From Chloranthus sessilifolius (taxonomy: Eukaryota; Streptophyta; Magnoliopsida; Chloranthales; Chloranthaceae), in NCBI GenBank assembly GCA_021018995.1, contig CM037590.1, positions 106,827,097 through 106,891,096 on the forward strand: 64,000 nucleotides of DNA. The letters are read 5' to 3'. The notes under the pieces were generated by a model. That model saw only the letters and a list, made by a program, of their open reading frames with translations, made no database searches and was not told the origin of the DNA. Shown here piece after piece: positions 1 through 64,000 of the stretch. Within the stretch, counting starts at the first letter, position 1. Every line of letters starts with the position of its first letter. The translations under genes were made by a program, and so were the position numbers.

Positions 1-39
1 TCAAACTAATAAAATTAGCACAATCAAATAAATCCAACA
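1..39 (+). repeat. 3' end of the 5' LTR of element A
   Basis: These bases match 12121-12159, the end of A's 3' LTR, and end in AACA directly before the primer-site spacer. Only the U5 tip is inside the window. Confidence 0.85.
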
Positions 40-45
40 AGTTTT

Positions 46-63
46 TGGTGTCGTTGTTGGGGA
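46..63 (+). other. Primer binding site of element A, decayed tRNA-Asp type
   Basis: Reads TGGTGTCGTTGTTGGGGA. The intact tRNA-Asp complement, seen at element E, is TGGCGCCGTTGCCGGGGA. All four differences are C to T, as expected from deamination of methylated cytosines. Confidence 0.8.
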
Positions 64-507
64 GTTTGATCTAGTATAGTAAATTTGAGTTTTTGTTAGC
101 GATATTCATTGTAGATTTAATGTTTGAATAAATTACAGCTGTAGTGTTCTTCTGTTTTCTTGAATTTTTCTCATTTCTTTTCGGTTTTTAGATTTTTTGT
201 TGTATGAGGAATGTGTGAATAAAGTACAGCTGTAATCATTTCTGTTTACCTTTATATTTCCTATTTTGCATATGCAGTGTTTGAATAAATTCCTGTTGGA
301 GTTATTTTTTTTTCTTGCAGGCTTGGAGTAGTAGCAAATAGGGAAGCTTGGCTGCAGCTGGAGCAATTTTGCATCAGTTTGCATCTCTCTCCCTTGCTGT
401 CTTTTCATTTATGTAGTTTTACATTTCAGCAGTAGTGTAGTTTAGTTTTTAGCAGTTTTTATTCTACCTGCTGTGAGGTCCTTGTTTTTGCTCTGTGTGG
501 GTGTTGT
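64..507 (+). other. Untranslated leader of element A
   Basis: AT-rich sequence between the primer site and the gag start with no coding potential I can support. Comparable leaders precede gag in elements B, C, D and E. Confidence 0.6.
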
Positions 508-1110
508 ATGCTGGGAAGAAGATCTCTCACTCTTGAGCTTAACCTTTGATTTATGAGATTGAGAGTCTTGAACCATAGGCCAGCAACACACACACCTGCT
601 AAAAACTTAGTAACAACTAAGATGGGTGAGCAACCAAAAACCCTTAGAGAGTATAATGCACCAGGGGCATACTCACCCCCCTCTTGCATTCAACTCCCTA
701 ATGTTGTGGGTAGCTATGTGATAAAGGCTTCAACCATCCAAATGTTGCCAAGCTTTCATGGGCTAGGCAGGGAGGACCCATTCCAACATATAGAGTTATT
801 CCTTGCTCTTTGTAATACTTTTTATATTGCTTGACTGGGAGAGGAAGCCACCAAACTGAGGCTTTTTCCTTTCTCATTAAAGGATAAAGCCAACACTTGG
901 TTCTCCATGCTCCCAGGCAATAGCATACAGTCTTGGAATGATCCCCAATGCAAATTCTTGGCAAAATTTTTTCCAATTGGTAAAACTAATCAGTTGAGGA
1001 AGAGCATAATCTCATTGCTTAGTCCCCAACTAAATTATTTCATGATGCTTGGGAAAGATTTCAAAGGTTGTTGAGGCAATGCCCACACCACCAGATCCCT
1101 AGGTGGCAGC
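508..1110 (+). pseudogene. gag: gag N-terminal fragment of element A
   Basis: The capsid precursor of an Athila-like element. An upstream ATG at 508 begins the MLGRRSL signature seen in the other copies, but a frameshift separates it from the main gag frame. The conserved MGEQP start lies at 621, followed by a capsid-like region (QMLPSFHG, then LRLFPFSLKDKA). There is an in-frame TGA at 832-834 and a further frameshift near 1030. The last readable residues, HHQIPRWQ, end exactly where the nested LTR begins at 1111. The middle of gag, including the zinc knuckle, is missing from the other side of the insertion. No functional product is expected. Confidence 0.85.
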
Positions 1111-1493
1111 TGTTAGTCACTGTTTTGTGCCACATTTTACCGTTTAAACTTGGCTTTTACTAAGCCTCCGAGTAGTTAATAATTACTTTTTAGTGTTGTT
1201 TTGCAGCAAGGAAGGATTTATATCCTTAATGCAGTTTTCCACTAAAAAATGCCATTTAGAGGAATTTTGGAATCAAGCAACAACTAGGAATGAGAGAGGA
1301 ATGGAATGGTGCTATGGCCAATTGATGAGGAAGTAAAACAGTTGCAGCAGCAATATGTTCGAGCATTTGAGTTAAAGAAGAGCTGCAGCAATGGACCTTG
1401 TGCACATTAAATAGCTGGGTCAGCACACCTAGTACATGGAAGTGCTCTTGGTTTCAGTATCAGAAGCTGCCTGTCAAGTTGCACCAGGAGTCC

Positions 1494-2290
1494 ATCGACC
1501 TCTCGAGTGGATACTCTTCAGCTCCATTGTAGTTGCACCCTTCAACTTGTCAGCCAACATCAGCTAAACCTATCGAATGCATGCACTTGCACAACTCCAA
1601 ACCTGTTGAGGACTTCTTTGGCACTCCATCTTGTCGACCACTTGGAGTTGAAGCTATTGCTGCAGCATCTTAAACCTCTCGAAAGCATCAGCAGCTCTAT
1701 AATTTGAACCTATCGACATCAGCCAATATTTCCATACATATCCTCACGACAGCTTCAACCATTCTATCCTCCCACTGAACCTCTCAACTTCCCAGCTTTA
1801 GCAGCCATAGAACCTGTTAACACCTAGTCTTGCACCCCTCATCTTCAACCTCTCGAGCATACAAATTACAAACCTGTCAACTTGTAGCCCCAGGAACCTC
1901 ACGACAGCTTCCCTGTAGATCCCATGATACCTGTCGCCAAGATCCCCAACTCCACACTATAAACCTGTCGACAGCTTGAGGTTGTAGCTAGCCCATCCTC
2001 TCGACCAGCTGAGCAAGTCACCTTCTAAACCTCTCAACACCTCAACATGCATCCAAGTTCTAAGCCTGTTGAGAACTCCAAGCTACACACAGCCCATCCT
2101 GTTGACAACTAGGTGCTTGCATCCTTAATCCTCTCGACCAGCAAACCTGACTTCCCATCAAAACTTGTCGAGATCTTTAAGCTTACAGAAATCAAAGCTG
2201 TTGACATCTATAGACAATCCTCCCATGCAGCTGCAAGCTCAAACCTCTTGAGATCGTCTTCTCCACCTCACGAGAGGGCTGCTGAAGCTG
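1494..2290 (+). repeat. CG-centred palindrome array in U3 of A-in (CCTNTCGANAGG type)
   Basis: Many degenerate copies or half-copies of CCTNTCGANAGG are spaced irregularly at roughly 20-60 bases: for example CCTCTCGAG near 1499 and 1853, CCTATCGA near 1569 and 1708, CCTGTCGACAG near 1964. Decayed copies read TTGA or TCAA at the centre, consistent with CpG loss. The spacing is irregular and the intervening sequence is unrelated, so this is neither a satellite nor CRISPR. Confidence 0.7.
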
Positions 2291-2816
2291 CAGAAATTAC
2301 ACGTCATCAGCCCATGGTTTCTCAATCTGATCCGACTCGGGACCCATCAACATTGAGCTGCAGCCATGCGATTAAACATTAGCAGTTTAGCAAAGCGGGT
2401 CCCATTTTGGGCTGTTTGGAAATAATGACAGTAGATGTATTTTGGGCAGCTAATAGAATTTTTTACTTGGAGTGTATCTTTAACATTTTAGGTGCAATCA
2501 CTTGAGGTGTGCAGCTAAAAATAATAATGGATAGCAGGGGCAGCTTGGGTCCATTTTGCTGATAGCAATTAGTGACTAGTGCAGCTGGGTATTGTTGGTT
2601 GGCAAGGGCAGTTTTGGGAACTTCAATGCACAAGGAAGGTTGCACATGGGAGTAAACTATTTTTTGGCGGGAATGCAAATTAGCTTCAGTTGAGCACAAA
2701 ACCAGATTCATATCTGCTCTTTGATTGGCTAGAATGCTAAACACAAGGATTAAGCTTAAACTGAAATTCTCTCCTTTGATTGGCCGAAATCCAAAGCAGA
2801 CGGATCACTGCAAATG

Positions 2817-2825
2817 TATAAATAG
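2817..2825 (+). promoter_or_regulatory. TATA box of the A-in LTR
   Basis: TATAAATAG, with inverted CCAAT boxes (GATTGGC) about 40 and 95 bases upstream. The same CCAAT-then-TATA arrangement is found in the LTRs of A, C, D and E, so transcription likely starts near 2850. Confidence 0.7.
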
Positions 2826-3240
2826 AACTCCTTGCTGTTGTAATTTCTCAGCAAGGAAACCAAGGAATAACTAGAAGTCTCCTTGATCTGCTTTGTAATT
2901 ATATTTTGAAAGCTCTAAAGAATTTATGGATAGATTGATGTTGGACAAGATTACAGATATGAGAATAATATCATTGTAAGTAATTTTGATTCAATGAATT
3001 ATTGATTTTATTGCTTAGTTAGATCTATAGATCATCTTGCTTCACTTGATTCTCGATCGGATTTGTGCAGATAGGATAAGCCAACCCACTTAACTGGTAG
3101 ATCTCTTGAATATCATTTGATCTTCTTAGATCTGATACTCCTGTGGATGCCAGCAAGAAATGGGGAGCTTGTAGCTTGATATCTGCATCATCTGTAATGG
3201 TTTTCCTATTCTAATCAAGATCCTTGGGGTGGAACAATCT

Positions 3241-3593
3241 CTAGGATGGTCTATGACCATTGAAGTGGACAGATCATAGCCTTAGGATTGCTTTGATTCT
3301 TTGGTTGAGATTTGATTCTTATACCTTGCATCTGTCAGAAATGGGGAGCTTGTAGCCAGATGGAGGATTGTAGCAAATCAGATCTATACGATGCCTTTGA
3401 TTAAATCTAATTGAAATCGTTGATTTAGAGGAAATCCCTAGGATGGTCTGTGACCATTAAAGTGGATATATCATAGGCTTAAGATCAATTCAAACCTCTG
3501 GTCTAAATTGGATCCTTCTACCTTAAACCTTTTATTTGAAGCAAATCCCTAGGATGGTTTGTGACCATTAAAGTGGACAGATCATAGCCTTAA
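3241..3593 (+). other. Three copies of the R/U5 hairpin motif in A-in
   Basis: Copies lie at about 3241-3285, 3438-3482 and 3549-3593. Each has a 9-base arm ATGGTCTGT (or close variant), a loop of about 14 bases starting GACCATT, and an arm ACAGATCAT that pairs with the first allowing G-U. An outer CTAGG/CCTTAG pairing extends the stem. They lie downstream of the TATA box, so they should be transcribed. Confidence 0.65.
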
Positions 3594-4021
3594 GATCAGT
3601 TCAAGCCTTCGGTTTAGGGTGGATTCTTCTTGCACTTGACCTGATTGACAATGAGAACTAGGTCCTGGCTGCCTATTTCTCACCATTTGATCTTTATTTT
3701 ACCATCCATCTTCCTCCATCTTTTAGATTTAGTTTTATATTTCAGTTTTGTAGTTTAATTAGATCTAGTGACACCCGAAAAACTCTCTTTCTTCTTAGAA
3801 TTACTAGATTCGTAGCTAGATCTGGAGGTCTACGATACACCTTCTAGGTTTAGATAATTACTCCCTGTGGGACAAACTCTTACTTATCAAAACTTACTAC
3901 AAATGGACCCTGTATCTTGCAGGTCTAGGATATTTTAGATGTGCTGAATCCATCCTTTATTTTACTTTGTTTTTGACATTACACAATAAATCAACACACT
4001 GGAAATTTCCTAACAAATTTT

Positions 4022-4073
4022 TGGTGCCGCTGCCGGGGATCGAACCTGGGCGACCCGCATGACAGGCGGGAAT
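4022..4073 (-). other. Extended primer binding site: antisense of the 3' two thirds of tRNA-Asp(GUC)
   Basis: The usual primer site is 18 bases. Here similarity to the complement of plant tRNA-Asp runs for about 52 bases. It covers the CCA end and acceptor strand (TGGTGCCG), the T arm (GGGGATCGAACC), the variable region and the whole anticodon stem-loop (TGACAGGCGGG), and ends around AATA at the anticodon/D-arm boundary. About six mismatches to my memory of the plant tRNA are visible. The 5' part of the tRNA is absent, so it is not a tRNA gene. Confidence 0.75.
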
Positions 4074-4194
4074 AGCCTTGGTTTTCCTTTGCTCATTTAG
4101 TTTTAGACTTTGGTTTTATTTTTCCTTTTTTTTCTCCCCCCTTCTCTCCCTAATCGAGTATGTTGGATTAGATCTAGATCTGCAGTCCAGATCT

Positions 4195-4985
4195 ATTTTG
4201 TAATTGTATTTTGAAAGCTTCAAAGAATTTGTTGATAGATTGATGTTGCACAAGAATACAGATCTGAGAACAGTATCATTGTAAGTAATTTTGATTCAAT
4301 GAATTGTTGATTTTATCACTTAGTTAGATCTATAGATCATCTTGTTTCACTTGATTCTCAATCGGATTTGTGTAGATGGGATCAACCCACCCACTTAACT
4401 GGTAGATCTCTTGAATACCATTTGATCTTCGTAGATCTGATACTCCTGTGGATGCCAGCCAAAAATGGGGAGCTTGTAGCCTGACATCTGCAACATCTGT
4501 AATGGTTTTCCTGTTCTAATCAAGATTCTTAGAGTGGAACAATCTCTAGGATGGTCTGTGACCATTAAAGTGGACAGATCATAGCCTTAGGATTACTTTG
4601 ATTCTTTGATTGAGATTGGATTCTTATACCTTGCATCTGCCAGAAATGGGAAACTTGTAGCCAGATGAAGGATTATAGTAAATCAGATCTATATGATGCC
4701 TTTGATTAAATCTAATTTAAACCGTTGATTTGGAGGAAATCCCTAGGATGGTTTGTGACCATTAAAGTAGATAGATCATAGCCTGAAGATCAATTCAAAC
4801 CTCTGGTCTAAATTGGATCCTTCTACCTTAAACCTTTGATTTGAAGCAAATCCCTAGGATGGTCTGTGACCATTAAAGTGGACAGATCATAGCCTTAAGA
4901 TCTGTTCAAGCCTTTGGTTTAGGGTGGATTCTTCTTACACTTGACCTGATTGACAATGAGAACCAGGTCCTGGCTGCCTATTTCT
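4195..4985 (+). repeat. Second, truncated LTR copy of A-in
   Basis: Nearly identical by eye to about 2891-3690 of the A-in LTR, including its three hairpin copies (4546, 4743 and 4854). Homology begins abruptly after the leader and ends inside the LTR at CTTACCA, where A's gag frame resumes. Both ends are deletion junctions. Confidence 0.8.
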
Positions 4986-5395
4986 TACCAGCAATCCCCT
5001 CAAAGTTATATCACAAGAGAAAATTTCCCACATCAGTCCCCCCAGCCAAGTACATTAACATTACCCCCACCCCAACCTAGAGCCCCCTCATTTGAGGAGC
5101 AGGTTTTCACATCATTGCAAACCCTCAGCTCCATCTCACAGATTGTGGATTCCCACAGTCAGAGCATTAAACTAATTGAGGACCAATTGGATCACATTTC
5201 AAATGCGCTAACAAGAAGGGATGAGCGCAGGCTCCCAAGCCAAACTTTGAACAATACCAAAGGCCATTCCATGATTGCTGAAACTTCTTCAACCAATGAA
5301 GATGATAGGGCCATTCATGCCCAGAGGACTGGTAAAGTGGTGGATCACCAAGAGGTTTTTAATGGAAAAAGATGTGCAAAAGAGAGAGAGAACTA
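4986..5395 (+). pseudogene. gag: gag C-terminal fragment of element A
   Basis: The frame reads a Gln/Pro-rich segment, then PSFEEQVFTSLQ, a heptad-like helix (SHSQSIKLIEDQL) and RRDERRLPSQ. This matches the post-zinc-knuckle region of gag in B (about 18085-18340) and D. It ends in a TAA at 5394-5396. The open frame appears to start at 4950, but its first dozen codons are LTR sequence of A-in, so that ATG is not a real start. The protease domain that should follow is not recognisable. Confidence 0.75.
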
Positions 5396-6307
5396 AGCCC
5401 CTACTGTAGTTTAGTAGGTGCTAAATGATGGGCTGTCCTTGAGCCCCATTTCATAAAAAATAATAATAAATAAATAAAAAGAGAATAAAAAATTTTAAAA
5501 CGAGAAAAAATATACCATGTTGAGCCCCACTTCCTCATACTTTTATAGAGCCTTTCCCTCCTTGCAAAGAGAAGGCTTTGAAGGAGGAAATCAGGATTGA
5601 TGTGTAGTTATTGTCATTGAGGAATCGGTGGATGTTACCTTGCCCAATCTGCTGGATTTGGGCTGAGGTGTGTGAATTTGTGAAGTTTGGACTGAGGAGG
5701 CACCTACCCATGTGCTCCCCTAGCCCTTTTATTGAAGCCCACCTACTGTGGAGCTGGAGTTGCTCCCTGCAACCCCCATGCAACTATGGACTGCTGAGCT
5801 AGAAGATCTCAGGTTTGATGCGAATGCAAAGGTATGGCCTTTCATTTTTATATTTTAGTTCCTTTCAGTTTCGCTGAGTCAAGCTGAGATGCATATAATT
5901 TTTCTCATTCATGAACCCCCATCCGGACTGTTTTAGTGTGATCTGATTTTTATATGAATCCTGCTTCAACTTGTATGCCATTCATGTTAACAATTCTTTG
6001 CCATCTTTTTAGATTCATATTCAGATCATTTGTAGGTATTTTTTGTTTCAGTTTTTCTTATTGTAGGTGTTTAGGTTAGTCAATGTCCTATATATACCTA
6101 CTGTGTTTAGCTTCATTTCGAGTGTATATAGTTGTGTTTTTAGGAATTTATGTACTTCCTTTGTTTCCTTAGTTATGTTTTACAATTGTTTTTCTCTTTC
6201 TTCGTTTCATTTTCTGCAATCTTTTACTTTTTTTTTCTTTTCATTACTACTGTAGTTTAGTTAGTTTTTTTGTTTTTCACCTTGCTGCCCCTATGCATAT
6301 AGTGGGA
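5396..6307 (+). other. Degenerate post-gag tract and T-rich 3' sequence of element A
   Basis: An A-rich stretch (about 5455-5510) is followed by short scraps. One frame near 5735-5760 reads SPPTVELELLP, resembling the protease/RT linker of B (SPPEVELKQLP). Just after it, AELEDLR near 5790 resembles the integrase C-terminus (AELEELR), suggesting a large internal deletion joined these two pieces; this is weak. From about 6000 the sequence becomes T-rich, as it does upstream of the 3' module in B, D and C. I see no gene here. Confidence 0.4.
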
Positions 6308-7966
6308 AACAGTGAGGACACTGTTTAACTTAGGTTTGGGGTGTGGCAGGGTAGTCCTGCCATTAGAATAGTTAACTTTAGTGCAACAGTGTGAGGAAAA
6401 TTGAGATGAATAGAGTTAATTCCCACCTAACTTGTTAGAATGAGGAAATTTGTGAAAAATTTAAAATTTTGTAGACTTTTAAAATTGAAATTCTTTGAAA
6501 AATTAGCACCACCATGAAGCTAACATCAGAAAAAAATTTCAGTTAGTACTTAGTGAACCTAAGAAAAGAGAAAAAGGTGAAAATACACCCCATGAGTCAA
6601 ATTGAAGACTATACCTAGTGAGATTTGGGCTTATCAAATTTCTTTTGAAGAGTGTTGTTGGCATTTTTTCTGCTCTAAAGACTGATTGACTCAACACTTT
6701 TCACTAGATGTCAGGCACCTCCAAATCAAAACAGTTTGACAACACTCATGACACTAAGGAGATGATGTAAGGCCTTCATTTGGACAGTTTGAGCTTGAAT
6801 TCCCAACCCTTTAAAACTACCCTTATGCATACACTCTTTGAGCCTTTAAATTCACTTTCTCTTCAATAAACACCGGAGTACTTGCACCTAAACCCTATTG
6901 ACCTGATTCAGCCTTACCCTCACTCTTAGAGCTCAAGAGGTAAAGGAGTAGAAGTTGAAGATAGGTAGGCTAGGTCAACATTTGGTGGAAGGAGAAGAGA
7001 AACAACTATAAAATAGCAGTGTAACAGTGGTATGTGAGTGGCATTCATAAAATAAATAAAAAATATAGAAAAAAAAGAAAAAAAGAAAGAAGTCAAGAAA
7101 AGTACTTCATCTGAAAATTGAAAAGAAGAGAAGAAGTTGGCCACTTTGAATTTGAAAAATGTCAAGGAAGATGAAGTATTGCTGAAATGAAGGTTGTGAA
7201 GTCATCATTCACCTCTTACCTTGCTGATTTCTCAATTTTGATCCATTTTACCCTTCCTATTGTTTGACACCTCACCCATAAGCCTCATTACAACCCATTA
7301 AAAAGACCTTGTTGATCCTAAGTGAAATGAGCTGTCATGTGGAGATGAGAGAGTGTTCAATCTATGGTGAAAAGTTATGAGGATGCCAGAAATTAGAAGC
7401 TTTGCCTATGCTCATTCTTGCAGGCTCATTTGAGGGCTGTAACTGCTCTTGAGCTACTTTGAATGTGAACACTCTTAGATTTTCAATGTTGAGAGATAGC
7501 CTTGGTGAGAATTGGGTCTGAATTTTAACTTCATTGGGGTTGTATCCAACCTGATTTTTGAATTTAAGGCAAGCTTGGTACTAATTTTTGCACATTGAAT
7601 TTCTGATGTAAAATGATTGGTGGTTATGCAAACACATGCTAATTTTGAGCTTTAAATGGCCGACATTACTGCTATAATTTTCTTTGAATTTTAAAGACTA
7701 GGTGTGGGCTGATGCTTTATCCATTGAAATTTGTTTTGTCATTGACTACATTATATTTAACTGTTTTAATGGTGAGGCTTGTGGGTATCTACACTGAAAA
7801 CCCTCAGGAGACTTCACTCCTCCACTAGGGATCACCTAGGGGTTTAAAAGGCTTGGTTCATATGCTAAATGTATCTGTGCTTCCTACGAAAGTAGCATTT
7901 TCTATTTTCAATAGTTATTTTTAATTTTGCCTTTGCTCGAGGACTAGCAAAGATTAGGTCTAGGGG
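6308..7966 (+). other. Conserved 1.6 kb 3' non-coding module of element A
   Basis: It starts with the hairpin AACAGTG-AGGA-CACTGTT (6308-6325) and a purine/T-rich motif TTAGGTTTGGGGTGTGG (6330-6346), and ends at the polypurine tract (about 7952-7966) before the 3' LTR. Blocks shared with the modules of B, D and E include ATACCTAGTGAGA (about 6610), a CTAAAGACTGATTGAC block (6675), GATGTAAGGCC (6763), GGGCTGTAACTGCTCTTGAG (7434-7453) and the CACTAGGGATCACCTAGGGG block (7823-7842). No reading frame is shared between the elements, so conservation is at nucleic-acid level. Confidence 0.7.
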
Positions 7967-8838
7967 TGCGTTAATCTCTAAAAAGTACCACTTTTCACCC
8001 GTTAACCTGACCTTTGATAGACCTTTGAGCCAGTTAATAATGGTTTTTAAGTGAGTTTTGTAGATAGCAGGAGAATAAGAGCTTAACTATTGCAATACTT
8101 CCTTCTAGTACCAAGAAGAAGGATTTTTTAGCTAAGACATGGAGCTAATAGGTTCACTCCGAATTTTCCATGGTGGAGTACACCATTGGGGGCAATTTAT
8201 CATGCTTCGGGGTCCTAAAAGGCCTGTTGAGGGTAAGAGGTGAAGACCAAGTAGAGAGGAGAATTGCTGCAAAGAATTAAAGAGAACTGTTGCAATGTAG
8301 AAGTGTGTATGTGGGACACAATAGTTGAAAGCAGCTACATTTAGCAGCTCAAGCAAGCTGATCAACAGTAGGGTGAAGAAGGCAGCAACGAAACATTATT
8401 GAAGCTGCCAAGCAGCTGGAGCATTCAATTTGAACAGTTGTTGATGTCCCACAGTCAACCTCTTGAGCTGAATGATAAAGGAAAACTTGGAGCTCACTGA
8501 AGATAGACCCATGCCAAGTTGCACAACTGATGCAGCCCCCTTGCTGAGATGCTACTACAATATATTAAAGAGGACATCAGTGAAGCTAGTAGCCACTCAA
8601 GCTGCTTCTGCTTTATACCTTGAAGCAATGCAGCTGTGTGTATGGGCTACAACAGTTAAGAGCAGCTGCATATTTGAAGATTGAAAGAACTCGAGAAGCT
8701 ACTCAGATGGAGCTGCATATACCTATCAAGCACGAAGAGCCCAACACAAATGAACTTGTCAAATCCTTGCCACAATGCGGAAGAGGAGTTGTTGTTGCAC
8801 CCTTTAAAGCCTACTGCTGCTCCAACCAACAGAGCTGT

Positions 8839-8840
<2 letters not shown>

Positions 8841-8882
<42 letters not shown>
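8841..8882. repeat. (TA)21 microsatellite
   Basis: An uninterrupted run of TA in U3 of A's 3' LTR. The Tyr-Ile repeat open frames that cross it on both strands are artefacts of this tract. Confidence 0.95.
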
Positions 8883-8886
<4 letters not shown>

Positions 8887-9079
8887 GTACAAGGCCTACT
8901 GTAGCTCACACCTTAACCAACTTACACCTTCAGCTGCAGCACTCCAAACTCAAGCCTTCAAGTGCAGCAGCTTGTAGAAGCAGGGTATGCATTTATTCAC
9001 ACATCCCAAGTATTAGCAGCAAGCAGAGATACCTTCAGCAAGTCATTATCCTCAAGAGCAGTGCAGTAGCCCACATGTG

Positions 9080-10400
9080 CACCTCGCGAGCAACTTGCAC
9101 CTGCCTACCATTCCATCCTTGCAAGCTTCTCCAGCATATGCCTTGAACCATCCGAGCTGCTGTAATTTGAAGTTGCAATTAATCACCTCACGAGGTTCAC
9201 ATTAGAACCTGACCTTTTGCTGCATTGGAGCCTAGCGAGCAGCTTGAATCCTGCTGAATTTCAGCCTAGCGAGCAACTTGAATGCTGCTGAATTCCAACC
9301 TAGCGAGCTGCAAAAAATAGCAGAAAGGAACCCCCATTTCAGCCTAGCGAGCAGTCCAAAAGGAACCCCCATTTCAGCCTAGCGACCTGCACACATATGA
9401 ACCTCGCGAGACTTGAAGTGCCACACAACATTAAATCCACAAGCTGTTAAACTGCACCAAGCCTAAAGCTAAGTTGTTTCTTCTGCCTTAATATACTTGA
9501 GCACCTCAAGCAGCTGATGCATCCTTCAAGACTTGTTGTAGACACTAGAGCAACCCAAGCTTAATATATACAACAGCAAGACCAGGAGCAAACTGTTGTC
9601 GAGCAGTTTATATGGCTACAAATCAAAACCTTCAAGAGCAGCTTGCATTGCCAATCTGTCGAGCTGTGTGCAGCTGAGTGCTGCAGCACATTAACTTGTT
9701 GAACAACTGAGGATTTGAACCACAACAGCTGCAGTTTTGAAGATGTCAAACATACAAGAAGTCCAATGCTGAAACTGCAAAGCTATCATGTTGAAACCTG
9801 CTGTGGCAGTCTACTTGCACTCTCAAGTTGTTGCTGCCTTAATATATCTTAGCACATTGCTAAAGTAAGCTGCCGAGCAACAGCCTATAAACCAGACCTT
9901 TGAGCAGTTTGAAGCCTTGAAGATCATCCCCTTAGCACTCTATTGCTAAAATCAACCTGCTACATCATGTGGCACCTCAAAGTTGCGGCTATACTGAAGC
10001 TAGCAGTACTGTGGAGCTGTGTATAGGCCGAAAGGCATTTTATTGAGCAGCTGCTATGCACACTTGAATAGCTATGGTGCACTCTCGAGCCGGTCAACTG
10101 AACCCCACGAGCTGTGAACTCGAAGTCGAGGAGTCTAGAGCTGAAAAATATAGGCATTTGAGTTGTTCTGCTGTTGAAGCATTTTGTCGAATAGGTGCGG
10201 TGCTAAAATAAGCTGTAAATCAGCCCTGCGAGGCTAGAAATCAACCTAGGGAGATGAGAGTGCTGAAGCAAATCAGCCCTGCGTGGCTGGAAATCAACCC
10301 TACGAGGCTGGAAATCAACCTAGCGAGATGAGAGCGCTGAAGCATTTCAGCCAGCGAGATCCTAGCGAGATCCTAGCGAGATCTCATCGAGGTGCATACC
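9080..10400 (+). repeat. CG-centred motif array in U3 of element A (CCTAGCGAG / CCTCGCGAG type)
   Basis: Irregularly spaced copies of CCTAGCGAG and CCTCGCGAG, for example near 9082, 9229, 9268, 9299, 9345, 9377 and 9402, with CCTGCGAGG-like forms in 10220-10330 and a tight run of GATCCTAGCGA near 10358-10383. The array has the same position and style as those in the other LTRs, but the core is GCGA rather than TCGA. Confidence 0.7.
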
Positions 10401-10600
10401 ATATGCTGTCATCTACGAGAGGTATGAATTCCAGCAGCCAATTTCAGCACCCAAGGATATTTTGGATATTTCACACCTTCTAGGACACACATCCCAATGC
10501 CCCACACTTGCCAAAGCATCCAAGGGCCACAGATGGGCCACGAAATTAACTCCACACATGCTATTTTCTGATTGGCTATTGCATATAGCTGCTGTTATGC

Positions 10601-10732
10601 ATTGTATATTTATAGAGCTATATCTTGCCTTATAAAATAGCCAGGATAGCTGGCTCCAATTAGGTTATTGTATATATATAGAGCTATATCTTGCCTTATA
10701 AAATAGCCAGGATAGCTAGCTCAAATTAGGTT
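10601..10732 (+). promoter_or_regulatory. Tandemly duplicated core promoter in element A's LTR
   Basis: A 66-base unit (10601-10666, then 10667-10732) is duplicated, each copy with TATAAAATAG (10631-10640 and 10697-10706). A CCAAT-type ATTGGC box lies at 10571. Transcription could start from either copy. Confidence 0.75.
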
Positions 10733-11108
10733 TTCTTTTAGGGTTAGGATTTTATTTTCTCCATTCTTTTTCCCTGTTCTTCTTGCCCTAGCACAGCCGC
10801 AATGCTGGGCTAGGTTCTATGTAATAGCTAAGCTTAATTTCATGTAATGCTATGGGTTTTGTTTTAAATAGAACATCTATTTTGGGGTTTGCACAGGCTG
10901 CTACCTTGAGGGCAAGCATTGTAAGTTTCTTTTTATTCAATGCATTATTGTTTTAAATGCTCCATTAAATTTGTATTTTACCTGTGTTTTCCACATAGAT
11001 TTTTATAGATTTGATGTTCCCATGGTTGCTTGAGCTTGTAGCCTTGCAACCATGGTGGTAGCAGGAATTTTACAGTTCTGTCTTAGCATTGAATGGGGAA
11101 GGTAGCCT

Positions 11109-11654
11109 CTAGGATAGTCTGTGACCATTTGAGTGGATAGACTATAACCTTAAGGAAGGCCTTCCTCATAGATCTAAAATAGATTCTTCTGCTCTGCACA
11201 TGAACTTGTAGCCTTGTGAGAGATGGTGCAGAGCCAAACTCTCCTCTATTTTACATCACCCTTATCAGTGGTTAGATCTGAGTTTGGTAGTGATTGTAGA
11301 TTTGTGAGTTGGGTCATTGCAGGCCTTTTGCAGCAATGACCAACTAAGCATAAGTCCTCATTCAGCCTGGGATTTCAGGTGGTTCTCACTTGAAATCCTA
11401 GATCTATTTGCCCCCATGAATGCATGAGCTTGTAGCCTTGCAAAGATAGTGTCTGCAATGATTTTCATGGTTGTTTTGATCCATTAAATGGAGGAAATCT
11501 ATTGGATAGTCTGTGACTATTTAAGTGTACAGATTATAGCCTTAAGATCAATCCTCTCTCTTGGGTTTGGTCAAATTTATGAGTTGATCAATGGGATTTG
11601 ACCATCTCTATTGGATAGTCTGTGACCATTTAAGTGGATAGATTACAGCCTTAA
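11109..11654 (+). other. Three copies of the R/U5 hairpin motif in A's LTR
   Basis: Copies at about 11109-11153, 11499-11545 and 11608-11654. The first has arms ATAGTCTGT and ATAGACTAT, which pair over all nine positions. Relative to A-in (ATGGTCTGT with ACAGATCAT), the third base pair changed from G-C to A-U on both sides, a compensatory change. The motif AGCTTGTAGCCTTG recurs between copies. Confidence 0.65.
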
Positions 11655-12419
11655 GAGCAGTCTAAATGGCATGGGTTAATTTGGATACTTATACCTTGCA
11701 CTTGTGCTTATATCCAAGTGAAGGACTGCTGCATTTCCATTTCTAGATCAGAGTTGCATCATTGATTTAACCCTAGCTGTCTACTTCTTCATCATTTTAT
11801 GTTATTTTCTCACACCACATCGATCCAATTTTCCCTTTTTTTTTTAGCTGTAGTTTATTTCTGCCTTTAGTTTTAGGTCTATTTTTGTGACACCTAGACT
11901 TCTTCTCTTTACCGTTTAGGTTAAAGTTGTCAGATCTGTAGCTAGATCTGGAGGTTACGATACGACCCTTGTGGTTTCAGATCAATACTCTCTGTGGGAC
12001 AAACTTTGTAAAACTTGCTACAACAGACCCGGATTCTTGCAGGTCTGTGAGTTTTGGTTTGTGCTTTTGTGTCTTCCATCTTTAATTTTATTTTATTTTG
12101 ATTCTTTTCCCCATCTATTTTCAAACTAATAAAATTAGCACAACCAAATAAATCCAACAGCATGTTCATTTTTTGCTCTAACATCTCCTCTAATGGCGGG
12201 GGAAAAAGAAATGAGAATCGGGTGTTACTTATGCTTTTGAAAGAGGTCAGAGATGCCTCTAGTCCTGTGATAAAATTGTTCGAATAAGAAGGTGGGTAAT
12301 AAATCTGAAGTCTTAAGGATATTCTAAGAATTGAAGACGTACGACCAATGAATGGGTCGTGATAGGCACGGGAGTGATAGATATAAGTATTGGACTGCGG
12401 GATGTGATGATCACAGGGT

Positions 12420-13540
12420 CAAGGGTAGTATTTTATAAGGTACATGGCTTTCCAAGGGCTGGAGAGTTCTTCCCCATCCTCGTTCACCAGCTTGTATGCA
12501 TTCCCAGGGTTTGCGACTGCTATAACATATGGACCCTCCCACTTTGGTTTCATTTTCCCTTTTGGATAGGCATGTTTTGAGGGCATGATTTTCTTCAAGA
12601 CTAACTCTCCAATGCCAAAAGTTCACTCGAGGACCTTCTTATCGTAGGCTCTGGCCATCCTCCTTTGGTATACTTGAGCATGATCAGCTGCCCTTAGTCA
12701 CGTCTCATCGAGTTGCTCCAGCTTGACGAGCAGAGCAATTCTCCTTGTGTCTAAGGATAGCTCATCATCAAGTTAGATCTGTAAGGATGATACTTGTATC
12801 TCGTATGATAGGACTGCCGCCATCCCGTAGGTAAGGAGGTAAGGAGTTTGCCCAGTGGCCGTGCGAATAGAAGTCCTTTAGGCCCAAAGTACCTCGGGTA
12901 ATCATTCGGGCCAGTTAGCTCCATTTCTCGTCTCCACTGTTCATTTTAAAATTTGGATCAACATTTTGTTCATAGCTTCTGCTTCTCCATTGCCTTGAGG
13001 GTAGAATGGTAATGAGTGATGTAGGTCGATGCCGAACTTCTTGCACAATTTTTTTATCTTCTCTGTAATAAATTGCGGTCTGTTGTTGGTGACAAACATC
13101 CTGGGTAATCCAAACTGGGTGATGATGTTCTGAATGATAAACTTCACGAGTGTTGAAGTAGTGATTCTGACATAGGATTCGACTTTTGCTCATTTAGTGT
13201 AGTACTCGGTTATCGTGAGGATGAAAGCATGCTTGTGAGTGTTCCCAATTGTGTCTATGAAGGGTCTGATGATGTCGAAGGTCCACATTGAGAACGACCA
13301 TGGTGGAGTTATAGGGTTCAACGCAACTAATGGAGTTTTGATAAGCACGACATGTTCTTGGCATTGCTTGCAGCATTGGACGTAGGGGTGGCAATCTCTT
13401 ATCATTGTCAGCCAAAAGTAGCCTTGTCTTACAATCATATCTGCGAGTCTTTGTCTTCCAGCATGGGCGCTGTAGGCACCGACGTGCGCTTCTCTGATAA
13501 TGTATTATCCTTCGACTGTCGTGACGCATCGTAGCAATAC
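12420..13540 (-). pseudogene. Tat-lineage integrase, degraded
   Basis: Integrase joins retroelement cDNA to host DNA. Reading leftwards, the zinc-binding region shows GYFWLTM then CCKQCQEH (about 13360-13425), the first catalytic Asp lies in FDIIRPF (about 13270), and the central core continues as IIQNIITQFGLPRMF. The second catalytic site reads TNNRPQF where functional Tat integrases have a DNG-type motif, so the catalytic Asp has become Asn. The Glu region is present (GNGEAEAMNK, near 12965). The C-terminal part reads AYDKKV and KWEGPYVI in other frames (about 12440-12680). Several frameshifts and stops are present, so it is certainly inactive. Confidence 0.8.
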
Positions 13541-14054
13541 TCCTTTAGTGGAGGCTTCCTTGTATAATATCTCGCCCAAGATGTAGAATCTGGCACATCA
13601 ACTTCTTATGGTCTTCCGTTCAATCCTCATGGCATATGGAGGGACATTTTGATGCTTCAAGAAATTCCATATGTCGAAGTACCAAGGCTGTCCGTCATCG
13701 GTTGGTGATTTCTTGAATCTGAAGGTTGTGATATTGGCTTTTATTTTGGCAGGGTTTCCAAGCGTGATTACTTCATTTCGCTCTTGTGTCCTAGGGAGGA
13801 CCGGTAGTTCTTGCTTAATTGTCTATACTACCTCGTGTGCGAGTACTGTTAGTTTTTCGATGAAAAAGGATTTTGTGCTTTGCCCGATTGGTATCTGAAT
13901 GACTGAGGCTAATGTGGTGAGAGAATCTGCGAGCTCATTTTCTAGTCTAGGGATGTGTAAAAGAAATTTTCTTGAACTTCTTTATCAGATATTGAGCCAT
14001 TTCTAGGTACGTTGTCAGTCTTCTTTCTTTAGTCTTCCATTCTCTGATGACTTG

Positions 14055-14389
14055 TTATATTATGAGCTTAGAATCGTCGATGGTGTTCAACTGCTTGATG
14101 CCCAATTGCAATGCTGCTCGTAGTCCAGCTATGAAGGCTTCATACTCCACGACGTGATTAGTGACAGGGAAATCTAGTTGAAAAAATTTGGGTATGACAA
14201 CTCCTTCTAGGCTTAGCAGGACTATTCCGATGCCTTTCCCTTTATGATTAAGAGAGTCATCGAAGTTGAGTGTCCATGAGGTCATATCGGGTTCTTCATG
14301 GTGAATTATGAGTAGGTCTTCATCGGGGAAATCTGCGTGTACGGGCTCGTCGCCAGGGAGGGGGAGATCTACAAGGTGATCCGCAATTG
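14055..14389 (-). pseudogene. Second (archaeal-type) RNase H domain of the Tat-lineage element T
   Basis: Reads TIADHLVDLPLPGDEP, then WTLNFDDSLNHKG, and NHVVEYEAFIAGLRAAL. The pattern of an Asp in the first strand and a Glu in VEYEA, plus the IADHL linker before it, is typical of the extra RNase H of Tat-lineage elements, which lies between the ordinary RNase H and integrase. The domain is open over at least 77 codons, but the flanks are disrupted. B's insertion interrupts the linker between the two RNase H domains. Confidence 0.8.
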
Positions 14390-14394
14390 TCTGT
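14390..14394 (+). other. Target site duplication of element B, left copy (TCTGT)
   Basis: TCTGT directly precedes the TGTTAAG start of B's 5' LTR and is repeated at 27429-27433 directly after the ACA end of the 3' LTR. Five bases is the usual size for Ty3/gypsy. Confidence 0.9.
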
Positions 14395-14614
14395 TGTTAA
14401 GTGGTGAAAAATGCCACTTTGCACCTTTTAACCTGACCTTTCATGGACCTATGAGCACGCTAATAAGCCTCTGTTGAGTGCATTTTGTAGATAGCAGGGA
14501 AAGCTGGTAATAATGCAGCAAACCACTTAAGAATGCCCACAAAGAAGTCATCTCTTAGCACCATGCAGACCCAGCAACAGAAGAAGGAGAAAGAAGTGAA
14601 GATAGGTCCAAAAC

Positions 14615-15180
14615 ATCCTATCGAGAGGATGTCTGAAAACTTTGATAGGAGTTGAGGATTAAAAGGAAAGAATTCGTGCACTTGGAGAAGGGTTCGATAG
14701 GATCCGAAGGCAGAAGAAGGATGAATTCATATGGATTGAGGAGTTCGATAGGATTTCAGAACCTATCGAGCAAAGAAAAGAAAGAAGAAACTATCCTATC
14801 GAAAACTTGCCTGAAGTGTCAAAGGAACCTATCGAACAGATCTGAGACCCTAGCGAAAGGACTAAAATGCTCGATTCCAACCTGTCGAAGGCACCCTGAA
14901 CCTATTGAAGGATGCATAAGCCTTTTGATAGGAATGAGAGCCAACCTATCGGGATGATGGCACATGGATCTGAACCTATTGAAAAGGACCCCTGGACCTA
15001 TCGAACTACTCAGCCGACCTATCGAATACTCCAGATATTGGGCTGAGGACCCTGAAGCTTCAAAGAAAAAACTCATCCTATCGGTACCTATCAAAGAGAC
15101 CAGGGAACCTATCGAAAGGAACTACAAGCTTACTTTTAACCTGTCGAAAGTTTCTCCAACCTGTCAAAATCGTGTGTTGA
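14615..15180 (+). repeat. Palindrome array in U3 of B's 5' LTR (CCTATCGA type)
   Basis: Irregularly spaced CCTATCGA and its complement TCGATAGG, for example near 14693, 14729, 14763, 14797, 14827, 14997, 15017 and 15109, with CCTGTCGA variants near 14881 and 15140. The same motif reappears downstream of pol at about 22525-22705. Confidence 0.75.
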
Positions 15181-15378
15181 ACTTCTCAAAAACTATGCTA
15201 TGCACACGCTGAGACTTGGTGACCTATTACATGCAAATCGAGGCACTCTAGTGCCCGACACAACATTCTAAAAGATGCCCTAGAAATCCCTAACCGACCC
15301 ACATGCTTTAACAAAACTCTAACAAACTCTGACAACCTTCTAAAAGAGATTTTTGGTGGGAAAAACAGAGAAGAAAGC

Positions 15379-15386
15379 TATATATT
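15379..15386 (+). promoter_or_regulatory. TATA-like box of B's 5' LTR
   Basis: TATATATT in the usual place, downstream of the palindrome array and about 490 bases upstream of the first R/U5 hairpin. The 3' LTR counterpart (about 26286) reads TATATT. Confidence 0.5.
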
Positions 15387-15868
15387 GAGATCCCCAATTG
15401 CCATTGGGGGAGATCAAAATTCTGAGCAATTCTCCAAAGATCAGAGCTTGCAGCGAGATTCCATTTCCCTCCTTTACCCCAAACATGGTTGGCTAAATCC
15501 CTAGGAGCAGCAAGGGGTGAGTTAGATCTGTAATTGGGTAAGGTTAAGAGTGTTGTTGGGGTTAATTGCTGCACAGACTATAGATCTGAGAGCATTCCAT
15601 TGTAAGAGTGACCTTGTTTGCAATGTAAATATTGTTTTCAATATTTTAATTAGATCTAAAGCTCTTTTTATTCCTTTTGGTGCTCGATTGGATTTCTGTA
15701 GAGGAGTTGCTTGATCAGCTCACCCATTTAACTAGTAGACCTCTTGGATATCATCTGAATTCCCTGGATCTGATATCCCTATAATTTCCTGTGTCTGTGA
15801 CCTAGAAATTATAGCATCTGTAGTGGTTTGAATTGTTCTAATTGAGGCTCTGGCTTTGTAGGAGATCT

Positions 15869-16023
15869 CTAGGATGGTCTGTGACCATTAAAGTGGACAA
15901 ATCATGACCTTAAGGCAAATCTGAGCTCAGGCCTCAATTAGATTCATCTGCTGCAATCCATGGATTCAATAAAGCCTATATGATGGTCTGTGACCATTAA
16001 AGTGGATTGATCATAGCCTTAAG
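15869..16023 (+). other. Two copies of the R/U5 hairpin motif in B's 5' LTR
   Basis: Copies at about 15869-15915 and 15976-16023, both with ATGGTCTGT arms, GACCATTAAAGTGG loops and second arms resembling ACAAATCAT or TTGATCAT. Equivalent copies in the 3' LTR start near 26773 and 26880. Confidence 0.6.
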
Positions 16024-16526
16024 GCCAGGTGGATCCTATGATTTGAAGTGGAATTTATACCCTGCAGCTGTGCTTGCGAATAGTGCCTGTGGCCAGTCGA
16101 GGGACTTGTGTGCTTTTGAACCCCTGTAATATGCTTAGCTGGACCTGATTGCAGTGAAGACAACCTCCAAGCTGTTCTTCTCCATCTTTTGAGTTTTTAA
16201 ACCATCCATCTGCAAGATCTGATGCTCCATATTCGATCTAAAATAGTCTGCATTTTAATTGTAGTTTAGTTTAAGTGACAACTCATTTCAAAACTCTCCC
16301 CTGTCTTTTAACTAAAGTAGAGATAGCTAGGGTGCCAGATCTCTTACAGATCTGGAGATTTATCATATTTCTAACCAGCCTCCCTGCGGACATTCCCTTA
16401 CCATTCTTTTAAAGCTTGCTACAACAGATCCTGAATACTTGCAGGTCTGTATGAGTATGTCTGCCTAGTTTTATTATTGATTTTAGACCCTCATTTGAGG
16501 GTAGGCAAACATTCCCAACAAGTTTT

Positions 16527-16544
16527 TGGCGCCGCTGCCGGGGA
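16527..16544 (+). other. Primer binding site of element B (tRNA-Asp)
   Basis: TGGCGCCGCTGCCGGGGA, six bases after the LTR. It differs from the perfect site of element E at one position. The same primer type is used by every Athila-like element in the window. Confidence 0.9.
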
Positions 16545-16830
16545 AGTAGTTTAGAAATTGATAGATCTAAGTTTTGATCATAGATTTGTAGTTTTTATTT
16601 GATTTTACTAACTGGATTTGTGAGTTTTACTATTTTTTCAGTATTTTTGTGTCCAGTTCACCAGATCTGAGTACAGAGTGAGAGGAGAGCTGTGCTGAAG
16701 GCAGCTCTATAGTTTACATCCCTTGTCCCCTGTTTATTTTCAGATATGTTGATTTTTAGATTAGTTAATCAATTGTGTGTTCCTATTTGTTGTGTTGAGA
16801 ATTTACCCTGCATTCAATTATGAGTGTTGT
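16545..16830 (+). other. Untranslated leader of element B
   Basis: AT-rich leader between the primer site and the gag start. No coding sequence is supported. Confidence 0.6.
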
Positions 16831-18498
16831 ATGTTTGGTAGGAGACCTCTGTAACCTCAGATTATTCCACTAAATCCAGAGGTTGAAAGATTTCTCAGAA
16901 CCAGACCAACTACATTCATAGCTGTTGAAATTGAATCTATCGAAATGGGTGAGCAGCAGCAGCCTCGAACTCTCAAGGAATTCAATGCACCAGGGGTCTA
17001 CAATTCCCCCTTCTGCATTCAGTTCCCTGCTACTCAAGGAAACTCTGAAATTAAATCTTCCATCATTCAAATGTTACCCTCATTTCATGGCCTGACCAAG
17101 GAGGATCCCTATAAGCATATAGATGAATTCTTAGGACTGTGCACCACCTTTAACATCACAGGTTTGGGGGAGGAGGCCACCAAGATGAGACTCTTTCCTT
17201 TTTCATTAAAGGACAGAGCCAGGACTTGATTATCTCTGCTTCCACCTAACAGTATTCAGTCCTGGAGTGATCTCTAATGTCAGTTTTTGGCCAAATTCTT
17301 TCCTATGTCCAAGGCCAGTCAGTTGAGGAAGGGTATCATCTCTTTTACCCAAGATCCAACTGAAGACTTTCATCAATCCTAGGAGAGATTTAAGGAACTC
17401 CTCAAAAAATGCCCCCACCATCAAATCCCTGAATGACAATTGGTTCAAAGCTTTTATCAGGGAATTGATTCGAAGAGTAGAGATATGATAGATGCCTCCA
17501 GTGGTGGCACCTACCTCCATAAAACTGCTGAGGAGGCATGGGAGCTCTTTGACATCATCAATGAGAACTCTATGTAAAGGGAAACCTTGGCAAGAGATCT
17601 AGACCCTCCTAAATTGATGAAAGAGAACACCTCAAGAGGAAAGATATATGAAGTGAGTGTGCCAAGTGAGTTGGAAAGGAAAGTGGACAACTTAACTCTG
17701 AAATTTGATAGGCTGATGGGAACAATGCAGTCACCTGTGGCTGCTAGAGTGGAGGAGGCATGTGCTATATGCCAGTCCCCTGCTCACTCCTTAGATGAAT
17801 GCCCATCAGCTGCCCAATTTCCTGATTTCATAACAGAACATGTGGCTGCAACTCAAGCTTATGGGCAGCAGCCTGCTGCTGGGTATCAATGGAGAAACCA
17901 CCCCAATCTGAGGTGGAGACAAGATGGATACCCCAGCCAGCAGCAGTAGCATCCCCTGCAGCCCATGCCCTACAGAAATGCTCAACCCTATCAAGAATAT
18001 TATGCTCCAAGGCTTCAGTATCAGAAACCGCTGACCCAACCTGTAGCTCCTCCTGTGCAGCAAGCTGCACCCACTCAAGCTGTGAGACCACCATCCTTTG
18101 AGGAACAAGTTCTATCTTCATTACAGAGCTTGAACACCTTGACCCAAACTGTGCACTCTCACAATCAGAGCATCACAAAGATAGAGGATCAACTTGGTCA
18201 GCTATCTGATGCTCTGACTAGGAGAGAAGGAGGAAGGTTACCTAGCCAACCACAGGATAATCCACGAAGACAGTTTGTAGTGGGTGAAGTTTCCTCCACC
18301 TATGAGGAAGCCAAATCTGTGACAACTTTGAGGAGTGGTAGGCTAGTGGACAATCAAGTAGGCTGTGAGCCTGTGAGAAGTCTGAAGGAAGAAAATGGAA
18401 TGAGTTTTCCAAAAATACAACAAAGGCCACCAGTGGTGGACCTGCAGGAACAACCCAGTGTCAATAAAGAGGATGATATGGATCCTAAAGAAAAATAA
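16831..18498 (+). pseudogene. gag: gag of element B (capsid and nucleocapsid), with multiple stops
   Basis: An in-frame ATG at 16831 begins MFGRRPL and hits a TAA at 16852; the conserved MGEQQ start is at 16945. Capsid-like region QMLPSFHGLTKEDPYKH, then LRLFPFSL-type text. A CCHC zinc knuckle CAICQSPAHSLDEC (CX2CX4HX4C) lies near 17760-17801. Then a Gln-rich stretch, PSFEEQVLSSLQ and a heptad-like helix, ending at the TAA at 18496-18498. Internal stops lie near 17227, 17275, 17380, 17433, 17575 and 17947. By comparison with C and E, most replace Trp or Gln codons through C-to-T or G-to-A changes. The frame is otherwise largely maintained, so this is a recently decayed gag. Confidence 0.88.
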
Positions 18499-19281
18499 AA
18501 AATCAAAAAGAAAGAAGCCCCATTGGCTAAGGCTGCAAGTGAGGGAGCACCCCCACACTTGCCATTTCCCAAGGCATTGCAAGGACCTTCCCCTTTTGAC
18601 AAAGGACAAGGTAAAATTAAGGAAATGATGGAGACCTTTAAACAAGTAAAGATCAATCTGCCTTTACTTGATGCCATTAAACAAGTCCCAGCCTATGCCA
18701 AATTCTTAAAAGACCTATGCACGCATAAAAGACAATCCAGGATACACCTATCCAAGAAAGTCTTTTCAGGAGAAAAAGTCAAGCATGTACTGTCCATTGC
18801 AACTCCTCCCAAACTTCAAGACCCTGGACTCCCCACCATCCCTTGCATCATTGGGGACCATACCATTGACAAAGCCCTATTAGATCTGGGGGCCAGTGTA
18901 AATTTACTTCCATATTCAGTATATGAGAAGCTAGGCTTAGGCAAATTAAAGCCCACACATGTTGTTATACAGTTGGCCGACAGATCTGAAAGGAAACCTA
19001 TGGGGATAACCGAGGATGTTTTGGTGGGAGTTAACAAATTCTTTTATCCTGCTGACTTTTTGGTGCTGGATATGGAACCAGGAAGGAATGCCACCTCCAT
19101 ACCTGTGATCCTAGGCAAACCCTTTTTGGCCACAGCTAACGCTTGTATTCAATGCAGGTCTGGAATAATGGAAGTGTCATTTGAAAATATGAAGGTCAAG
19201 TTGAATGTCTACAACGCAGCCAATCAACCTCATCCTGATGAGGATTATTTTTCTCTAGACATAATAGATGAGGTTGTGTAA
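18499..19281 (+). pseudogene. Protease region of element B
   Basis: Follows gag in the same frame after the TAA; open from about 18499 to the TAA at 19279-19281. A conserved stretch LPLLDAIKQVPAYAKFLK precedes the aspartic protease, whose active-site motif is DLGASVNLLP (about 18885-18914), with the Athila-type Asp-Leu-Gly in place of Asp-Ser/Thr-Gly. The flap and second half are readable (SIPVILGKPFLATANA). The protease would process the Gag-Pol precursor. The domain looks complete, but its expression depends on reading through stops on both sides. Confidence 0.85.
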
Positions 19282-19287
19282 GAAAAT

Positions 19288-20960
19288 GTGAATATGCTGT
19301 TGCATGGTAAGGAATGGTCTAATGAGTTAGCTGAAGTATGGAAGGAACTAGAGGTAGAAACGACTTTCATCTCTGAAACTGAGCATGTGCAACTTGTCTC
19401 TTCCAGAGCAGAACCAGCAAATCTCCATCCATGGAAGCCTGCTTTGCTGCCTCTTCCACCCCCTCCAAGACACCCCTATTGCCCTCCTTCATCAGCCCCC
19501 CAGAGGTGGAGTTAAAGCAACTTCCGAAAACTTTGAAATATGCCTTTTTAGGAGACAACAAATTACCTGTGATAATCTCGTCTTCCCTTACCACTGAGCA
19601 GGAAAGTGAACTACTTGGTGTGCCAAAAAGGCATAGGAAGGCAATAGGATGGACCATCGCAGACTTAGGGGGGATTAATCCTGCTGTGTACATGAATAAG
19701 ATTCATCTGGAGGAAGGTGTCAAACCTTCTCGAGAGATGCAGAGGAAACTCAACCCTCACATACAAGAAGTTGTGATGAAGGAGGTAGTCAAACTCCTTG
19801 ATGCTGGCATCATATACCCTATCTCAGATTCCCAATAGGTGGCACCTACCCAGGTAGTACCCAAGAAATCTGGTATCACAGTTGTGGAAGAAGATTCAGG
19901 AGAGCTGATTCCAACCAGACAAACCACTGGTTGGAGAGTATGCATAGATTACAGAAAGCTAAATGAAAAAACTAGCAAGGACCACTTCCCATTGCCCTTT
20001 ATAGACCAAATCTTGGACAAGTTGGCAGACAAGGCATATTATTGTTTTCTTGATGGATATTCAGGGTACAATCAGATCCCTGTCTACCCCCAAGATCAAG
20101 AAAAAACCACATTCACTTGCCCATTTGGGACCTTTGCATATAGGAGGATGCCATTTGGGCTGTGTAATGCACCTGCCACTTTCCAAAGATGCAAGTATGC
20201 CATTTTTTCTGACATGATTGACAAATTTTTGGAGATCTTCATGGATGATTTCTCCATTTATGGAGATGAATTTGGCCAATGCTTGCACCATCTCAGTTCT
20301 GTGTTGCAAAGGTGTGAGGAGACCAACCTGGTCCTAAGTTGGGAAAAGAGTCATTTTATGGTGACTCAAGGCACTGTCCTTGGACATGTGGTCTCCCACA
20401 AGGGAATAGAGGTTGATCAGTCTAAGATTGACTTAATTTCCCATCTACCCCCTCCCAAAACTCTCAAACAAGTCAGGTCTTTTCTGGGCCATGCTGGGTT
20501 TTATAGGCGATTCATTAAGGACTTCAGCAAAATCACCAAACCTCTGTGCCAACTGTTGTGCCAAGAGGTACCCTTTGAGTTCAATGATGACTGCTTGGCT
20601 GCTTTTGAGCAACTAAAAACTTGCTTGACTACAACCCCTATTCTACAAGCCCCTAATTTCTCTTTACCATTTGAGCTGATGTGTGATGTATCAGACTTTG
20701 CTATGGGGGCTGTTCTGGGATAAAGAAGAGACAAGGCACCATGTGTGGTGGCATATGCTAGTAAATCAATGGTTGATGCTCAATTGAATTACACCATGAC
20801 TGAGAAGGAGCTGTTAGCCATTGTCTTTGCTTTAGAAAAATTCAGATCTTATGTGTTGGGCTCCAAAATCACTGTGTTCACTGACCACTCAGCCTTGAAA
20901 TACCTCGTCTAAGAAGGATGCTAAAGCTAGATTAATCAGATGGATTCTCCTTTTCCAGGA
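19288..20960 (+). pseudogene. Reverse transcriptase and RNase H of element B
   Basis: A linker with a frameshift near 19440-19500 (Pro-rich, then SPPEVELKQLPKTLKYAFLG) leads into RT. Conserved blocks: AIGWTIADLGGI, VKLLDAGIIYPISDS, a TAG at 19836-19838 where Trp is expected, WRVCIDYRKLNEKT, FLDGYSGYNQI, FGTFAYRRMPFGLCNAPATF and the catalytic FMDDFSIYG (about 20239-20265). After the thumb ([18 protein letters not shown]) the RNase H begins with ELMCDVSDFAMGAVLG. A TAA replaces Gln at 20721-20723, then [18 protein letters not shown] and [10 protein letters not shown] follow, with a frameshift near 20908. Catalytic residues are present; the gene is broken by point lesions only. Confidence 0.9.
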
Positions 20961-22395
20961 ACTCCATTTGGAGATTAAAGACAAGAAGGGAGTGGAGAAT
21001 GTGGTTGCCGTTCATCTATCAAGGATCCAAGTTGCAGAAACAGAGAGCCTGCCCATCAATGATTCTTTTCCAGATGACCAGCTGTTCGCCGTGGAGATCA
21101 ATATGCCTTGGTTTGCTAATATCGTGAACTACCTTGCTGTGAAAAGGATCCCTCCACATTGGAACAAGAATGATAGGAACTTTTTTTTCTCCTAGATCAA
21201 ACACTATATATGGGAGGATCCTTACCTTTTTAAGCATTGTTCAGACCAAGTAATTCGAAGATGTGTACCAGAAGCAGAGTTCCACCACATTTTAATCATG
21301 AGTCATGAACAGGCTTGTGGGAGGCACTTCAGTGGTAACAAGATTGCTGCGAAGGTGCTTCAGAGTGGTTTCTATTTGCCTACTCTATTCAGAGATGCCC
21401 GACAACATTGCGAAGCTTCTCCTCGATGCCAGCAGATGGGAAGTATTACTAAGAGGAATTCCATACCTTTGCAACCCATACTGGTGGTCAAATTGTTTGA
21501 TGTTTGGGGTATTGATTTTATGGGACCTTTTCCCCCCTCTTGTGGATATAATTTTATCCTTGTAGCTATGGATTATGTGTCCAAAGGGGTAGAAGCCATA
21601 GCTACAAGGACAAACGACCACAAAGTTGTCATTAGATTCCTCAAAGACAACATCTTCTTCATATTTGGCATCCCCAAAGTCATCATCAACGATGGGGGAA
21701 GCCACTTATGTAATAAACCTTTTGATAAGCTGTTGGAAAAGTACTCTGTGATCCATAGGGTAGCCACCCCCTACCACCCACAAACCAGCGGACAAGTAGA
21801 GATTTCCAACAGAGAAATCAAACATATTTTAGAGAAGACTGTGCGAAGTGATAGGAGGGACTGGTCCATGAAATTGACAGATGCCCTATGGGCTTATAGG
21901 ATAACCTATAATACCCCCATAAGTATGTCCCCATTCAGACTAGTTTATGGCAAGGCATGCCATTTGCCTGTTGAATTGGAACACAAAGCATACTGGGCTA
22001 TTAAAGCAATAAATTCTGATTTCAACTTTGCTGGTTTACACAGGAAACTGCAGATAGCTGAGCTAGAGGAGCTCAGATTGGAAGCATACGCCAATGCTTA
22101 GACCTATAAAGAGAAGACCAAAGCCTTCCACGATAGACATTTGCTACGGAAAGAGTTCAAACCCAATGATAAGGTGTGGATGTTCAATTCTAGATTAAAA
22201 TTCTTTCCAGGTAAGTTGCAGTCCAGATGGGATCGACCCTTCATAGTTGTACATGTTTCCCCATCTGGAGCTGTTGAAGTCAGGGACCCTACAGATGGTA
22301 GAGTCATGAAGGTCAATGGCCAGAGGCTCAAACTGTGTGTGGACAAGATTTGTGAGCCCGAGGAGAGCATTGATCTTCAAGACCCTCCAGGTTGA
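20961..22395 (+). pseudogene. Integrase of element B
   Basis: Reads [12 protein letters not shown] and [19 protein letters not shown], then a TAG at 21193-21195. The zinc-binding region has [12 protein letters not shown] and the CEASPRC part, where the CX2C pair looks altered. The catalytic core shows the first Asp in [12 protein letters not shown], the second in INDGGSH and the Glu in [12 protein letters not shown], with exactly 35 residues between second Asp and Glu (D,D35E). A TAG at 22099-22101 interrupts the C-terminal region (NARTYKEK in relatives). The GPY-like C-terminal domain ends in [10 protein letters not shown]. It catalyses strand transfer in intact copies; this one has two stops but otherwise intact catalytic residues. 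Confidence 0.9.
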
Positions 22396-22524
22396 TAGCG
22401 ACTTTGGCTTGTATCATATGTAATATATGTGATTTATTTGTATCAACAAAGTGACGGCTGGTTAAGCAGGAAAATTTTTAGGGTGCTGAAACTGAGCCCT
22501 ACACTCATTTATCCAACTTTTCAC

Positions 22525-22710
22525 TTTTAGAACCCTTCGATAAGACGGCTAATGATTTCGATAGGAATCTGGACATTTTCGAGGGGCACTGAGCCATGAC
22601 GATAGGTGAAACCAACCCTCGATAGGTTAAAAATGGCAACAAACACTTTTCGATAGGACACATCGACCTACCGCCACCATTCTCGTCATCCTATCGAAAT
22701 CGTAGTTCAC
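22525..22710 (+). repeat. Palindrome array downstream of pol in element B (CCTATCGA type)
   Basis: Copies of TCGATAGG or CCTATCGA near 22557, 22597, 22620, 22650 and 22690, plus variants. The motif is the same as in B's own LTR and differs from that of E. It lies about 130 bases after the IN stop and about 270 bases before the small ORF. Confidence 0.7.
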
Positions 22711-22975
22711 ATCCGAATGCCTAACCCTCTCCCCGTGCTTCAACATTTATGGCGCATGCCGCCTTAACTTAATCTTCCCTCCTAAATTTAGTCCATCATG
22801 CAGTCCACGCTCCCTGCATTCTCGCTTTTCATTTTTAATTCCCACGCCTCGACGACTGTGCCACTTTTATTGCATCGTTTCATATTCTAACGCCCATGCA
22901 CCTTAAATATTCACTTCGTCCAATCCTTCCACATCCATTCCACCCTAACCTGCCCAACTCTTCCAACCCCCACTC

Positions 22976-23221
22976 ATGGCTGACGACAAATCTCCAGAGT
23001 TGCCTACCAAGTTCTTCCTAGTCTGGCCACCACCACCTCCACCAGTCGAGCCTGATCCTCTTCAATTTCTCTGGGATGAATATGACGAGGTCCAGAGAAT
23101 CCTTGCCGAGGAGAAAAAGAAAAACCTACAGAGGGAGAAGAAGATGCAGAAGACCGAGTCACCGGCTGCTTCCCCCCCGTCATCCTCATCATCATCCACC
23201 ACCTCACCCCCAGCCCCCTGA
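22976..23221 (+). CDS. Small uninterrupted ORF (81 aa) in the ORF3 position of element B
   Basis: ATG at 22976, stop TGA at 23219-23221. I do not recognise it. The 81-residue product begins MADDKSPELPTK, has a run of prolines (residues about 19-25), a charged helical stretch with many Lys/Glu (residues about 45-60) and a Ser/Pro/Thr-rich tail. No signal peptide or membrane segment. It occupies the position of the much longer ORF3 of C and E but lacks their conserved EKxYPRxVKLWYQNL block. It is intact although gag and pol of the same element are not, but at this length that is weak evidence of function. Confidence 0.4.
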   Translation: MADDKSPELPTKFFLVWPPPPPPVEPDPLQFLWDEYDEVQRILAEEKKKNLQREKKMQKTESPAASPPSSSSSSTTSPPAP

Positions 23222-23461
23222 TCCCACTCTATTTTCTTTTCTTCCCCCCTGGCTTACAGTTCCTCTTCCACCCGATGCCGGCTGAGGATATCCCTAAGCC
23301 TAGAGGGATATTTTTTTCCCAAGGAGATGTTTTCCACATGTCGGTTTTCAAATTATTTATAATAAAATGTTTTGTTCATTTCACTTGTTATTTCTCTATT
23401 CATTTCTTGTTCCATTTATTTTCTCTGAATGTCTGCTCAACTAACCCCATTTTCTCAAAAT
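23222..23461 (+). other. T-rich tract before the 3' module of B
   Basis: Pyrimidine-rich sequence with no ORF I can support. Similar T-rich tracts precede the module in A, in D (on the minus strand) and at the end of the window in C. Confidence 0.5.
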
Positions 23462-25095
23462 AGTGAGGACACTGTTTAATTTAGGTTTAGGGGTGTGGCA
23501 TGTAGGCCAATAAACTAGTTAATTTTAGTACAGCCAAGTTAAAAAGGAATAATCGAAAAAAAAGAATGAATTCACCTCATATTTGTTGTTAAGGAAACTT
23601 TAAAAAACCATTGGCAACTGAAGTAAGCTGAAGTTTTAACATTTTTTATGAAGAAAATGTCAAGAATTTCTGAAGAAAGTTTTTGATGTGTGATCAACCA
23701 GCAGCGAGAAGAGACTGTGAAGATACTCCCCAGATATTTAGATGGAAGGCCATACCTAGTGAGAATTAGGCCTGAAAATTTCTTTGTACAATGTCTTGGC
23801 AACTTCTTCTGCCTTAAGGACTGACTGGACCTAATCTGGATCACTAGAAGTTAGGCATATCCGAGTTGAAACAACTTGACAGCATTCATAACATGGAAGA
23901 TGTGAAGTAAGGCCATCTCTTGGATAGTTTGTGCCTAAAATTCCCCACCATTGAACTGCCCTTAATGCACACCACTTGAGCCTTAAAAGCCCCAATTTTC
24001 TTTGGTGAGAACCAGAAATTCTAAACCCAAAACCTCTTGACCTATTTCATTTCACCCTCAATCTGAGAAATTAGGAAGAGGAAGGAGGAGAAAGGATTAG
24101 AGGAGCAAGGCCCCAAATCAGGTTGAAAGAAAGAAAAACACAGTTGGTGATATTTGTGGTATTACATTATAAAAATAAAAAAATTTTAAAAAATTAAAAA
24201 AAAAAAGCAGAAGAATGAGAAAGAGAAGTCATTTCATTGAAAAAATTGAAAGGAAGAGAAGAAGCTGACCACTTTGGCTCTGAAAATTCAAAAAGTAGAT
24301 GGAATTGTGCTAAATTAAAGGTGAAGTCATGAATCACCTCCTTGCCTTTATTGATTTCTCAATTTCGAACTCTGTTACCCCGTTTTTTTTTTTTTTTGTT
24401 CCTCCACAAACCTCATCCCTAAGCCACATTACAACCCAATAAAAAAACCTTACTGATCTGAAAGTGGAGTGAGCTATCGTGTCGAGATGAGAATCTGCTT
24501 AATCTATAGTGTAAAGAGCTGGAAAAGTCAGAAATTCTGGGCAATGCTTATGCTCCTGCTTGCAGTCCTATTTGAGGGCTGTAACTGCTCTTGAGCTGAG
24601 TGATATGAATTACCCCTCTTCTCTGTACTGATGTGTGAGTAGCCCTGATGAGAATTGGGTCTGAAATTTAGATTGATGGGGGAAGTGTTTAAGCAGGATC
24701 CTCAAATTGATGGTGAGTTATGCATGAAACTTCAGAAGAAATGCCTGGACACAAACTGAGTGATAATGGAGATATTTCAGCAAACTTTCATATTTTCAAA
24801 TGGATGTCTTTCTGTTGAACTTCCTTCAATGAATGGGCATCATGTGAATTTATTTGATGTGCTTAAACTCCGCTTTAACAGGTTGCACTATTATTAACTA
24901 AGTGTATTGGAGAAGTTTGTGGGTATCTTCACTGAAAGCCCTCAAGAGACTTCACTCCTCCACTAGGGATCACCTAGGGGTTTAAAAGGCTTGGTGCATA
25001 GGCTAAATGCATCCGTGCTCCCTATGAAAGTTGCATTTTATTTTTCTTTGAATTCTCCTTTGCTCAGGGACTACCAAAGCTTAGGTTTGGGAGTG
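23462..25095 (+). other. Conserved 1.6 kb 3' non-coding module of element B
   Basis: Opens with TAGTGAGGACACTG and the motif TTAGGTTTAGGGGTGTGG (23481-23498) and closes with the polypurine tract TTAGGTTTGGGAGTG (25081-25095) before the 3' LTR. Shared blocks with A, D and E: CATACCTAGTGAGA (23751), GGACTGACTGGAC-type block (about 23817), GTAAGGCC (23907), GAGGGCTGTAACTGCTCTTG (24573) and CACTAGGGATCACCTAGGGG (24961-24980). No conserved reading frame. Confidence 0.75.
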
Positions 25096-27428
25096 TGTTA
25101 AGTGGTGAAAAATGCCACTTTGCACCCTTTAACCTGACCTTTCATGGACCTGTGAGCATGCTAATAAGCCTCTGTTGAGTGTATTTTGTAGATAGCAGGG
25201 AAAGCTAGTAATAATGCAGCAAACCACTTAAGAATGCCCACAAAGAAGTCATCTCTCAGCACCATGCAAACCCAGCAATAGAACAAGGAGAAAGAAGTGA
25301 AGATAGGTCCAAAACATCCTATTGAGAGGATGTCTGAAGACTTTGATAGGAGCTGAGGATTAAAAGGAAAGAATTCGTGTAATTGGAGAAGGGTTCGATA
25401 GGATCCGAAGGTAGAAGAAGGATGAATTCGTATGGATTGAGGAGTTCGATAGGATTTCAGAACCTATCGAGCAAAGAAAAGAAAGAAGAAACTATCCTAT
25501 CGAAAACTTGCCTGAAGTGTCAAAGGAACCTATCGAACGGATCTAAGAACCTAGCGAAAGGACTAAAATGCTCGATTCCAACCTGTCGAAGGCTCCCTGA
25601 ACCTATCGAAGGATGCTTAAGCCTTTTGATAGGAATGCGAGTCAACCTATCGGGATGACGGCACACGGAGCTGAACCTGTTGAAAAGGACCCCTGGACCT
25701 ATCGAACTACTCAACCAACCTATTGAATACTCTAGATATTAGGCTGAGGACCCTGAAGCTTTAAAGAGAAAACTCATCCTATCGGTACCTATCGAAGAGA
25801 CCAGACCAGGGAACCTATCGAAAGGAACTACAAGCTTACTTTTAACCTGTCGAAAGTTTCTCCAACCTGTCAAACCTGTCGAAAAGGACCCCTGGACCTA
25901 TCGAACTACTCAACCGACCTATCGAATACTCTAGATATTGGGCTGAGGACCCTGAAGCTTCAAAGAGAAAACTCATCCTATCGGTACCTATCAAAGAGAC
26001 CAGACCAGGGAACCTATCGAAAGGAACTACAAGCTTACTTTTAACCTGTCGGAAGTTTCTCCAAACTGTCAAAATTGTGTGCTAAACTTCTCAGAAACTA
26101 TGCTATGCACACGCTGAGACTTGGTGACTTGTGGCACGCAAACCAAGGCACTCTGGTTACCAGCGCGACATTCTAGAAGATGCCTTAGAAAGCCCTAACC
26201 GACCCACGTGCTTTAACAGAACTCTAACAAACTCTGACAACCTTCTATAAGGGATTTTTGGAGGGAAAAATAGAGGAGAAAGCTCTATATTGAGATCCCC
26301 ATTTGCCATTGGGGAAGATCGAAATTCTGAGCAATTCTTTAAAGATCAGAGCTTACAGCGAGATTCCATTTCCCTCCTTTAGCCCAACCATGGTTGGCTA
26401 AATCCCTAGGAGCAGCAAGGGGTGAGCTAGATCTGTAATTTGGTAAGGTTAAGAGTGTTGCTAGGGTTAATTACTGCACAGACTACAGATCTGAGAGCAT
26501 TCCATTGTAAGAGTGACCTTGTTTGCAATGTAAATATTGTTTTCAATATTTTAATTAGATCTAAAGCTCTTTTTATTCCTTTTGGTGCTCGATTGGATTT
26601 GTGTAGAGGAGTTGCTTGATCAGCTCACCCACTTAACTGGTAGACCTCTTGGATATCATCTAAGTTCCCTAGATCTGATATCCCTGTAATTTTCTGCGTC
26701 TGTGACCTGAAAATTACAGAATCTGTAGTGGTTTTAATTGTTCTAATTGAGGCTCTGGCTTTGTAGGAAATCTCTGGGATGGTCTGTGACCATTAAGTGG
26801 ACAGATCATAACCTTAAGGTAAATCTGTGCTCAGGCCTCAATTGGATTCATCTACTGTAATCCATGGATTCGATAAAGCCTATAGCATGGTCTGTAACTA
26901 TTAAAGCGGACAGATCATAACCTTAAGGCCAGGTGGATCCTATGATTTGAAGTGGAATTTATACCCTGCAGCTGTGCTTGTGGACAGTGCCTGTGGCCAG
27001 CCGAGGGACTTGTGTGCTTTTGAACCCCTGTAATATGCTTAGCTGGACCGGATTGCAGTGAAGACAACCTCCAAGCTGTTCTTCTCCATCTTTTGAGTTT
27101 TTAAACCATCCATCTGCAAGATCTGAGGCTCCAGATTCGATCTAAAACAATCTGCATTTTAATTGTAGTTTCGTTTAAGTGACAACTCATTTCAAAACTC
27201 TCCCATGTCTTTTAACTAAAGTAGAGATAGCTAGGGTGCCAGATCTCTTACAGATATGGAGATTTATCATATTTCTAACTAGCCTCCCTGTGGACATTCC
27301 CTTACTTACCATTCTTTTAAAGCTTGCTACAACAGATCTTGAATACTTGCAGGTCTGTATGAGTATGTCTGCCTAGTTTTATTGTTGATTTTAGACCCTC
27401 ATTTGAGGGTAGGTAAACATTCCCAACA
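25096..27428 (+). repeat. 3' LTR of element B (2333 bp)
   Basis: Same ends as the 5' LTR (TGTTAAGTGG and CCCAACA) and the same internal order, with U3 array, TATA-like box near 26286 and hairpins near 26773 and 26880. It is about 207 bases longer than the 5' LTR, nearly all of it a tandem duplication in U3. Followed directly by TCTGT. Confidence 0.93.
25682..26079 (+). repeat. 199-bp tandem duplication in B's 3' LTR
   Basis: The unit starting GAAAAGGACCCCTGGACC at 25682 starts again at 25881. Each unit carries several CCTATCGA copies, so the event enlarges the palindrome array. The 5' LTR has a single copy, so it arose after insertion or the LTRs have different histories. Confidence 0.85.
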
Positions 27429-27433
27429 TCTGT
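27429..27433 (+). other. Target site duplication of element B, right copy (TCTGT)
   Basis: Identical to 14390-14394. Confidence 0.9.
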
Positions 27434-27627
27434 CTTTTGATTGATTTCTGCGTGACATAGGTGATATCAAACTCTTATAGTAGCATATGCCAGCGAGTAA
27501 TTTTTTTGAATGTAGCAGGATTCTCGAATATGTACTGCAGAGGGTCCATGCGTGTTAACACTAATATTCTGTGTGCTCCAAAGTAGTGTCGTAATTTTGT
27601 CGAGGCTCGTACTAATGCGACGCATGT
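27434..27627 (-). mobile_element. Host element T, part 2: end of the first RNase H of the Tat-lineage element
   Basis: On the minus strand one frame reads CVALVRASTKLRHYFGAHRI, LTRMDPLQYIFENP and KKITRWHMLL, then the linker ending KSIKRQ. This is the C-terminal part of the ordinary Ty3/gypsy RNase H. It continues in frame into 14389 (TIADHL) once B and one copy of its duplication are removed. Element C interrupts it at 27628, so the rest of T should lie to the right of C, outside the window. Confidence 0.8.
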
Positions 27628-27958
27628 TGTTAAGTAGTGAAAAATACAATTTTTCACCTCCTAACCTGACCATTGGTGGACCCTTGAGCTGACTAATAAT
27701 GTGTTTTAAGTATATTTTGTAGATAAGCAATGAACTACAAGCTTAGTGCAGATATTCACTTAAAATAGCCAAAGAAGCAATTTGCTACTCAATATGTGAA
27801 CTTACAGCCCAAAGGCCAGCCAATCAAGCAGTCCATAAGAGCCTTAGAGATTCATGAGAATGTCTTGAACCCAACTGGGGATGCTTGAGGCCAAGTACAG
27901 TTGCAAAGAATGAAGATTGAATCCACCAAGAGGTGTGCCAACTATGGAAGCACTAAAA

Positions 27959-28615
27959 ATAAGCTATCGAGAGCTCCGAGCACCTGTCGAGAAGTTTGAA
28001 AGGCTAATTATAACATATCGAGAGGTTCTAAGGAGAAATTGTAAAGAGATCGAGAGGTTCCATAGCTGTCGAGAGGATGTGATACACATGAGTTAAGATG
28101 TCGAGAGGTTCTAAAAGTGAAATGGTGAAGAGATCGAGAGGATGACAGATCCTCTCGAGAGGTTGGAAATGCAGTAAAAAGATCTTGTCGACATCTTACC
28201 TAAAGGTGCAAGAGATATCGAGAGGTTCCAAGTACATCTCGAGAGGTTCAGCTGAACCTGTCGAGCAGTCCATGCCAACCCGTCGACAACTCACCTAAAG
28301 CCAAGCGCATTCTTGCGAGGATAGATAGAACCTGTCGAGAACCCAGTGGTAATTTCTATAACTAGTCGACAGGTTGATTATAACCTATCGAGAGGATGAA
28401 TGGAGAAATGGACAAAACGGTGAAACAGGTTTCCAATCCTATCGAGATGTTTCAATCCTGTCGAAAGCCACATAGATCCTGTCGACGAGTCATCAAATCC
28501 TATGGACTAGTGCAATTCAACTCATTGAGAGGTTCCCAAACCTATCGAAATGAAGAGCAAGGAGACTCAAAACATGTCAAGAGGTTCCCTGAACCTCTCG
28601 ACACTCGCATTAGGA
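27959..28615 (+). repeat. Palindrome array in U3 of C (TCGAGAGGTT / AACCTGTCGA type)
   Basis: Very dense copies of TCGAGAGGTT and its complement, AACCTGTCGA and CCTATCGA, for example near 28018, 28052, 28099, 28150, 28217, 28235, 28256, 28326 and 28387. The same mixture occurs downstream of pol in C (about 45866-46290) and in D. Confidence 0.75.
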
Positions 28616-28879
28616 ACCTCTTTATATGTTTCTTTAGCAGCTACCAATTTCAGACATCTATGCACACATCCCAAAGCACATCAGCGACCCCTAGGGGTAT
28701 TCTTGGTATTTAACTATACACGATTGGAAACCCTAACTGTCTCATGTGTATTTACCGGTTGTGGACCAATGGAAGAAGAGTTTTTAGCAGAGAAATCAGC
28801 CACATCAGTAGCCCAGAATAACAAAATTATTCTCTTGAGCTCTGATTGGATGAAACGGATCTGAGACAGAGGGAGAAGG

Positions 28880-28888
28880 TATAAATAG
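28880..28888 (+). promoter_or_regulatory. TATA box of C's LTR
   Basis: TATAAATAG, with an inverted CCAAT box (TGATTGGA) about 35 bases upstream and CCAAT at about 28764. Same arrangement as A-in, D and E. Confidence 0.75.
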
Positions 28889-29928
28889 AAGAGAATTTTT
28901 ACAGAAGAACCATCCTGAATTTGAGAGAACCAGAGCATAGTTCGAGATCCATTTTCCTCTAAGAACTCCTCTCTTCCTTCTTCTCTGATTCTCTCTTTAG
29001 CCAATCATGAGTGGCTAAACTCATTTCAGTAGTTAGGGTGAGGTCTTGAGCTGTAGATCGAGAGTTTCAGAGGCTTGTAAGAGATTGTATATTGCACAGA
29101 TTACAGATCTGGGCACAATAGTATTGTAAGTTTGTAATATAATTATAGTTTTTAAAGGTGATTCTAATCTACATTTCACTTCTTCATATTTGATTTTCCT
29201 AGATTGGATACTCCTATGGATGCCAGCCAGAAATGGGGAGCTGATAGCCTGGCACCCACAACATATATAATAGTTTACCCATTTCAATCAAGATTAATAG
29301 ATTGGAGCAATCTCTGGGATGAACTGTATCCAGTAGAAGGGCAGATCATAACTTTAGGACTGTATCCAGTAGAAGGGCAGATCTTAACCTCAGGATTGCT
29401 TTGATCCATTGGTGGAGATTAGATTCTTATACCTTACATCTATCGTGCGAACCCTAGGAGTTGGTAGCTAGATAGAGGATTGTTGCAAATCTATCCTCTA
29501 CACTGCCTTTGATTCCTTTGATTTTTAGTAAGAGACCATGACCCCTAGCTGTTGTTCTCCATCTTTTCAATTTTCATCTTTTCTATATCTCCCCTCATCT
29601 CTGTGTTTGATCAGATCTGGATCAATTACATTTAACTTTTGTAGTTTGTAGTAAAAGTGACAAAAACCTAAAACCTCTCCTCTTTCTTATTTTAGTTTAG
29701 CTTAAATTAGGATAGAAGGCCAGATCTACCATAGATCTAGAGATTTACTATAGTTGAACCACATTCCCCTATGGACATACCCTTACTTACCTTTTAAAAC
29801 TTGCTACAACAGCCCTGGTTCTTACAGGACTAGTTGGTCACCTTGATTCCATACATCTGTAATTTGTGCCTTTTTAATTGGCTGTTTTAATCATATAATA
29901 ATTGCAAGGTGGTAGCACAACAAGTTTT

Positions 29929-29946
29929 TGGCGCCGTAATCAAGGA
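29929..29946 (+). other. Primer binding site of C, partly degenerate tRNA-Asp type
   Basis: TGGCGCCGTAATCAAGGA. The first nine bases match the tRNA-Asp complement exactly and the last three also match; the middle does not. Either decay after insertion or use of a variant primer. Confidence 0.6.
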
Positions 29947-31282
29947 ACTGTGTTTTTTTAACTTGGTAGATCTAAGTTTTTCTTATTTTTAGAATTAAGT
30001 TTTTAATTACCTTTTTAGAGTTAGACTAATTGCTGTTGTAGTTTTTGTAGTTCAATTGTTTGTTTCAGATTTGGATCTGTGGTGTTGAAAAGAGAATTGT
30101 GCCAATTGGAGGAGCAAGCTTTGCTTAAGTTTGTATTTCCTAACTCTGTTTACATTTCTAGATCTGTAGCTTTGTAGATCTGCAACATTAGTTATGTATT
30201 TTGTGATTTTTTTTTATTGAATTTTGTACTGTAATTTTTTGCATTGAATTTGGTTTCTGCTGTGTGTATGCTTGAGAGGAGATCTCTTAATCCTGAGATT
30301 GCTCCCTTAGATCTTGAAGTTGAAAGACTTCTCATACCTAAGCAAACCATACACACACCTTTAATAGATTCTGAGATTGGTGCAATGGGTGAGCAACCTA
30401 GGACTTTAAAGGAATTTAATGCACCAGGGGTTTACAATTCTCCCTTCTGCATTCAATTCCCTGCTGTCCAAGGAAACTATGAGATCAAGTCTTCTATCAT
30501 ACTGATGTTACCCTCATATCGTAGCCTGAGCAATGAAGACCATACAAGAATATTGATGAATTTTTAGGACTGTGCACTACCTTCAATATTGTAGGTTTAG
30601 GGGAGGAAGCAACCAGGTTGAGACTCTTTCCTTTTTAACTAAAGGATAGAGTCAGAACTTGATTGTCAATGCTCCCAACTAACACTATTCAGTCTTGAAA
30701 TTACCTTCAATGTCAATTTTTGGCCAAGTTTTTTCCATGTCCAAAACAAGTCAGCTGAGGAAGAGCATTATCTCATTTGCTCAAGCCCCAACTGAAGACC
30801 TTCACCAAACCTGGGAGAGATTTAAAGAACTCTTGAAGCAATGTCCCCATCACCAAATTCCTGAATGGCAACTTGTCCAAAGTTTATATCAAGGAATTGA
30901 TCCCAAAAGTGGGTATATGGTTGATGCCTCTTGTAGTGGTACATACCTCCACAAGACAGCTGATGAAGCTTGGGAGTTATTTGATATCATCAGTGAAAAC
31001 TCCATGCCAAGGGAGACCTAGGCAAGAGATTTTGAGACTCCTAGAGTGGTGAGAGAAAATACTACCAGAGGGAAAATGTATGAGGTGAGTGGACATAATA
31101 ATTTAGAGAGGAAAGTGGGCAACTTGACCCAAAAGTTTGATAAGCTCATGAGAACAATGCAGTCCCCAATGGCTGCTAAAGTGGAGGAGGCATGTGTCAT
31201 ATGCTAGTCTCCCACTCACTCCCTTGAGAAATATCCCTCAACCATCCAATTTTCAGACTTTGTGATGGAGCAGGTGAATGCT

Positions 31283-31588
31283 ACTCAGTCCTATGGACAA
31301 TAGCCTACTGCTGGTTATCAGTGGAGAAACCATCCCAACTTGAGGTGGAGACAAGATAACTTTCCAAATCAGCAACAGCAGCAACCACAACAGCAATCCA
31401 TGCCTTATAGGAACGCCCAACCATATAAGTAGAATACTCAGTCCTATGGACAACAGCCTACTGCTGGTTATCAGTGGAGAAACCATCCCAACTTGAGGTG
31501 GAGATAAGATAACTTTCCAAATCAGCAACACCAGCAACCACAACAGCAATCCATGCCTTATAGGAATGCCCAACCATATAAGCAGAAT
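31283..31588 (+). repeat. In-frame 153-bp tandem duplication in gag of C
   Basis: The unit starting ACTCAGTCCTATGGACAA at 31283 begins again at 31436. 153 bases is 51 codons, so the frame is kept. It encodes the Gln-rich stretch after the zinc knuckle. Most differences between the copies are C/T transitions, including CAG versus TAG stop differences. Confidence 0.9.
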
Positions 31589-31771
31589 AATTTTTTAATG
31601 CCTCAATACCAACAGCCCATGGCCCAGCCAATGGTTCAACCTGTGCATCAAAGTGCACCAGCCCCAGCACCCTCTAGGTCCCTCGCATTTGAAGAGCAAG
31701 TTTTGGCTTCACTGCAGAATTTGGGCTCTTTATCTAAAACTGTTAATTCCCACGGTCAAAGCATCAAGAAC

Positions 31772-31776
31772 ATAGA
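31772..31776 (+). other. Target site duplication of element D, left copy (ATAGA)
   Basis: ATAGA precedes the LTR of D at 31777 and is repeated at 41447-41451 after the other LTR. Removing D plus one copy restores C's gag text HGQSIKN followed by IEDHLGQL. Confidence 0.92.
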
Positions 31777-33919
31777 TGTTGTCTGGCTACCTTGTGCTTC
31801 AAAAGGAGATTAAGATAAGAAAATTAAAGGTCTATGGACTGCACACCAAGGTAAGCCTACAGAAAGCCTGCAAGTAAATAGGGTTGTTATAGAATGTTTT
31901 AAAAGGTAAGTAAGGGTATGTCCACAGGGAAATGTGTTCTAAAGTATGGTAAATCTCCAGATTCAGAGTAGATCTGGCACTCTATCCTAATTTAAACTAA
32001 ACTAAAGCAGGAAAGAGGAGAGGTTTTGTGGTTCTGTCACTTTAACTACAGACTATAGAATTAAATGCTATTGATCCAGATCTAGTCCAACACAGAGGAT
32101 AGAGGAGATATAGAAGAGGTGAAAATTTCAAAAGGTGAGAATAATAGCTAGGATTATTAGTTTCTCACTGAAAATCAAAGGAATCAAAGGCCTTGCATAG
32201 ATCTGATTCACTACAATCCTCCATCTGGCTATAAGCTCCCCATTTCTAGCAGATGCAAGTTATAAGGATCCAATCTCAACTAGAGAATTGAAGCAAGCCT
32301 AAGGCTATGATCTTTCCTCTTTAATGGTCATAGACCATCCTAGAAATTGTTCCACTTCAAGGATCTTAATTAGAACAAGAAAATCATTGCAAATGCTGCA
32401 GATGCCAGGCTACCAGCTCCCCGTTTCTGACTGACATTCGTAGGAGTATCTAATCTAGGGAAATCAAATACGAAAAAGGGAAATATAGATCAGAATAATC
32501 TTTAAAATCCATAATTATATTGCAAGCTTACAATACTATTGTTGTCAAATCTATAATCTGTGCAATATACAGTCTATTACAAACCTTTGAATCTCTCAAT
32601 TTATAGCTTAAGACCTCACCTTAACTACTGAGAAGAGTTTAGCCACTCATGATTGGCTAAAGGGAGAATGGGAGAAGAAGGAAGGAGGGAGAATTTGGAG
32701 GGAAAAAATGGATCTCGCTCTAGGCTCTGGTTCTCTCTAATTCTGGATGGATGTTCTATATTTTCTTTAAGCTTTTATACTCTCCTCCTCTATCCTCAGA
32801 TCCGTTTCATCCAATCAGAGCGCAAGGGGATAATTCTGTTATTCTGGGCTGCTGATGTGGCTGATTTCTCTTCTAGAAGCTTTCTTCCCATTGGCTCTCA
32901 ACTGGAAAATACACATGAAGTAGTTAGGGTTTCCATGCTTGCCTAACCATTGCCAAAAATACTCCCAGGGGTCACTAAAGTGCTTTGGAACTCGTGCACA
33001 CAAATCTAGAATTGGCAGCTACTGACGGAAGATGCTGAGAAATTGACAAAATGAGTGTCGAGAGGTTCTGAGTCTGCATTATAATCACATCAACAGGTTG
33101 CATTGGCTTTCGATAGCTTTGCAGACTTCTCGACAGGATTGAAGTACTAGTCGACAAGTTTAGAAGTGTCTCGACAGGTCTGGAATGGCTCTCGATAGGT
33201 TTGAACACATCTCGACAGGTTGATGAAGATCCTATCGATAACTTGGGATAACGTCTCGAGAGGTTGGTTTAAACTTGTCGATAGGATTGCAAGATTATGT
33301 CTTCATTCTACTCAGTTCCTGACTCATCCTCTCGACAGGTTATAGACAATCCTATCGACGGTTTATAAAATCTTCAGTGAAGTGCTCGACAGGTTGGCTC
33401 AATCCTCTTGAGACTGAACGTTGCTTCTGATAAGTTATTGACAGGTTGTCTTGTACTTCTTGATAGGTTCAGTTGAACCTCACGATAAGTGACTGGATCC
33501 TCTCAACTTCATCTGTACCTTGAAGTATCCTCTCTAGAGCTTCTTATGCACATGTTCAACCTCTCGACTGCTTGGTTTTCGATCATCAAAACCTCTCGAT
33601 AGATGGACTTAACCTCTCGATAGGTTCTGTCCTGTACTTCCGCAGCTGGCACACATCTTGGGTGTGTTGTTCTTCCTTTGTTCAACATTCAGCAACCCCT
33701 TAGTAGGTTCAGTCTTTCTTCCTTGCCGTTGGACTTGGTCTCAGGCCTTTTCAATTAGATAGCACAGTCTTTCTTGGGCTCTTTTAAATAGAAATCTGTA
33801 TTCAGCTTGTAATTTATTGCTTAACTATAAAACATACTTAAAATACATTATTAGTTAGCTCAAGGGTCCAACAAAGGTTAGGTTAAGAGGTGAAAAATGA
33901 TATTTTTCATTACTTAACA
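31777..33919 (-). repeat. 3' LTR of element D (2143 bp)
   Basis: On the plus strand it runs from TGTTGTCTGG to CTTAACA, the reverse complement of a TGTTAAG...ACA LTR. TATA box (CTTTTATA as seen on plus) at 32772-32779 with CCAAT boxes at about 32812, an R/U5 hairpin at about 32298-32342, and a palindrome array at about 33055-33630. Confidence 0.92.
33055..33630 (-). repeat. Palindrome array in U3 of D's 3' LTR
   Basis: Copies of CTCGACAGG, CTCGATAGG, CTCGAGAGG and AACCTCTCGA, for example near 33131, 33173, 33192, 33213, 33256, 33339, 33387, 33559 and 33592. Matching arrays are in the other LTR (about 40585-41150) and downstream of gag-PR (about 35855-36180). Confidence 0.75.
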
Positions 33920-35590
33920 CACCCCCAAACCTAAGCTTTGCCAGTCCCTGAGCAAAGGAGAAAGTAAAAACAATTAACCTACAAAATTAAATCCCACTTT
34001 TGTAGGGAACACAGGTGCATTTGGCACATGCACCAAGCCTTTTAAACCCCTAGGTGATCCTTACTGGAGGAGTGAAGTCTCCTGAGGGTTTACAATGAAG
34101 TTACCCACAAACTTCTCCAATACAGTCAGTTAATAACAGTGCAGCATGTTAAAATAAAATGCAAGCAATGTAAAATTCATTCCATACCTTGTCCATGCAG
34201 TTCTAGAGGATTCTCAGCAAAAACATGACAGTTTAAAACTAAAATCTTGCTGTAATTCCTTCACAATCAATCAGCTCATGTTAAGGTATTTTGTATGAAA
34301 ATTAATGCAAAGCTTACCTTCAAATTGAGAATCATGTTTTTGGATAGTACCCCTATCAACCCTAATTTCAGACCGAAAACTCACCAGGGTTGTCTCTCTT
34401 AATAGAAATAGAAGGGTGTATTAATTCTCATAGCTCAAGAGTAGTTACAGCCCTCAAATAGGACTGTAAGCCTGAGCATAGGCATTGCTCTAATTTCTAA
34501 AATTTTCTAACTCTTTTCACCATAGATTAAACAGATTCTCATCTCCACATGACAGTTCAATCAATTTCAGATCAGTAAGGTCTTTTTATTGGGTTGTAAT
34601 GTGGCTTATGGGTAAATTTTATAAAGAATAAAAGGGTGGAAAAGGATTTAAAATTGAGAAATCAAAAAGGTAAGGAGGTGATTTACAACTTCACAACCTT
34701 CATTTTTGTATAGTTCCATCTACTTCTTGAATTTTCAGACGCGAAGTGATCAGTTTCTAATCTTCTTTTCAATCTTTCAATGAAATGACTTCTCTTTCTT
34801 ATTCTTTTAACTTTTCTATTTTTTGTATGCATTTTGTACTTTTCTGCATTTTTCTTTTTCTGGGTTGGAATGCCACCATTGTGCTTCTGAGACATAATTG
34901 CCTTTCAATGTGTTTTCTCCTTCTTCCACCAAATGTTGAACCAACTCCACCTTCTTCAACTTCTTCTCCTTTACCTTTTGAAATCTCAGAGTGAGGGTCA
35001 GGCTGAATCCGGTCACTGAGGTTTGGGTTCAAGTACTATGGTTTTGATCAAAGAAAGTTTGGATTTCTAAGGCTCAAATAGTGTGTATCAAAGGCAGTTC
35101 ACAGGGTAGGGAGATTTTAAGCTCAAACTGTCTAAAGGATGGTCTTACTTCATGTCCTCAATGTCATGAGTGCTATCAAGTTGTTTCAATTCGAATTTGC
35201 CTAAGTTCTAGTGAGCAAAGCTAGGTCCAATCAGTCCTTAGAGCAGAAGAAATTGCCAAGACACTCTTCAAGAAAAATTTTCTCAAGCCCAAGTCTCTCA
35301 CTCGATATGGTCTTTCATTAGACTTCTGGGGTATATCCTCACAGTTTCCTCTCTTCTCAAGTTCATTAAACATCAATTTTGGAAAATTCTTAGCATTTGC
35401 TTCATGAAGGTGTTAGAACTATAACATGTTCTAGTTTTAAAAAGTTTTAATTTCCTCTCTTTCAAACAAAAATCAGGTGTGAAATTATTTCATTTCTTAA
35501 TTTCTGTTTAAAACCTTGCTGCACTACCATTAACTATCCATTGGCAAGTTGCCACACCCCCAAACCTACGAGGAGCAGTGTCCTCACTGC
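33920..35590 (-). other. Conserved 3' non-coding module of element D with two polypurine-type motifs
   Basis: On the minus strand it begins with the perfect hairpin GCAGTG-AGGA-CACTGC (35575-35590), then the purine/T-rich motif (35552-35569), and ends with the polypurine tract TTAGGTTTGGGGGTG (33920-33934) before the 3' LTR. Shared blocks with A, B and E are seen at about 35150-35240 (TCATGAGTGCTATCAA as seen on plus), 34435-34480 (the CTCAAGAGTAGTTACAGCCC block) and 34045-34085 (AGGTGATCC, GGAGGAGTGAAGTCTCC). No shared reading frame. Confidence 0.75.
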
Positions 35591-35850
35591 TTGAAAGATA
35601 GGGAAATGTGCAGTAAGAGAAAAACATAGGTATACAAAGTAAAATGCAGCTAAACAAAGAACATTAATATACAAACAAGAGGACAAATAGTGAACCAACA
35701 GAAAGAGGAAAAGAAAGCACAAAATGAAACAGAGAGAGAGCAAGAAAAGCATAGTAAATGACTAAAGAAACAATGTGGAGGAAAGTGTTATCTACTGGCT
35801 CATCTTCTTTGAAGACTAATTCTTTTCTCCTTAGCAAGGCAGTGAATCCA
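35591..35850 (-). other. Pyrimidine-rich tract (on the element strand) upstream of D's 3' module
   Basis: On the minus strand this is T/C-rich sequence containing CTTGCTCTCTCTCTGTTTCA. ORF3 would be expected in this neighbourhood in a full-length relative but none is present. Confidence 0.5.
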
Positions 35851-35854
35851 TCTT

Positions 35855-36180
35855 TCAAGAGGTTCATAGAACCTCTCGACTGGTTCTTTGAAATCAAAAA
35901 GCAAACCTTTAGACAGTTTCTAGACTCTAAACAAATTATGTCGAGAGGTTCACAGAATCTCTCGGTAGGTACTCTGAACCTGTCGAAAACTCAACCATAG
36001 GTCTTCATAACCTATCGAAATGCTCCTGGATCCTATCAACAACTTATTTTTTACATCTTCAAACTTGTCGAGAATTAGTTCACACTTCTCGACAGCTTCT
36101 AAATCTTATCGAAATGTAGACTGGGAACACTCAGAACCTGTCGACACGTCCCTAGAACCTATCGATAGGTTGTGTTTCAG
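35855..36180 (-). repeat. Palindrome array downstream of gag-PR in element D
   Basis: Copies near 35872 (CCTCTCGAC), 35940 (TCGAGAGG), 35979 (CCTGTCGA), 36011 (CCTATCGA), 36067, 36137 (CCTGTCGACA) and 36157 (CCTATCGATAGG, a full palindrome). The array is retained although the adjacent RT-IN region and ORF3 were deleted. Confidence 0.75.
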
Positions 36181-36428
36181 TTTAAACAGGCTTGTAATCC
36201 ATTCCCAGTTCACTTCTCAACAGATCTGGCACTCCAACTCTGTTCATTTCACCAATTCTGACTTATTTTCTTACCTGGGGTGCTAAAATACATGAAAATT
36301 TTTATGTACAATGCCTAAGAGAACTTAAACAAAGACAAAAAAAAAAATTAGAAAAAAAATAAATAACCAAACACATAATTTATGATACATAGTGTACATT
36401 TGTTAAAACTCAATCATGTCATGGAGGT

Positions 36429-38997
36429 TCATGATAGCGGATGGTCAATACAAGATCCACAACATTTTCAAAAGCATCACCAACATCGTCACAAAGATCA
36501 TTACAATGTAGCAGCTTAGGCAAAGCCTCTTTCACAAGCTCATCAACAACATCAATTAAAAAGCACTCCTCACTATTCAAGTGAGGCTAGTTGGATGCAT
36601 TGTAGACATTCAATATCACTTTCATGTTGTCAAAGGATACCTCCATCTCTCCTGATCTACACTGAATACATGCATTGGCAGTGGCAAAAAATGGCCTGCC
36701 CAAGATCACGGGAATGGAGGTAGCACACTTGCTTGGTTCCATATCCAACACCAGAAAATCAGCTGGGTCAAAGAATTTGTCAACTCTAACTAACACATCC
36801 TCTATCATTCTCACAGGCTTCCTTTCAGATTTGTCTGCTAGTTGTAGAACCATGTGTGTGGGCTTCAACTTTCCTAGGCCCAGCTTCTCATAAACTAAGT
36901 ATGGAAGCAGATTCACACTAGCTCCCAGGTCTAGTAAAGCCTTTTCAATGGTGTGATCCCCAATGATGCAAGGGATTTTAGGGACTCCAAGGTCTTGCAG
37001 CTTGGTTGGGGTTGCAATAGACAGCATTTGGTTCATTTTCTCAACACAAAAGACCTTTTTGGATAGGTGTATCTTAGACTGTCATTTGTGGGTGCACAAT
37101 TCTTTCAAAAACTTTGCATAGGCTGGAACTTGCTTGATGGCATCAAGTAAAGGCAAGTTGAATTTTACTTCTTTAAAAGTCTCCATCATTTCCTCAACTT
37201 TAGCATTCCCCTTGTCAAAAGGAGAAGCTGCTTTCATTGCATTGGGAAATGGTAAATGGGGAACCGTCCTCCCATTTGCAGCCTTAGCAAGTTCATCAAA
37301 CTTTTCTTTGTTTTTATTTTTAATTTTTTGTAGGGGCACATCACCCCCTTTATTTTGGATTTGCTTCTCCTATTGTAAATTCTCATTGGTTGACTCTTCC
37401 TTTTCTTCACTTGACTCCTCAGGCTTAACAGGCTCAACAGGCTCAATACTAACTTGGTTATCCACCAGTCTTCCACTCCTCAAGGTGGTGACAGATTTGA
37501 CTTCTTCATGGGAAGAAGAAATTTCACCCACCACATAATTCTTCTTTGGATTATCCATGTGACTAGGCAGCCTCCCCTCTTCTCTCCTTGTCAAGGCGTT
37601 AGATAGCTGACCGAGGTGGTCTTCCATCTTTTTAATGCTTTGGCTATGAGAGTGAACTATTTGGGATAAAGAGCCAAAGTTCTACAATGAGGCCAGAACT
37701 TGCACTTAAAATGTGAGGGACCTAGGGGGTGCTAGGGCTGGTGCACTTTGAAGCACAGGTTAGACCATTAGCTGAGCCAAAGGCTGTTGGTATTGGGGCC
37801 TTGGAAAATAATTCTGCAGATATGGTTGGGCATTCTTATAGGGCATGGCTTGCTGAGGCTGCTGCTGGTGGTTTTAAAAATTGTCTTGTGTCCACCTCAA
37901 GTTGGGGTGATTTCTCCGCTGATAACCAGCAGTAGGCTATTGTCCATAGGACTGAACAACATTCACATGCTCTATCACAAGATCTAGAAATTAGGTAGCT
38001 GAAGGACATTCCTCAAGGGAGTGAGTGGGGGACTGGCATATGACACAGGCCTCCTCCACTTTAGCAACTATTGGAGACTGCCTTGCTCCCATCATTTTCT
38101 CCAGCTGTTGGGTCAAACTGTCCACTTTCCTCTCCAACTCATTATGTCCACTCACCTCATACATCTTCCCTCTGGTAATATTTTCTTTCACCAGCCTAGG
38201 GGTCTCAAAATCTCTTGCCCAGGTTTCCCTTTGCATGGCGTTTTTACTGATGATATCAAATAACTCCTAAGCCTCATCTGCAGTCTTGTGGAGATATGTA
38301 CCACCGCAAGAACCATCAACCATATCCTTGCTTTAAGGATCGATTCCTTGATAGAAACTTTAGACAAGTTGCGATTCAGGAATCTGATGATGGGGATATT
38401 GCTTTAGGAGTTCTTTAAATCTCTCTCATGCTTGGTGAAAATCTTCAGTTGGGGCTTGAGCAAAAGAGATAATGCTCTTCCTCAACTGACTTGTTTTAGT
38501 CATGGGGAAAAACATGGCCAAAAATTGATATTGAAGGTCATTCCAGGACTGGATACTGTTGGTTGGGAGCATGGACAATCAAGTTCTGGCTCAATCCTTT
38601 AGTGAAAAAGGAAAGAGTCTCAACCTGGTTGCTTCCTCCCCCAAACCTACAATATTGAAGGTAGTACACAATCCTAAAAATTCATCAATATGCTTATATG
38701 GGTCTTCTTTGCTTAGGCCATGGTATGAGGGTAACATCTGAATGATAGAAGACTTGATCTCATAGTTTCCTTGGATAGTAGAGAATTGAATGCAAAGGGA
38801 GAATTGTAAACCTTTGGTGCATTGAATTCCTTTAAGGTCCTAGGTTGCTCACCCATTGCAGAAATCTCAGAATCAACTAAAGATGTGTGTATGGTTTGCT
38901 TAGGACTAAGAAGTCTTTCAACTTCAAGATCTAAGGGAGCAATCTCAGGATTAAGAGATCTCCTCCCAAGCATGCACACCATAGAAACCAAATACAA
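36429..38997 (-). pseudogene. gag: gag-protease of element D fused to the last codons of pol
   Basis: The minus-strand frame starts MYLVSMVCMLGRRSLNPEIA (better start MLGRRSL at 38973), then MGEQPRTLKEF near 38850 and a frameshift near 38790. The zinc knuckle CVICQSPTHSLEEC lies at about 38005-38050, preceded by a helix (HNELERKVDSL). LSNALTRREEGRLPS and LPLLDAIKQVPAYAKFLKEL follow. The protease motif DLGASVNLLP lies near 36911-36940, with a complete flap region (SIPVILGRPFFA). After a TAG following VYNASN the text runs through LPKLLHCNDL and DAFENV straight into VDLVLTIRYHEPP and a stop at about 36429. That end corresponds to the very end of pol in C ([13 protein letters not shown]), so about 3 kb were lost between two similar GAAAATGTG sequences. 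It still has stops and frameshifts. Confidence 0.85.
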
Positions 38998-39285
38998 AAC
39001 AGAAAATCACAGCACAAAATTCAATCATAAAACAATCAAATATAAAACTGTAGATCTACTCCACTCCAGATCTAAGAATGTAAACAGAGTTAAGAGATAC
39101 AAACTTAAGCACTGCTTGTTCTTTCAAGTGATACAGAGCTCCTCTTAGCTCCACAGATCCAGATTTAAAATAGAGTGAAACTACAATAAAAACTAAAGCA
39201 GCAAATAATCAAACACTTAACGGTCAATGAAAACTCTAAATCTAAAAATAAGATAACTTAGATCTATCACTTTTAAAAATACAGA

Positions 39286-39303
39286 TCCCCGACAGCGGCG
39301 CCA
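39286..39303 (-). other. Primer binding site of element D (tRNA-Asp)
   Basis: On the minus strand TGGCGCCGCTGTCGGGGA, separated from the LTR end by AGTTTT. It confirms that the 5' end of D is on the right. Confidence 0.9.
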
Positions 39304-39309
39304 AAAACT

Positions 39310-41446
39310 TGTTATCTACCAACCTTATGCTTCAAAAGGAGATTAAGATCAGAAAATTAAAGGTCTATGGACTGCACACTAAGGTAAGCCTACACAAAGC
39401 CTGCAAGTAAACATGGCTATTATAGCAAGTTTTAAAAGGTAAGTAAGGGTATGTCCACAGGGAAATGTATTCTAAAGGATGGTAAATCTCCAGATCTAGA
39501 GTAGATCTGGCACTCTATCCTAATTTAAACTAAACTAAAGCAGGAAAGATGAGAGGTTTTGTAGTTTTGTCACTTTAACTATAGACTATAGAATTAAATG
39601 TTATTGATCCAGATCTAGTCTGACACAGAGGATAGAGGAGATATAGAAGAGATGAAAAATTTAAAAGGTGAGAACAATATCTAAGGTTATTGGTTTCTCA
39701 CTGAAAATCAAAGGAATAAAAGGCCTTGCATAGATCTAATTCGCTACAATCCTCCATCTGGCTACAAGCTCCCCATTTCTGGCAGATGCAAGGTATAGGG
39801 ATCTAATCCCAACTAGAGAATTGAAGCAATCCTAAGGCTATGATTTGTCCACTTTAATGGTCATAGACCATCCTAGAGATTGTTCCACTTTAAGGATCTT
39901 GGTTAAAACAGGAAAACCATTGCAGATGTTGTAGATGTCAGGCTACCAGCTCCCCATTTTTGGCTACCATTCGTAGGAGTATCTAATTCAAGGAAATCAG
40001 ATACGAAAAAGTGAAATGTAGATAAGAATAACCTTTAAAATCTGCAATTATATTATAAGCTTATAATGCTATTGTGCCCAAATCTACAATCTGTGCAATA
40101 TACAGTCTATTACAAGCCTTTGAATCTCTCAATTTATAGCTTAAGACCTCACCCTTACTACTGAGAAGAGTTTAATCACTCATGATTGGCTAAAGAGAGA
40201 ATGGGAGAAGAAGAAAGGAGGGAGGATTTGGAGGGAAAAAATGGATCTCGCTTTAGGCTCTAATTCTCTCAAATTCTGGATGGATGTTATGTATTTTCTT
40301 CAAGCCTTTATACTCTCCTCCTCTGTTCTCAAATCTATTTCAGCCAATCAGAGCGCAAGAGAATAATTCTATTATTCTGAATTGCTGATGTGGTCGATTC
40401 TCTTCTAGAAGCTTTCTTTCCATTAGCTCTCAACTGGAAAAGACACGTGAAGTAGTTAGGGTTTCCATGTGTACCCAACTATGTGCCAAAAATACCCCCA
40501 GGAGTCACTGAAGTACTTTGGAACTCATGCATAAAATTATGGAATTGGCAGCTGCTGACGAAAGGCGCTGAGAAGTTGATAAAATGAGTGACGAGAGGTT
40601 CTGGGTCTACATTATAATCACATCGACAAGTTGCATTAGCTTCTAACAGCTTTACAGACTTCTCGACAGGATTGAAGTACTAGTCGACAGGTTTGGCAGT
40701 GTCTCGATGGGTCTAGAATGGCTCTCGATAGGTTTGGACACATCTCAATAGGTTGATGAAGATCCTGTCGACAGCTTGGAAGAACATCTTAAGAGGTTGG
40801 TTTGAACTTGTCAATAGGATTGCAGGCTTATTTCTCCATTCTGCTCAGTTCCACACTCATCCTCTTGACAGGTTATAGATAATCCTGTCGACAGCTTATA
40901 CAATCTTTAGTGCTCGACAGGTTGGCTCAATCCTCGTGAGACTGAACGTTGCTTCCGGTAAGTTATCGACAGGTTGTCTTGCACTTCTCGATAGGCTCAG
41001 TTGAACCTCACGATAAGTGACTGGATACTCTCGACTTCATCTGTACTTGAAGTATCCTCTTGATAGCTTCTTATGCACATGTTGAACCTCTCAACTGCTT
41101 GGTTTTCGATCATTAGAACCTCTCGATAGCTGGACTTAACCTCTCGATAGGTTCTGTCTTGTAGTTCTGCAGCTGGCACACATCTTGGGTGTGCTGTTCT
41201 TCCTTTATTCAACATTTAGCAACCCCTTAGTAGGTTCAATCTTTCTTCCTTGCCGTTGGATTTGGTATCAGGCCTTTCCAATTAGGTAGCACAGTGCTTC
41301 TTAGGCTCTTTTAAATAGAAATCTATATTAAGCTTGTAATTTATTGCTTAACTATAAAACATACTTAAAATATATTATTAGTTAGCTCAAGGGTCCAACA
41401 AAGGTCAGGTTAAGAGGTGAAAAATAGTATTTTTTACTACTTAACA
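39310..41446 (-). repeat. 5' LTR of element D (2137 bp)
   Basis: Same structure as 31777-33919, with a few substitutions and small indels by eye. TATA box (CCTTTATA on plus) at 40305-40312, hairpin at about 39831-39876, palindrome array at about 40585-41150. Confidence 0.92.
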
Positions 41447-41451
41447 ATAGA
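41447..41451 (+). other. Target site duplication of element D, right copy (ATAGA)
   Basis: Identical to 31772-31776. Confidence 0.92.
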
Positions 41452-42597
41452 GGATCACCTTGGTCAGCTATGTAATTCTTTGACTAGGAGAGAGGAGGGG
41501 AGACTGCCCAGCCAGCCCATGAACAATCCATAGGGGTAGTACATGGTTTATGAGACTCCTTCCCATGAAGAAGTAAAATATATCGCCCCCTTGAGGAGTG
41601 GGAGTCTGGTGGATAACCAAGTTGGTATTGAACCTGATGAGTCAAGTGTAAAAATTGAAGAAACAACTCATGAAAATATGCAGCAGGAGCAGAATATAAA
41701 AAATATGGGGGGGATGTGCCCCAAAAGAAAATTGAAAATAAAAATAAAGAAAAATCTGATGAACTTGCTAATGCTGCAAATGGGAGGATAGTTTCCCATT
41801 TGCCATTTCCTAATGCATTGAAAGCAGCTCCTCCTTTTGATAAGGGGAATGCTAAGGTTAAAGAGATGATGAAAACTTTTAAACAAGTAAAGATCAATCT
41901 GCCTTTACTTGATGCCATCAAGCAAGTTTCAGCCTATGCAAAATTTTTGAAAGAATTATGCACCTACAAAAGACAGTCTAGGATACACTTATCCAAGAAG
42001 GTCTTTTGTGCTGAGAAAGTGAATCAAGTGTTGTCTATTGTAACTCCAACCAAGCTTCAAGACCTTGGAGTTCCCACAATCCCCTGCATCATTAGGGATC
42101 ATACTATTGAGAAGGCCTTATTAGATCTAGGAGCTAGTATAAACCTACTTCCAAATTCTATTAATGAGAAATTAGGCTTGGGAGAATTGAAGCCCACACA
42201 TGTGTTGCTACAACTAGCAGACAGATCTGAAAGACGGCCTGTGGGAATGATAGAGGATGTTTTAGTTGAAGTTGATAAATTTTTATATCCAGCAGATTTT
42301 TTGGTTCTTGGCATGGAGCCAAGCAAGTGCACCACCTCTATTCCTGTGATTTTGGGCAGATCTTTCTTGGCCACTACCAATGCTTGTATTCAGTGTAGAT
42401 CAAGAGTAATGGAGGTGTCTTTTGGTAACATGAAGGTTAAATTGAATGTTTATAATGTAGTAAATCAACCTCACTTGAATGGTGAGGATTATTTCTCGAT
42501 TGATGTATTGGATGTGCTTGTGGAAGAGACTTTTCCCAAGCTGTTGCATTATAATGATTTTTGTGATGATTTTGGTGATGTTTTTGAGAATGTGTAG
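41447..42597 (+). pseudogene. gag: gag end and protease of element C, part 2
   Basis: Continues C's gag after D: IEDHLGQLCNSLTRREEGRL, stops near 41530-41540, then a Lys-rich linker with a frame change near 41720-41790. From 41716 a 293-codon open frame reads LPLLDAIKQVSAYAKFLKEL, then the protease with DLGASINLLP (about 42127-42156) and SIPVILGRSFLATTNA, ending LLHYNDFCDDFGDVFENV at the TAG 42595-42597. The protease domain itself is uninterrupted. The FENV end is where D's deletion joins pol. Confidence 0.85.
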
Positions 42598-42606
42598 AGT
42601 GAGATT

Positions 42607-43865
42607 GTGGAAGAGAAGGCCCCCACACCCATGGTTCAAGAGGTGAAAGCCTTAATTTCTGATGTGGGGCCAACAATAAGGTATCCTGCTTGGAAACTTG
42701 CTGTGATGCCTCTTCCACCACCATCAAAGGCACCTTTGTTGCCCTCACTTGTATGTGAGTTGAAACAACTGCCTAAGACCTTGAAGTATGCTTTTTTGGG
42801 GGCAAACCAGAAATTTCCAGTGATTATTTCTTCCTCTCTCATTGATGAGTAAGAGGAAGAATTGTTGTATGTGTTAAAGAAGTATAAGAGAGCAATTGGC
42901 TGGACCATTGCTGACCTTGGGGGCATCAGCCTTGCTATGTGCATGCATGAAATTCACCTGGAAGAGGGTTCCAAACCCTCTAGAGAAATGCAGAGAAAAT
43001 TGAATCCCCACATGCAAGAAGTGGTGATGAAAGAAGTGGTCAAATTGCTAGATGCTGGAGTCATCTACCCAATTTCAGTTCTGAATGGGTGGCACCTACT
43101 CAGGTGGCACCTAAGATATCTGGAATTACTGTGATTAAAATTAATGCTGGTGAGCTTGTTCCAACTAGGGAAACCACAGGTTGGAGGGTCTGTATATACT
43201 ATTGAAAGCTTAATTTGAAAACCAGAAAAGACCATTTCCCTTTGCCCTTCATTGACCAAATCTTGGATAAGTTAGCAGAAAAGTCTTTCTATTATTTTCT
43301 TGATGGATATTCGGGATATAACCAAATACCTATTTATTCATAAGACCAAGAAAAGATCATGTTTATATGCCCATTTGGCACCTTTGCCTATCGAAGGATG
43401 CCATTTGGATTATGTAATTAACCTACAACTTTCCAAAGGTGCATGTATGCTATATTTTTTGACATGATTGAATAGTTTCTAGAGATTTTCATAGATGATT
43501 TCTCTATTTTTGAGGATAGTTTTAGCCAATGTCTACACCATCTCAACCTTGTGCTAAAGAGATGTGAGGAAACCAACTTGGTTTTAAGTTGGGAAAATAG
43601 CCATTTTATGGTCACTCAAGGCATTGTCCTTGGCCATGTGGTTTCTCACAGAGGTATTGAGGTAGATAAGGCTAAAATAGATCTGATTCCACATTTACCC
43701 CCACCAAAAATTGTGAAACAAGTCAGATCATTCTTGGGGCATGTTGGCTTCTATAGGCGATTTATCAAAGATTTCAGCAAAATCTCAAAACCTTTTTGCC
43801 ACCTGTTGTGCCAAGAGGTTCCTTTGAGTTTAATGATGAATGCCTTAAGGCCTTTGAGTTGTTGA
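42607..43865 (+). pseudogene. Reverse transcriptase of element C
   Basis: Pro-rich linker (PLPPPSKAPLLPSL) and LKQLPKTLKYAFLGA, a TAA near 42850, then AIGWTIADLGGI and VKLLDAGVIYPIS. A frameshift near 43080 precedes ITVIKINAGELVPT. The palm region at 43200-43530 is legible with several stops: FLDGYSGYNQI, FGTFAYRRMPFGLC, and the catalytic box FIDDFSIF, where the usual Met of FMDD is Ile through an ATG-to-ATA change. The thumb and connection ([36 protein letters not shown]) are open from 43551. Inactive. Confidence 0.87.
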
Positions 43866-44272
43866 AAAGCTTCCTAACCTCTGTACCTATCCTTCAAGCT
43901 CCTAATTTTTCTATACCTTTTGAGCTGATGTGTGATGCATCAGACTTTGCAATTGGTGCAGTCTTGGGACAAAGGAAGGATAAGGCCCCTTGTGTGATTG
44001 CTTATGCAAGTAAAATCATGATTGATGCTCAGTTAAATTACACCACAACTGAGAAGGAACTGTTGGCAATTTTTTTTACTCTAGATAAGTTCAGGTCTTA
44101 TGTGCTAGGATCCAAGATAGCGGTTTCCACAGACCACTCAACCCTAAAATGCCTTTTATCAAAAAAGGATGCAAAGCCTAGATTGATCAGATGGATCCTC
44201 CTATTACAAGAGTTTGATCTTGAGATCAAAGACAAAAAAGGGGTTGAATCTGGTTATAGAACACTTGTCTAG
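43866..44272 (+). pseudogene. RNase H of element C
   Basis: A 158-codon open frame (from 43796, overlapping the RT end after a frameshift) reads [38 protein letters not shown] and [19 protein letters not shown]. The Asp in MCDAS, the Glu in TEKELLA and the Asp in TDHS are the expected catalytic residues. A frameshift near 44250 separates it from integrase. Confidence 0.85.
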
Positions 44273-45643
44273 GATCCTAGCAAAAGAGTTTGATGGGCTA
44301 CCTGTTAATGACTCCTTTTCGGATGAACAACTGTTTGTTATCAGCACCTCTACACCTTGGTTTGCAAATATTGTGAATTACTTGGCAGTAGGGAAGATCC
44401 CCCCACATTGGAACAAAATGGACAAGGATCTGTTCTTTTCACAGATCAGACATTATATGTGGGAGGATTCATACTTATTCAAGCATTGTGTAGACCAAGT
44501 GGTGAGGAGATGTGTCCCTGATGAGGAATTTCACAATGTGCTAACTATATGTCATGAACAGGCTTGTGGAGGCTACTTCAGTCAGAACAAAACTGCTGCC
44601 AAGGTGCTCCAAAGTGAAATTTTATTTGCCCACTCTCTTCAAAGATGCATGGCTTCATTGTAAAACTTGTGAAAGATGCCAAAAGATGGGAAGTATCTCC
44701 CAAAGAAACTTTATGCCTTTACAGCCAATACTTGTGATTAAACTTTTTGATATTTGGGGGATTGACTTCATGGGTCCCTTCCCTCCTTCCTTTGGATACA
44801 ACTATATTCTTGTAGCTGTGGACTATGAGTCCAAATGGGTTGAGGCCATAGCTACAAGAACAAATGATTACAAGGCTGTCCTCAACTTCTTTAAGAATAA
44901 CATTTTCTCCAAGTTTGGCACCCCCAAAGCTATCATTAGTGATGGGAGGAGCCACTTTTACAAATAGACAGTTTAAAAACCTACTTAGAAAGAACTTTGT
45001 AACACACAGAGTTGCCACCCCATTCCACCCACAAACGAGTAGGTAGGTGGATATTTCTAATAGAGAAATCAAATACATTTTAGAGACAACAATGAGAGTG
45101 GATAGGAAGGACTGGTTCTTGAAGTTACCTGATACTCTGTGGGCTTATAAGACTGCCTATAAGACTCCAATAGGCATGTCTCCTTTCAGGCTGGTATATG
45201 GCAAGGAATGCCATTTACCAATAGAGCTAGAGCACAAGGCTTATTGGGTTGTTAAAGTATTGAATACTGACTTAAAATCTACTGGCATGCACAGAAAACT
45301 CCAGCTGTCAGAGCTAAAAGAGCTGAGGTTGGAGGCATATTCAAATGCTAGGATCTACAAGGAGAAAAACAAGGCTTTCTATGACAAGCATCTGCTGAGG
45401 AAAGAGTTCACAACTGGAAACAAGGTATGGCTGCTCAACTCTAGATTGAGATTTTTCCCAGGTAAGTTGAGATCCAGATGGGAGGGACCTTACATAGTTG
45501 AGCATGTATCCCCATCTGGAGCTATTGAAATCAAGGATCCAAAAGATGGAAGGACCATGAAAGTGAATGGGCAAAGGCTCAAGCTTGTGGTTGAAAATGT
45601 GGTGGAGCCTATACTGACCATTCATTATCATGAACCTTCATAA
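44273..45643 (+). pseudogene. Integrase of element C
   Basis: Opens with VNDSFSDEQLFV and [19 protein letters not shown]. Zinc-binding region: HEQACGGYFSQN, a frameshift near 44615, then CKTCERCQKMGS, which keeps the CX2C pair. First catalytic Asp in [12 protein letters not shown], second in ISDGRSH, then a frameshift near 44960 and TAG near 45042, so the Glu region reads in another frame (VDISNREIK, where the usual Glu before the Ile appears as Asp). The C-terminal part from 45047 is open for 198 codons and ends VNGQRLKLV then [12 protein letters not shown] at 45643. Confidence 0.87.
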
Positions 45644-45865
45644 CATGTCTGAGTTTCAACACTGTATACTATGTATAATAACTCACGTGTTTAGTTATTT
45701 TTGTTTCTATGTTTCATTTCTGTTTGGCATTGTACATGATTTTTTGGCATGTGTGTCAGTACCTCAAGTAGGATAATGAGTCATATTGGTGAAGTAAACA
45801 GAGTTGGAGTGTCAAATCTATTGGGGAATAAATTGGGAACTACCTACAGGTCTTTTTAAACTAGG

Positions 45866-46290
45866 ATACAACCTGTTGATAGGTTCTGAGAGTTCCTAGT
45901 TTGCATTTCGACAAGATTTAGAAGCTATCAAGAGGTGTGAATTAAATCTCGATAAGTTCTGAAGGTGTAAAAATGGTTGTCGATAGGATCCAGGAAAATT
46001 TCAACAGGTTCTAAAGGTTTTTGGTTGAATTCTCGACAGGTTCAGGGTACCTATCGAGAGGTTCTATGAACCTCTTGAAGTAACTTTTCTAGAGCCTAGA
46101 ACTTGTCGAGAGGATTATATTTTGAATTCAAAAGAACCTGTCGAGAGGTTCTGTGAACCTCTCAAAATGATTGTTCCTGTCTTCTTGAACCCGTCGACAG
46201 GATTGCATGATCCTCTCACAAGGATCAGTGACTTTCTACTCTTCCACAGGTTGTATCAACCTGTTGACACCTTGCCCTAATCCTGTCAAA
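45866..46290 (+). repeat. Palindrome array downstream of pol in element C
   Basis: Copies such as CTGTTGATAGG (45870), TCGACAAG (45910), TCGATAGG (45981), CTCGACAGG (46033), CCTATCGAGAGG (46051), CTTGTCGAGAGG (46105), CCTGTCGAGAGG (46138) and CCCGTCGACAGG (46190). The motif matches C's own LTR. It starts about 220 bases after the IN stop and ends about 370 bases before ORF3. Confidence 0.75.
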
Positions 46291-46520
46291 ATTCGTTTCC
46301 CATTTCTTTAAACCTAACGATAACTCCATTTTTGCCATTCAACAGCTTATCTTTGCGCTTTAAATTTTCTTTGGCAATTTTTCCACTTTTATTTTTCTCT
46401 CTCTACCTCACTGGCTATTACTCCAAACCCTGGCCATTTTCCCCATTGCTTCAATTTATCAAAAGCTTCACTTTGCACCTGGTCTGAGCTAGTTTGGTGT
46501 TGTGCATTTTAAGATCTGAG

Positions 46521-46545
46521 AAACCCTAGGTTTCTGCTGGTAAGC
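46521..46545 (+). promoter_or_regulatory. Telo-box and possible splice donor upstream of ORF3 in element C
   Basis: AAACCCTAG at about 46521-46529, followed by CTGGTAAGCC, a good plant 5' splice-site match, 120-140 bases before the ORF3 ATG. Element E has AAACCCTAG about 100 bases before its ORF3 ATG. This suggests a leader or internal promoter for ORF3, but it is only inferred from sequence. Confidence 0.35.
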
Positions 46546-46663
46546 CTCTCTTTTGCTCCACTTTGTGCTTTTGGCATTGCATTTGCAAATTGGTGTGGTT
46601 AATTTGATTGATAACAAAGGTCTGTGAGGTTATTGCATTTGATTATGAGAAATTGATTGAGTA

Positions 46664-47468
46664 ATGGCTGGTCAAGAGGATACCTTGGCTAATCTGTTCA
46701 AAGTACCTTTTAAATCCACCACCAAAGCCAGTAGGAAGTATAGTAGGCTCACCACACAACCCACAAAATCCCCACCTACAAAAAGAAAGCTTGTCATGGA
46801 CCAAGCTGAGAAAACTGTGAAGTCCAAGAGCGCCAAGAAATTGAAGAGGGCCCAAACTAGTGAAGAATTTGTTGAAGAGGCCCCTGAGGTAGAAATCCCT
46901 GTGCCTGAGCCTACCATTGTGCCTGAGGATAGTCCTGTGGCTGAGCCTGACATCCCTGTGAATAGAGCCACTCCCAATGAATTTGTGAATGCCTTAGGCC
47001 TGATCCCAGAGACAATTGTTGATACACCCTATTTTTCTAAGGAGGAGGACTGCAAGGCCACAATGGACTATTTGGTGAAGGCAGGTCTGACACCATTGAT
47101 GACCCCTTTGCAAGAAAAATCCTACCCTAGGGTGGTCAAGTTATGGTATCAGAACCTGAGGAAGGGGACCAAGCCGGGTTCATCTGAGCCTTGCCTTATA
47201 ACTTTGACTAATAATGTGGAAATTATGATGGATTACAATGACATTGGGGGTCCCCTCAGTTTTTGACCCAAGTTATGGGTTAGGGGAACCTGAAAATATG
47301 CCCTTCAAAATAATGGTCAGGCACCTCACTCAAGGTATTGTGCGGTCTGGGGAATAAATAATGAGGAGAGATTTATATCCCAGCATGTTATTCTTTGATT
47401 CAATTTTGAGGAAAAACATATATGTCAGTGGCCATCAGCAAGAGAGGAGAACACCAATTGTGGATGCC
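46664..47468 (+). pseudogene. ORF3 of element C, part 1 (N-terminal domain)
   Basis: Starts MAGQEDTLANLFKVP. Residues about 20-70 are basic (PTKRKLVMD, KSKSAKKLKRA), suggesting nuclear location. An acidic Glu/Pro stretch follows, then a conserved core LTPLMTPLQEKSYPRVVKLW and YQNL shared with element E. A frameshift near 47260 changes frame after NDIGGPLS, and the text continues MVRHLTQGIVRSG, MRRDLYPSMLFF until E at 47469. The core resembles the domain often annotated as putative plant transposon protein downstream of Athila pol. There is no signal peptide or transmembrane segment, so I do not call it an envelope protein. Confidence 0.7.
47464..47468 (+). other. Target site duplication of element E, left copy (ATGCC)
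   Basis: ATGCC precedes E's LTR at 47469 and is repeated at 61770-61774 after the other LTR. Confidence 0.92.
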
Positions 47469-47982
47469 TGTTGACTTCTTCTTAGTGTGCTTGATTTATG
47501 TGAGTTTTGAAAAAACAGATTTATAGCTGCTAAATTACAGTGGCTCTAGACTATATAAACAAATAAGGAAATATCAGCACAGTTAGAAGAGAATTAGCCT
47601 GCAAGATTAGGGCCAATTGTAGCAAGTTTTAAAAGTAACTGAGTGAAAGATCGTCCACAGAGAATTTGTTTAAAATGTAAGATAAACCTCCAGATCTGAG
47701 CTACCATATCTGGCTTCTTATCCTATCTAGAGAGCTGATAAGATGAGAGGTTTGAATTTGTCACGTTTAACTAACTAAAAACAAAGAAAAATTTAAACTA
47801 AATGATCCAGATCCGAGTTGGGGGAGTGATTGAAACAAAGATGGAGAAGTAATATCTAAATCTGATTTGGTCTTTGAAATCTAATGAGAATAACTGCAGC
47901 TCAGCAGAGGTGATCCAATCTTCATCTGGCTACAAGGACAGATGTAAGAGAGATAAATCTAATTCAAGGTTTAGGCTTAAAC

Positions 47983-48030
47983 TTATGGCTATGGTCTGTC
48001 CACTTTAATGGCCACAAACCATCCAATAGT
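47983..48030 (-). other. R/U5 hairpin motif in E's 3' LTR
   Basis: On the minus strand the arms are ATGGTTTGT and ACAGACCAT, which pair at all nine positions with one G-U. The second copy is at about 60401-60444. The fourth pair is G-C here and G-U in A-in. Confidence 0.65.
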
Positions 48031-48819
48031 CTTTAATCCAAATCCTTAGTTTAGAACAAGAAGCATCACTACAAATGCCGTGAGAGATTAGGTTACCAAC
48101 ACTAATTCTCACAGGATTAATGAATCAAGGGAAATTGCATGAAAAACAATAAATCTAAAGGAGTCTAATGCAATAAGGAGATCAGAGGGAACCCTTAACA
48201 TGAGTCCAATTGAGAAAATACGGTTTACAGCAACCTTTTCAAATCCACCGTTACAATTACAGAGCGCAGCTTAAACAGCTCTCAGATTTGTAGTCTTGAA
48301 TACAACTCTCTTTTGAATTACAGAAATGTCTCACAGCTCTCAATTGCAAGTCAAAGTGAAGCTATTATAGGGATTTCAGACAAACTATCTGGTTTGGAAA
48401 TGGGGGAATAGGAATGAAACTCAAAATCTGGATGTCCAAATTGGGCAAATGGTTCGTCTATTTATAGTTTTCCCCAAGTCCAACTCAGATGTGTTTCAAC
48501 CAATCAGAGGTGCTCAGAATGTATTGACCAATGGTGGTTGAGCACGAGGATCCAGATCTGTTCTGGCCAATCAGAATTCTTTGATTTGGTTCAGCCAATC
48601 AGGTGATAGAAGCATCAATTCTGTTATGTAATTCAAAAATCTGTTTGAGCTTCTAGAAGTTCCCGCCAAGTAATTTCATCTTTGGGTGTTCACATGGGGT
48701 GGAATATGCCTTTGGTTCGTGCTCAGAATATTTCGGAATGTCCTTGGGTTTTAAAACGCATTGGGACACATGCAACAGATTACTGAATTGCCCTTGTTAA
48801 AGCTGTGAATCTCCAGAAT

Positions 48820-49080
48820 ACCTTTTCGCAAAGCTTAAGGGCCTTTTCGCAAAGTGCTGTGGCTTCTGAAGCTCTTTTCACAATGTTCAATCTCTCTTCG
48901 AATTGTGTTTTCTCCTTTTCGCAAAGTTCAATCTTCTTTTCGAATTGTGTTTTCTCCTTTTCGCAAAGTTCAATCTTCTTTTCGAAGAGTTCAGATGCTC
49001 TTCGAAAACTAAGCCTGGAGGTTTATTCCTTTTCGCAGAGTTCTAGGTTCTTTACGAAACGTGTAGGTTCTTTCTTGAAA
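48820..49080 (-). repeat. Palindrome array in U3 of E (TTTTCGCAAAG / CTTTTCGAAGAG type)
   Basis: Copies of CTTTTCGCAAAG near 48825, 48843, 48916 and 48957, and TTTTCGAA or TTCGAA forms near 48895, 48936, 48978 and 48999. Includes a 41-base tandem repeat (two CTTTTCGCAAAGTTC units about 41 bases apart). Same motif in the other LTR (about 61229-61445) and downstream of pol. Confidence 0.75.
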
Positions 49081-49362
49081 AGAACTCAGATTGCATTTCT
49101 CTGCTCAATTGTTCCTGCTTCTCTACGTGTCTTTGCCTCTTCCTTTTAGACTTTTCCACAGCTGATGAGGTTGTTTCTTCACTTCCTTCCTTTGGACTGA
49201 CATGGATTGTCATCTTTTTGGCACTTTTGAGCTGCTTTTATGGTTAAGCCTGTCTTTATTGTTAGCTGCGACATAGGCACTTAAAACACTTATTTAGTTC
49301 TCTCAAAGGTCTATCAAGACTTAAGTTTAGGGGTGAAAAATAGTATTTTTCACTTGTCAACA

Positions 49363-50985
49363 CACCCCCAAACCTAAGCTTTGCTAGTCCCCGAGCAAAG
49401 AAAAGAATAATAAAAAAAACAAAGTAAAGAGCCACTTTTGTAGGGAGCACAGTTGCATTTAGCCTATGCAATAAGCCTTTTAAACCCTTAGGTGATCCCT
49501 AGTGGAGGAGTGAAGTCTCCTGAGGGTTTTCAGTGAAGGTACCCACAAACTTCTTCAATAAGTTAGTTAAGATCATCAGCTCACATGACCCACTTCCCTC
49601 AATTGATTATTCACACCTGCATCAGTTATTTTGTAAGAAGGTTTTTTCGAGAAAACTATCAGTTTAAAACTAAAATTCTGCAGTAATTCTTGTTACTACT
49701 CAGTCGATTTATGTCAGGGGCCATTTACAGGGAAAAATTTACGAACAGTTAACCTTTGATTTAGGAATCCAGCTTCGATGTTGCCCTAATCAGTTGATTT
49801 CAAACCCATTTCTCACCAGGATTTTCACTAAAAAAAACAAATGAGAAGGTTATACTATTTCACACAGCTCAAGAGCAATTACAGTCCTCAAATAGGACTG
49901 TAAGCAGGAGCATAGGCATTGCTTTTAGTTAAAAATTCACTGCTCCTTTCACCATAGACTACACAAATTCTTATCTCCATGTGATAGCTCAATCCATCAA
50001 TGATCAATAAGGACTTTTACTTGGGTTTGATTGTGGCTGATGGGTGAAATCTCTAAAAAGGGTTGGAAAGGTGTTCGTATTTGAGAAGTCAGTCAAGGTC
50101 AGGAGGTTATATGCAAACCCACTTTTCTTCAGCATAGTTTCATCTTCTTCTTTTGAATTTCCAGAGCCAAAGTGGCCATCTTTTTCTCTTTCTTTTTCAA
50201 ACTTCCAATGAAAATGCCTTCTTTCTTTTGTTTTGGTCAAGTATTTTTCTTTTGTTTTTCGAATTAGCATCGCATGCCATATTCCTCTCTTTGTTTCATC
50301 ATTGCCTTCAACTTTTACCCTTCTTTTGCTATTAAATTGTTACTCAATTCTCCTTCCTCATCTTTCTTCCTTTGTCTTCCGACTTCTCGAGGTAGGGTTA
50401 GGCTAAATGAAATGATGAGGTTTATTGGGTGAGATTTCAAAGGATTCATCGATTTATACTTTCAACCGGTGTGTATCAAGGTAGTTTTTAAAAGGTGGGG
50501 CTTTGTAAGGTTCAAACTGTCAAAAGGAGGCCTTACATCATGTCTTTAATATCATGAGTGCTATCAAAATATTTCAATTTGGATATGTGTAACTTCTAGT
50601 GTAAGTAAGCGATTCACATAATCCCTAAAAGCGTAAAAATTGCCAAAGCATACCTCCAAAGAATACATTTCAGCCCAAACCTCACTGGGTGTGGTTTTAT
50701 ATCAACTTCTTGAGGTATATCTTTCTTGTTTTCCTTCATTGTAGGTTTACTAAAACACCAATTTTCTTTTGGAAATTTCCGACATTTACTTCATGAAAGT
50801 CTTTAGAATTACGAGAAATTAATTTTAAAAAGTTTTAACCTCCTCATTTTTCAAAACAACGGTGTGAAATGACTTCATTTTCAAAAGTTTCTTGATCATA
50901 AGTCAAAGAAGCATTAACTTACTTATTTTATTGGCATACCGCCATACCCCCAAACCAAAGGGAAGCGGGGTCCACTGGTCCAAAA
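49363..50985 (-). other. Conserved 3' non-coding module of element E with two polypurine-type motifs
   Basis: Polypurine tract TTAGGTTTGGGGGTG (49363-49377, minus strand) next to the LTR, and a second GGTTTGGGGGTATGG at about 50941-50957. The small hairpin seen in A and D is decayed here (CAGTGGACCCCGCT). Shared blocks: AGGTGATCCCTAGTGGAGGA on plus (49490-49509), CTCAAGAGCAATTACAG (49867), TATCATGAGTGCTATCAA (50550). Confidence 0.7.
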
Positions 50986-51104
50986 CAGAGAAACATATAA
51001 GAAAGAAAAACAACAAGTAATAATGGCAAGAAGACAGACAAATGCATAGTATACACAAAAGAATTTTCTATTACAACTGCTTAACACAAAAAGTACAAGG
51101 AGAG

Positions 51105-53595
51105 CTAATAAGTGGGGTCAAAATCAGTATCATAGGTTGGTTCTGTGGCTCAATTGGAGTCACCGTCGAATCGAGCTAGAGTCGTGTTGGAGTCTGAACT
51201 TGATTGAGCTTTCTGAATGGTGTTTTGTAGCTCAAGATACTCCTCGATTTGATCTTCGATGAGGCCAAGGTGTTTGGTGAGGCTAGTGGTCTTCAATTTT
51301 CTTGATCCAGCTTGGCTTGCAACATGGACACCTTTGTGTTGCTCTCCTCACCAAATGAAATGTTTGACCCAAAGAAGTCCCGATTTTATCTCTTTCAAAT
51401 TTCATAAAAATCTCTAACTTCCGATTTGGTTTTCATAGGGGTGCGGATGTAAGCTTGCAAATCACCTAGCCCTTTGAACATCTCTTGAATATAAGGGTTA
51501 TTTTCCATGGCTTTGATGAGGGTGGCATATCGGGGAGGGAATGGAATGGTAGGGGACTAAAGGTGGCCCAGGTAGGGGGGGAGAAGTGGCTAGAAAGGGA
51601 CAGTGGGTCTCATGAGTGGCGTCCTGAGAGAAAATGGGGAGTGGTGGAGGGATGGAATCAAAGGAACTTGGGTTTGAGTATGTCGCTGGGTAGTAGTGGT
51701 GGGGTGGGCAGATCAACCAATATTACCTTTGGATCCGTTTGGGTGGCCTGGGAAGAAAAAATAGGTACTGTGGGGTAATGGTGGTTGTTTGGGATGTGGA
51801 AGCTAAGGTATGGAGCAGTTCCATGGTTCTTGGTGATTGTCTGTGTTGATTTGAAGTTGGGCTTGGATGGATTGGAGGTAAGTAAGGATTTGGGTAATGG
51901 ATGCAGTGTGGGAGAGGTGGGCATAGTAGAGACTGGGACAATGAGGTGGAGGGAGGAGGTGCAATGGTCAAAGGAGAGGTTGGAAAGTAGGTGAAGGGAG
52001 GAGGAGTGGTATAGGGGTGGGGTCTAGTTCCATGGTTTCAAAATAGAACCCATTAGAGAAGAGTAGGCCTCAGAGTGAAGGGCCTGAGTTTAGGTGTAGG
52101 GAGGTCTCGGTGTGTGGGCTGATGGAGCAGGGGAATTTGAAGGGCTTTGGAGCAGAGGAGTGCAGGGGGATGGGGCAATAAAATCTGTAGCTAACTCCTC
52201 TAAAGCCTGGGCATTGGAGGGTGAAATTGGTGGTGTTAGAATGGTTGGAGTGGTTGGTGTAGAGGGGGAGCCCACAATTGGAATGATGGAATGAGTGGGA
52301 GATGGGACAGTTGGGATAGGTGAAAGTGCATGGGCTTGAGTAGGGGAGTAGGGTGCAAGGGGAACTTCCTCCAAAGTAGGTGCAGAGCTGGTCACCAAAG
52401 GTAATCGGGCAGAGATGTTTCAAGGAGTGGGGCAAAAAGAGCTGGACACCACAGGGGTTGGCGAAATGGATCAGGGCAGAGTTGCTTGACAAATTTGGAT
52501 TTGCAACATGGCAGGTGCTCAATTGTAAGCTCAAATGCAGGGTGGCTTGTGGAGGCTCATCTGCATGTGGGTTCTGCTCACTCACAACTGCAGTTCAGTG
52601 ATAGGGGCATGAGCGTGTTCACCGCCTCTCTCATCCTTCTCAAGATAGCCTCGGCTTGTAGTCCAAGCCTTTTTCCCAAAATTGTGAGGGGTAATGACTT
52701 CAAATGGCTCCTCACTATCAATGTCAATTTGGCTCTGAGGAGGGTCGTGGATCAATCGCCAAATGGTAGGCTACCTTCGCCTTTTCTTCACTTTTAGTAC
52801 TTACATCAGCCATAGCTTCAAAATTAACATAGGGGCATTGAAAACCGCCTTGGAGAAATGAAAGAGGGCTCTAAAATTGGTGTTCTCCTCTCTTGGTCAG
52901 TGCTCGGACATAAAAGCTGCCCCTTAAAATGGAATCCATTAATAGAAATTGGGGGCAAGGTCTCTTCTCATGATGGATCCGTGCCCACAATACCTTGGGT
53001 TAAATGGGCGCTATCTCTCTAAAAGAGGCCGTTCGAGCGCCAAAGGACCAGAGGGATTAAATTGAAATGGTATCCCTAAAGCGTTCCCTATGTCTTCAAA
53101 TGTCACAGTAAGATCGCAATCATCAATGAAAATTACAAGGGTAGGGACATCAGCATCTTTTTCCGTGACCTTGACTAGGTTTTGGTACCATAACTTCACC
53201 ATCCTTGGGTAAATTTTCTCTGGCAAGGGGGTAAGGATATTGCTTAGTGAAGCCTCTCTAAGGTATCGTAAGGATGGCAAGCACTCTGGTTTGGTGACGA
53301 AAAAAGTTTCGTCTACCATCAGCTCGGGTATTAGTTTCTGAGCGGCAATGAAGGGATTTAGTAGGACCAAATGAATGGGCAGAGGAGTAAGCTCAAGCTC
53401 AGGGCTAGCAGCAGCAGGGGTGGGTTCCTCATGTCTAATTTTCTTACCTTTCTCCACCCTATCTGCCTTATCCAATGAAAGTTTCCGTTTAGCTGAAGTT
53501 TTGGCTTTTCCTTTTGCTTTTGGGGTCGGTTTGCTCACTTTCTTAGCAGAGGATTTGGAGAACATTGCGGCCAATGATTTCTCTGCTTTTCCCAT
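51105..53595 (-). pseudogene. ORF3 of element E
   Basis: The minus-strand ATG at 53595 (MGKAEKSLAAMFSK) is chosen over the upstream ATG at 53817 because it aligns with MAGQEDTLANLFK of C. The first part (195 codons to 53011) has a basic region (KPTPKAKGKAKTSAKRK) and the conserved core ILTPLPEKIYPRMVKLWYQN then DIGNALGI. After a stop the homology continues in other frames: RRDLAP near 52980, then long Ser/Pro/Thr-rich stretches (about 52600-51660). The end is near 51105, with an acidic DTDFDP tail resembling FDPDDIF of C. No membrane segment or signal peptide. Breaks are frequent, but some may be sequencing errors in this element. Confidence 0.65.
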
Positions 53596-53692
53596 TCTAG
53601 ATTGATGTAGAAAAAATGCCCAAAATAGATGCTGACACAGAATCAACTTACTAGATGATAACCAGAGAGAATGGTTAGAGAAATACCGAGAT

Positions 53693-53701
53693 CTAGGGTT
53701 T
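53693..53701 (-). promoter_or_regulatory. Telo-box upstream of ORF3 in element E
   Basis: AAACCCTAG on the minus strand, about 100 bases before the ORF3 ATG, in the position of the same motif in C. Plant telo-boxes are common in promoters and 5' leaders, but one short motif is weak evidence alone. Confidence 0.35.
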
Positions 53702-53924
53702 ATGGTTGAACGAGTTGTTTGCTTTGCAGAAATCCCCCAGATTACAAGCTGAAATCCTTCTCTGAAAATGCAAATGATCTGCACAATCGAAAAGGGTAGT
53801 AAACTTGTTAACTGCAAGCAAAGAGAAGTAGGGTAGCAGTGAAGAGTCGCTCTGCAGAAAGAGTTTGAAATGAAACCCCGACTTCGAAAGGGGTTTAAAT
53901 ATACTCAAAGTTAATGTCGCAAAG

Positions 53925-54215
53925 CGCCTTTAAGTTTTCGAAAAGTTCCAAAAGAGACCTTTTTACAATTGCGAATGGCATCAATACCATTTGACAAGTT
54001 AACAGCTTCAGAAACATCATTTCGCAAAGGAATTAGCTTCAGAACTATCTTTTCGAAAAGAAAATAGCTTCAGCTCTAACTATTCCAAAAGCACATCTTT
54101 GCTTTCGAGCAGTTCATTACAGCTCCAGAGTCTATTCGAAAAGTAATTTGGACTTTGCGAAAAGCGAATTATGACTTTGCGACTGAACTTTAAGCATGTT
54201 TCAACTATGCGAAAA
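53925..54215 (-). repeat. Palindrome array downstream of pol in element E (TTTTCGAAAAG type)
   Basis: Copies near 53934 (AGTTTTCGAAAAGTT), 54020 (TTTCGCAAAGG), 54050 (CTTTTCGAAAAG), 54101, 54133 (TTCGAAAAG), 54155 (TTTGCGAAAAG), 54177 and 54210. The core is the one in E's LTR, not the CCTNTCGANAGG of neighbours B, C and D. Confidence 0.75.
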
Positions 54216-54286
54216 GAGATAAAAGCAGAAACAGAGAAAATAAGCAAAAACTATGATATATAAACATAATGTACAGTTTTCTACCA

Positions 54287-55633
54287 TCATATTTTTGGAG
54301 ATTCGTGATGATAGATGGGCAGCACAGGCTCCTGGGTATTTTCAATGCATGGTTTGAGCCTCTGACCATTGACCTTTATGATTCTTCCATTACTTGGATC
54401 AAGGATGTCAACAGCTCCCGAAGGGGTTGCTTGAATGACAGTGTATGGCCCATCCCATCTGGATCTCAGTTTTCCTGGGAAAAACTTGAGCTTTGAGTTA
54501 AATAACCATACCTTAGAACCAGCTGTGAACTCTTTTCTCAATAAATTTTTATCATGAAAAGTTTTGACTTTCTCTTTATATAATCTTGAATTGGTGTATG
54601 CATCCATTCGCAGCTCTTCTAACTCAGCAAGTTGCAATTTCCTGTGATTACCAGTACTTAGATCCATGTTCAATGTTTTAATGGCCCAAAAAGCTTTATA
54701 TTCTAACTCTACTGGTAAATGGCATGCTTTGCCATAGACCAACCTAAATGGGGACATACCAATTGGGGTTTTATAGGCTGTCCTATATGCCCACAATGCA
54801 TCATTCAGCTTAAAGGACCAATCCTTTCTGTCCTTCTTCATAGTCTTTTCCAAAATATGTTTGATTTCTCTATTGGAAATCTCCACTTGTCCACTGGTTT
54901 GTGGATGATATGGAGTGGCTACTCTATGAGTCACAGAGTATTTCTTCAACAATGTTTCAAAATGTCTATTACAAAAATGGCTTCCCCCATCACTGATAAT
55001 GGCTCTGGGAAAACCAAACCTGGAAAAAATGTGATCCTTAAGAAATTTCAAAACCACTTTGTGATCATTTGTTTTAGTAGCTGTGGCTTCAATCCATTTG
55101 GATACATAATCCACAACTACTAAAATGAAGTTATTCCCATTGGAAGGAGGAAAGGGACCCATGAAGTCTATCCCCCAAACATCAAACAACTCAACTACCA
55201 AAATAGGCTGTAAAGGCATTGAGTTTCTCTTGGAAATGCTGCCTAATTTCTGACAGTTCTGGCAGGATTTACAATGCTGCAGGGCATCCTTGAAAAGTGT
55301 AGGCCAATAAAATCCACACTGCAAAACTTTTGCAGCAGTTTTGTTCCCACTAAAATGACCTCCACAGGCCTGTTCATGACACATAGAAAGTATTCTATGA
55401 AATTCTTGGTCAGGGACACATTTCCTTATTATTTGATCTGCACAACTCTTAAACAGATAAGGATCCTCCCAGATGAAGTGTTTAACTTTTGAGAAGAAAA
55501 GATCTTTATCCATTCTATTCCAATGGTGAGGAATTCTTCCAGTAGCCAAAAAGTTGACTATGTTGGCAAACCAAGGAGTGTGTTCACTAATGGCAAAAAG
55601 TTGCTCATCAGGGAAAGATTCATTGATAGGCAA
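54287..55633 (-). CDS. Integrase of element E, uninterrupted 448-codon reading frame
   Basis: The frame opens [16 protein letters not shown] and ends YHHESPKI. The ATG at 55633 lies in the RH-IN connector; in an intact element IN is cut from the polyprotein, so this ATG is not a real start. Zinc-binding region [12 protein letters not shown] with CKSCQNC. Catalytic core: Asp in [12 protein letters not shown], Asp in ISDGGSHF, Glu in [12 protein letters not shown], spaced exactly 35 residues between the last two. GPY-type C-terminal module (RWDGPYTVI, then VNGQRLKP). All catalytic residues are present, the best preserved enzyme in the window. RT and RH upstream are frameshifted, so the full polyprotein is not made as read here. 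Confidence 0.88.
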
Positions 55634-56030
55634 CCTATCAATCTCTGATTAAAAAAATTGGAGAGGTGATCACCACCACATTCTCCACCTTTTTATCTTT
55701 AATCAAGGTCAAATTCACGTAATAGGAGAATCCACGATTAATCTTAGTTTGGTGTCCTTCTTAGACAGAAGGTATTTCAAGGCAGAGTGGTCAGTGAACA
55801 CCACTATTTGTGAACCCAAGACATATGACCTGAATTTTTCTAAAGCAAAAACAATTGCCAGCAGCTCCTTCTCAGTAGTTGTATAATTGAGCTGTGCATC
55901 AATCATTGATCTACTAGCATAAGCTATAACATGAGGCAGCTTATCTTTTCTCTGTCCAAGGACAGCTCCCAAAGCATAATCTGATGCATCACACATCAGT
56001 TCAAAAGGTAATGAATAATATGGAGCTGAA
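55634..56030 (-). pseudogene. RNase H of element E
   Basis: Reads [57 protein letters not shown], with catalytic Asp, Glu and Asp all present. Disrupted at both ends by small indels (near 55735 and 56030). Confidence 0.85.
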
Positions 56031-57110
56031 ATCGCATGTTTTTAGGAATTCAAAAGCCTTCATGCATTCATTATTGAAAACAAAAGGGACATCTTGGCAC
56101 AGCAAATGACAAAGAGGTTTAGTTATTTTACTGAAGTCCTTGATGAACCTTCTGTAAAATCCAGCATGTCCTAAAAAACTTCTGATTTGTTTAACAGTTT
56201 TGAGAGGTGGTAAATGTGAATTTACTCAATTTTTGCTTTGTCCACCTCAATGCCCTTGTGGGAAACAACATGGCCCAGGACAATGCCCTGGGTGACCATG
56301 AAATGGCTCTTTTCCCAACTCAAAACCAGATTGGTTTCTTCGCATCTTTGTAGTACCAATTTGAGATGGTGTAAACACTGGGAAAAACTGTTGCCATAGA
56401 TTGAGAAATCATCCATAAAAATCTCCATAAATTGGTCAATCATATCAGAAAAAATTACTTACATGCATCTTTGGAAGGTAGGAGGAGCATTACAAAGACC
56501 AAAAGGCATTCTCCTATAGGCAAAAGTGCCAAAAGGGCACATGAATGTGGTCTTTTCCTGATCTTGTGGGTACACAGGAATCTGGTTGTAACCAGAGTAA
56601 CCATCAAGAAAACAGTAATAAGCTTTTCCTGCTAGCTTATCTAAGATCTGATCAATGAATGGGAGGGGGAAATGGTCTTTTCTGGTCATTGCATTTAATT
56701 TTCTGTAATCAATACAGACTCTCCATCCGGTTGTTTACGGTTGACATAAGCTCACGAATCTGAGGTTACAACGGTGATTCCAGATTTCTTAGGTACCACC
56801 GTGTAGGTGCTACCCAAGTGAATCAAATGGGGTAAATGACCCTGCATCCAACAACTTAACAACCTCTTTCATGACCACTTCTTGCATATGAGGGTTCAAC
56901 CTTCTTGCATTTCTCTAGAAGGCTTTGCATCTTCTTCCAAGTGGATTTTGTGCATGCAAACAAATGGGTGATTCCTCCTAAATCGCAATAGTCCGACCAA
57001 TTGCCCTTTTATGTTCTTTCAAGACTATCAACAACTCTTCCTCTTGCTCCTTTGTGAGAGGAAGAAATAATGTGCAATGATTTATGATTACCTAAGAACA
57101 CATACTAAAT
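56031..57110 (-). pseudogene. Reverse transcriptase of element E
   Basis: Two open blocks carry the palm: HFPLPFIDQILDKLAGKAYY, FLDGYSGYNQI and FAYRRMPFGLCNAPPTF (56459-56689), then FMDDFSIYG and SHFMVTQGIVLGHVVSHKG (56222-56443), separated by a stop at 56456-56458 from a small indel. The N-terminal part (56700-57110) is legible only in pieces across several frames (for example KEVVKLLDAG). Differences from B there are concentrated at CAG/CTG sites. The catalytic FMDD box is intact. Confidence 0.85.
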
Positions 57111-57399
57111 TTTTGCAATGCTTTAGTTCTAAATCGTGGGTGAGAAAAGAAGGTAACAAAGGAACCTTAGATGTTTGTGGAAGGGGGAGAGTAGCAGTTT
57201 CCAAGAAGAGAAACTTGTCGATTGATTAAGAGTTCCTTGCACAATATTTATTTCCTAATTTGAGATACAACTTGCTTTATTCTCAATATCCCCAAGCATC
57301 TTTAACATTTGTGGTGAAATCTTTACCGCAGAAATTGTTGTAAAGTCCCTTCCACCAGTTCATCCAATAGATCAACATGAAAACATTCTTCCGAGCTGA

Positions 57400-58080
57400 C
57401 TTGAGGCTGTGTCACTGCATTATAAACATTTAATTTTACCTTCATGTTTCCAAATGAGACTTCCATAATACTGCACGCATTGAATGCAAGCATTTGTCAG
57501 AGCTGTGAATGGTCTTCCCAAAATGATGTGGATGGAAGTTTTGCTTTTAGTTGGTTCCATATCCAAAACTAGAAAATCAGAGGATAGAAGAATTTATCTA
57601 CTCCCACCAATACATCTTCAATCATCCCTACGGCTTTCTTTTCCGATCTGCATTAGTTGTAACACCACATGAGTGGGTTTTAATTCTCCCAAACCTAGTT
57701 TCTCATATCTGAGAATATATGGAAGTAGGTTGACACTAGCACCCAGATCTAATAAAGCCTTTTCAATGGTGTGTTCCCCAATAATGCAAGGGATTGTGGG
57801 GATTCCGGGATCTTGAAGTTTAGGAGGTGTAGCAATGGATAACACACAGTTAATTCTTTCCACAGAAAGACCTTTTTGGACAATCTGTATCCTAGATTGT
57901 CTTTTGTGAGTACAAACATCTTTCAAAATTTTGCATATCTTTGGAATTTGTTTGATTGCTTCAAGCAAAGGTAAATTTATCTTGACTTGCTTGAAAGTCT
58001 CCATCATCTCATCTATTTTTGTGTTCCCTTTATCAAAAGGGATCTGATTTCATTGCATGAGGAAATGGTAAATGAGGAAC
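57400..58080 (-). pseudogene. Protease region of element E
   Basis: An open block at 57618-58007 reads MMETFKQVKINLPLLEAIKQ, CTHKRQSRI and DLGASVNLLP (active site, about 57729-57758). A frameshift follows near 57650, but the second half, including a flap-like region, is readable in other frames to about 57420. One or two extra bases before RYEKLGLG disturb the loop after the active site. Confidence 0.8.
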
Positions 58081-59640
58081 TAATCTTTCATCTACTGACT
58101 TTAGAAGTGTTTTGAAATTTTTTACTTTTACATTTTTCATTTTTTGGTTTTTCGAGGTACATGCCAACCTTACTGCTATCACTATCTTGCTCTTCTTTGC
58201 ATATCTTTATCCTCTTCCTCATTTCTTTCTTCTTCAATACCCACTTTGTTATCTATCATTTTCCACTTCTCAAAGTGGTGACTTTTACTTCTTCATGTGA
58301 ATTAGAAGCTTCTCCAACCATGAAGCATCCTTTGGGATTGTTCAAAGGTTGGTAGGTAACTTCCTTCCTCTCTTTTGCCAAGGTATTTGAAAAGTCCTAA
58401 TGTTTCTTCAATCTTCTTTATGCTCCGTGTAAAATTCGCTTGAGTTAAAGATCCTAAATTTTGGAGTGAATTTAGGACTTGATCTTCAAAAGAAAGGAAC
58501 TGGAAGGGTTTTGAATCAGGCATCACGCATTTGTTGTTGTGGAATGGGTCAATTAAAGTTTGGTTTGACATAAAAATTCTCGATCTGGTATTGGGCTTTG
58601 AAAGGCATTTGATTCTTTGGTTGTTCTTGTTGTTGGGATTGGTAATTCCCTGGTTCCACCTCAAATTGGGGTGTGCTCTCCATGGATATTCATTTGATCT
58701 GCATCGTCCAAATGATTGAGCAAAGATGAGCTTGTTCCACCATTAAATCTGGGAACTGTGATGCAGCAGGACATTGGTCAAGTGAATGAGTAGGGGATTG
58801 GCATATCAGACATGCCTCCTCTACTCTTGAAATATTTGGAGTTTTAAGTGAGTCCATCAATCTATCAAACTTTGTGGTTAGATTGTCCATCTTTCTTTCC
58901 AACTCATTCACCTCATAGATCTTCCCTTTGGTGGGTTGGTGGTTGTTCAACCTAGCAGGATTTTCAATTTCTCTTGACAGAGATTCCTGCTGAGTGGAGT
59001 TTTCACCAATCACTTCAAATAAGTCCCAAACCTCTTCGACTATTTTTTGCAAGTAAGTGCCTCCCCACAGGAAGCATCCACCATATTTTTGCCTTTTTGA
59101 TCAATTCCTTGATAGAAGCTTTGAACCAGCTGCCACCTAGGAATTTGATGATGAGGACATTGCCTTAACAGTTCCTTGAATCTTTCCCATGCTTCATGGA
59201 AAGTTTCAGTTGAGTTTTGGGAGAATGAAATGATACTTTGTCTCAATTGGCTTGTTTTAGACATTGAGAAATATTTGGCTAAGAATTGACACTGCAAATC
59301 ATTCCAAGAAGTGATACTGTTTGGTGCTAACATGGATAACCATGCTCTAGCTTTATCCTTTAATGAAAAAGGAAAGAGCCTCACTTATTGCTTCGACCCA
59401 ATCTATGTTGAATGTGGTGCAAAGAGCCAAGAATTCATCCACATGTTTGTATGGGTCTTCCTTACTCAACCCATGGAAGGAAGGAAGCATTTGGATAGTT
59501 GATGACTTGATCTCATAATTTCCTTCAACAGTAGGAAATTGAATGCAAAAGGGAAATTATAAGCACCGGTGCAAAGTAATCCCTCAAAAGTCGAGGTTCT
59601 TCACCCATAGTAGCGAATTCGTGTTGTTTGCTTGGTTCGT
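58081..59640 (-). pseudogene. gag: gag of element E
   Basis: MGEEPR start near 59610 is followed by a badly disrupted N-terminal region. Open from 59384: MRLFPFSLKDKARAWLSMLA, SQLRQSIISFSQ, HHQIPRWQLVQSFYQGID. A frameshift at about 59045 leads to EEVWDLFEVIGENS, a heptad helix (NELERKMDNLTTKFDRLM) and the zinc knuckle CLICQSPTHSLDQC (CX2CX4HX4C). The C-terminal region (FEDQVLNSLQNLGSL, about 58480) and the linker to PR are fragmentary. Less Gln-rich than gag of C. Confidence 0.82.
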
Positions 59641-59859
59641 AGTAGCCTTTCAACTTCTAAATTTAATGGGAGAATCTCGTGAGAGTCCTCCTACCAAACA
59701 TACAACTCGAACAAAAAAATCTGATTATGCACAAAACCTTCAATTCCTTTTCTCTTTAAAAATCGGAATATGAATAACTGCACAAGTATAAACAATAGAA
59801 TAGTTTAGTACTGATAAAAAATAAAATAAAAACTTAGGTCTATCTATTTTAGAACAAAT

Positions 59860-59877
59860 TCCCCGGCAACGGCGCCA
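59860..59877 (-). other. Primer binding site of element E (perfect tRNA-Asp complement)
   Basis: On the minus strand TGGCGCCGTTGCCGGGGA, an exact complement of the 3' end of plant tRNA-Asp as I know it. Confidence 0.93.
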
Positions 59878-59883
59878 AAAACT

Positions 59884-61769
59884 TGTTGACTTCTTCTTAG
59901 TGTGCTTGATTTATGTGAGTTTTGAAAAAACAGATTTATAGCTGCTAAATTACAGTGGCTCTAGACTATATAAACAAATAAGGAAATATCAGCACAGTTA
60001 GAAGAGAATTAGCCTGCAAGATCAGGGCCAATTGTAGCAAGTTTTAAAAGTGCGTGAGTGAAAGATCGTCCACAGAGAATTTGCTTAAAATGTAAGATAA
60101 ACCTCCAGATCTGAGATACCAGATCTGGCTTCTTATCCTATCTAGAAAGCTGATAAGATGAGAGGTTTGAATTTGTCACGTTTAACTAACTAAAAATAAA
60201 GAAAAATTTAAACTAAATGATCCAGATCCGAGTTGGGGGAGTGATTGAAACAAAGATGGAGAAGTAATATCTAAATCTGATTTGGTCTTTGAAATCTAAT
60301 GAGAATAACTGCAATTTCAGAGGTGATTCAATCTTCATCCTGCCACAAGCACGTATGTAAGAGAGATAAATCTAATTCAAGGATTAGGCTTACACTTACG
60401 GCTATGGTCTGTCCACTTTAATGGCCACAAACCATCCAATAGTCTTTAATCCAAATCCTTAGTTTAGAACAAGAAGCATCACTACAAATGCCGTGAGAGA
60501 TTAGGTTACCAACACTAATTCTCACAGGATTAATGAATCAAGGGAAATTGCATGAAAAACAGTAAATCTAAAGGAGTCTAATGCAATAAGGAGATCAGAG
60601 GGAACCCTTAACATGAGTCCAATTGAGAAAATACGGTTTCTGACAACCTTTTCAAATCCAATTACAATTACGAGCGCGACTTAATGACTCTCAAATTTGT
60701 AGTCTTGAATACAACTCTCTTTTGAATTACCGAAATGTCTCACAGCTCTCAATTGCAAGTCAAAGTGAAGCTATTACAGGGATTTCAGACAAACTATCTG
60801 GTTTGGAAATGGGGGAATAGGAATGAAACTCAAAATCTGGATGTCCAAATTGGGCAAATGGTTCGTCTATTTATAGTTTTCCCCAAGTCCAACTCAGATG
60901 TGTTTCAACCAATCGAGGTGCTCGTAATGTATTGACCAATGGTGGTCCAGGATCAAGGATCTGTTCAGCTCGCCAATCAGAATTCATCGATTTGGTTCAG
61001 CCAATCAGGTGATAGAAGCATCAATTTTGTTATGTAATTCAAAAATCTGTTTGAGCTTCTAGAAGTTCCCGCCAAGTAATTTCATCTTTGGGTGTTCACA
61101 TGGGGTGGAATATGCCTTTGGTTCGTGCTCAGAATCTTCCGGAATGTCCTTGGGTTTTAAAATGCATTGGGACACGTGCAACAGATTACTGAATTGCCCT
61201 TGTTAAAGCTGCGAATCTCCAGAATACCTTTTCGCAGAGCTTAAGGGCCTTTTTGCAAAGTGCTGTGGCTTCTGAAGCTCTTTTCGCAATGTTCAATCTC
61301 TCTTCGAATTGTGTTTTCTCCTTTTCGCAAAGTTCAATCTTCTTTTCGAATTGTGTTTTCTCCTTTTCGCAAAGTTCAATCTTCTTTTCGAAGAGTTCAG
61401 ATGCTCTTCGAAAACTAAGCCTGGAGGTTTATTCCTTTTCGCAGAGTTCCGTGTTCATTTAAACGTGCAGGTTCTTTGTGAAAAGAACTCTGTATTGCAT
61501 TTCTCTGTTCGAATTGTTCCCTGCTTCTCTTACAGGTCTTTGCCTCTTCCTTTTAGACTTTTCCACAGCTGATGAGGTTGTTTCTTCACTTCCTTCCTTT
61601 GGACTGACATGGATTGTCATCTTTTTGACACTTTTGAGCTGCTTTTATGGTTAAGCCTGTCTTTATTGTTAGCTGCAACATAGGCACTTAAAACACTTAT
61701 TTAGTTCTCTCAAAGGTCTATCAAGACTTAAGTTTAGGGGTGAAAAATGGTATTTTTCACTTGTCAACA
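59884..61769 (-). repeat. 5' LTR of element E (1886 bp)
   Basis: Same order as 47469-49362. TATA box (CTATTTATAG on plus) at 60867-60876, hairpin at about 60401-60444, TTCGAA array at about 61229-61445. Differences from the other LTR are clustered at 60300-60360, 60640-60740, 60910-60990 and 61445-61535. Confidence 0.93.
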
Positions 61770-61774
61770 ATGCC
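61770..61774 (+). other. Target site duplication of element E, right copy (ATGCC)
   Basis: Identical to 47464-47468. Confidence 0.92.
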
Positions 61775-63732
61775 CTATACTTTTTCTCAAAGGGCTAGTT
61801 TTTAAATGCTGCTTGGCTGGTGTTTAAAGCAATGGTGGATGTGAATGACAAATGTAGGAAGGCCTAAGCCCTACCAGGGCTCCGCTACAACAGGCTCATC
61901 ACTGCCTTACTTAAGAGAGGCAAATTTGTTTTTAAAAGGGATGAGGAAGTGGAAATTGTGATGCCTAAAATATTTGGAAAGAGGCTTTGTCAGCCAATAG
62001 GACTTTGATTGGCAAAAGAAAGAGCAAATCTGTTGAGAGTCCTGAAAGGGAGGCACACCAAGTGGCCAGCTCTGCAACTGCTCCTGTGCTTCCCTCTGCG
62101 CCTGCAGTCATCCCTTCCATTCCTTCCATCTCTGTGCCCTTGCCTAGTGTCAACCTTGATATCCCTAGTTTTTCCATCCCATTAGCTGCTCTACCATCCA
62201 TCTCATTTCCTTTGCCCTCCATTCCAGTTTCCATACCTCCCAGCACATCAGCCTCCCTTTCCACCATCACCACATCCACACCTTTATCTACTCCTCTTAC
62301 TATAATCCCCATCCTTACCTCACCTTCATTACCCAGCCAATCCATCTCAGCTGTTGACCCCTCAAGCTCCCATTTTTCCTCTTCAGCTGAACCAGCCATC
62401 ACTTCCCCACCATCCATGTCCTTTGCCATTGACCCTACCTTCTCCACATCACCTCCACACACCCAGGACCATATTATTAGTGAGGGAAATTCATCTCTGA
62501 TGCAGTCCATCATGGACAACATTGAGCATGAGTACACCCCACTACCAGACTCTCCACAGCCTACCCATTTATACACCTCACCCACCCCACCCTTTAACCA
62601 TACCCACACTTCTCCTTTCCAACCAATTCCACCAATCCAACCCACAGCCCCTGTCACACTTGACCCCTTACTCCAAATCCTTCACCTTTTAATTTCCCTT
62701 CAATCCCATGTGATGGCTAACAACTAAACCCAATCATTAATTGAGGCCACACTCCAAGCCATGAACTCCACACTCCATAGTCAATCCTCCCTTCCAACTA
62801 GCCTACAAGCCATCCACTCCACCTTGACACTGTTAATCCAACCTTCCCAACAACTAGCTATTCCTATGCCCACCCATGTACCTCCCCCACCCCTTTCTCC
62901 TATTGTACCCATCCCAGAACTCCCCCCTCCTACCTATACCAATGCCTCCACTCAAATTGAACCATAACCCAACCAGACCCTCTCCAACCTCCCATTATTC
63001 CCCTACCTCTGCCAATCATCCTCACACAATCCCAACCTCATCTTCCACCTGTTGTAGCTACCTCTAATGTTGCCACAAATGTGGAGGACCTAATCCCAAC
63101 CTCCTCAACCCCAACCCAAACTGACCCCGATCCTAAACTTAAATCCCCACAGTCCATGCTCCTTGCCTCTTCCTTTCCCCATCCTCCTCCATACTCTACC
63201 CTCCTCCATGTGATGAAACAGAACCCCTACCTCCAAAGAGATGTTGTGAGGGGTATGGCTGCCCTTCACAAATCAATCGAGATGCCCTATTAAGCAAAGC
63301 TGAGTCAAATGCAGGTGTATTATAACTTTGAGATGCTGAAAATATCCAAGGGTTGGCAACATATATTACTGCAATATGAAGCTGAAAAGCTCATTGCTGC
63401 CTCAGAGAAAATGAGAGCAGATGGACTTGAGAAAAGACTAGCTGCCTCCAAAGAAACCACAAAGGCCACAAGGGACCTCTATGAAAGTAGAGTTCTCTAT
63501 GTTGAAACAAAAGTAGAAATCCTCGAAAGAAGCAACAACTGCACTAGCCACTACCCCTCCTGCAAGTTCACCCTCTCCGCAATCCGAAAAAGGGAAAGAG
63601 ACAGCTACCCAGTCTGAGGAGGTAACTACTACCAAAGAGCAGACCTAGGCTAAAAGGAAAGCTGAGTTGAAAGCCTATGTTGCACAACAAGGATTCGACC
63701 CTGATGACATCTTCACCTCTAACTCTGAGTAG
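61770..63732 (+). pseudogene. ORF3 of element C, part 2 (Pro/Ser-rich middle and coiled-coil end)
   Basis: After E the frame reads NALYFFSKG, a TAG, NAAWLVFKAMVDVND, another stop, then LRYNRLITALLKRGKFVFKR and IVMPKIFGKR. A frame change leads to an open stretch at 61987-62727 (GKRKSKSV, then about 200 residues dominated by Pro, Ser, Thr and Ile, likely disordered). Further Pro-rich text follows to about 63050 with stops. From about 63309 a heptad-like charged helix is readable (LLQYEAEKLIAASEKMRADG), predicted coiled coil. The end GFDPDDIFTSNSE stops at 63730-63732. The 230-codon minus-strand frame over the Pro/Ser stretch is an antisense shadow. Confidence 0.65.
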
Positions 63733-64000
63733 CTTTAGCTTGTTTTTTTAGATTTCTACCTGGTATTGTAGGCTTGCTTCAGTTAGTTAGGATGCTTTTA
63801 TATTTTTTTCCATATTTTTGTGTTCTCAATGGAATCTCTCTTTAGTCTATTTCCTGTGATTTTCTTGTTTTCTTTCTATTTTTCTTGTCTGCTTTCTTGT
63901 CATTATTTGGGTGCTCTGATTAATATTTATTCTTATTGGTGTCCTTTGTTTAGCTATGAGTAATCCATTAGTTATTTTTCTTCCCTTGTTTATCTGTATA
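63733..64000 (+). other. T-rich 3' untranslated start of element C
   Basis: Pyrimidine-rich sequence (for example CTTGTTTTCTTTCTATTTTT near 63863) like that preceding the conserved 3' module in A, B and D. The module itself would begin just beyond the window. Confidence 0.5.

Follow-up and report, generated by a model that had tools for sequence, protein, structure and literature searches.

Matched arrays of palindromic boxes in the U3 and behind pol of Athila-like retrotransposons of Chloranthus sessilifolius

The window is the whole stretch of DNA analysed, 64,000 nucleotides of Chloranthus sessilifolius contig CM037590.1. It contains elements A to E, for which the name Athila is a label carried over from an earlier sequence reading. 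Short palindromes, here called boxes, are clustered in the LTRs; second arrays after pol had been claimed for B, C, D and E, and all four are present where they were placed. The features are as follows, with positions counted from the start of the window:

61228..61485, minus strand: E, U3 box array of the 5' LTR, CTTTKCGMAAAG class, 10 boxes at no more than 2 mismatches
48822..49061, minus strand: E, U3 box array of the 3' LTR
53934..54216, minus strand: E, post-pol box array, sharing the motif class of its U3
53894..53903, minus strand: E, TATA-like TATATTTAAA just 3' of the post-pol array, candidate internal promoter judged from sequence
53011..53595, minus strand: E, ORF3 frame counted from the first ATG, with basic N-terminus and no Pfam match
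54287..55648, minus strand: E, 3' part of pol with integrase (rve, H2C2), its end adjoining the array
59861..59877, minus strand: E, primer binding site TGGCGCCGTTGCCGGGG, exact
59884..61769, minus strand: E, 5' LTR, 95.4% identical to 47469-49362
47469..49362, minus strand: E, 3' LTR
45872..46271, plus strand: C, post-pol box array, CCTNTCGANAGG class
27963..28605, plus strand: C, U3 box array of the 5' LTR
46664..47266, plus strand: C, ORF3 frame, ending a little ahead of E's LTR (47469)
35851..36169, minus strand: D, post-pol box array
40554..41151, minus strand: D, U3 box array of the 5' LTR
33054..33624, minus strand: D, U3 box array of the 3' LTR
22533..22701, plus strand: B, post-pol box array, CCTATCGA / TCGATAGG half-sites
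14617..15151, plus strand: B, U3 box array of the 5' LTR
25318..26056, plus strand: B, U3 box array of the 3' LTR
9082..9411, plus strand: CCTCGCGAG/CCTAGCGAG boxes, assumed to be the LTR of element A
10224..10381, plus strand: second cluster of CGCG-class boxes, likewise assumed to belong to A

The TGGCGCCGTTGCCGGGG primer binding site is exact in E and recurs with one or two mismatches at three other places in the window; we take it to be the complement of tRNA-Asp. Base pairing with tRNA-Asp has been shown for the Calypso/Diaspora primer binding site (PMC1142308). Genome-wide, there are 4,907 exact 18-mers of this type. In E the integrase occupies the 3' end of pol, in keeping with the gypsy order. 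In the copia order, integrase precedes RT; the position found here therefore excludes the elements from the Ty1/copia Sireviruses. An ORF3 or env-like gene follows pol in part of the elements, as frames lie behind the array in E, in C and at 12 of 13 array loci. PF20167 gives weak matches in three of four frames (E-value 0.001-0.14, below the 45-bit cut-off), and no match in the ORF3 frames of E or C.

Box counts were compared with the mean of 200 first-order Markov resamplings, and they lie far above it in both regions of B, C, D and E. The U3 holds 10 boxes in E (0.93 expected), 14 in B (0.08), 21 in C (1.2) and 18 in D (0.8); the post-pol region holds 9 (0.77), 5 (0.04), 15 (0.7) and 11 (0.5), respectively. 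The palindromes had been described as CG-centred. This is not universal, because the CCTCGCGAG word of A has a GC centre between two CGs. The arrays had also been described as paired, and in B-E clusters of at least four own-class boxes are indeed confined to the LTR stretches and the post-pol region. Pairing does not extend to every family, since in the CAATCGATTG lineage, which lies outside the window, the 5' leader is filled by boxes too. These leader boxes are not obviously near a promoter, an observation that counts against an enhancer role. The stronger half of the dyad varies within arrays; a gradient of half-site strength along the array was considered and rejected, being present in three of eight arrays. 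A similarity search against plasmids gave no match. The array kept by D is what is expected of a decayed copy and provides no evidence of function.

The U3 and post-pol arrays of an element use the same motif. When 1,024 dyads are scanned without bias, the top word is identical in both places in B, D and E; in C the two top words differ at one dyad position. Taken alone, the post-pol signal of B is weak (z 3.6 against a resampling maximum of 3.5). Four elements beyond the window also agree, two of them in the CGCG core only. Across 8 elements and 5 motif classes, the observed agreement is reached by 2 of 40,320 pairings, the true pairing included, and the predicted correlation across families thus passed this test. 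The test was run without three further candidate U3/post-pol pairs. L100/L091 (AATCGT...ACGATT class) had too few boxes to count, and L092/L093 was left out as having no post-pol array. L056/L099, whose primer binding site and pol end lie 8.0 kb apart, appeared to be a discordant pair; it was dropped because a C-type LTR begins 1,160 bp past the primer binding site and the pol end was taken to be that of a nested element. The post-pol array might have been a plain duplication of U3 sequence beyond the motif, the outcome against which the original prediction had staked itself. This origin is rejected, since the best local U3/post-pol match per element spans just 11-35 bp.

The boxes had been called irregularly spaced, which proved wrong: they lie 21-22 or 31-33 bp apart and are phased near 10.5 bp in B-E. 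The spectral peak was compared with 2,000 jitters in each case. The peak near 10.5 bp is matched by none of the jitters in E, C and D, by 45 in B, and by 12 in the CAATCGATTG class, whose own top period is 11.4. The CGCG class has no significant phasing (401 of 2,000 jitters), which counts against an enhancer role. In the genome as a whole, 20,419 copies of one motif pair are spaced at 22 bp versus 79 at 17 bp; pair counts are likewise 1,873 at 21 bp versus 79 at 25 bp. The 21-22 bp step is found again in several motif classes. Between families of the CAATCGATTG class, boxes are conserved, with 10% divergence in the post-pol array and 1% in the U3 versus 42% in the spacers. In a comparison of 30 copies of C's array, variability in boxes did not fall significantly below that of spacers (46 of 421 shifts); this, too, counts against an enhancer role. 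Some local copying is seen within arrays: there is a 42-bp unit in the U3 of E, a two-box unit is repeated in L031, and the L031 U3 and the L063 post-pol array share a 35-bp two-box match.

A post-pol array is present at 13 of 30 pol-end loci. At 12 of these, an ORF3-sized frame of 95-259 aa lies behind the array, L089 being ambiguous; no frame above 94 aa is found at any of the 17 array-less pol ends. The early marker is absent from all 13 array loci and present at all 17 array-less ones, at 347-678 bp. In one motif class, a TATA starts 16 bp past the last post-pol box in 9 of 12 loci, and in U3s of the same class it starts 36 bp past the last box (4/4); the letters between last box and TATA differ among these loci. 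In B and C there is no canonical TATA directly past the post-pol array, which counts against an internal promoter. The ORF3-less L092/L093, seen from both sides, has one perfect U3 dyad and no array. Retention of U3 arrays in elements that lack ORF3 would have been an argument against ORF3 as the binder; a claim to this effect was withdrawn because L092 (of the L047/L053/L059 LTR family) has this single dyad; the comparison covers one ORF3-less element with known U3 (L092), and the L036-L060 group has U3 dyads. The order of array, TATA and ORF3 suggests that the second array is tied to ORF3 transcription, a connection which is new here.

Paired arrays were thought to be without precedent. In the literature searched this holds for Athila, but there is a close parallel in the Sireviruses. 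In the available text of Bousios et al. 2010 (PMC2829016), Sirevirus RM boxes are family-specific LTR palindromes upstream of the TATA, and a second cluster directly ahead of ENV is confined to elements that contain ENV. The same association is seen here, as a frame is found at 12 of 13 array loci and 0 of 17 array-less ones. In Sireviruses the TATA follows the LTR CpG island at 37 bp on average, a distance similar to the 36 bp between last U3 box and TATA here. The two systems differ in that Sireviruses are Ty1/copia, whereas the present elements are Ty3/gypsy Athila. The Sirevirus core is CGG-CCG, except in Tnd-1 (ACAATCGATTGT), whereas this core is absent from the top words of the dyad scan here (CTATCGATAG, CTGTCGACAG, TTTTCGAAAA, CAATCGATTG and CCTCGCGAGG). 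Helical phasing, as seen in B-E, is not mentioned for Sirevirus boxes in that text; its authors were unable to pin down an internal promoter with certainty. It also reports that spliced env messages are predicted for Athila and BAGY2, and predicted env splicing counts against an internal ORF3 promoter. For Athila6A, a promoter of the ENV ORF is annotated (Panda et al. 2016; PMC4977677). This is likewise an Athila element in which the env-like ORF is preceded by a promoter of its own, here a candidate only; the difference is that the available text describes no palindromic array. The Sirevirus boxes and the Athila6A promoter may be regarded as precedents of the arrangement.

The best-supported reading, in part borne out, is that the boxes are predicted binding sites of a factor with family-dependent specificity, because each element has one motif class in two separate arrays, boxes are conserved against spacers, and spacing is helical in B-E. 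The arrays probably act as a helically phased enhancer that would serve both the LTR promoter and an internal ORF3 promoter. Such promoter-proximal enhancers would be built of dyad sites for a putative dimeric DNA-binding factor, spaced by two or three turns along the same side of the helix, where bound dimers could touch and act jointly. The U3 copy of the module would drive genomic RNA from the LTR; the copy between pol and ORF3, with its own TATA box, would drive an ORF3 messenger. Both promoters would thus answer to one factor. If a lineage acquired a new recognition sequence, both arrays would have to shift, and so they would stay matched. The ORF3 protein is a candidate binder which the data neither support nor exclude.

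Other explanations must be weighed. The VANDAL transposons (Nat Commun 2017; PMC5735166) carry short motifs that are specific to the family, form clusters in noncoding parts and coevolve with a factor; the family-to-family differences and noncoding clusters found here are similar. By analogy, an element-encoded protein (ORF3 being one candidate) or a host protein could bind the noncoding boxes and protect the element from methylation, and promoter use would come second. This is rather unlikely, though it has points in its favour. The CAATCGATTG boxes fill the U3, the leader and the pol-ORF3 gap, with 0-1 in the examined 1.5 kb of pol at each of 12 loci; a CpG core could make binding methylation-sensitive; and the sole ORF3-less element with known U3 lacks a U3 array. 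However, VANDALs are not LTR retrotransposons and have a known dedicated VANC protein, and their motifs, including those of VANC21, are described as non-palindromic and in a single orientation, whereas the boxes here are phased dyads. The fixed TATA distances also point to transcription.

It is improbable that the palindromes act, or are a burden, at the RNA level, pairing in the transcript (dimerisation, hairpins) and feeding small-RNA production. The element layout would place both arrays in the 3' half of the genomic RNA, and Bousios et al. 2016, as cited in PMC10760457, linked palindromic LTR clusters with small RNAs in maize Sirevirus LTRs. Nevertheless, a period of ~10.5 bp belongs to DNA rather than to single-stranded RNA, a perfect 12-bp dyad has no unpaired bases from which a local hairpin could form its loop, and boxes that were purely a liability would not have stayed alike while the spacers diverged. 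Least probable is the absence of any function, whereby a U3 fragment would have reached the post-pol gap through slippage and local copying and then drifted. The local copying in E and L031/L063 would fit, but this reading is largely contradicted by the shortness of the U3/post-pol matches, the presence of matched arrays in five motif classes and the 21-22 bp step shared by several of them.

To return to the phased enhancer, the constant architecture, with letters that would change in both promoters at once, may, tentatively, be the mark left by a DNA-binding protein that evolves fast, whether borne by the element (ORF3 among the candidates) or supplied by a host engaged in an arms race. Bound as an array of stacked dimers, this protein would couple genomic and ORF3 transcription in Athila, and Sireviruses would have reached the layout independently. 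In the literature available, expression of the env-class third gene of plants has so far been ascribed to predicted splicing or stop-codon readthrough; the order of array, TATA and ORF3 supplies a testable site and start point for ORF3 expression. As the spacing is fixed while the letters change, two-turn dyad probes offer a handle for fishing out the factor. The paired arrays are a system in which the evolution of binding specificity may be watched at two linked places.

The window, on contig 7 of a 2.17 Gb genome, is made up of nested Athila-like Ty3/gypsy elements, labelled A to E. Self-comparison identifies LTR pairs; Athila-type primer binding sites are present, integrase stands at the end of pol, and E and C have an ORF3 frame 3' of pol. 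Short dyad motifs (boxes) are clustered in the LTR (the U3 array) and between pol and ORF3 (the post-pol array), and every post-pol array of the original prediction is found in its place. These arrays are real and non-random. When family motifs are counted at equal thresholds, each of the eight arrays in B, C, D and E has 5-21 boxes, versus a mean of 0.04-1.2 in Markov-resampled sequence, an excess which bears out the predicted density. An unbiased scan, which covers every possible ten-base dyad (1,024 words) and in which CG is not presumed, returns one top dyad for U3 and post-pol alike in B (CTATCGATAG), D (CTGTCGACAG) and E (TTTTCGAAAA); the top dyads of C are CTCTCGAGAG / CTGTCGACAG. Some post-pol scores are weak: z is 3.6 in B and 3.7 at L097, a locus outside the window, versus a resampling maximum of 3.5, and at another such locus, L069, z is 4.0, below the maximum of 4.2. 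The stronger half of the dyad tends to shift from right (early) to left (late) along the C U3 array (27963-28605, Spearman -0.40), the C post-pol array (45872-46271, -0.47) and the D U3 array (40554-41151, -0.67); the trend is not significant in the other five. Boxes of the CCTNTCGANAGG class also occur at 1499-2141, in an LTR-like stretch not assigned to elements B-E.

The primer binding site has 4,907 exact matches in the genome and the pol-end pattern 12,915; 30 loci of each were picked by coordinate, starting on contig 1, and are not a random sample. Among them is a further motif class, CAATCGATTG, found in U3 and in post-pol. Four elements outside the window can be followed from U3 locus to post-pol locus: L031/L063, L034/L070 (halves 1.9 kb apart, with an internal deletion), L094/L095 and L096/L097. 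The last two have the U3 word CTCGCGAG and post-pol arrays with CGCG-core words, and their agreement is confined to the core. Together with B-E these make eight elements, and motif class agrees between U3 and post-pol in 8/8; the words of B, C and D are related and cross-match strongly, so the eight represent five classes and not eight independent cases. The observed 8-mer sharing is reached by 2 of 40,320 possible pairings, the true one included; the predicted correlation of U3 and post-pol motifs across elements thus stands. Simple duplication of U3 beyond the motif was not found: the best local matches within an element span just 11-35 bp (for L096/L097 the longest one is a sequence other than the motif), and the post-pol array is therefore not a plain copy of U3. 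L056/L099 is void as a pair due to nested elements, the signal of L100/L091 is too weak to count, and L092/L093 has no post-pol array. A spaced dyad, AATCGT and ACGATT about 5 bp apart, may define a further class in the L056 and L100 U3s and the L091 post-pol region; its count did not stand out there. Other U3s carry the words TCGATGCATCGA / TCGATTAATCGA; in the L036-L060 group these form pairs 21-22 bp apart, with the next pair often at 76 bp. At C1:70820954-70889264 (one step missing) and C6:44817219-44870421, element marks are repeated at intervals of about 9.7-10.7 kb, as if whole elements lay in head-to-tail tandem arrays.

The boxes had been described as irregularly spaced, which is incorrect. 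Distances between adjacent boxes cluster at 21-22 and 31-33 bp, and the spectrum of box positions peaks near 10.5 bp (E 10.4, B and D 10.5, C 10.6). Among 2,000 jittered position sets, none reaches the 10-11 bp band value of E, C or D, 45 reach that of B and 12 that of the CAATCGATTG class, the highest period of which is 11.4 and the second 10.4; for the CGCG class 401 do so, and phasing is not shown. The 21-22 bp step is also seen in the TCGATGCATCGA / TCGATTAATCGA U3s. Genome-wide there are 20,419 exact CAATCGATTG pairs at 22 bp versus 79 at 17 bp, and 1,873 CTNTCGANAG pairs at 21 bp versus 79 at 25 bp; these counts track how many copies each family has and do not represent independent events.

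Within the CAATCGATTG class, comparison across families gives a divergence of 10% for box arms in post-pol arrays (12 loci), 1% for those in U3 (4 loci) and 42% for aligned spacers, a contrast somewhat inflated because the motif defined the boxes and the boxes anchor the alignment; the box mask at its true position is not equalled under any circular shift (0/659 and 0/396). Boxes are likewise less diverged between C and D (8/318 shifts post-pol, 10/647 U3) and between E and L069 (9/354). Among 30 copies of the array of C, box and spacer variability do not differ significantly (46/421 shifts), as neutral decay of single copies would predict; the CG core is the most variable part (14%). A two-turn step that recurs across diverged spacers would be expected of a protein that touches its neighbour on one side of the helix.

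An array follows pol in 13/30 pol-end loci: 12 of the CAATCGATTG class, and L069, which has boxes of E's class short of threshold in the unbiased scan. The marker GAGGACANTG / AGGTTTGGGG is absent within 1.5 kb in all 13; in 12 of them this distance includes a frame of 95-259 aa (in L089 one of just 44 aa). The 17 array-less loci all have the marker, 347-678 bp after pol, and longest frames of 23-94 aa. In L097 the marker comes after the region where ORF3 starts, so where it stands early ORF3 is presumed to be missing; the 30 loci come from few families and are not independent cases of an association between array and ORF3. A TATA box starts exactly 16 bp from the last post-pol box centre in 9/12 CAATCGATTG loci and at 12 bp in L086; none was found after the array in L066 and L089. 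In U3 it starts 36 bp from the last box (4/4 CAATCGATTG loci). From locus to locus, different letters separate box and TATA; thus the distance is kept and not the sequence. E has TATATTTAAA after its post-pol array (53894-53903) and L097 has CTATAAATA upstream of the next ATG frame; in B and C the post-pol array is not directly followed by such a TATA.

Comparable boxes are known from Sireviruses, which are Ty1/copia elements. In Sirevirus LTRs, Bousios et al. 2010 (PMC2829016) describe symmetric boxes and a TATA that lies on average 37 bp past the LTR island; the boxes recur upstream of ENV, only if ENV is present, and an internal promoter is stated not to have been conclusively identified. 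The exceptional motif of Tnd-1, ACAATCGATTGT, has the core CAATCGATTG in common with an Athila class here (PMC2829016, Table 3). An ENV ORF promoter is referred to for Athila6A (PMC4977677). Titles and opening lines of abstracts yielded no description of palindromic arrays in Athila; subscription literature is mostly outside that search.

The boxes also fit an anti-silencing role like that of VANC, the VANDAL transposon protein for which motif arrays are described (PMC5735166). The prediction of paired arrays holds for the matching of U3 and post-pol but is incomplete for the CAATCGATTG lineage, which is also boxed in the 5' leader. In three of four elements examined from the primer binding site (L031, L035, L058), clusters paired at 22 bp occur before gag, at +70 to +159 and +555 to +1053; in the fourth, L034, this region is deleted. 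The last 1.5 kb of pol holds 0-1 box in each of 12 loci. Boxes therefore occupy several noncoding parts of this lineage, which fits anti-silencing. Genome matches suggest further clusters past the post-pol array: at C1:2901437-2902732, more CAATCGATTG pairs with 22-bp spacing follow that of L031/L063, perhaps after ORF3. The ORF3 protein is a candidate binder of the boxes. L092/L093, the only element that lacks ORF3 and has a known U3, carries a lone perfect dyad and no array; in its LTR relative L047 (91.6%) two dyads lie at a distance of 22 bp. The case against ORF3 as binder fails, and anti-silencing gains from this, leaving a promoter role slightly weaker. The arrays are still best read as a duplicated, helically phased putative regulatory module, which would serve both the LTR and a candidate ORF3 promoter.
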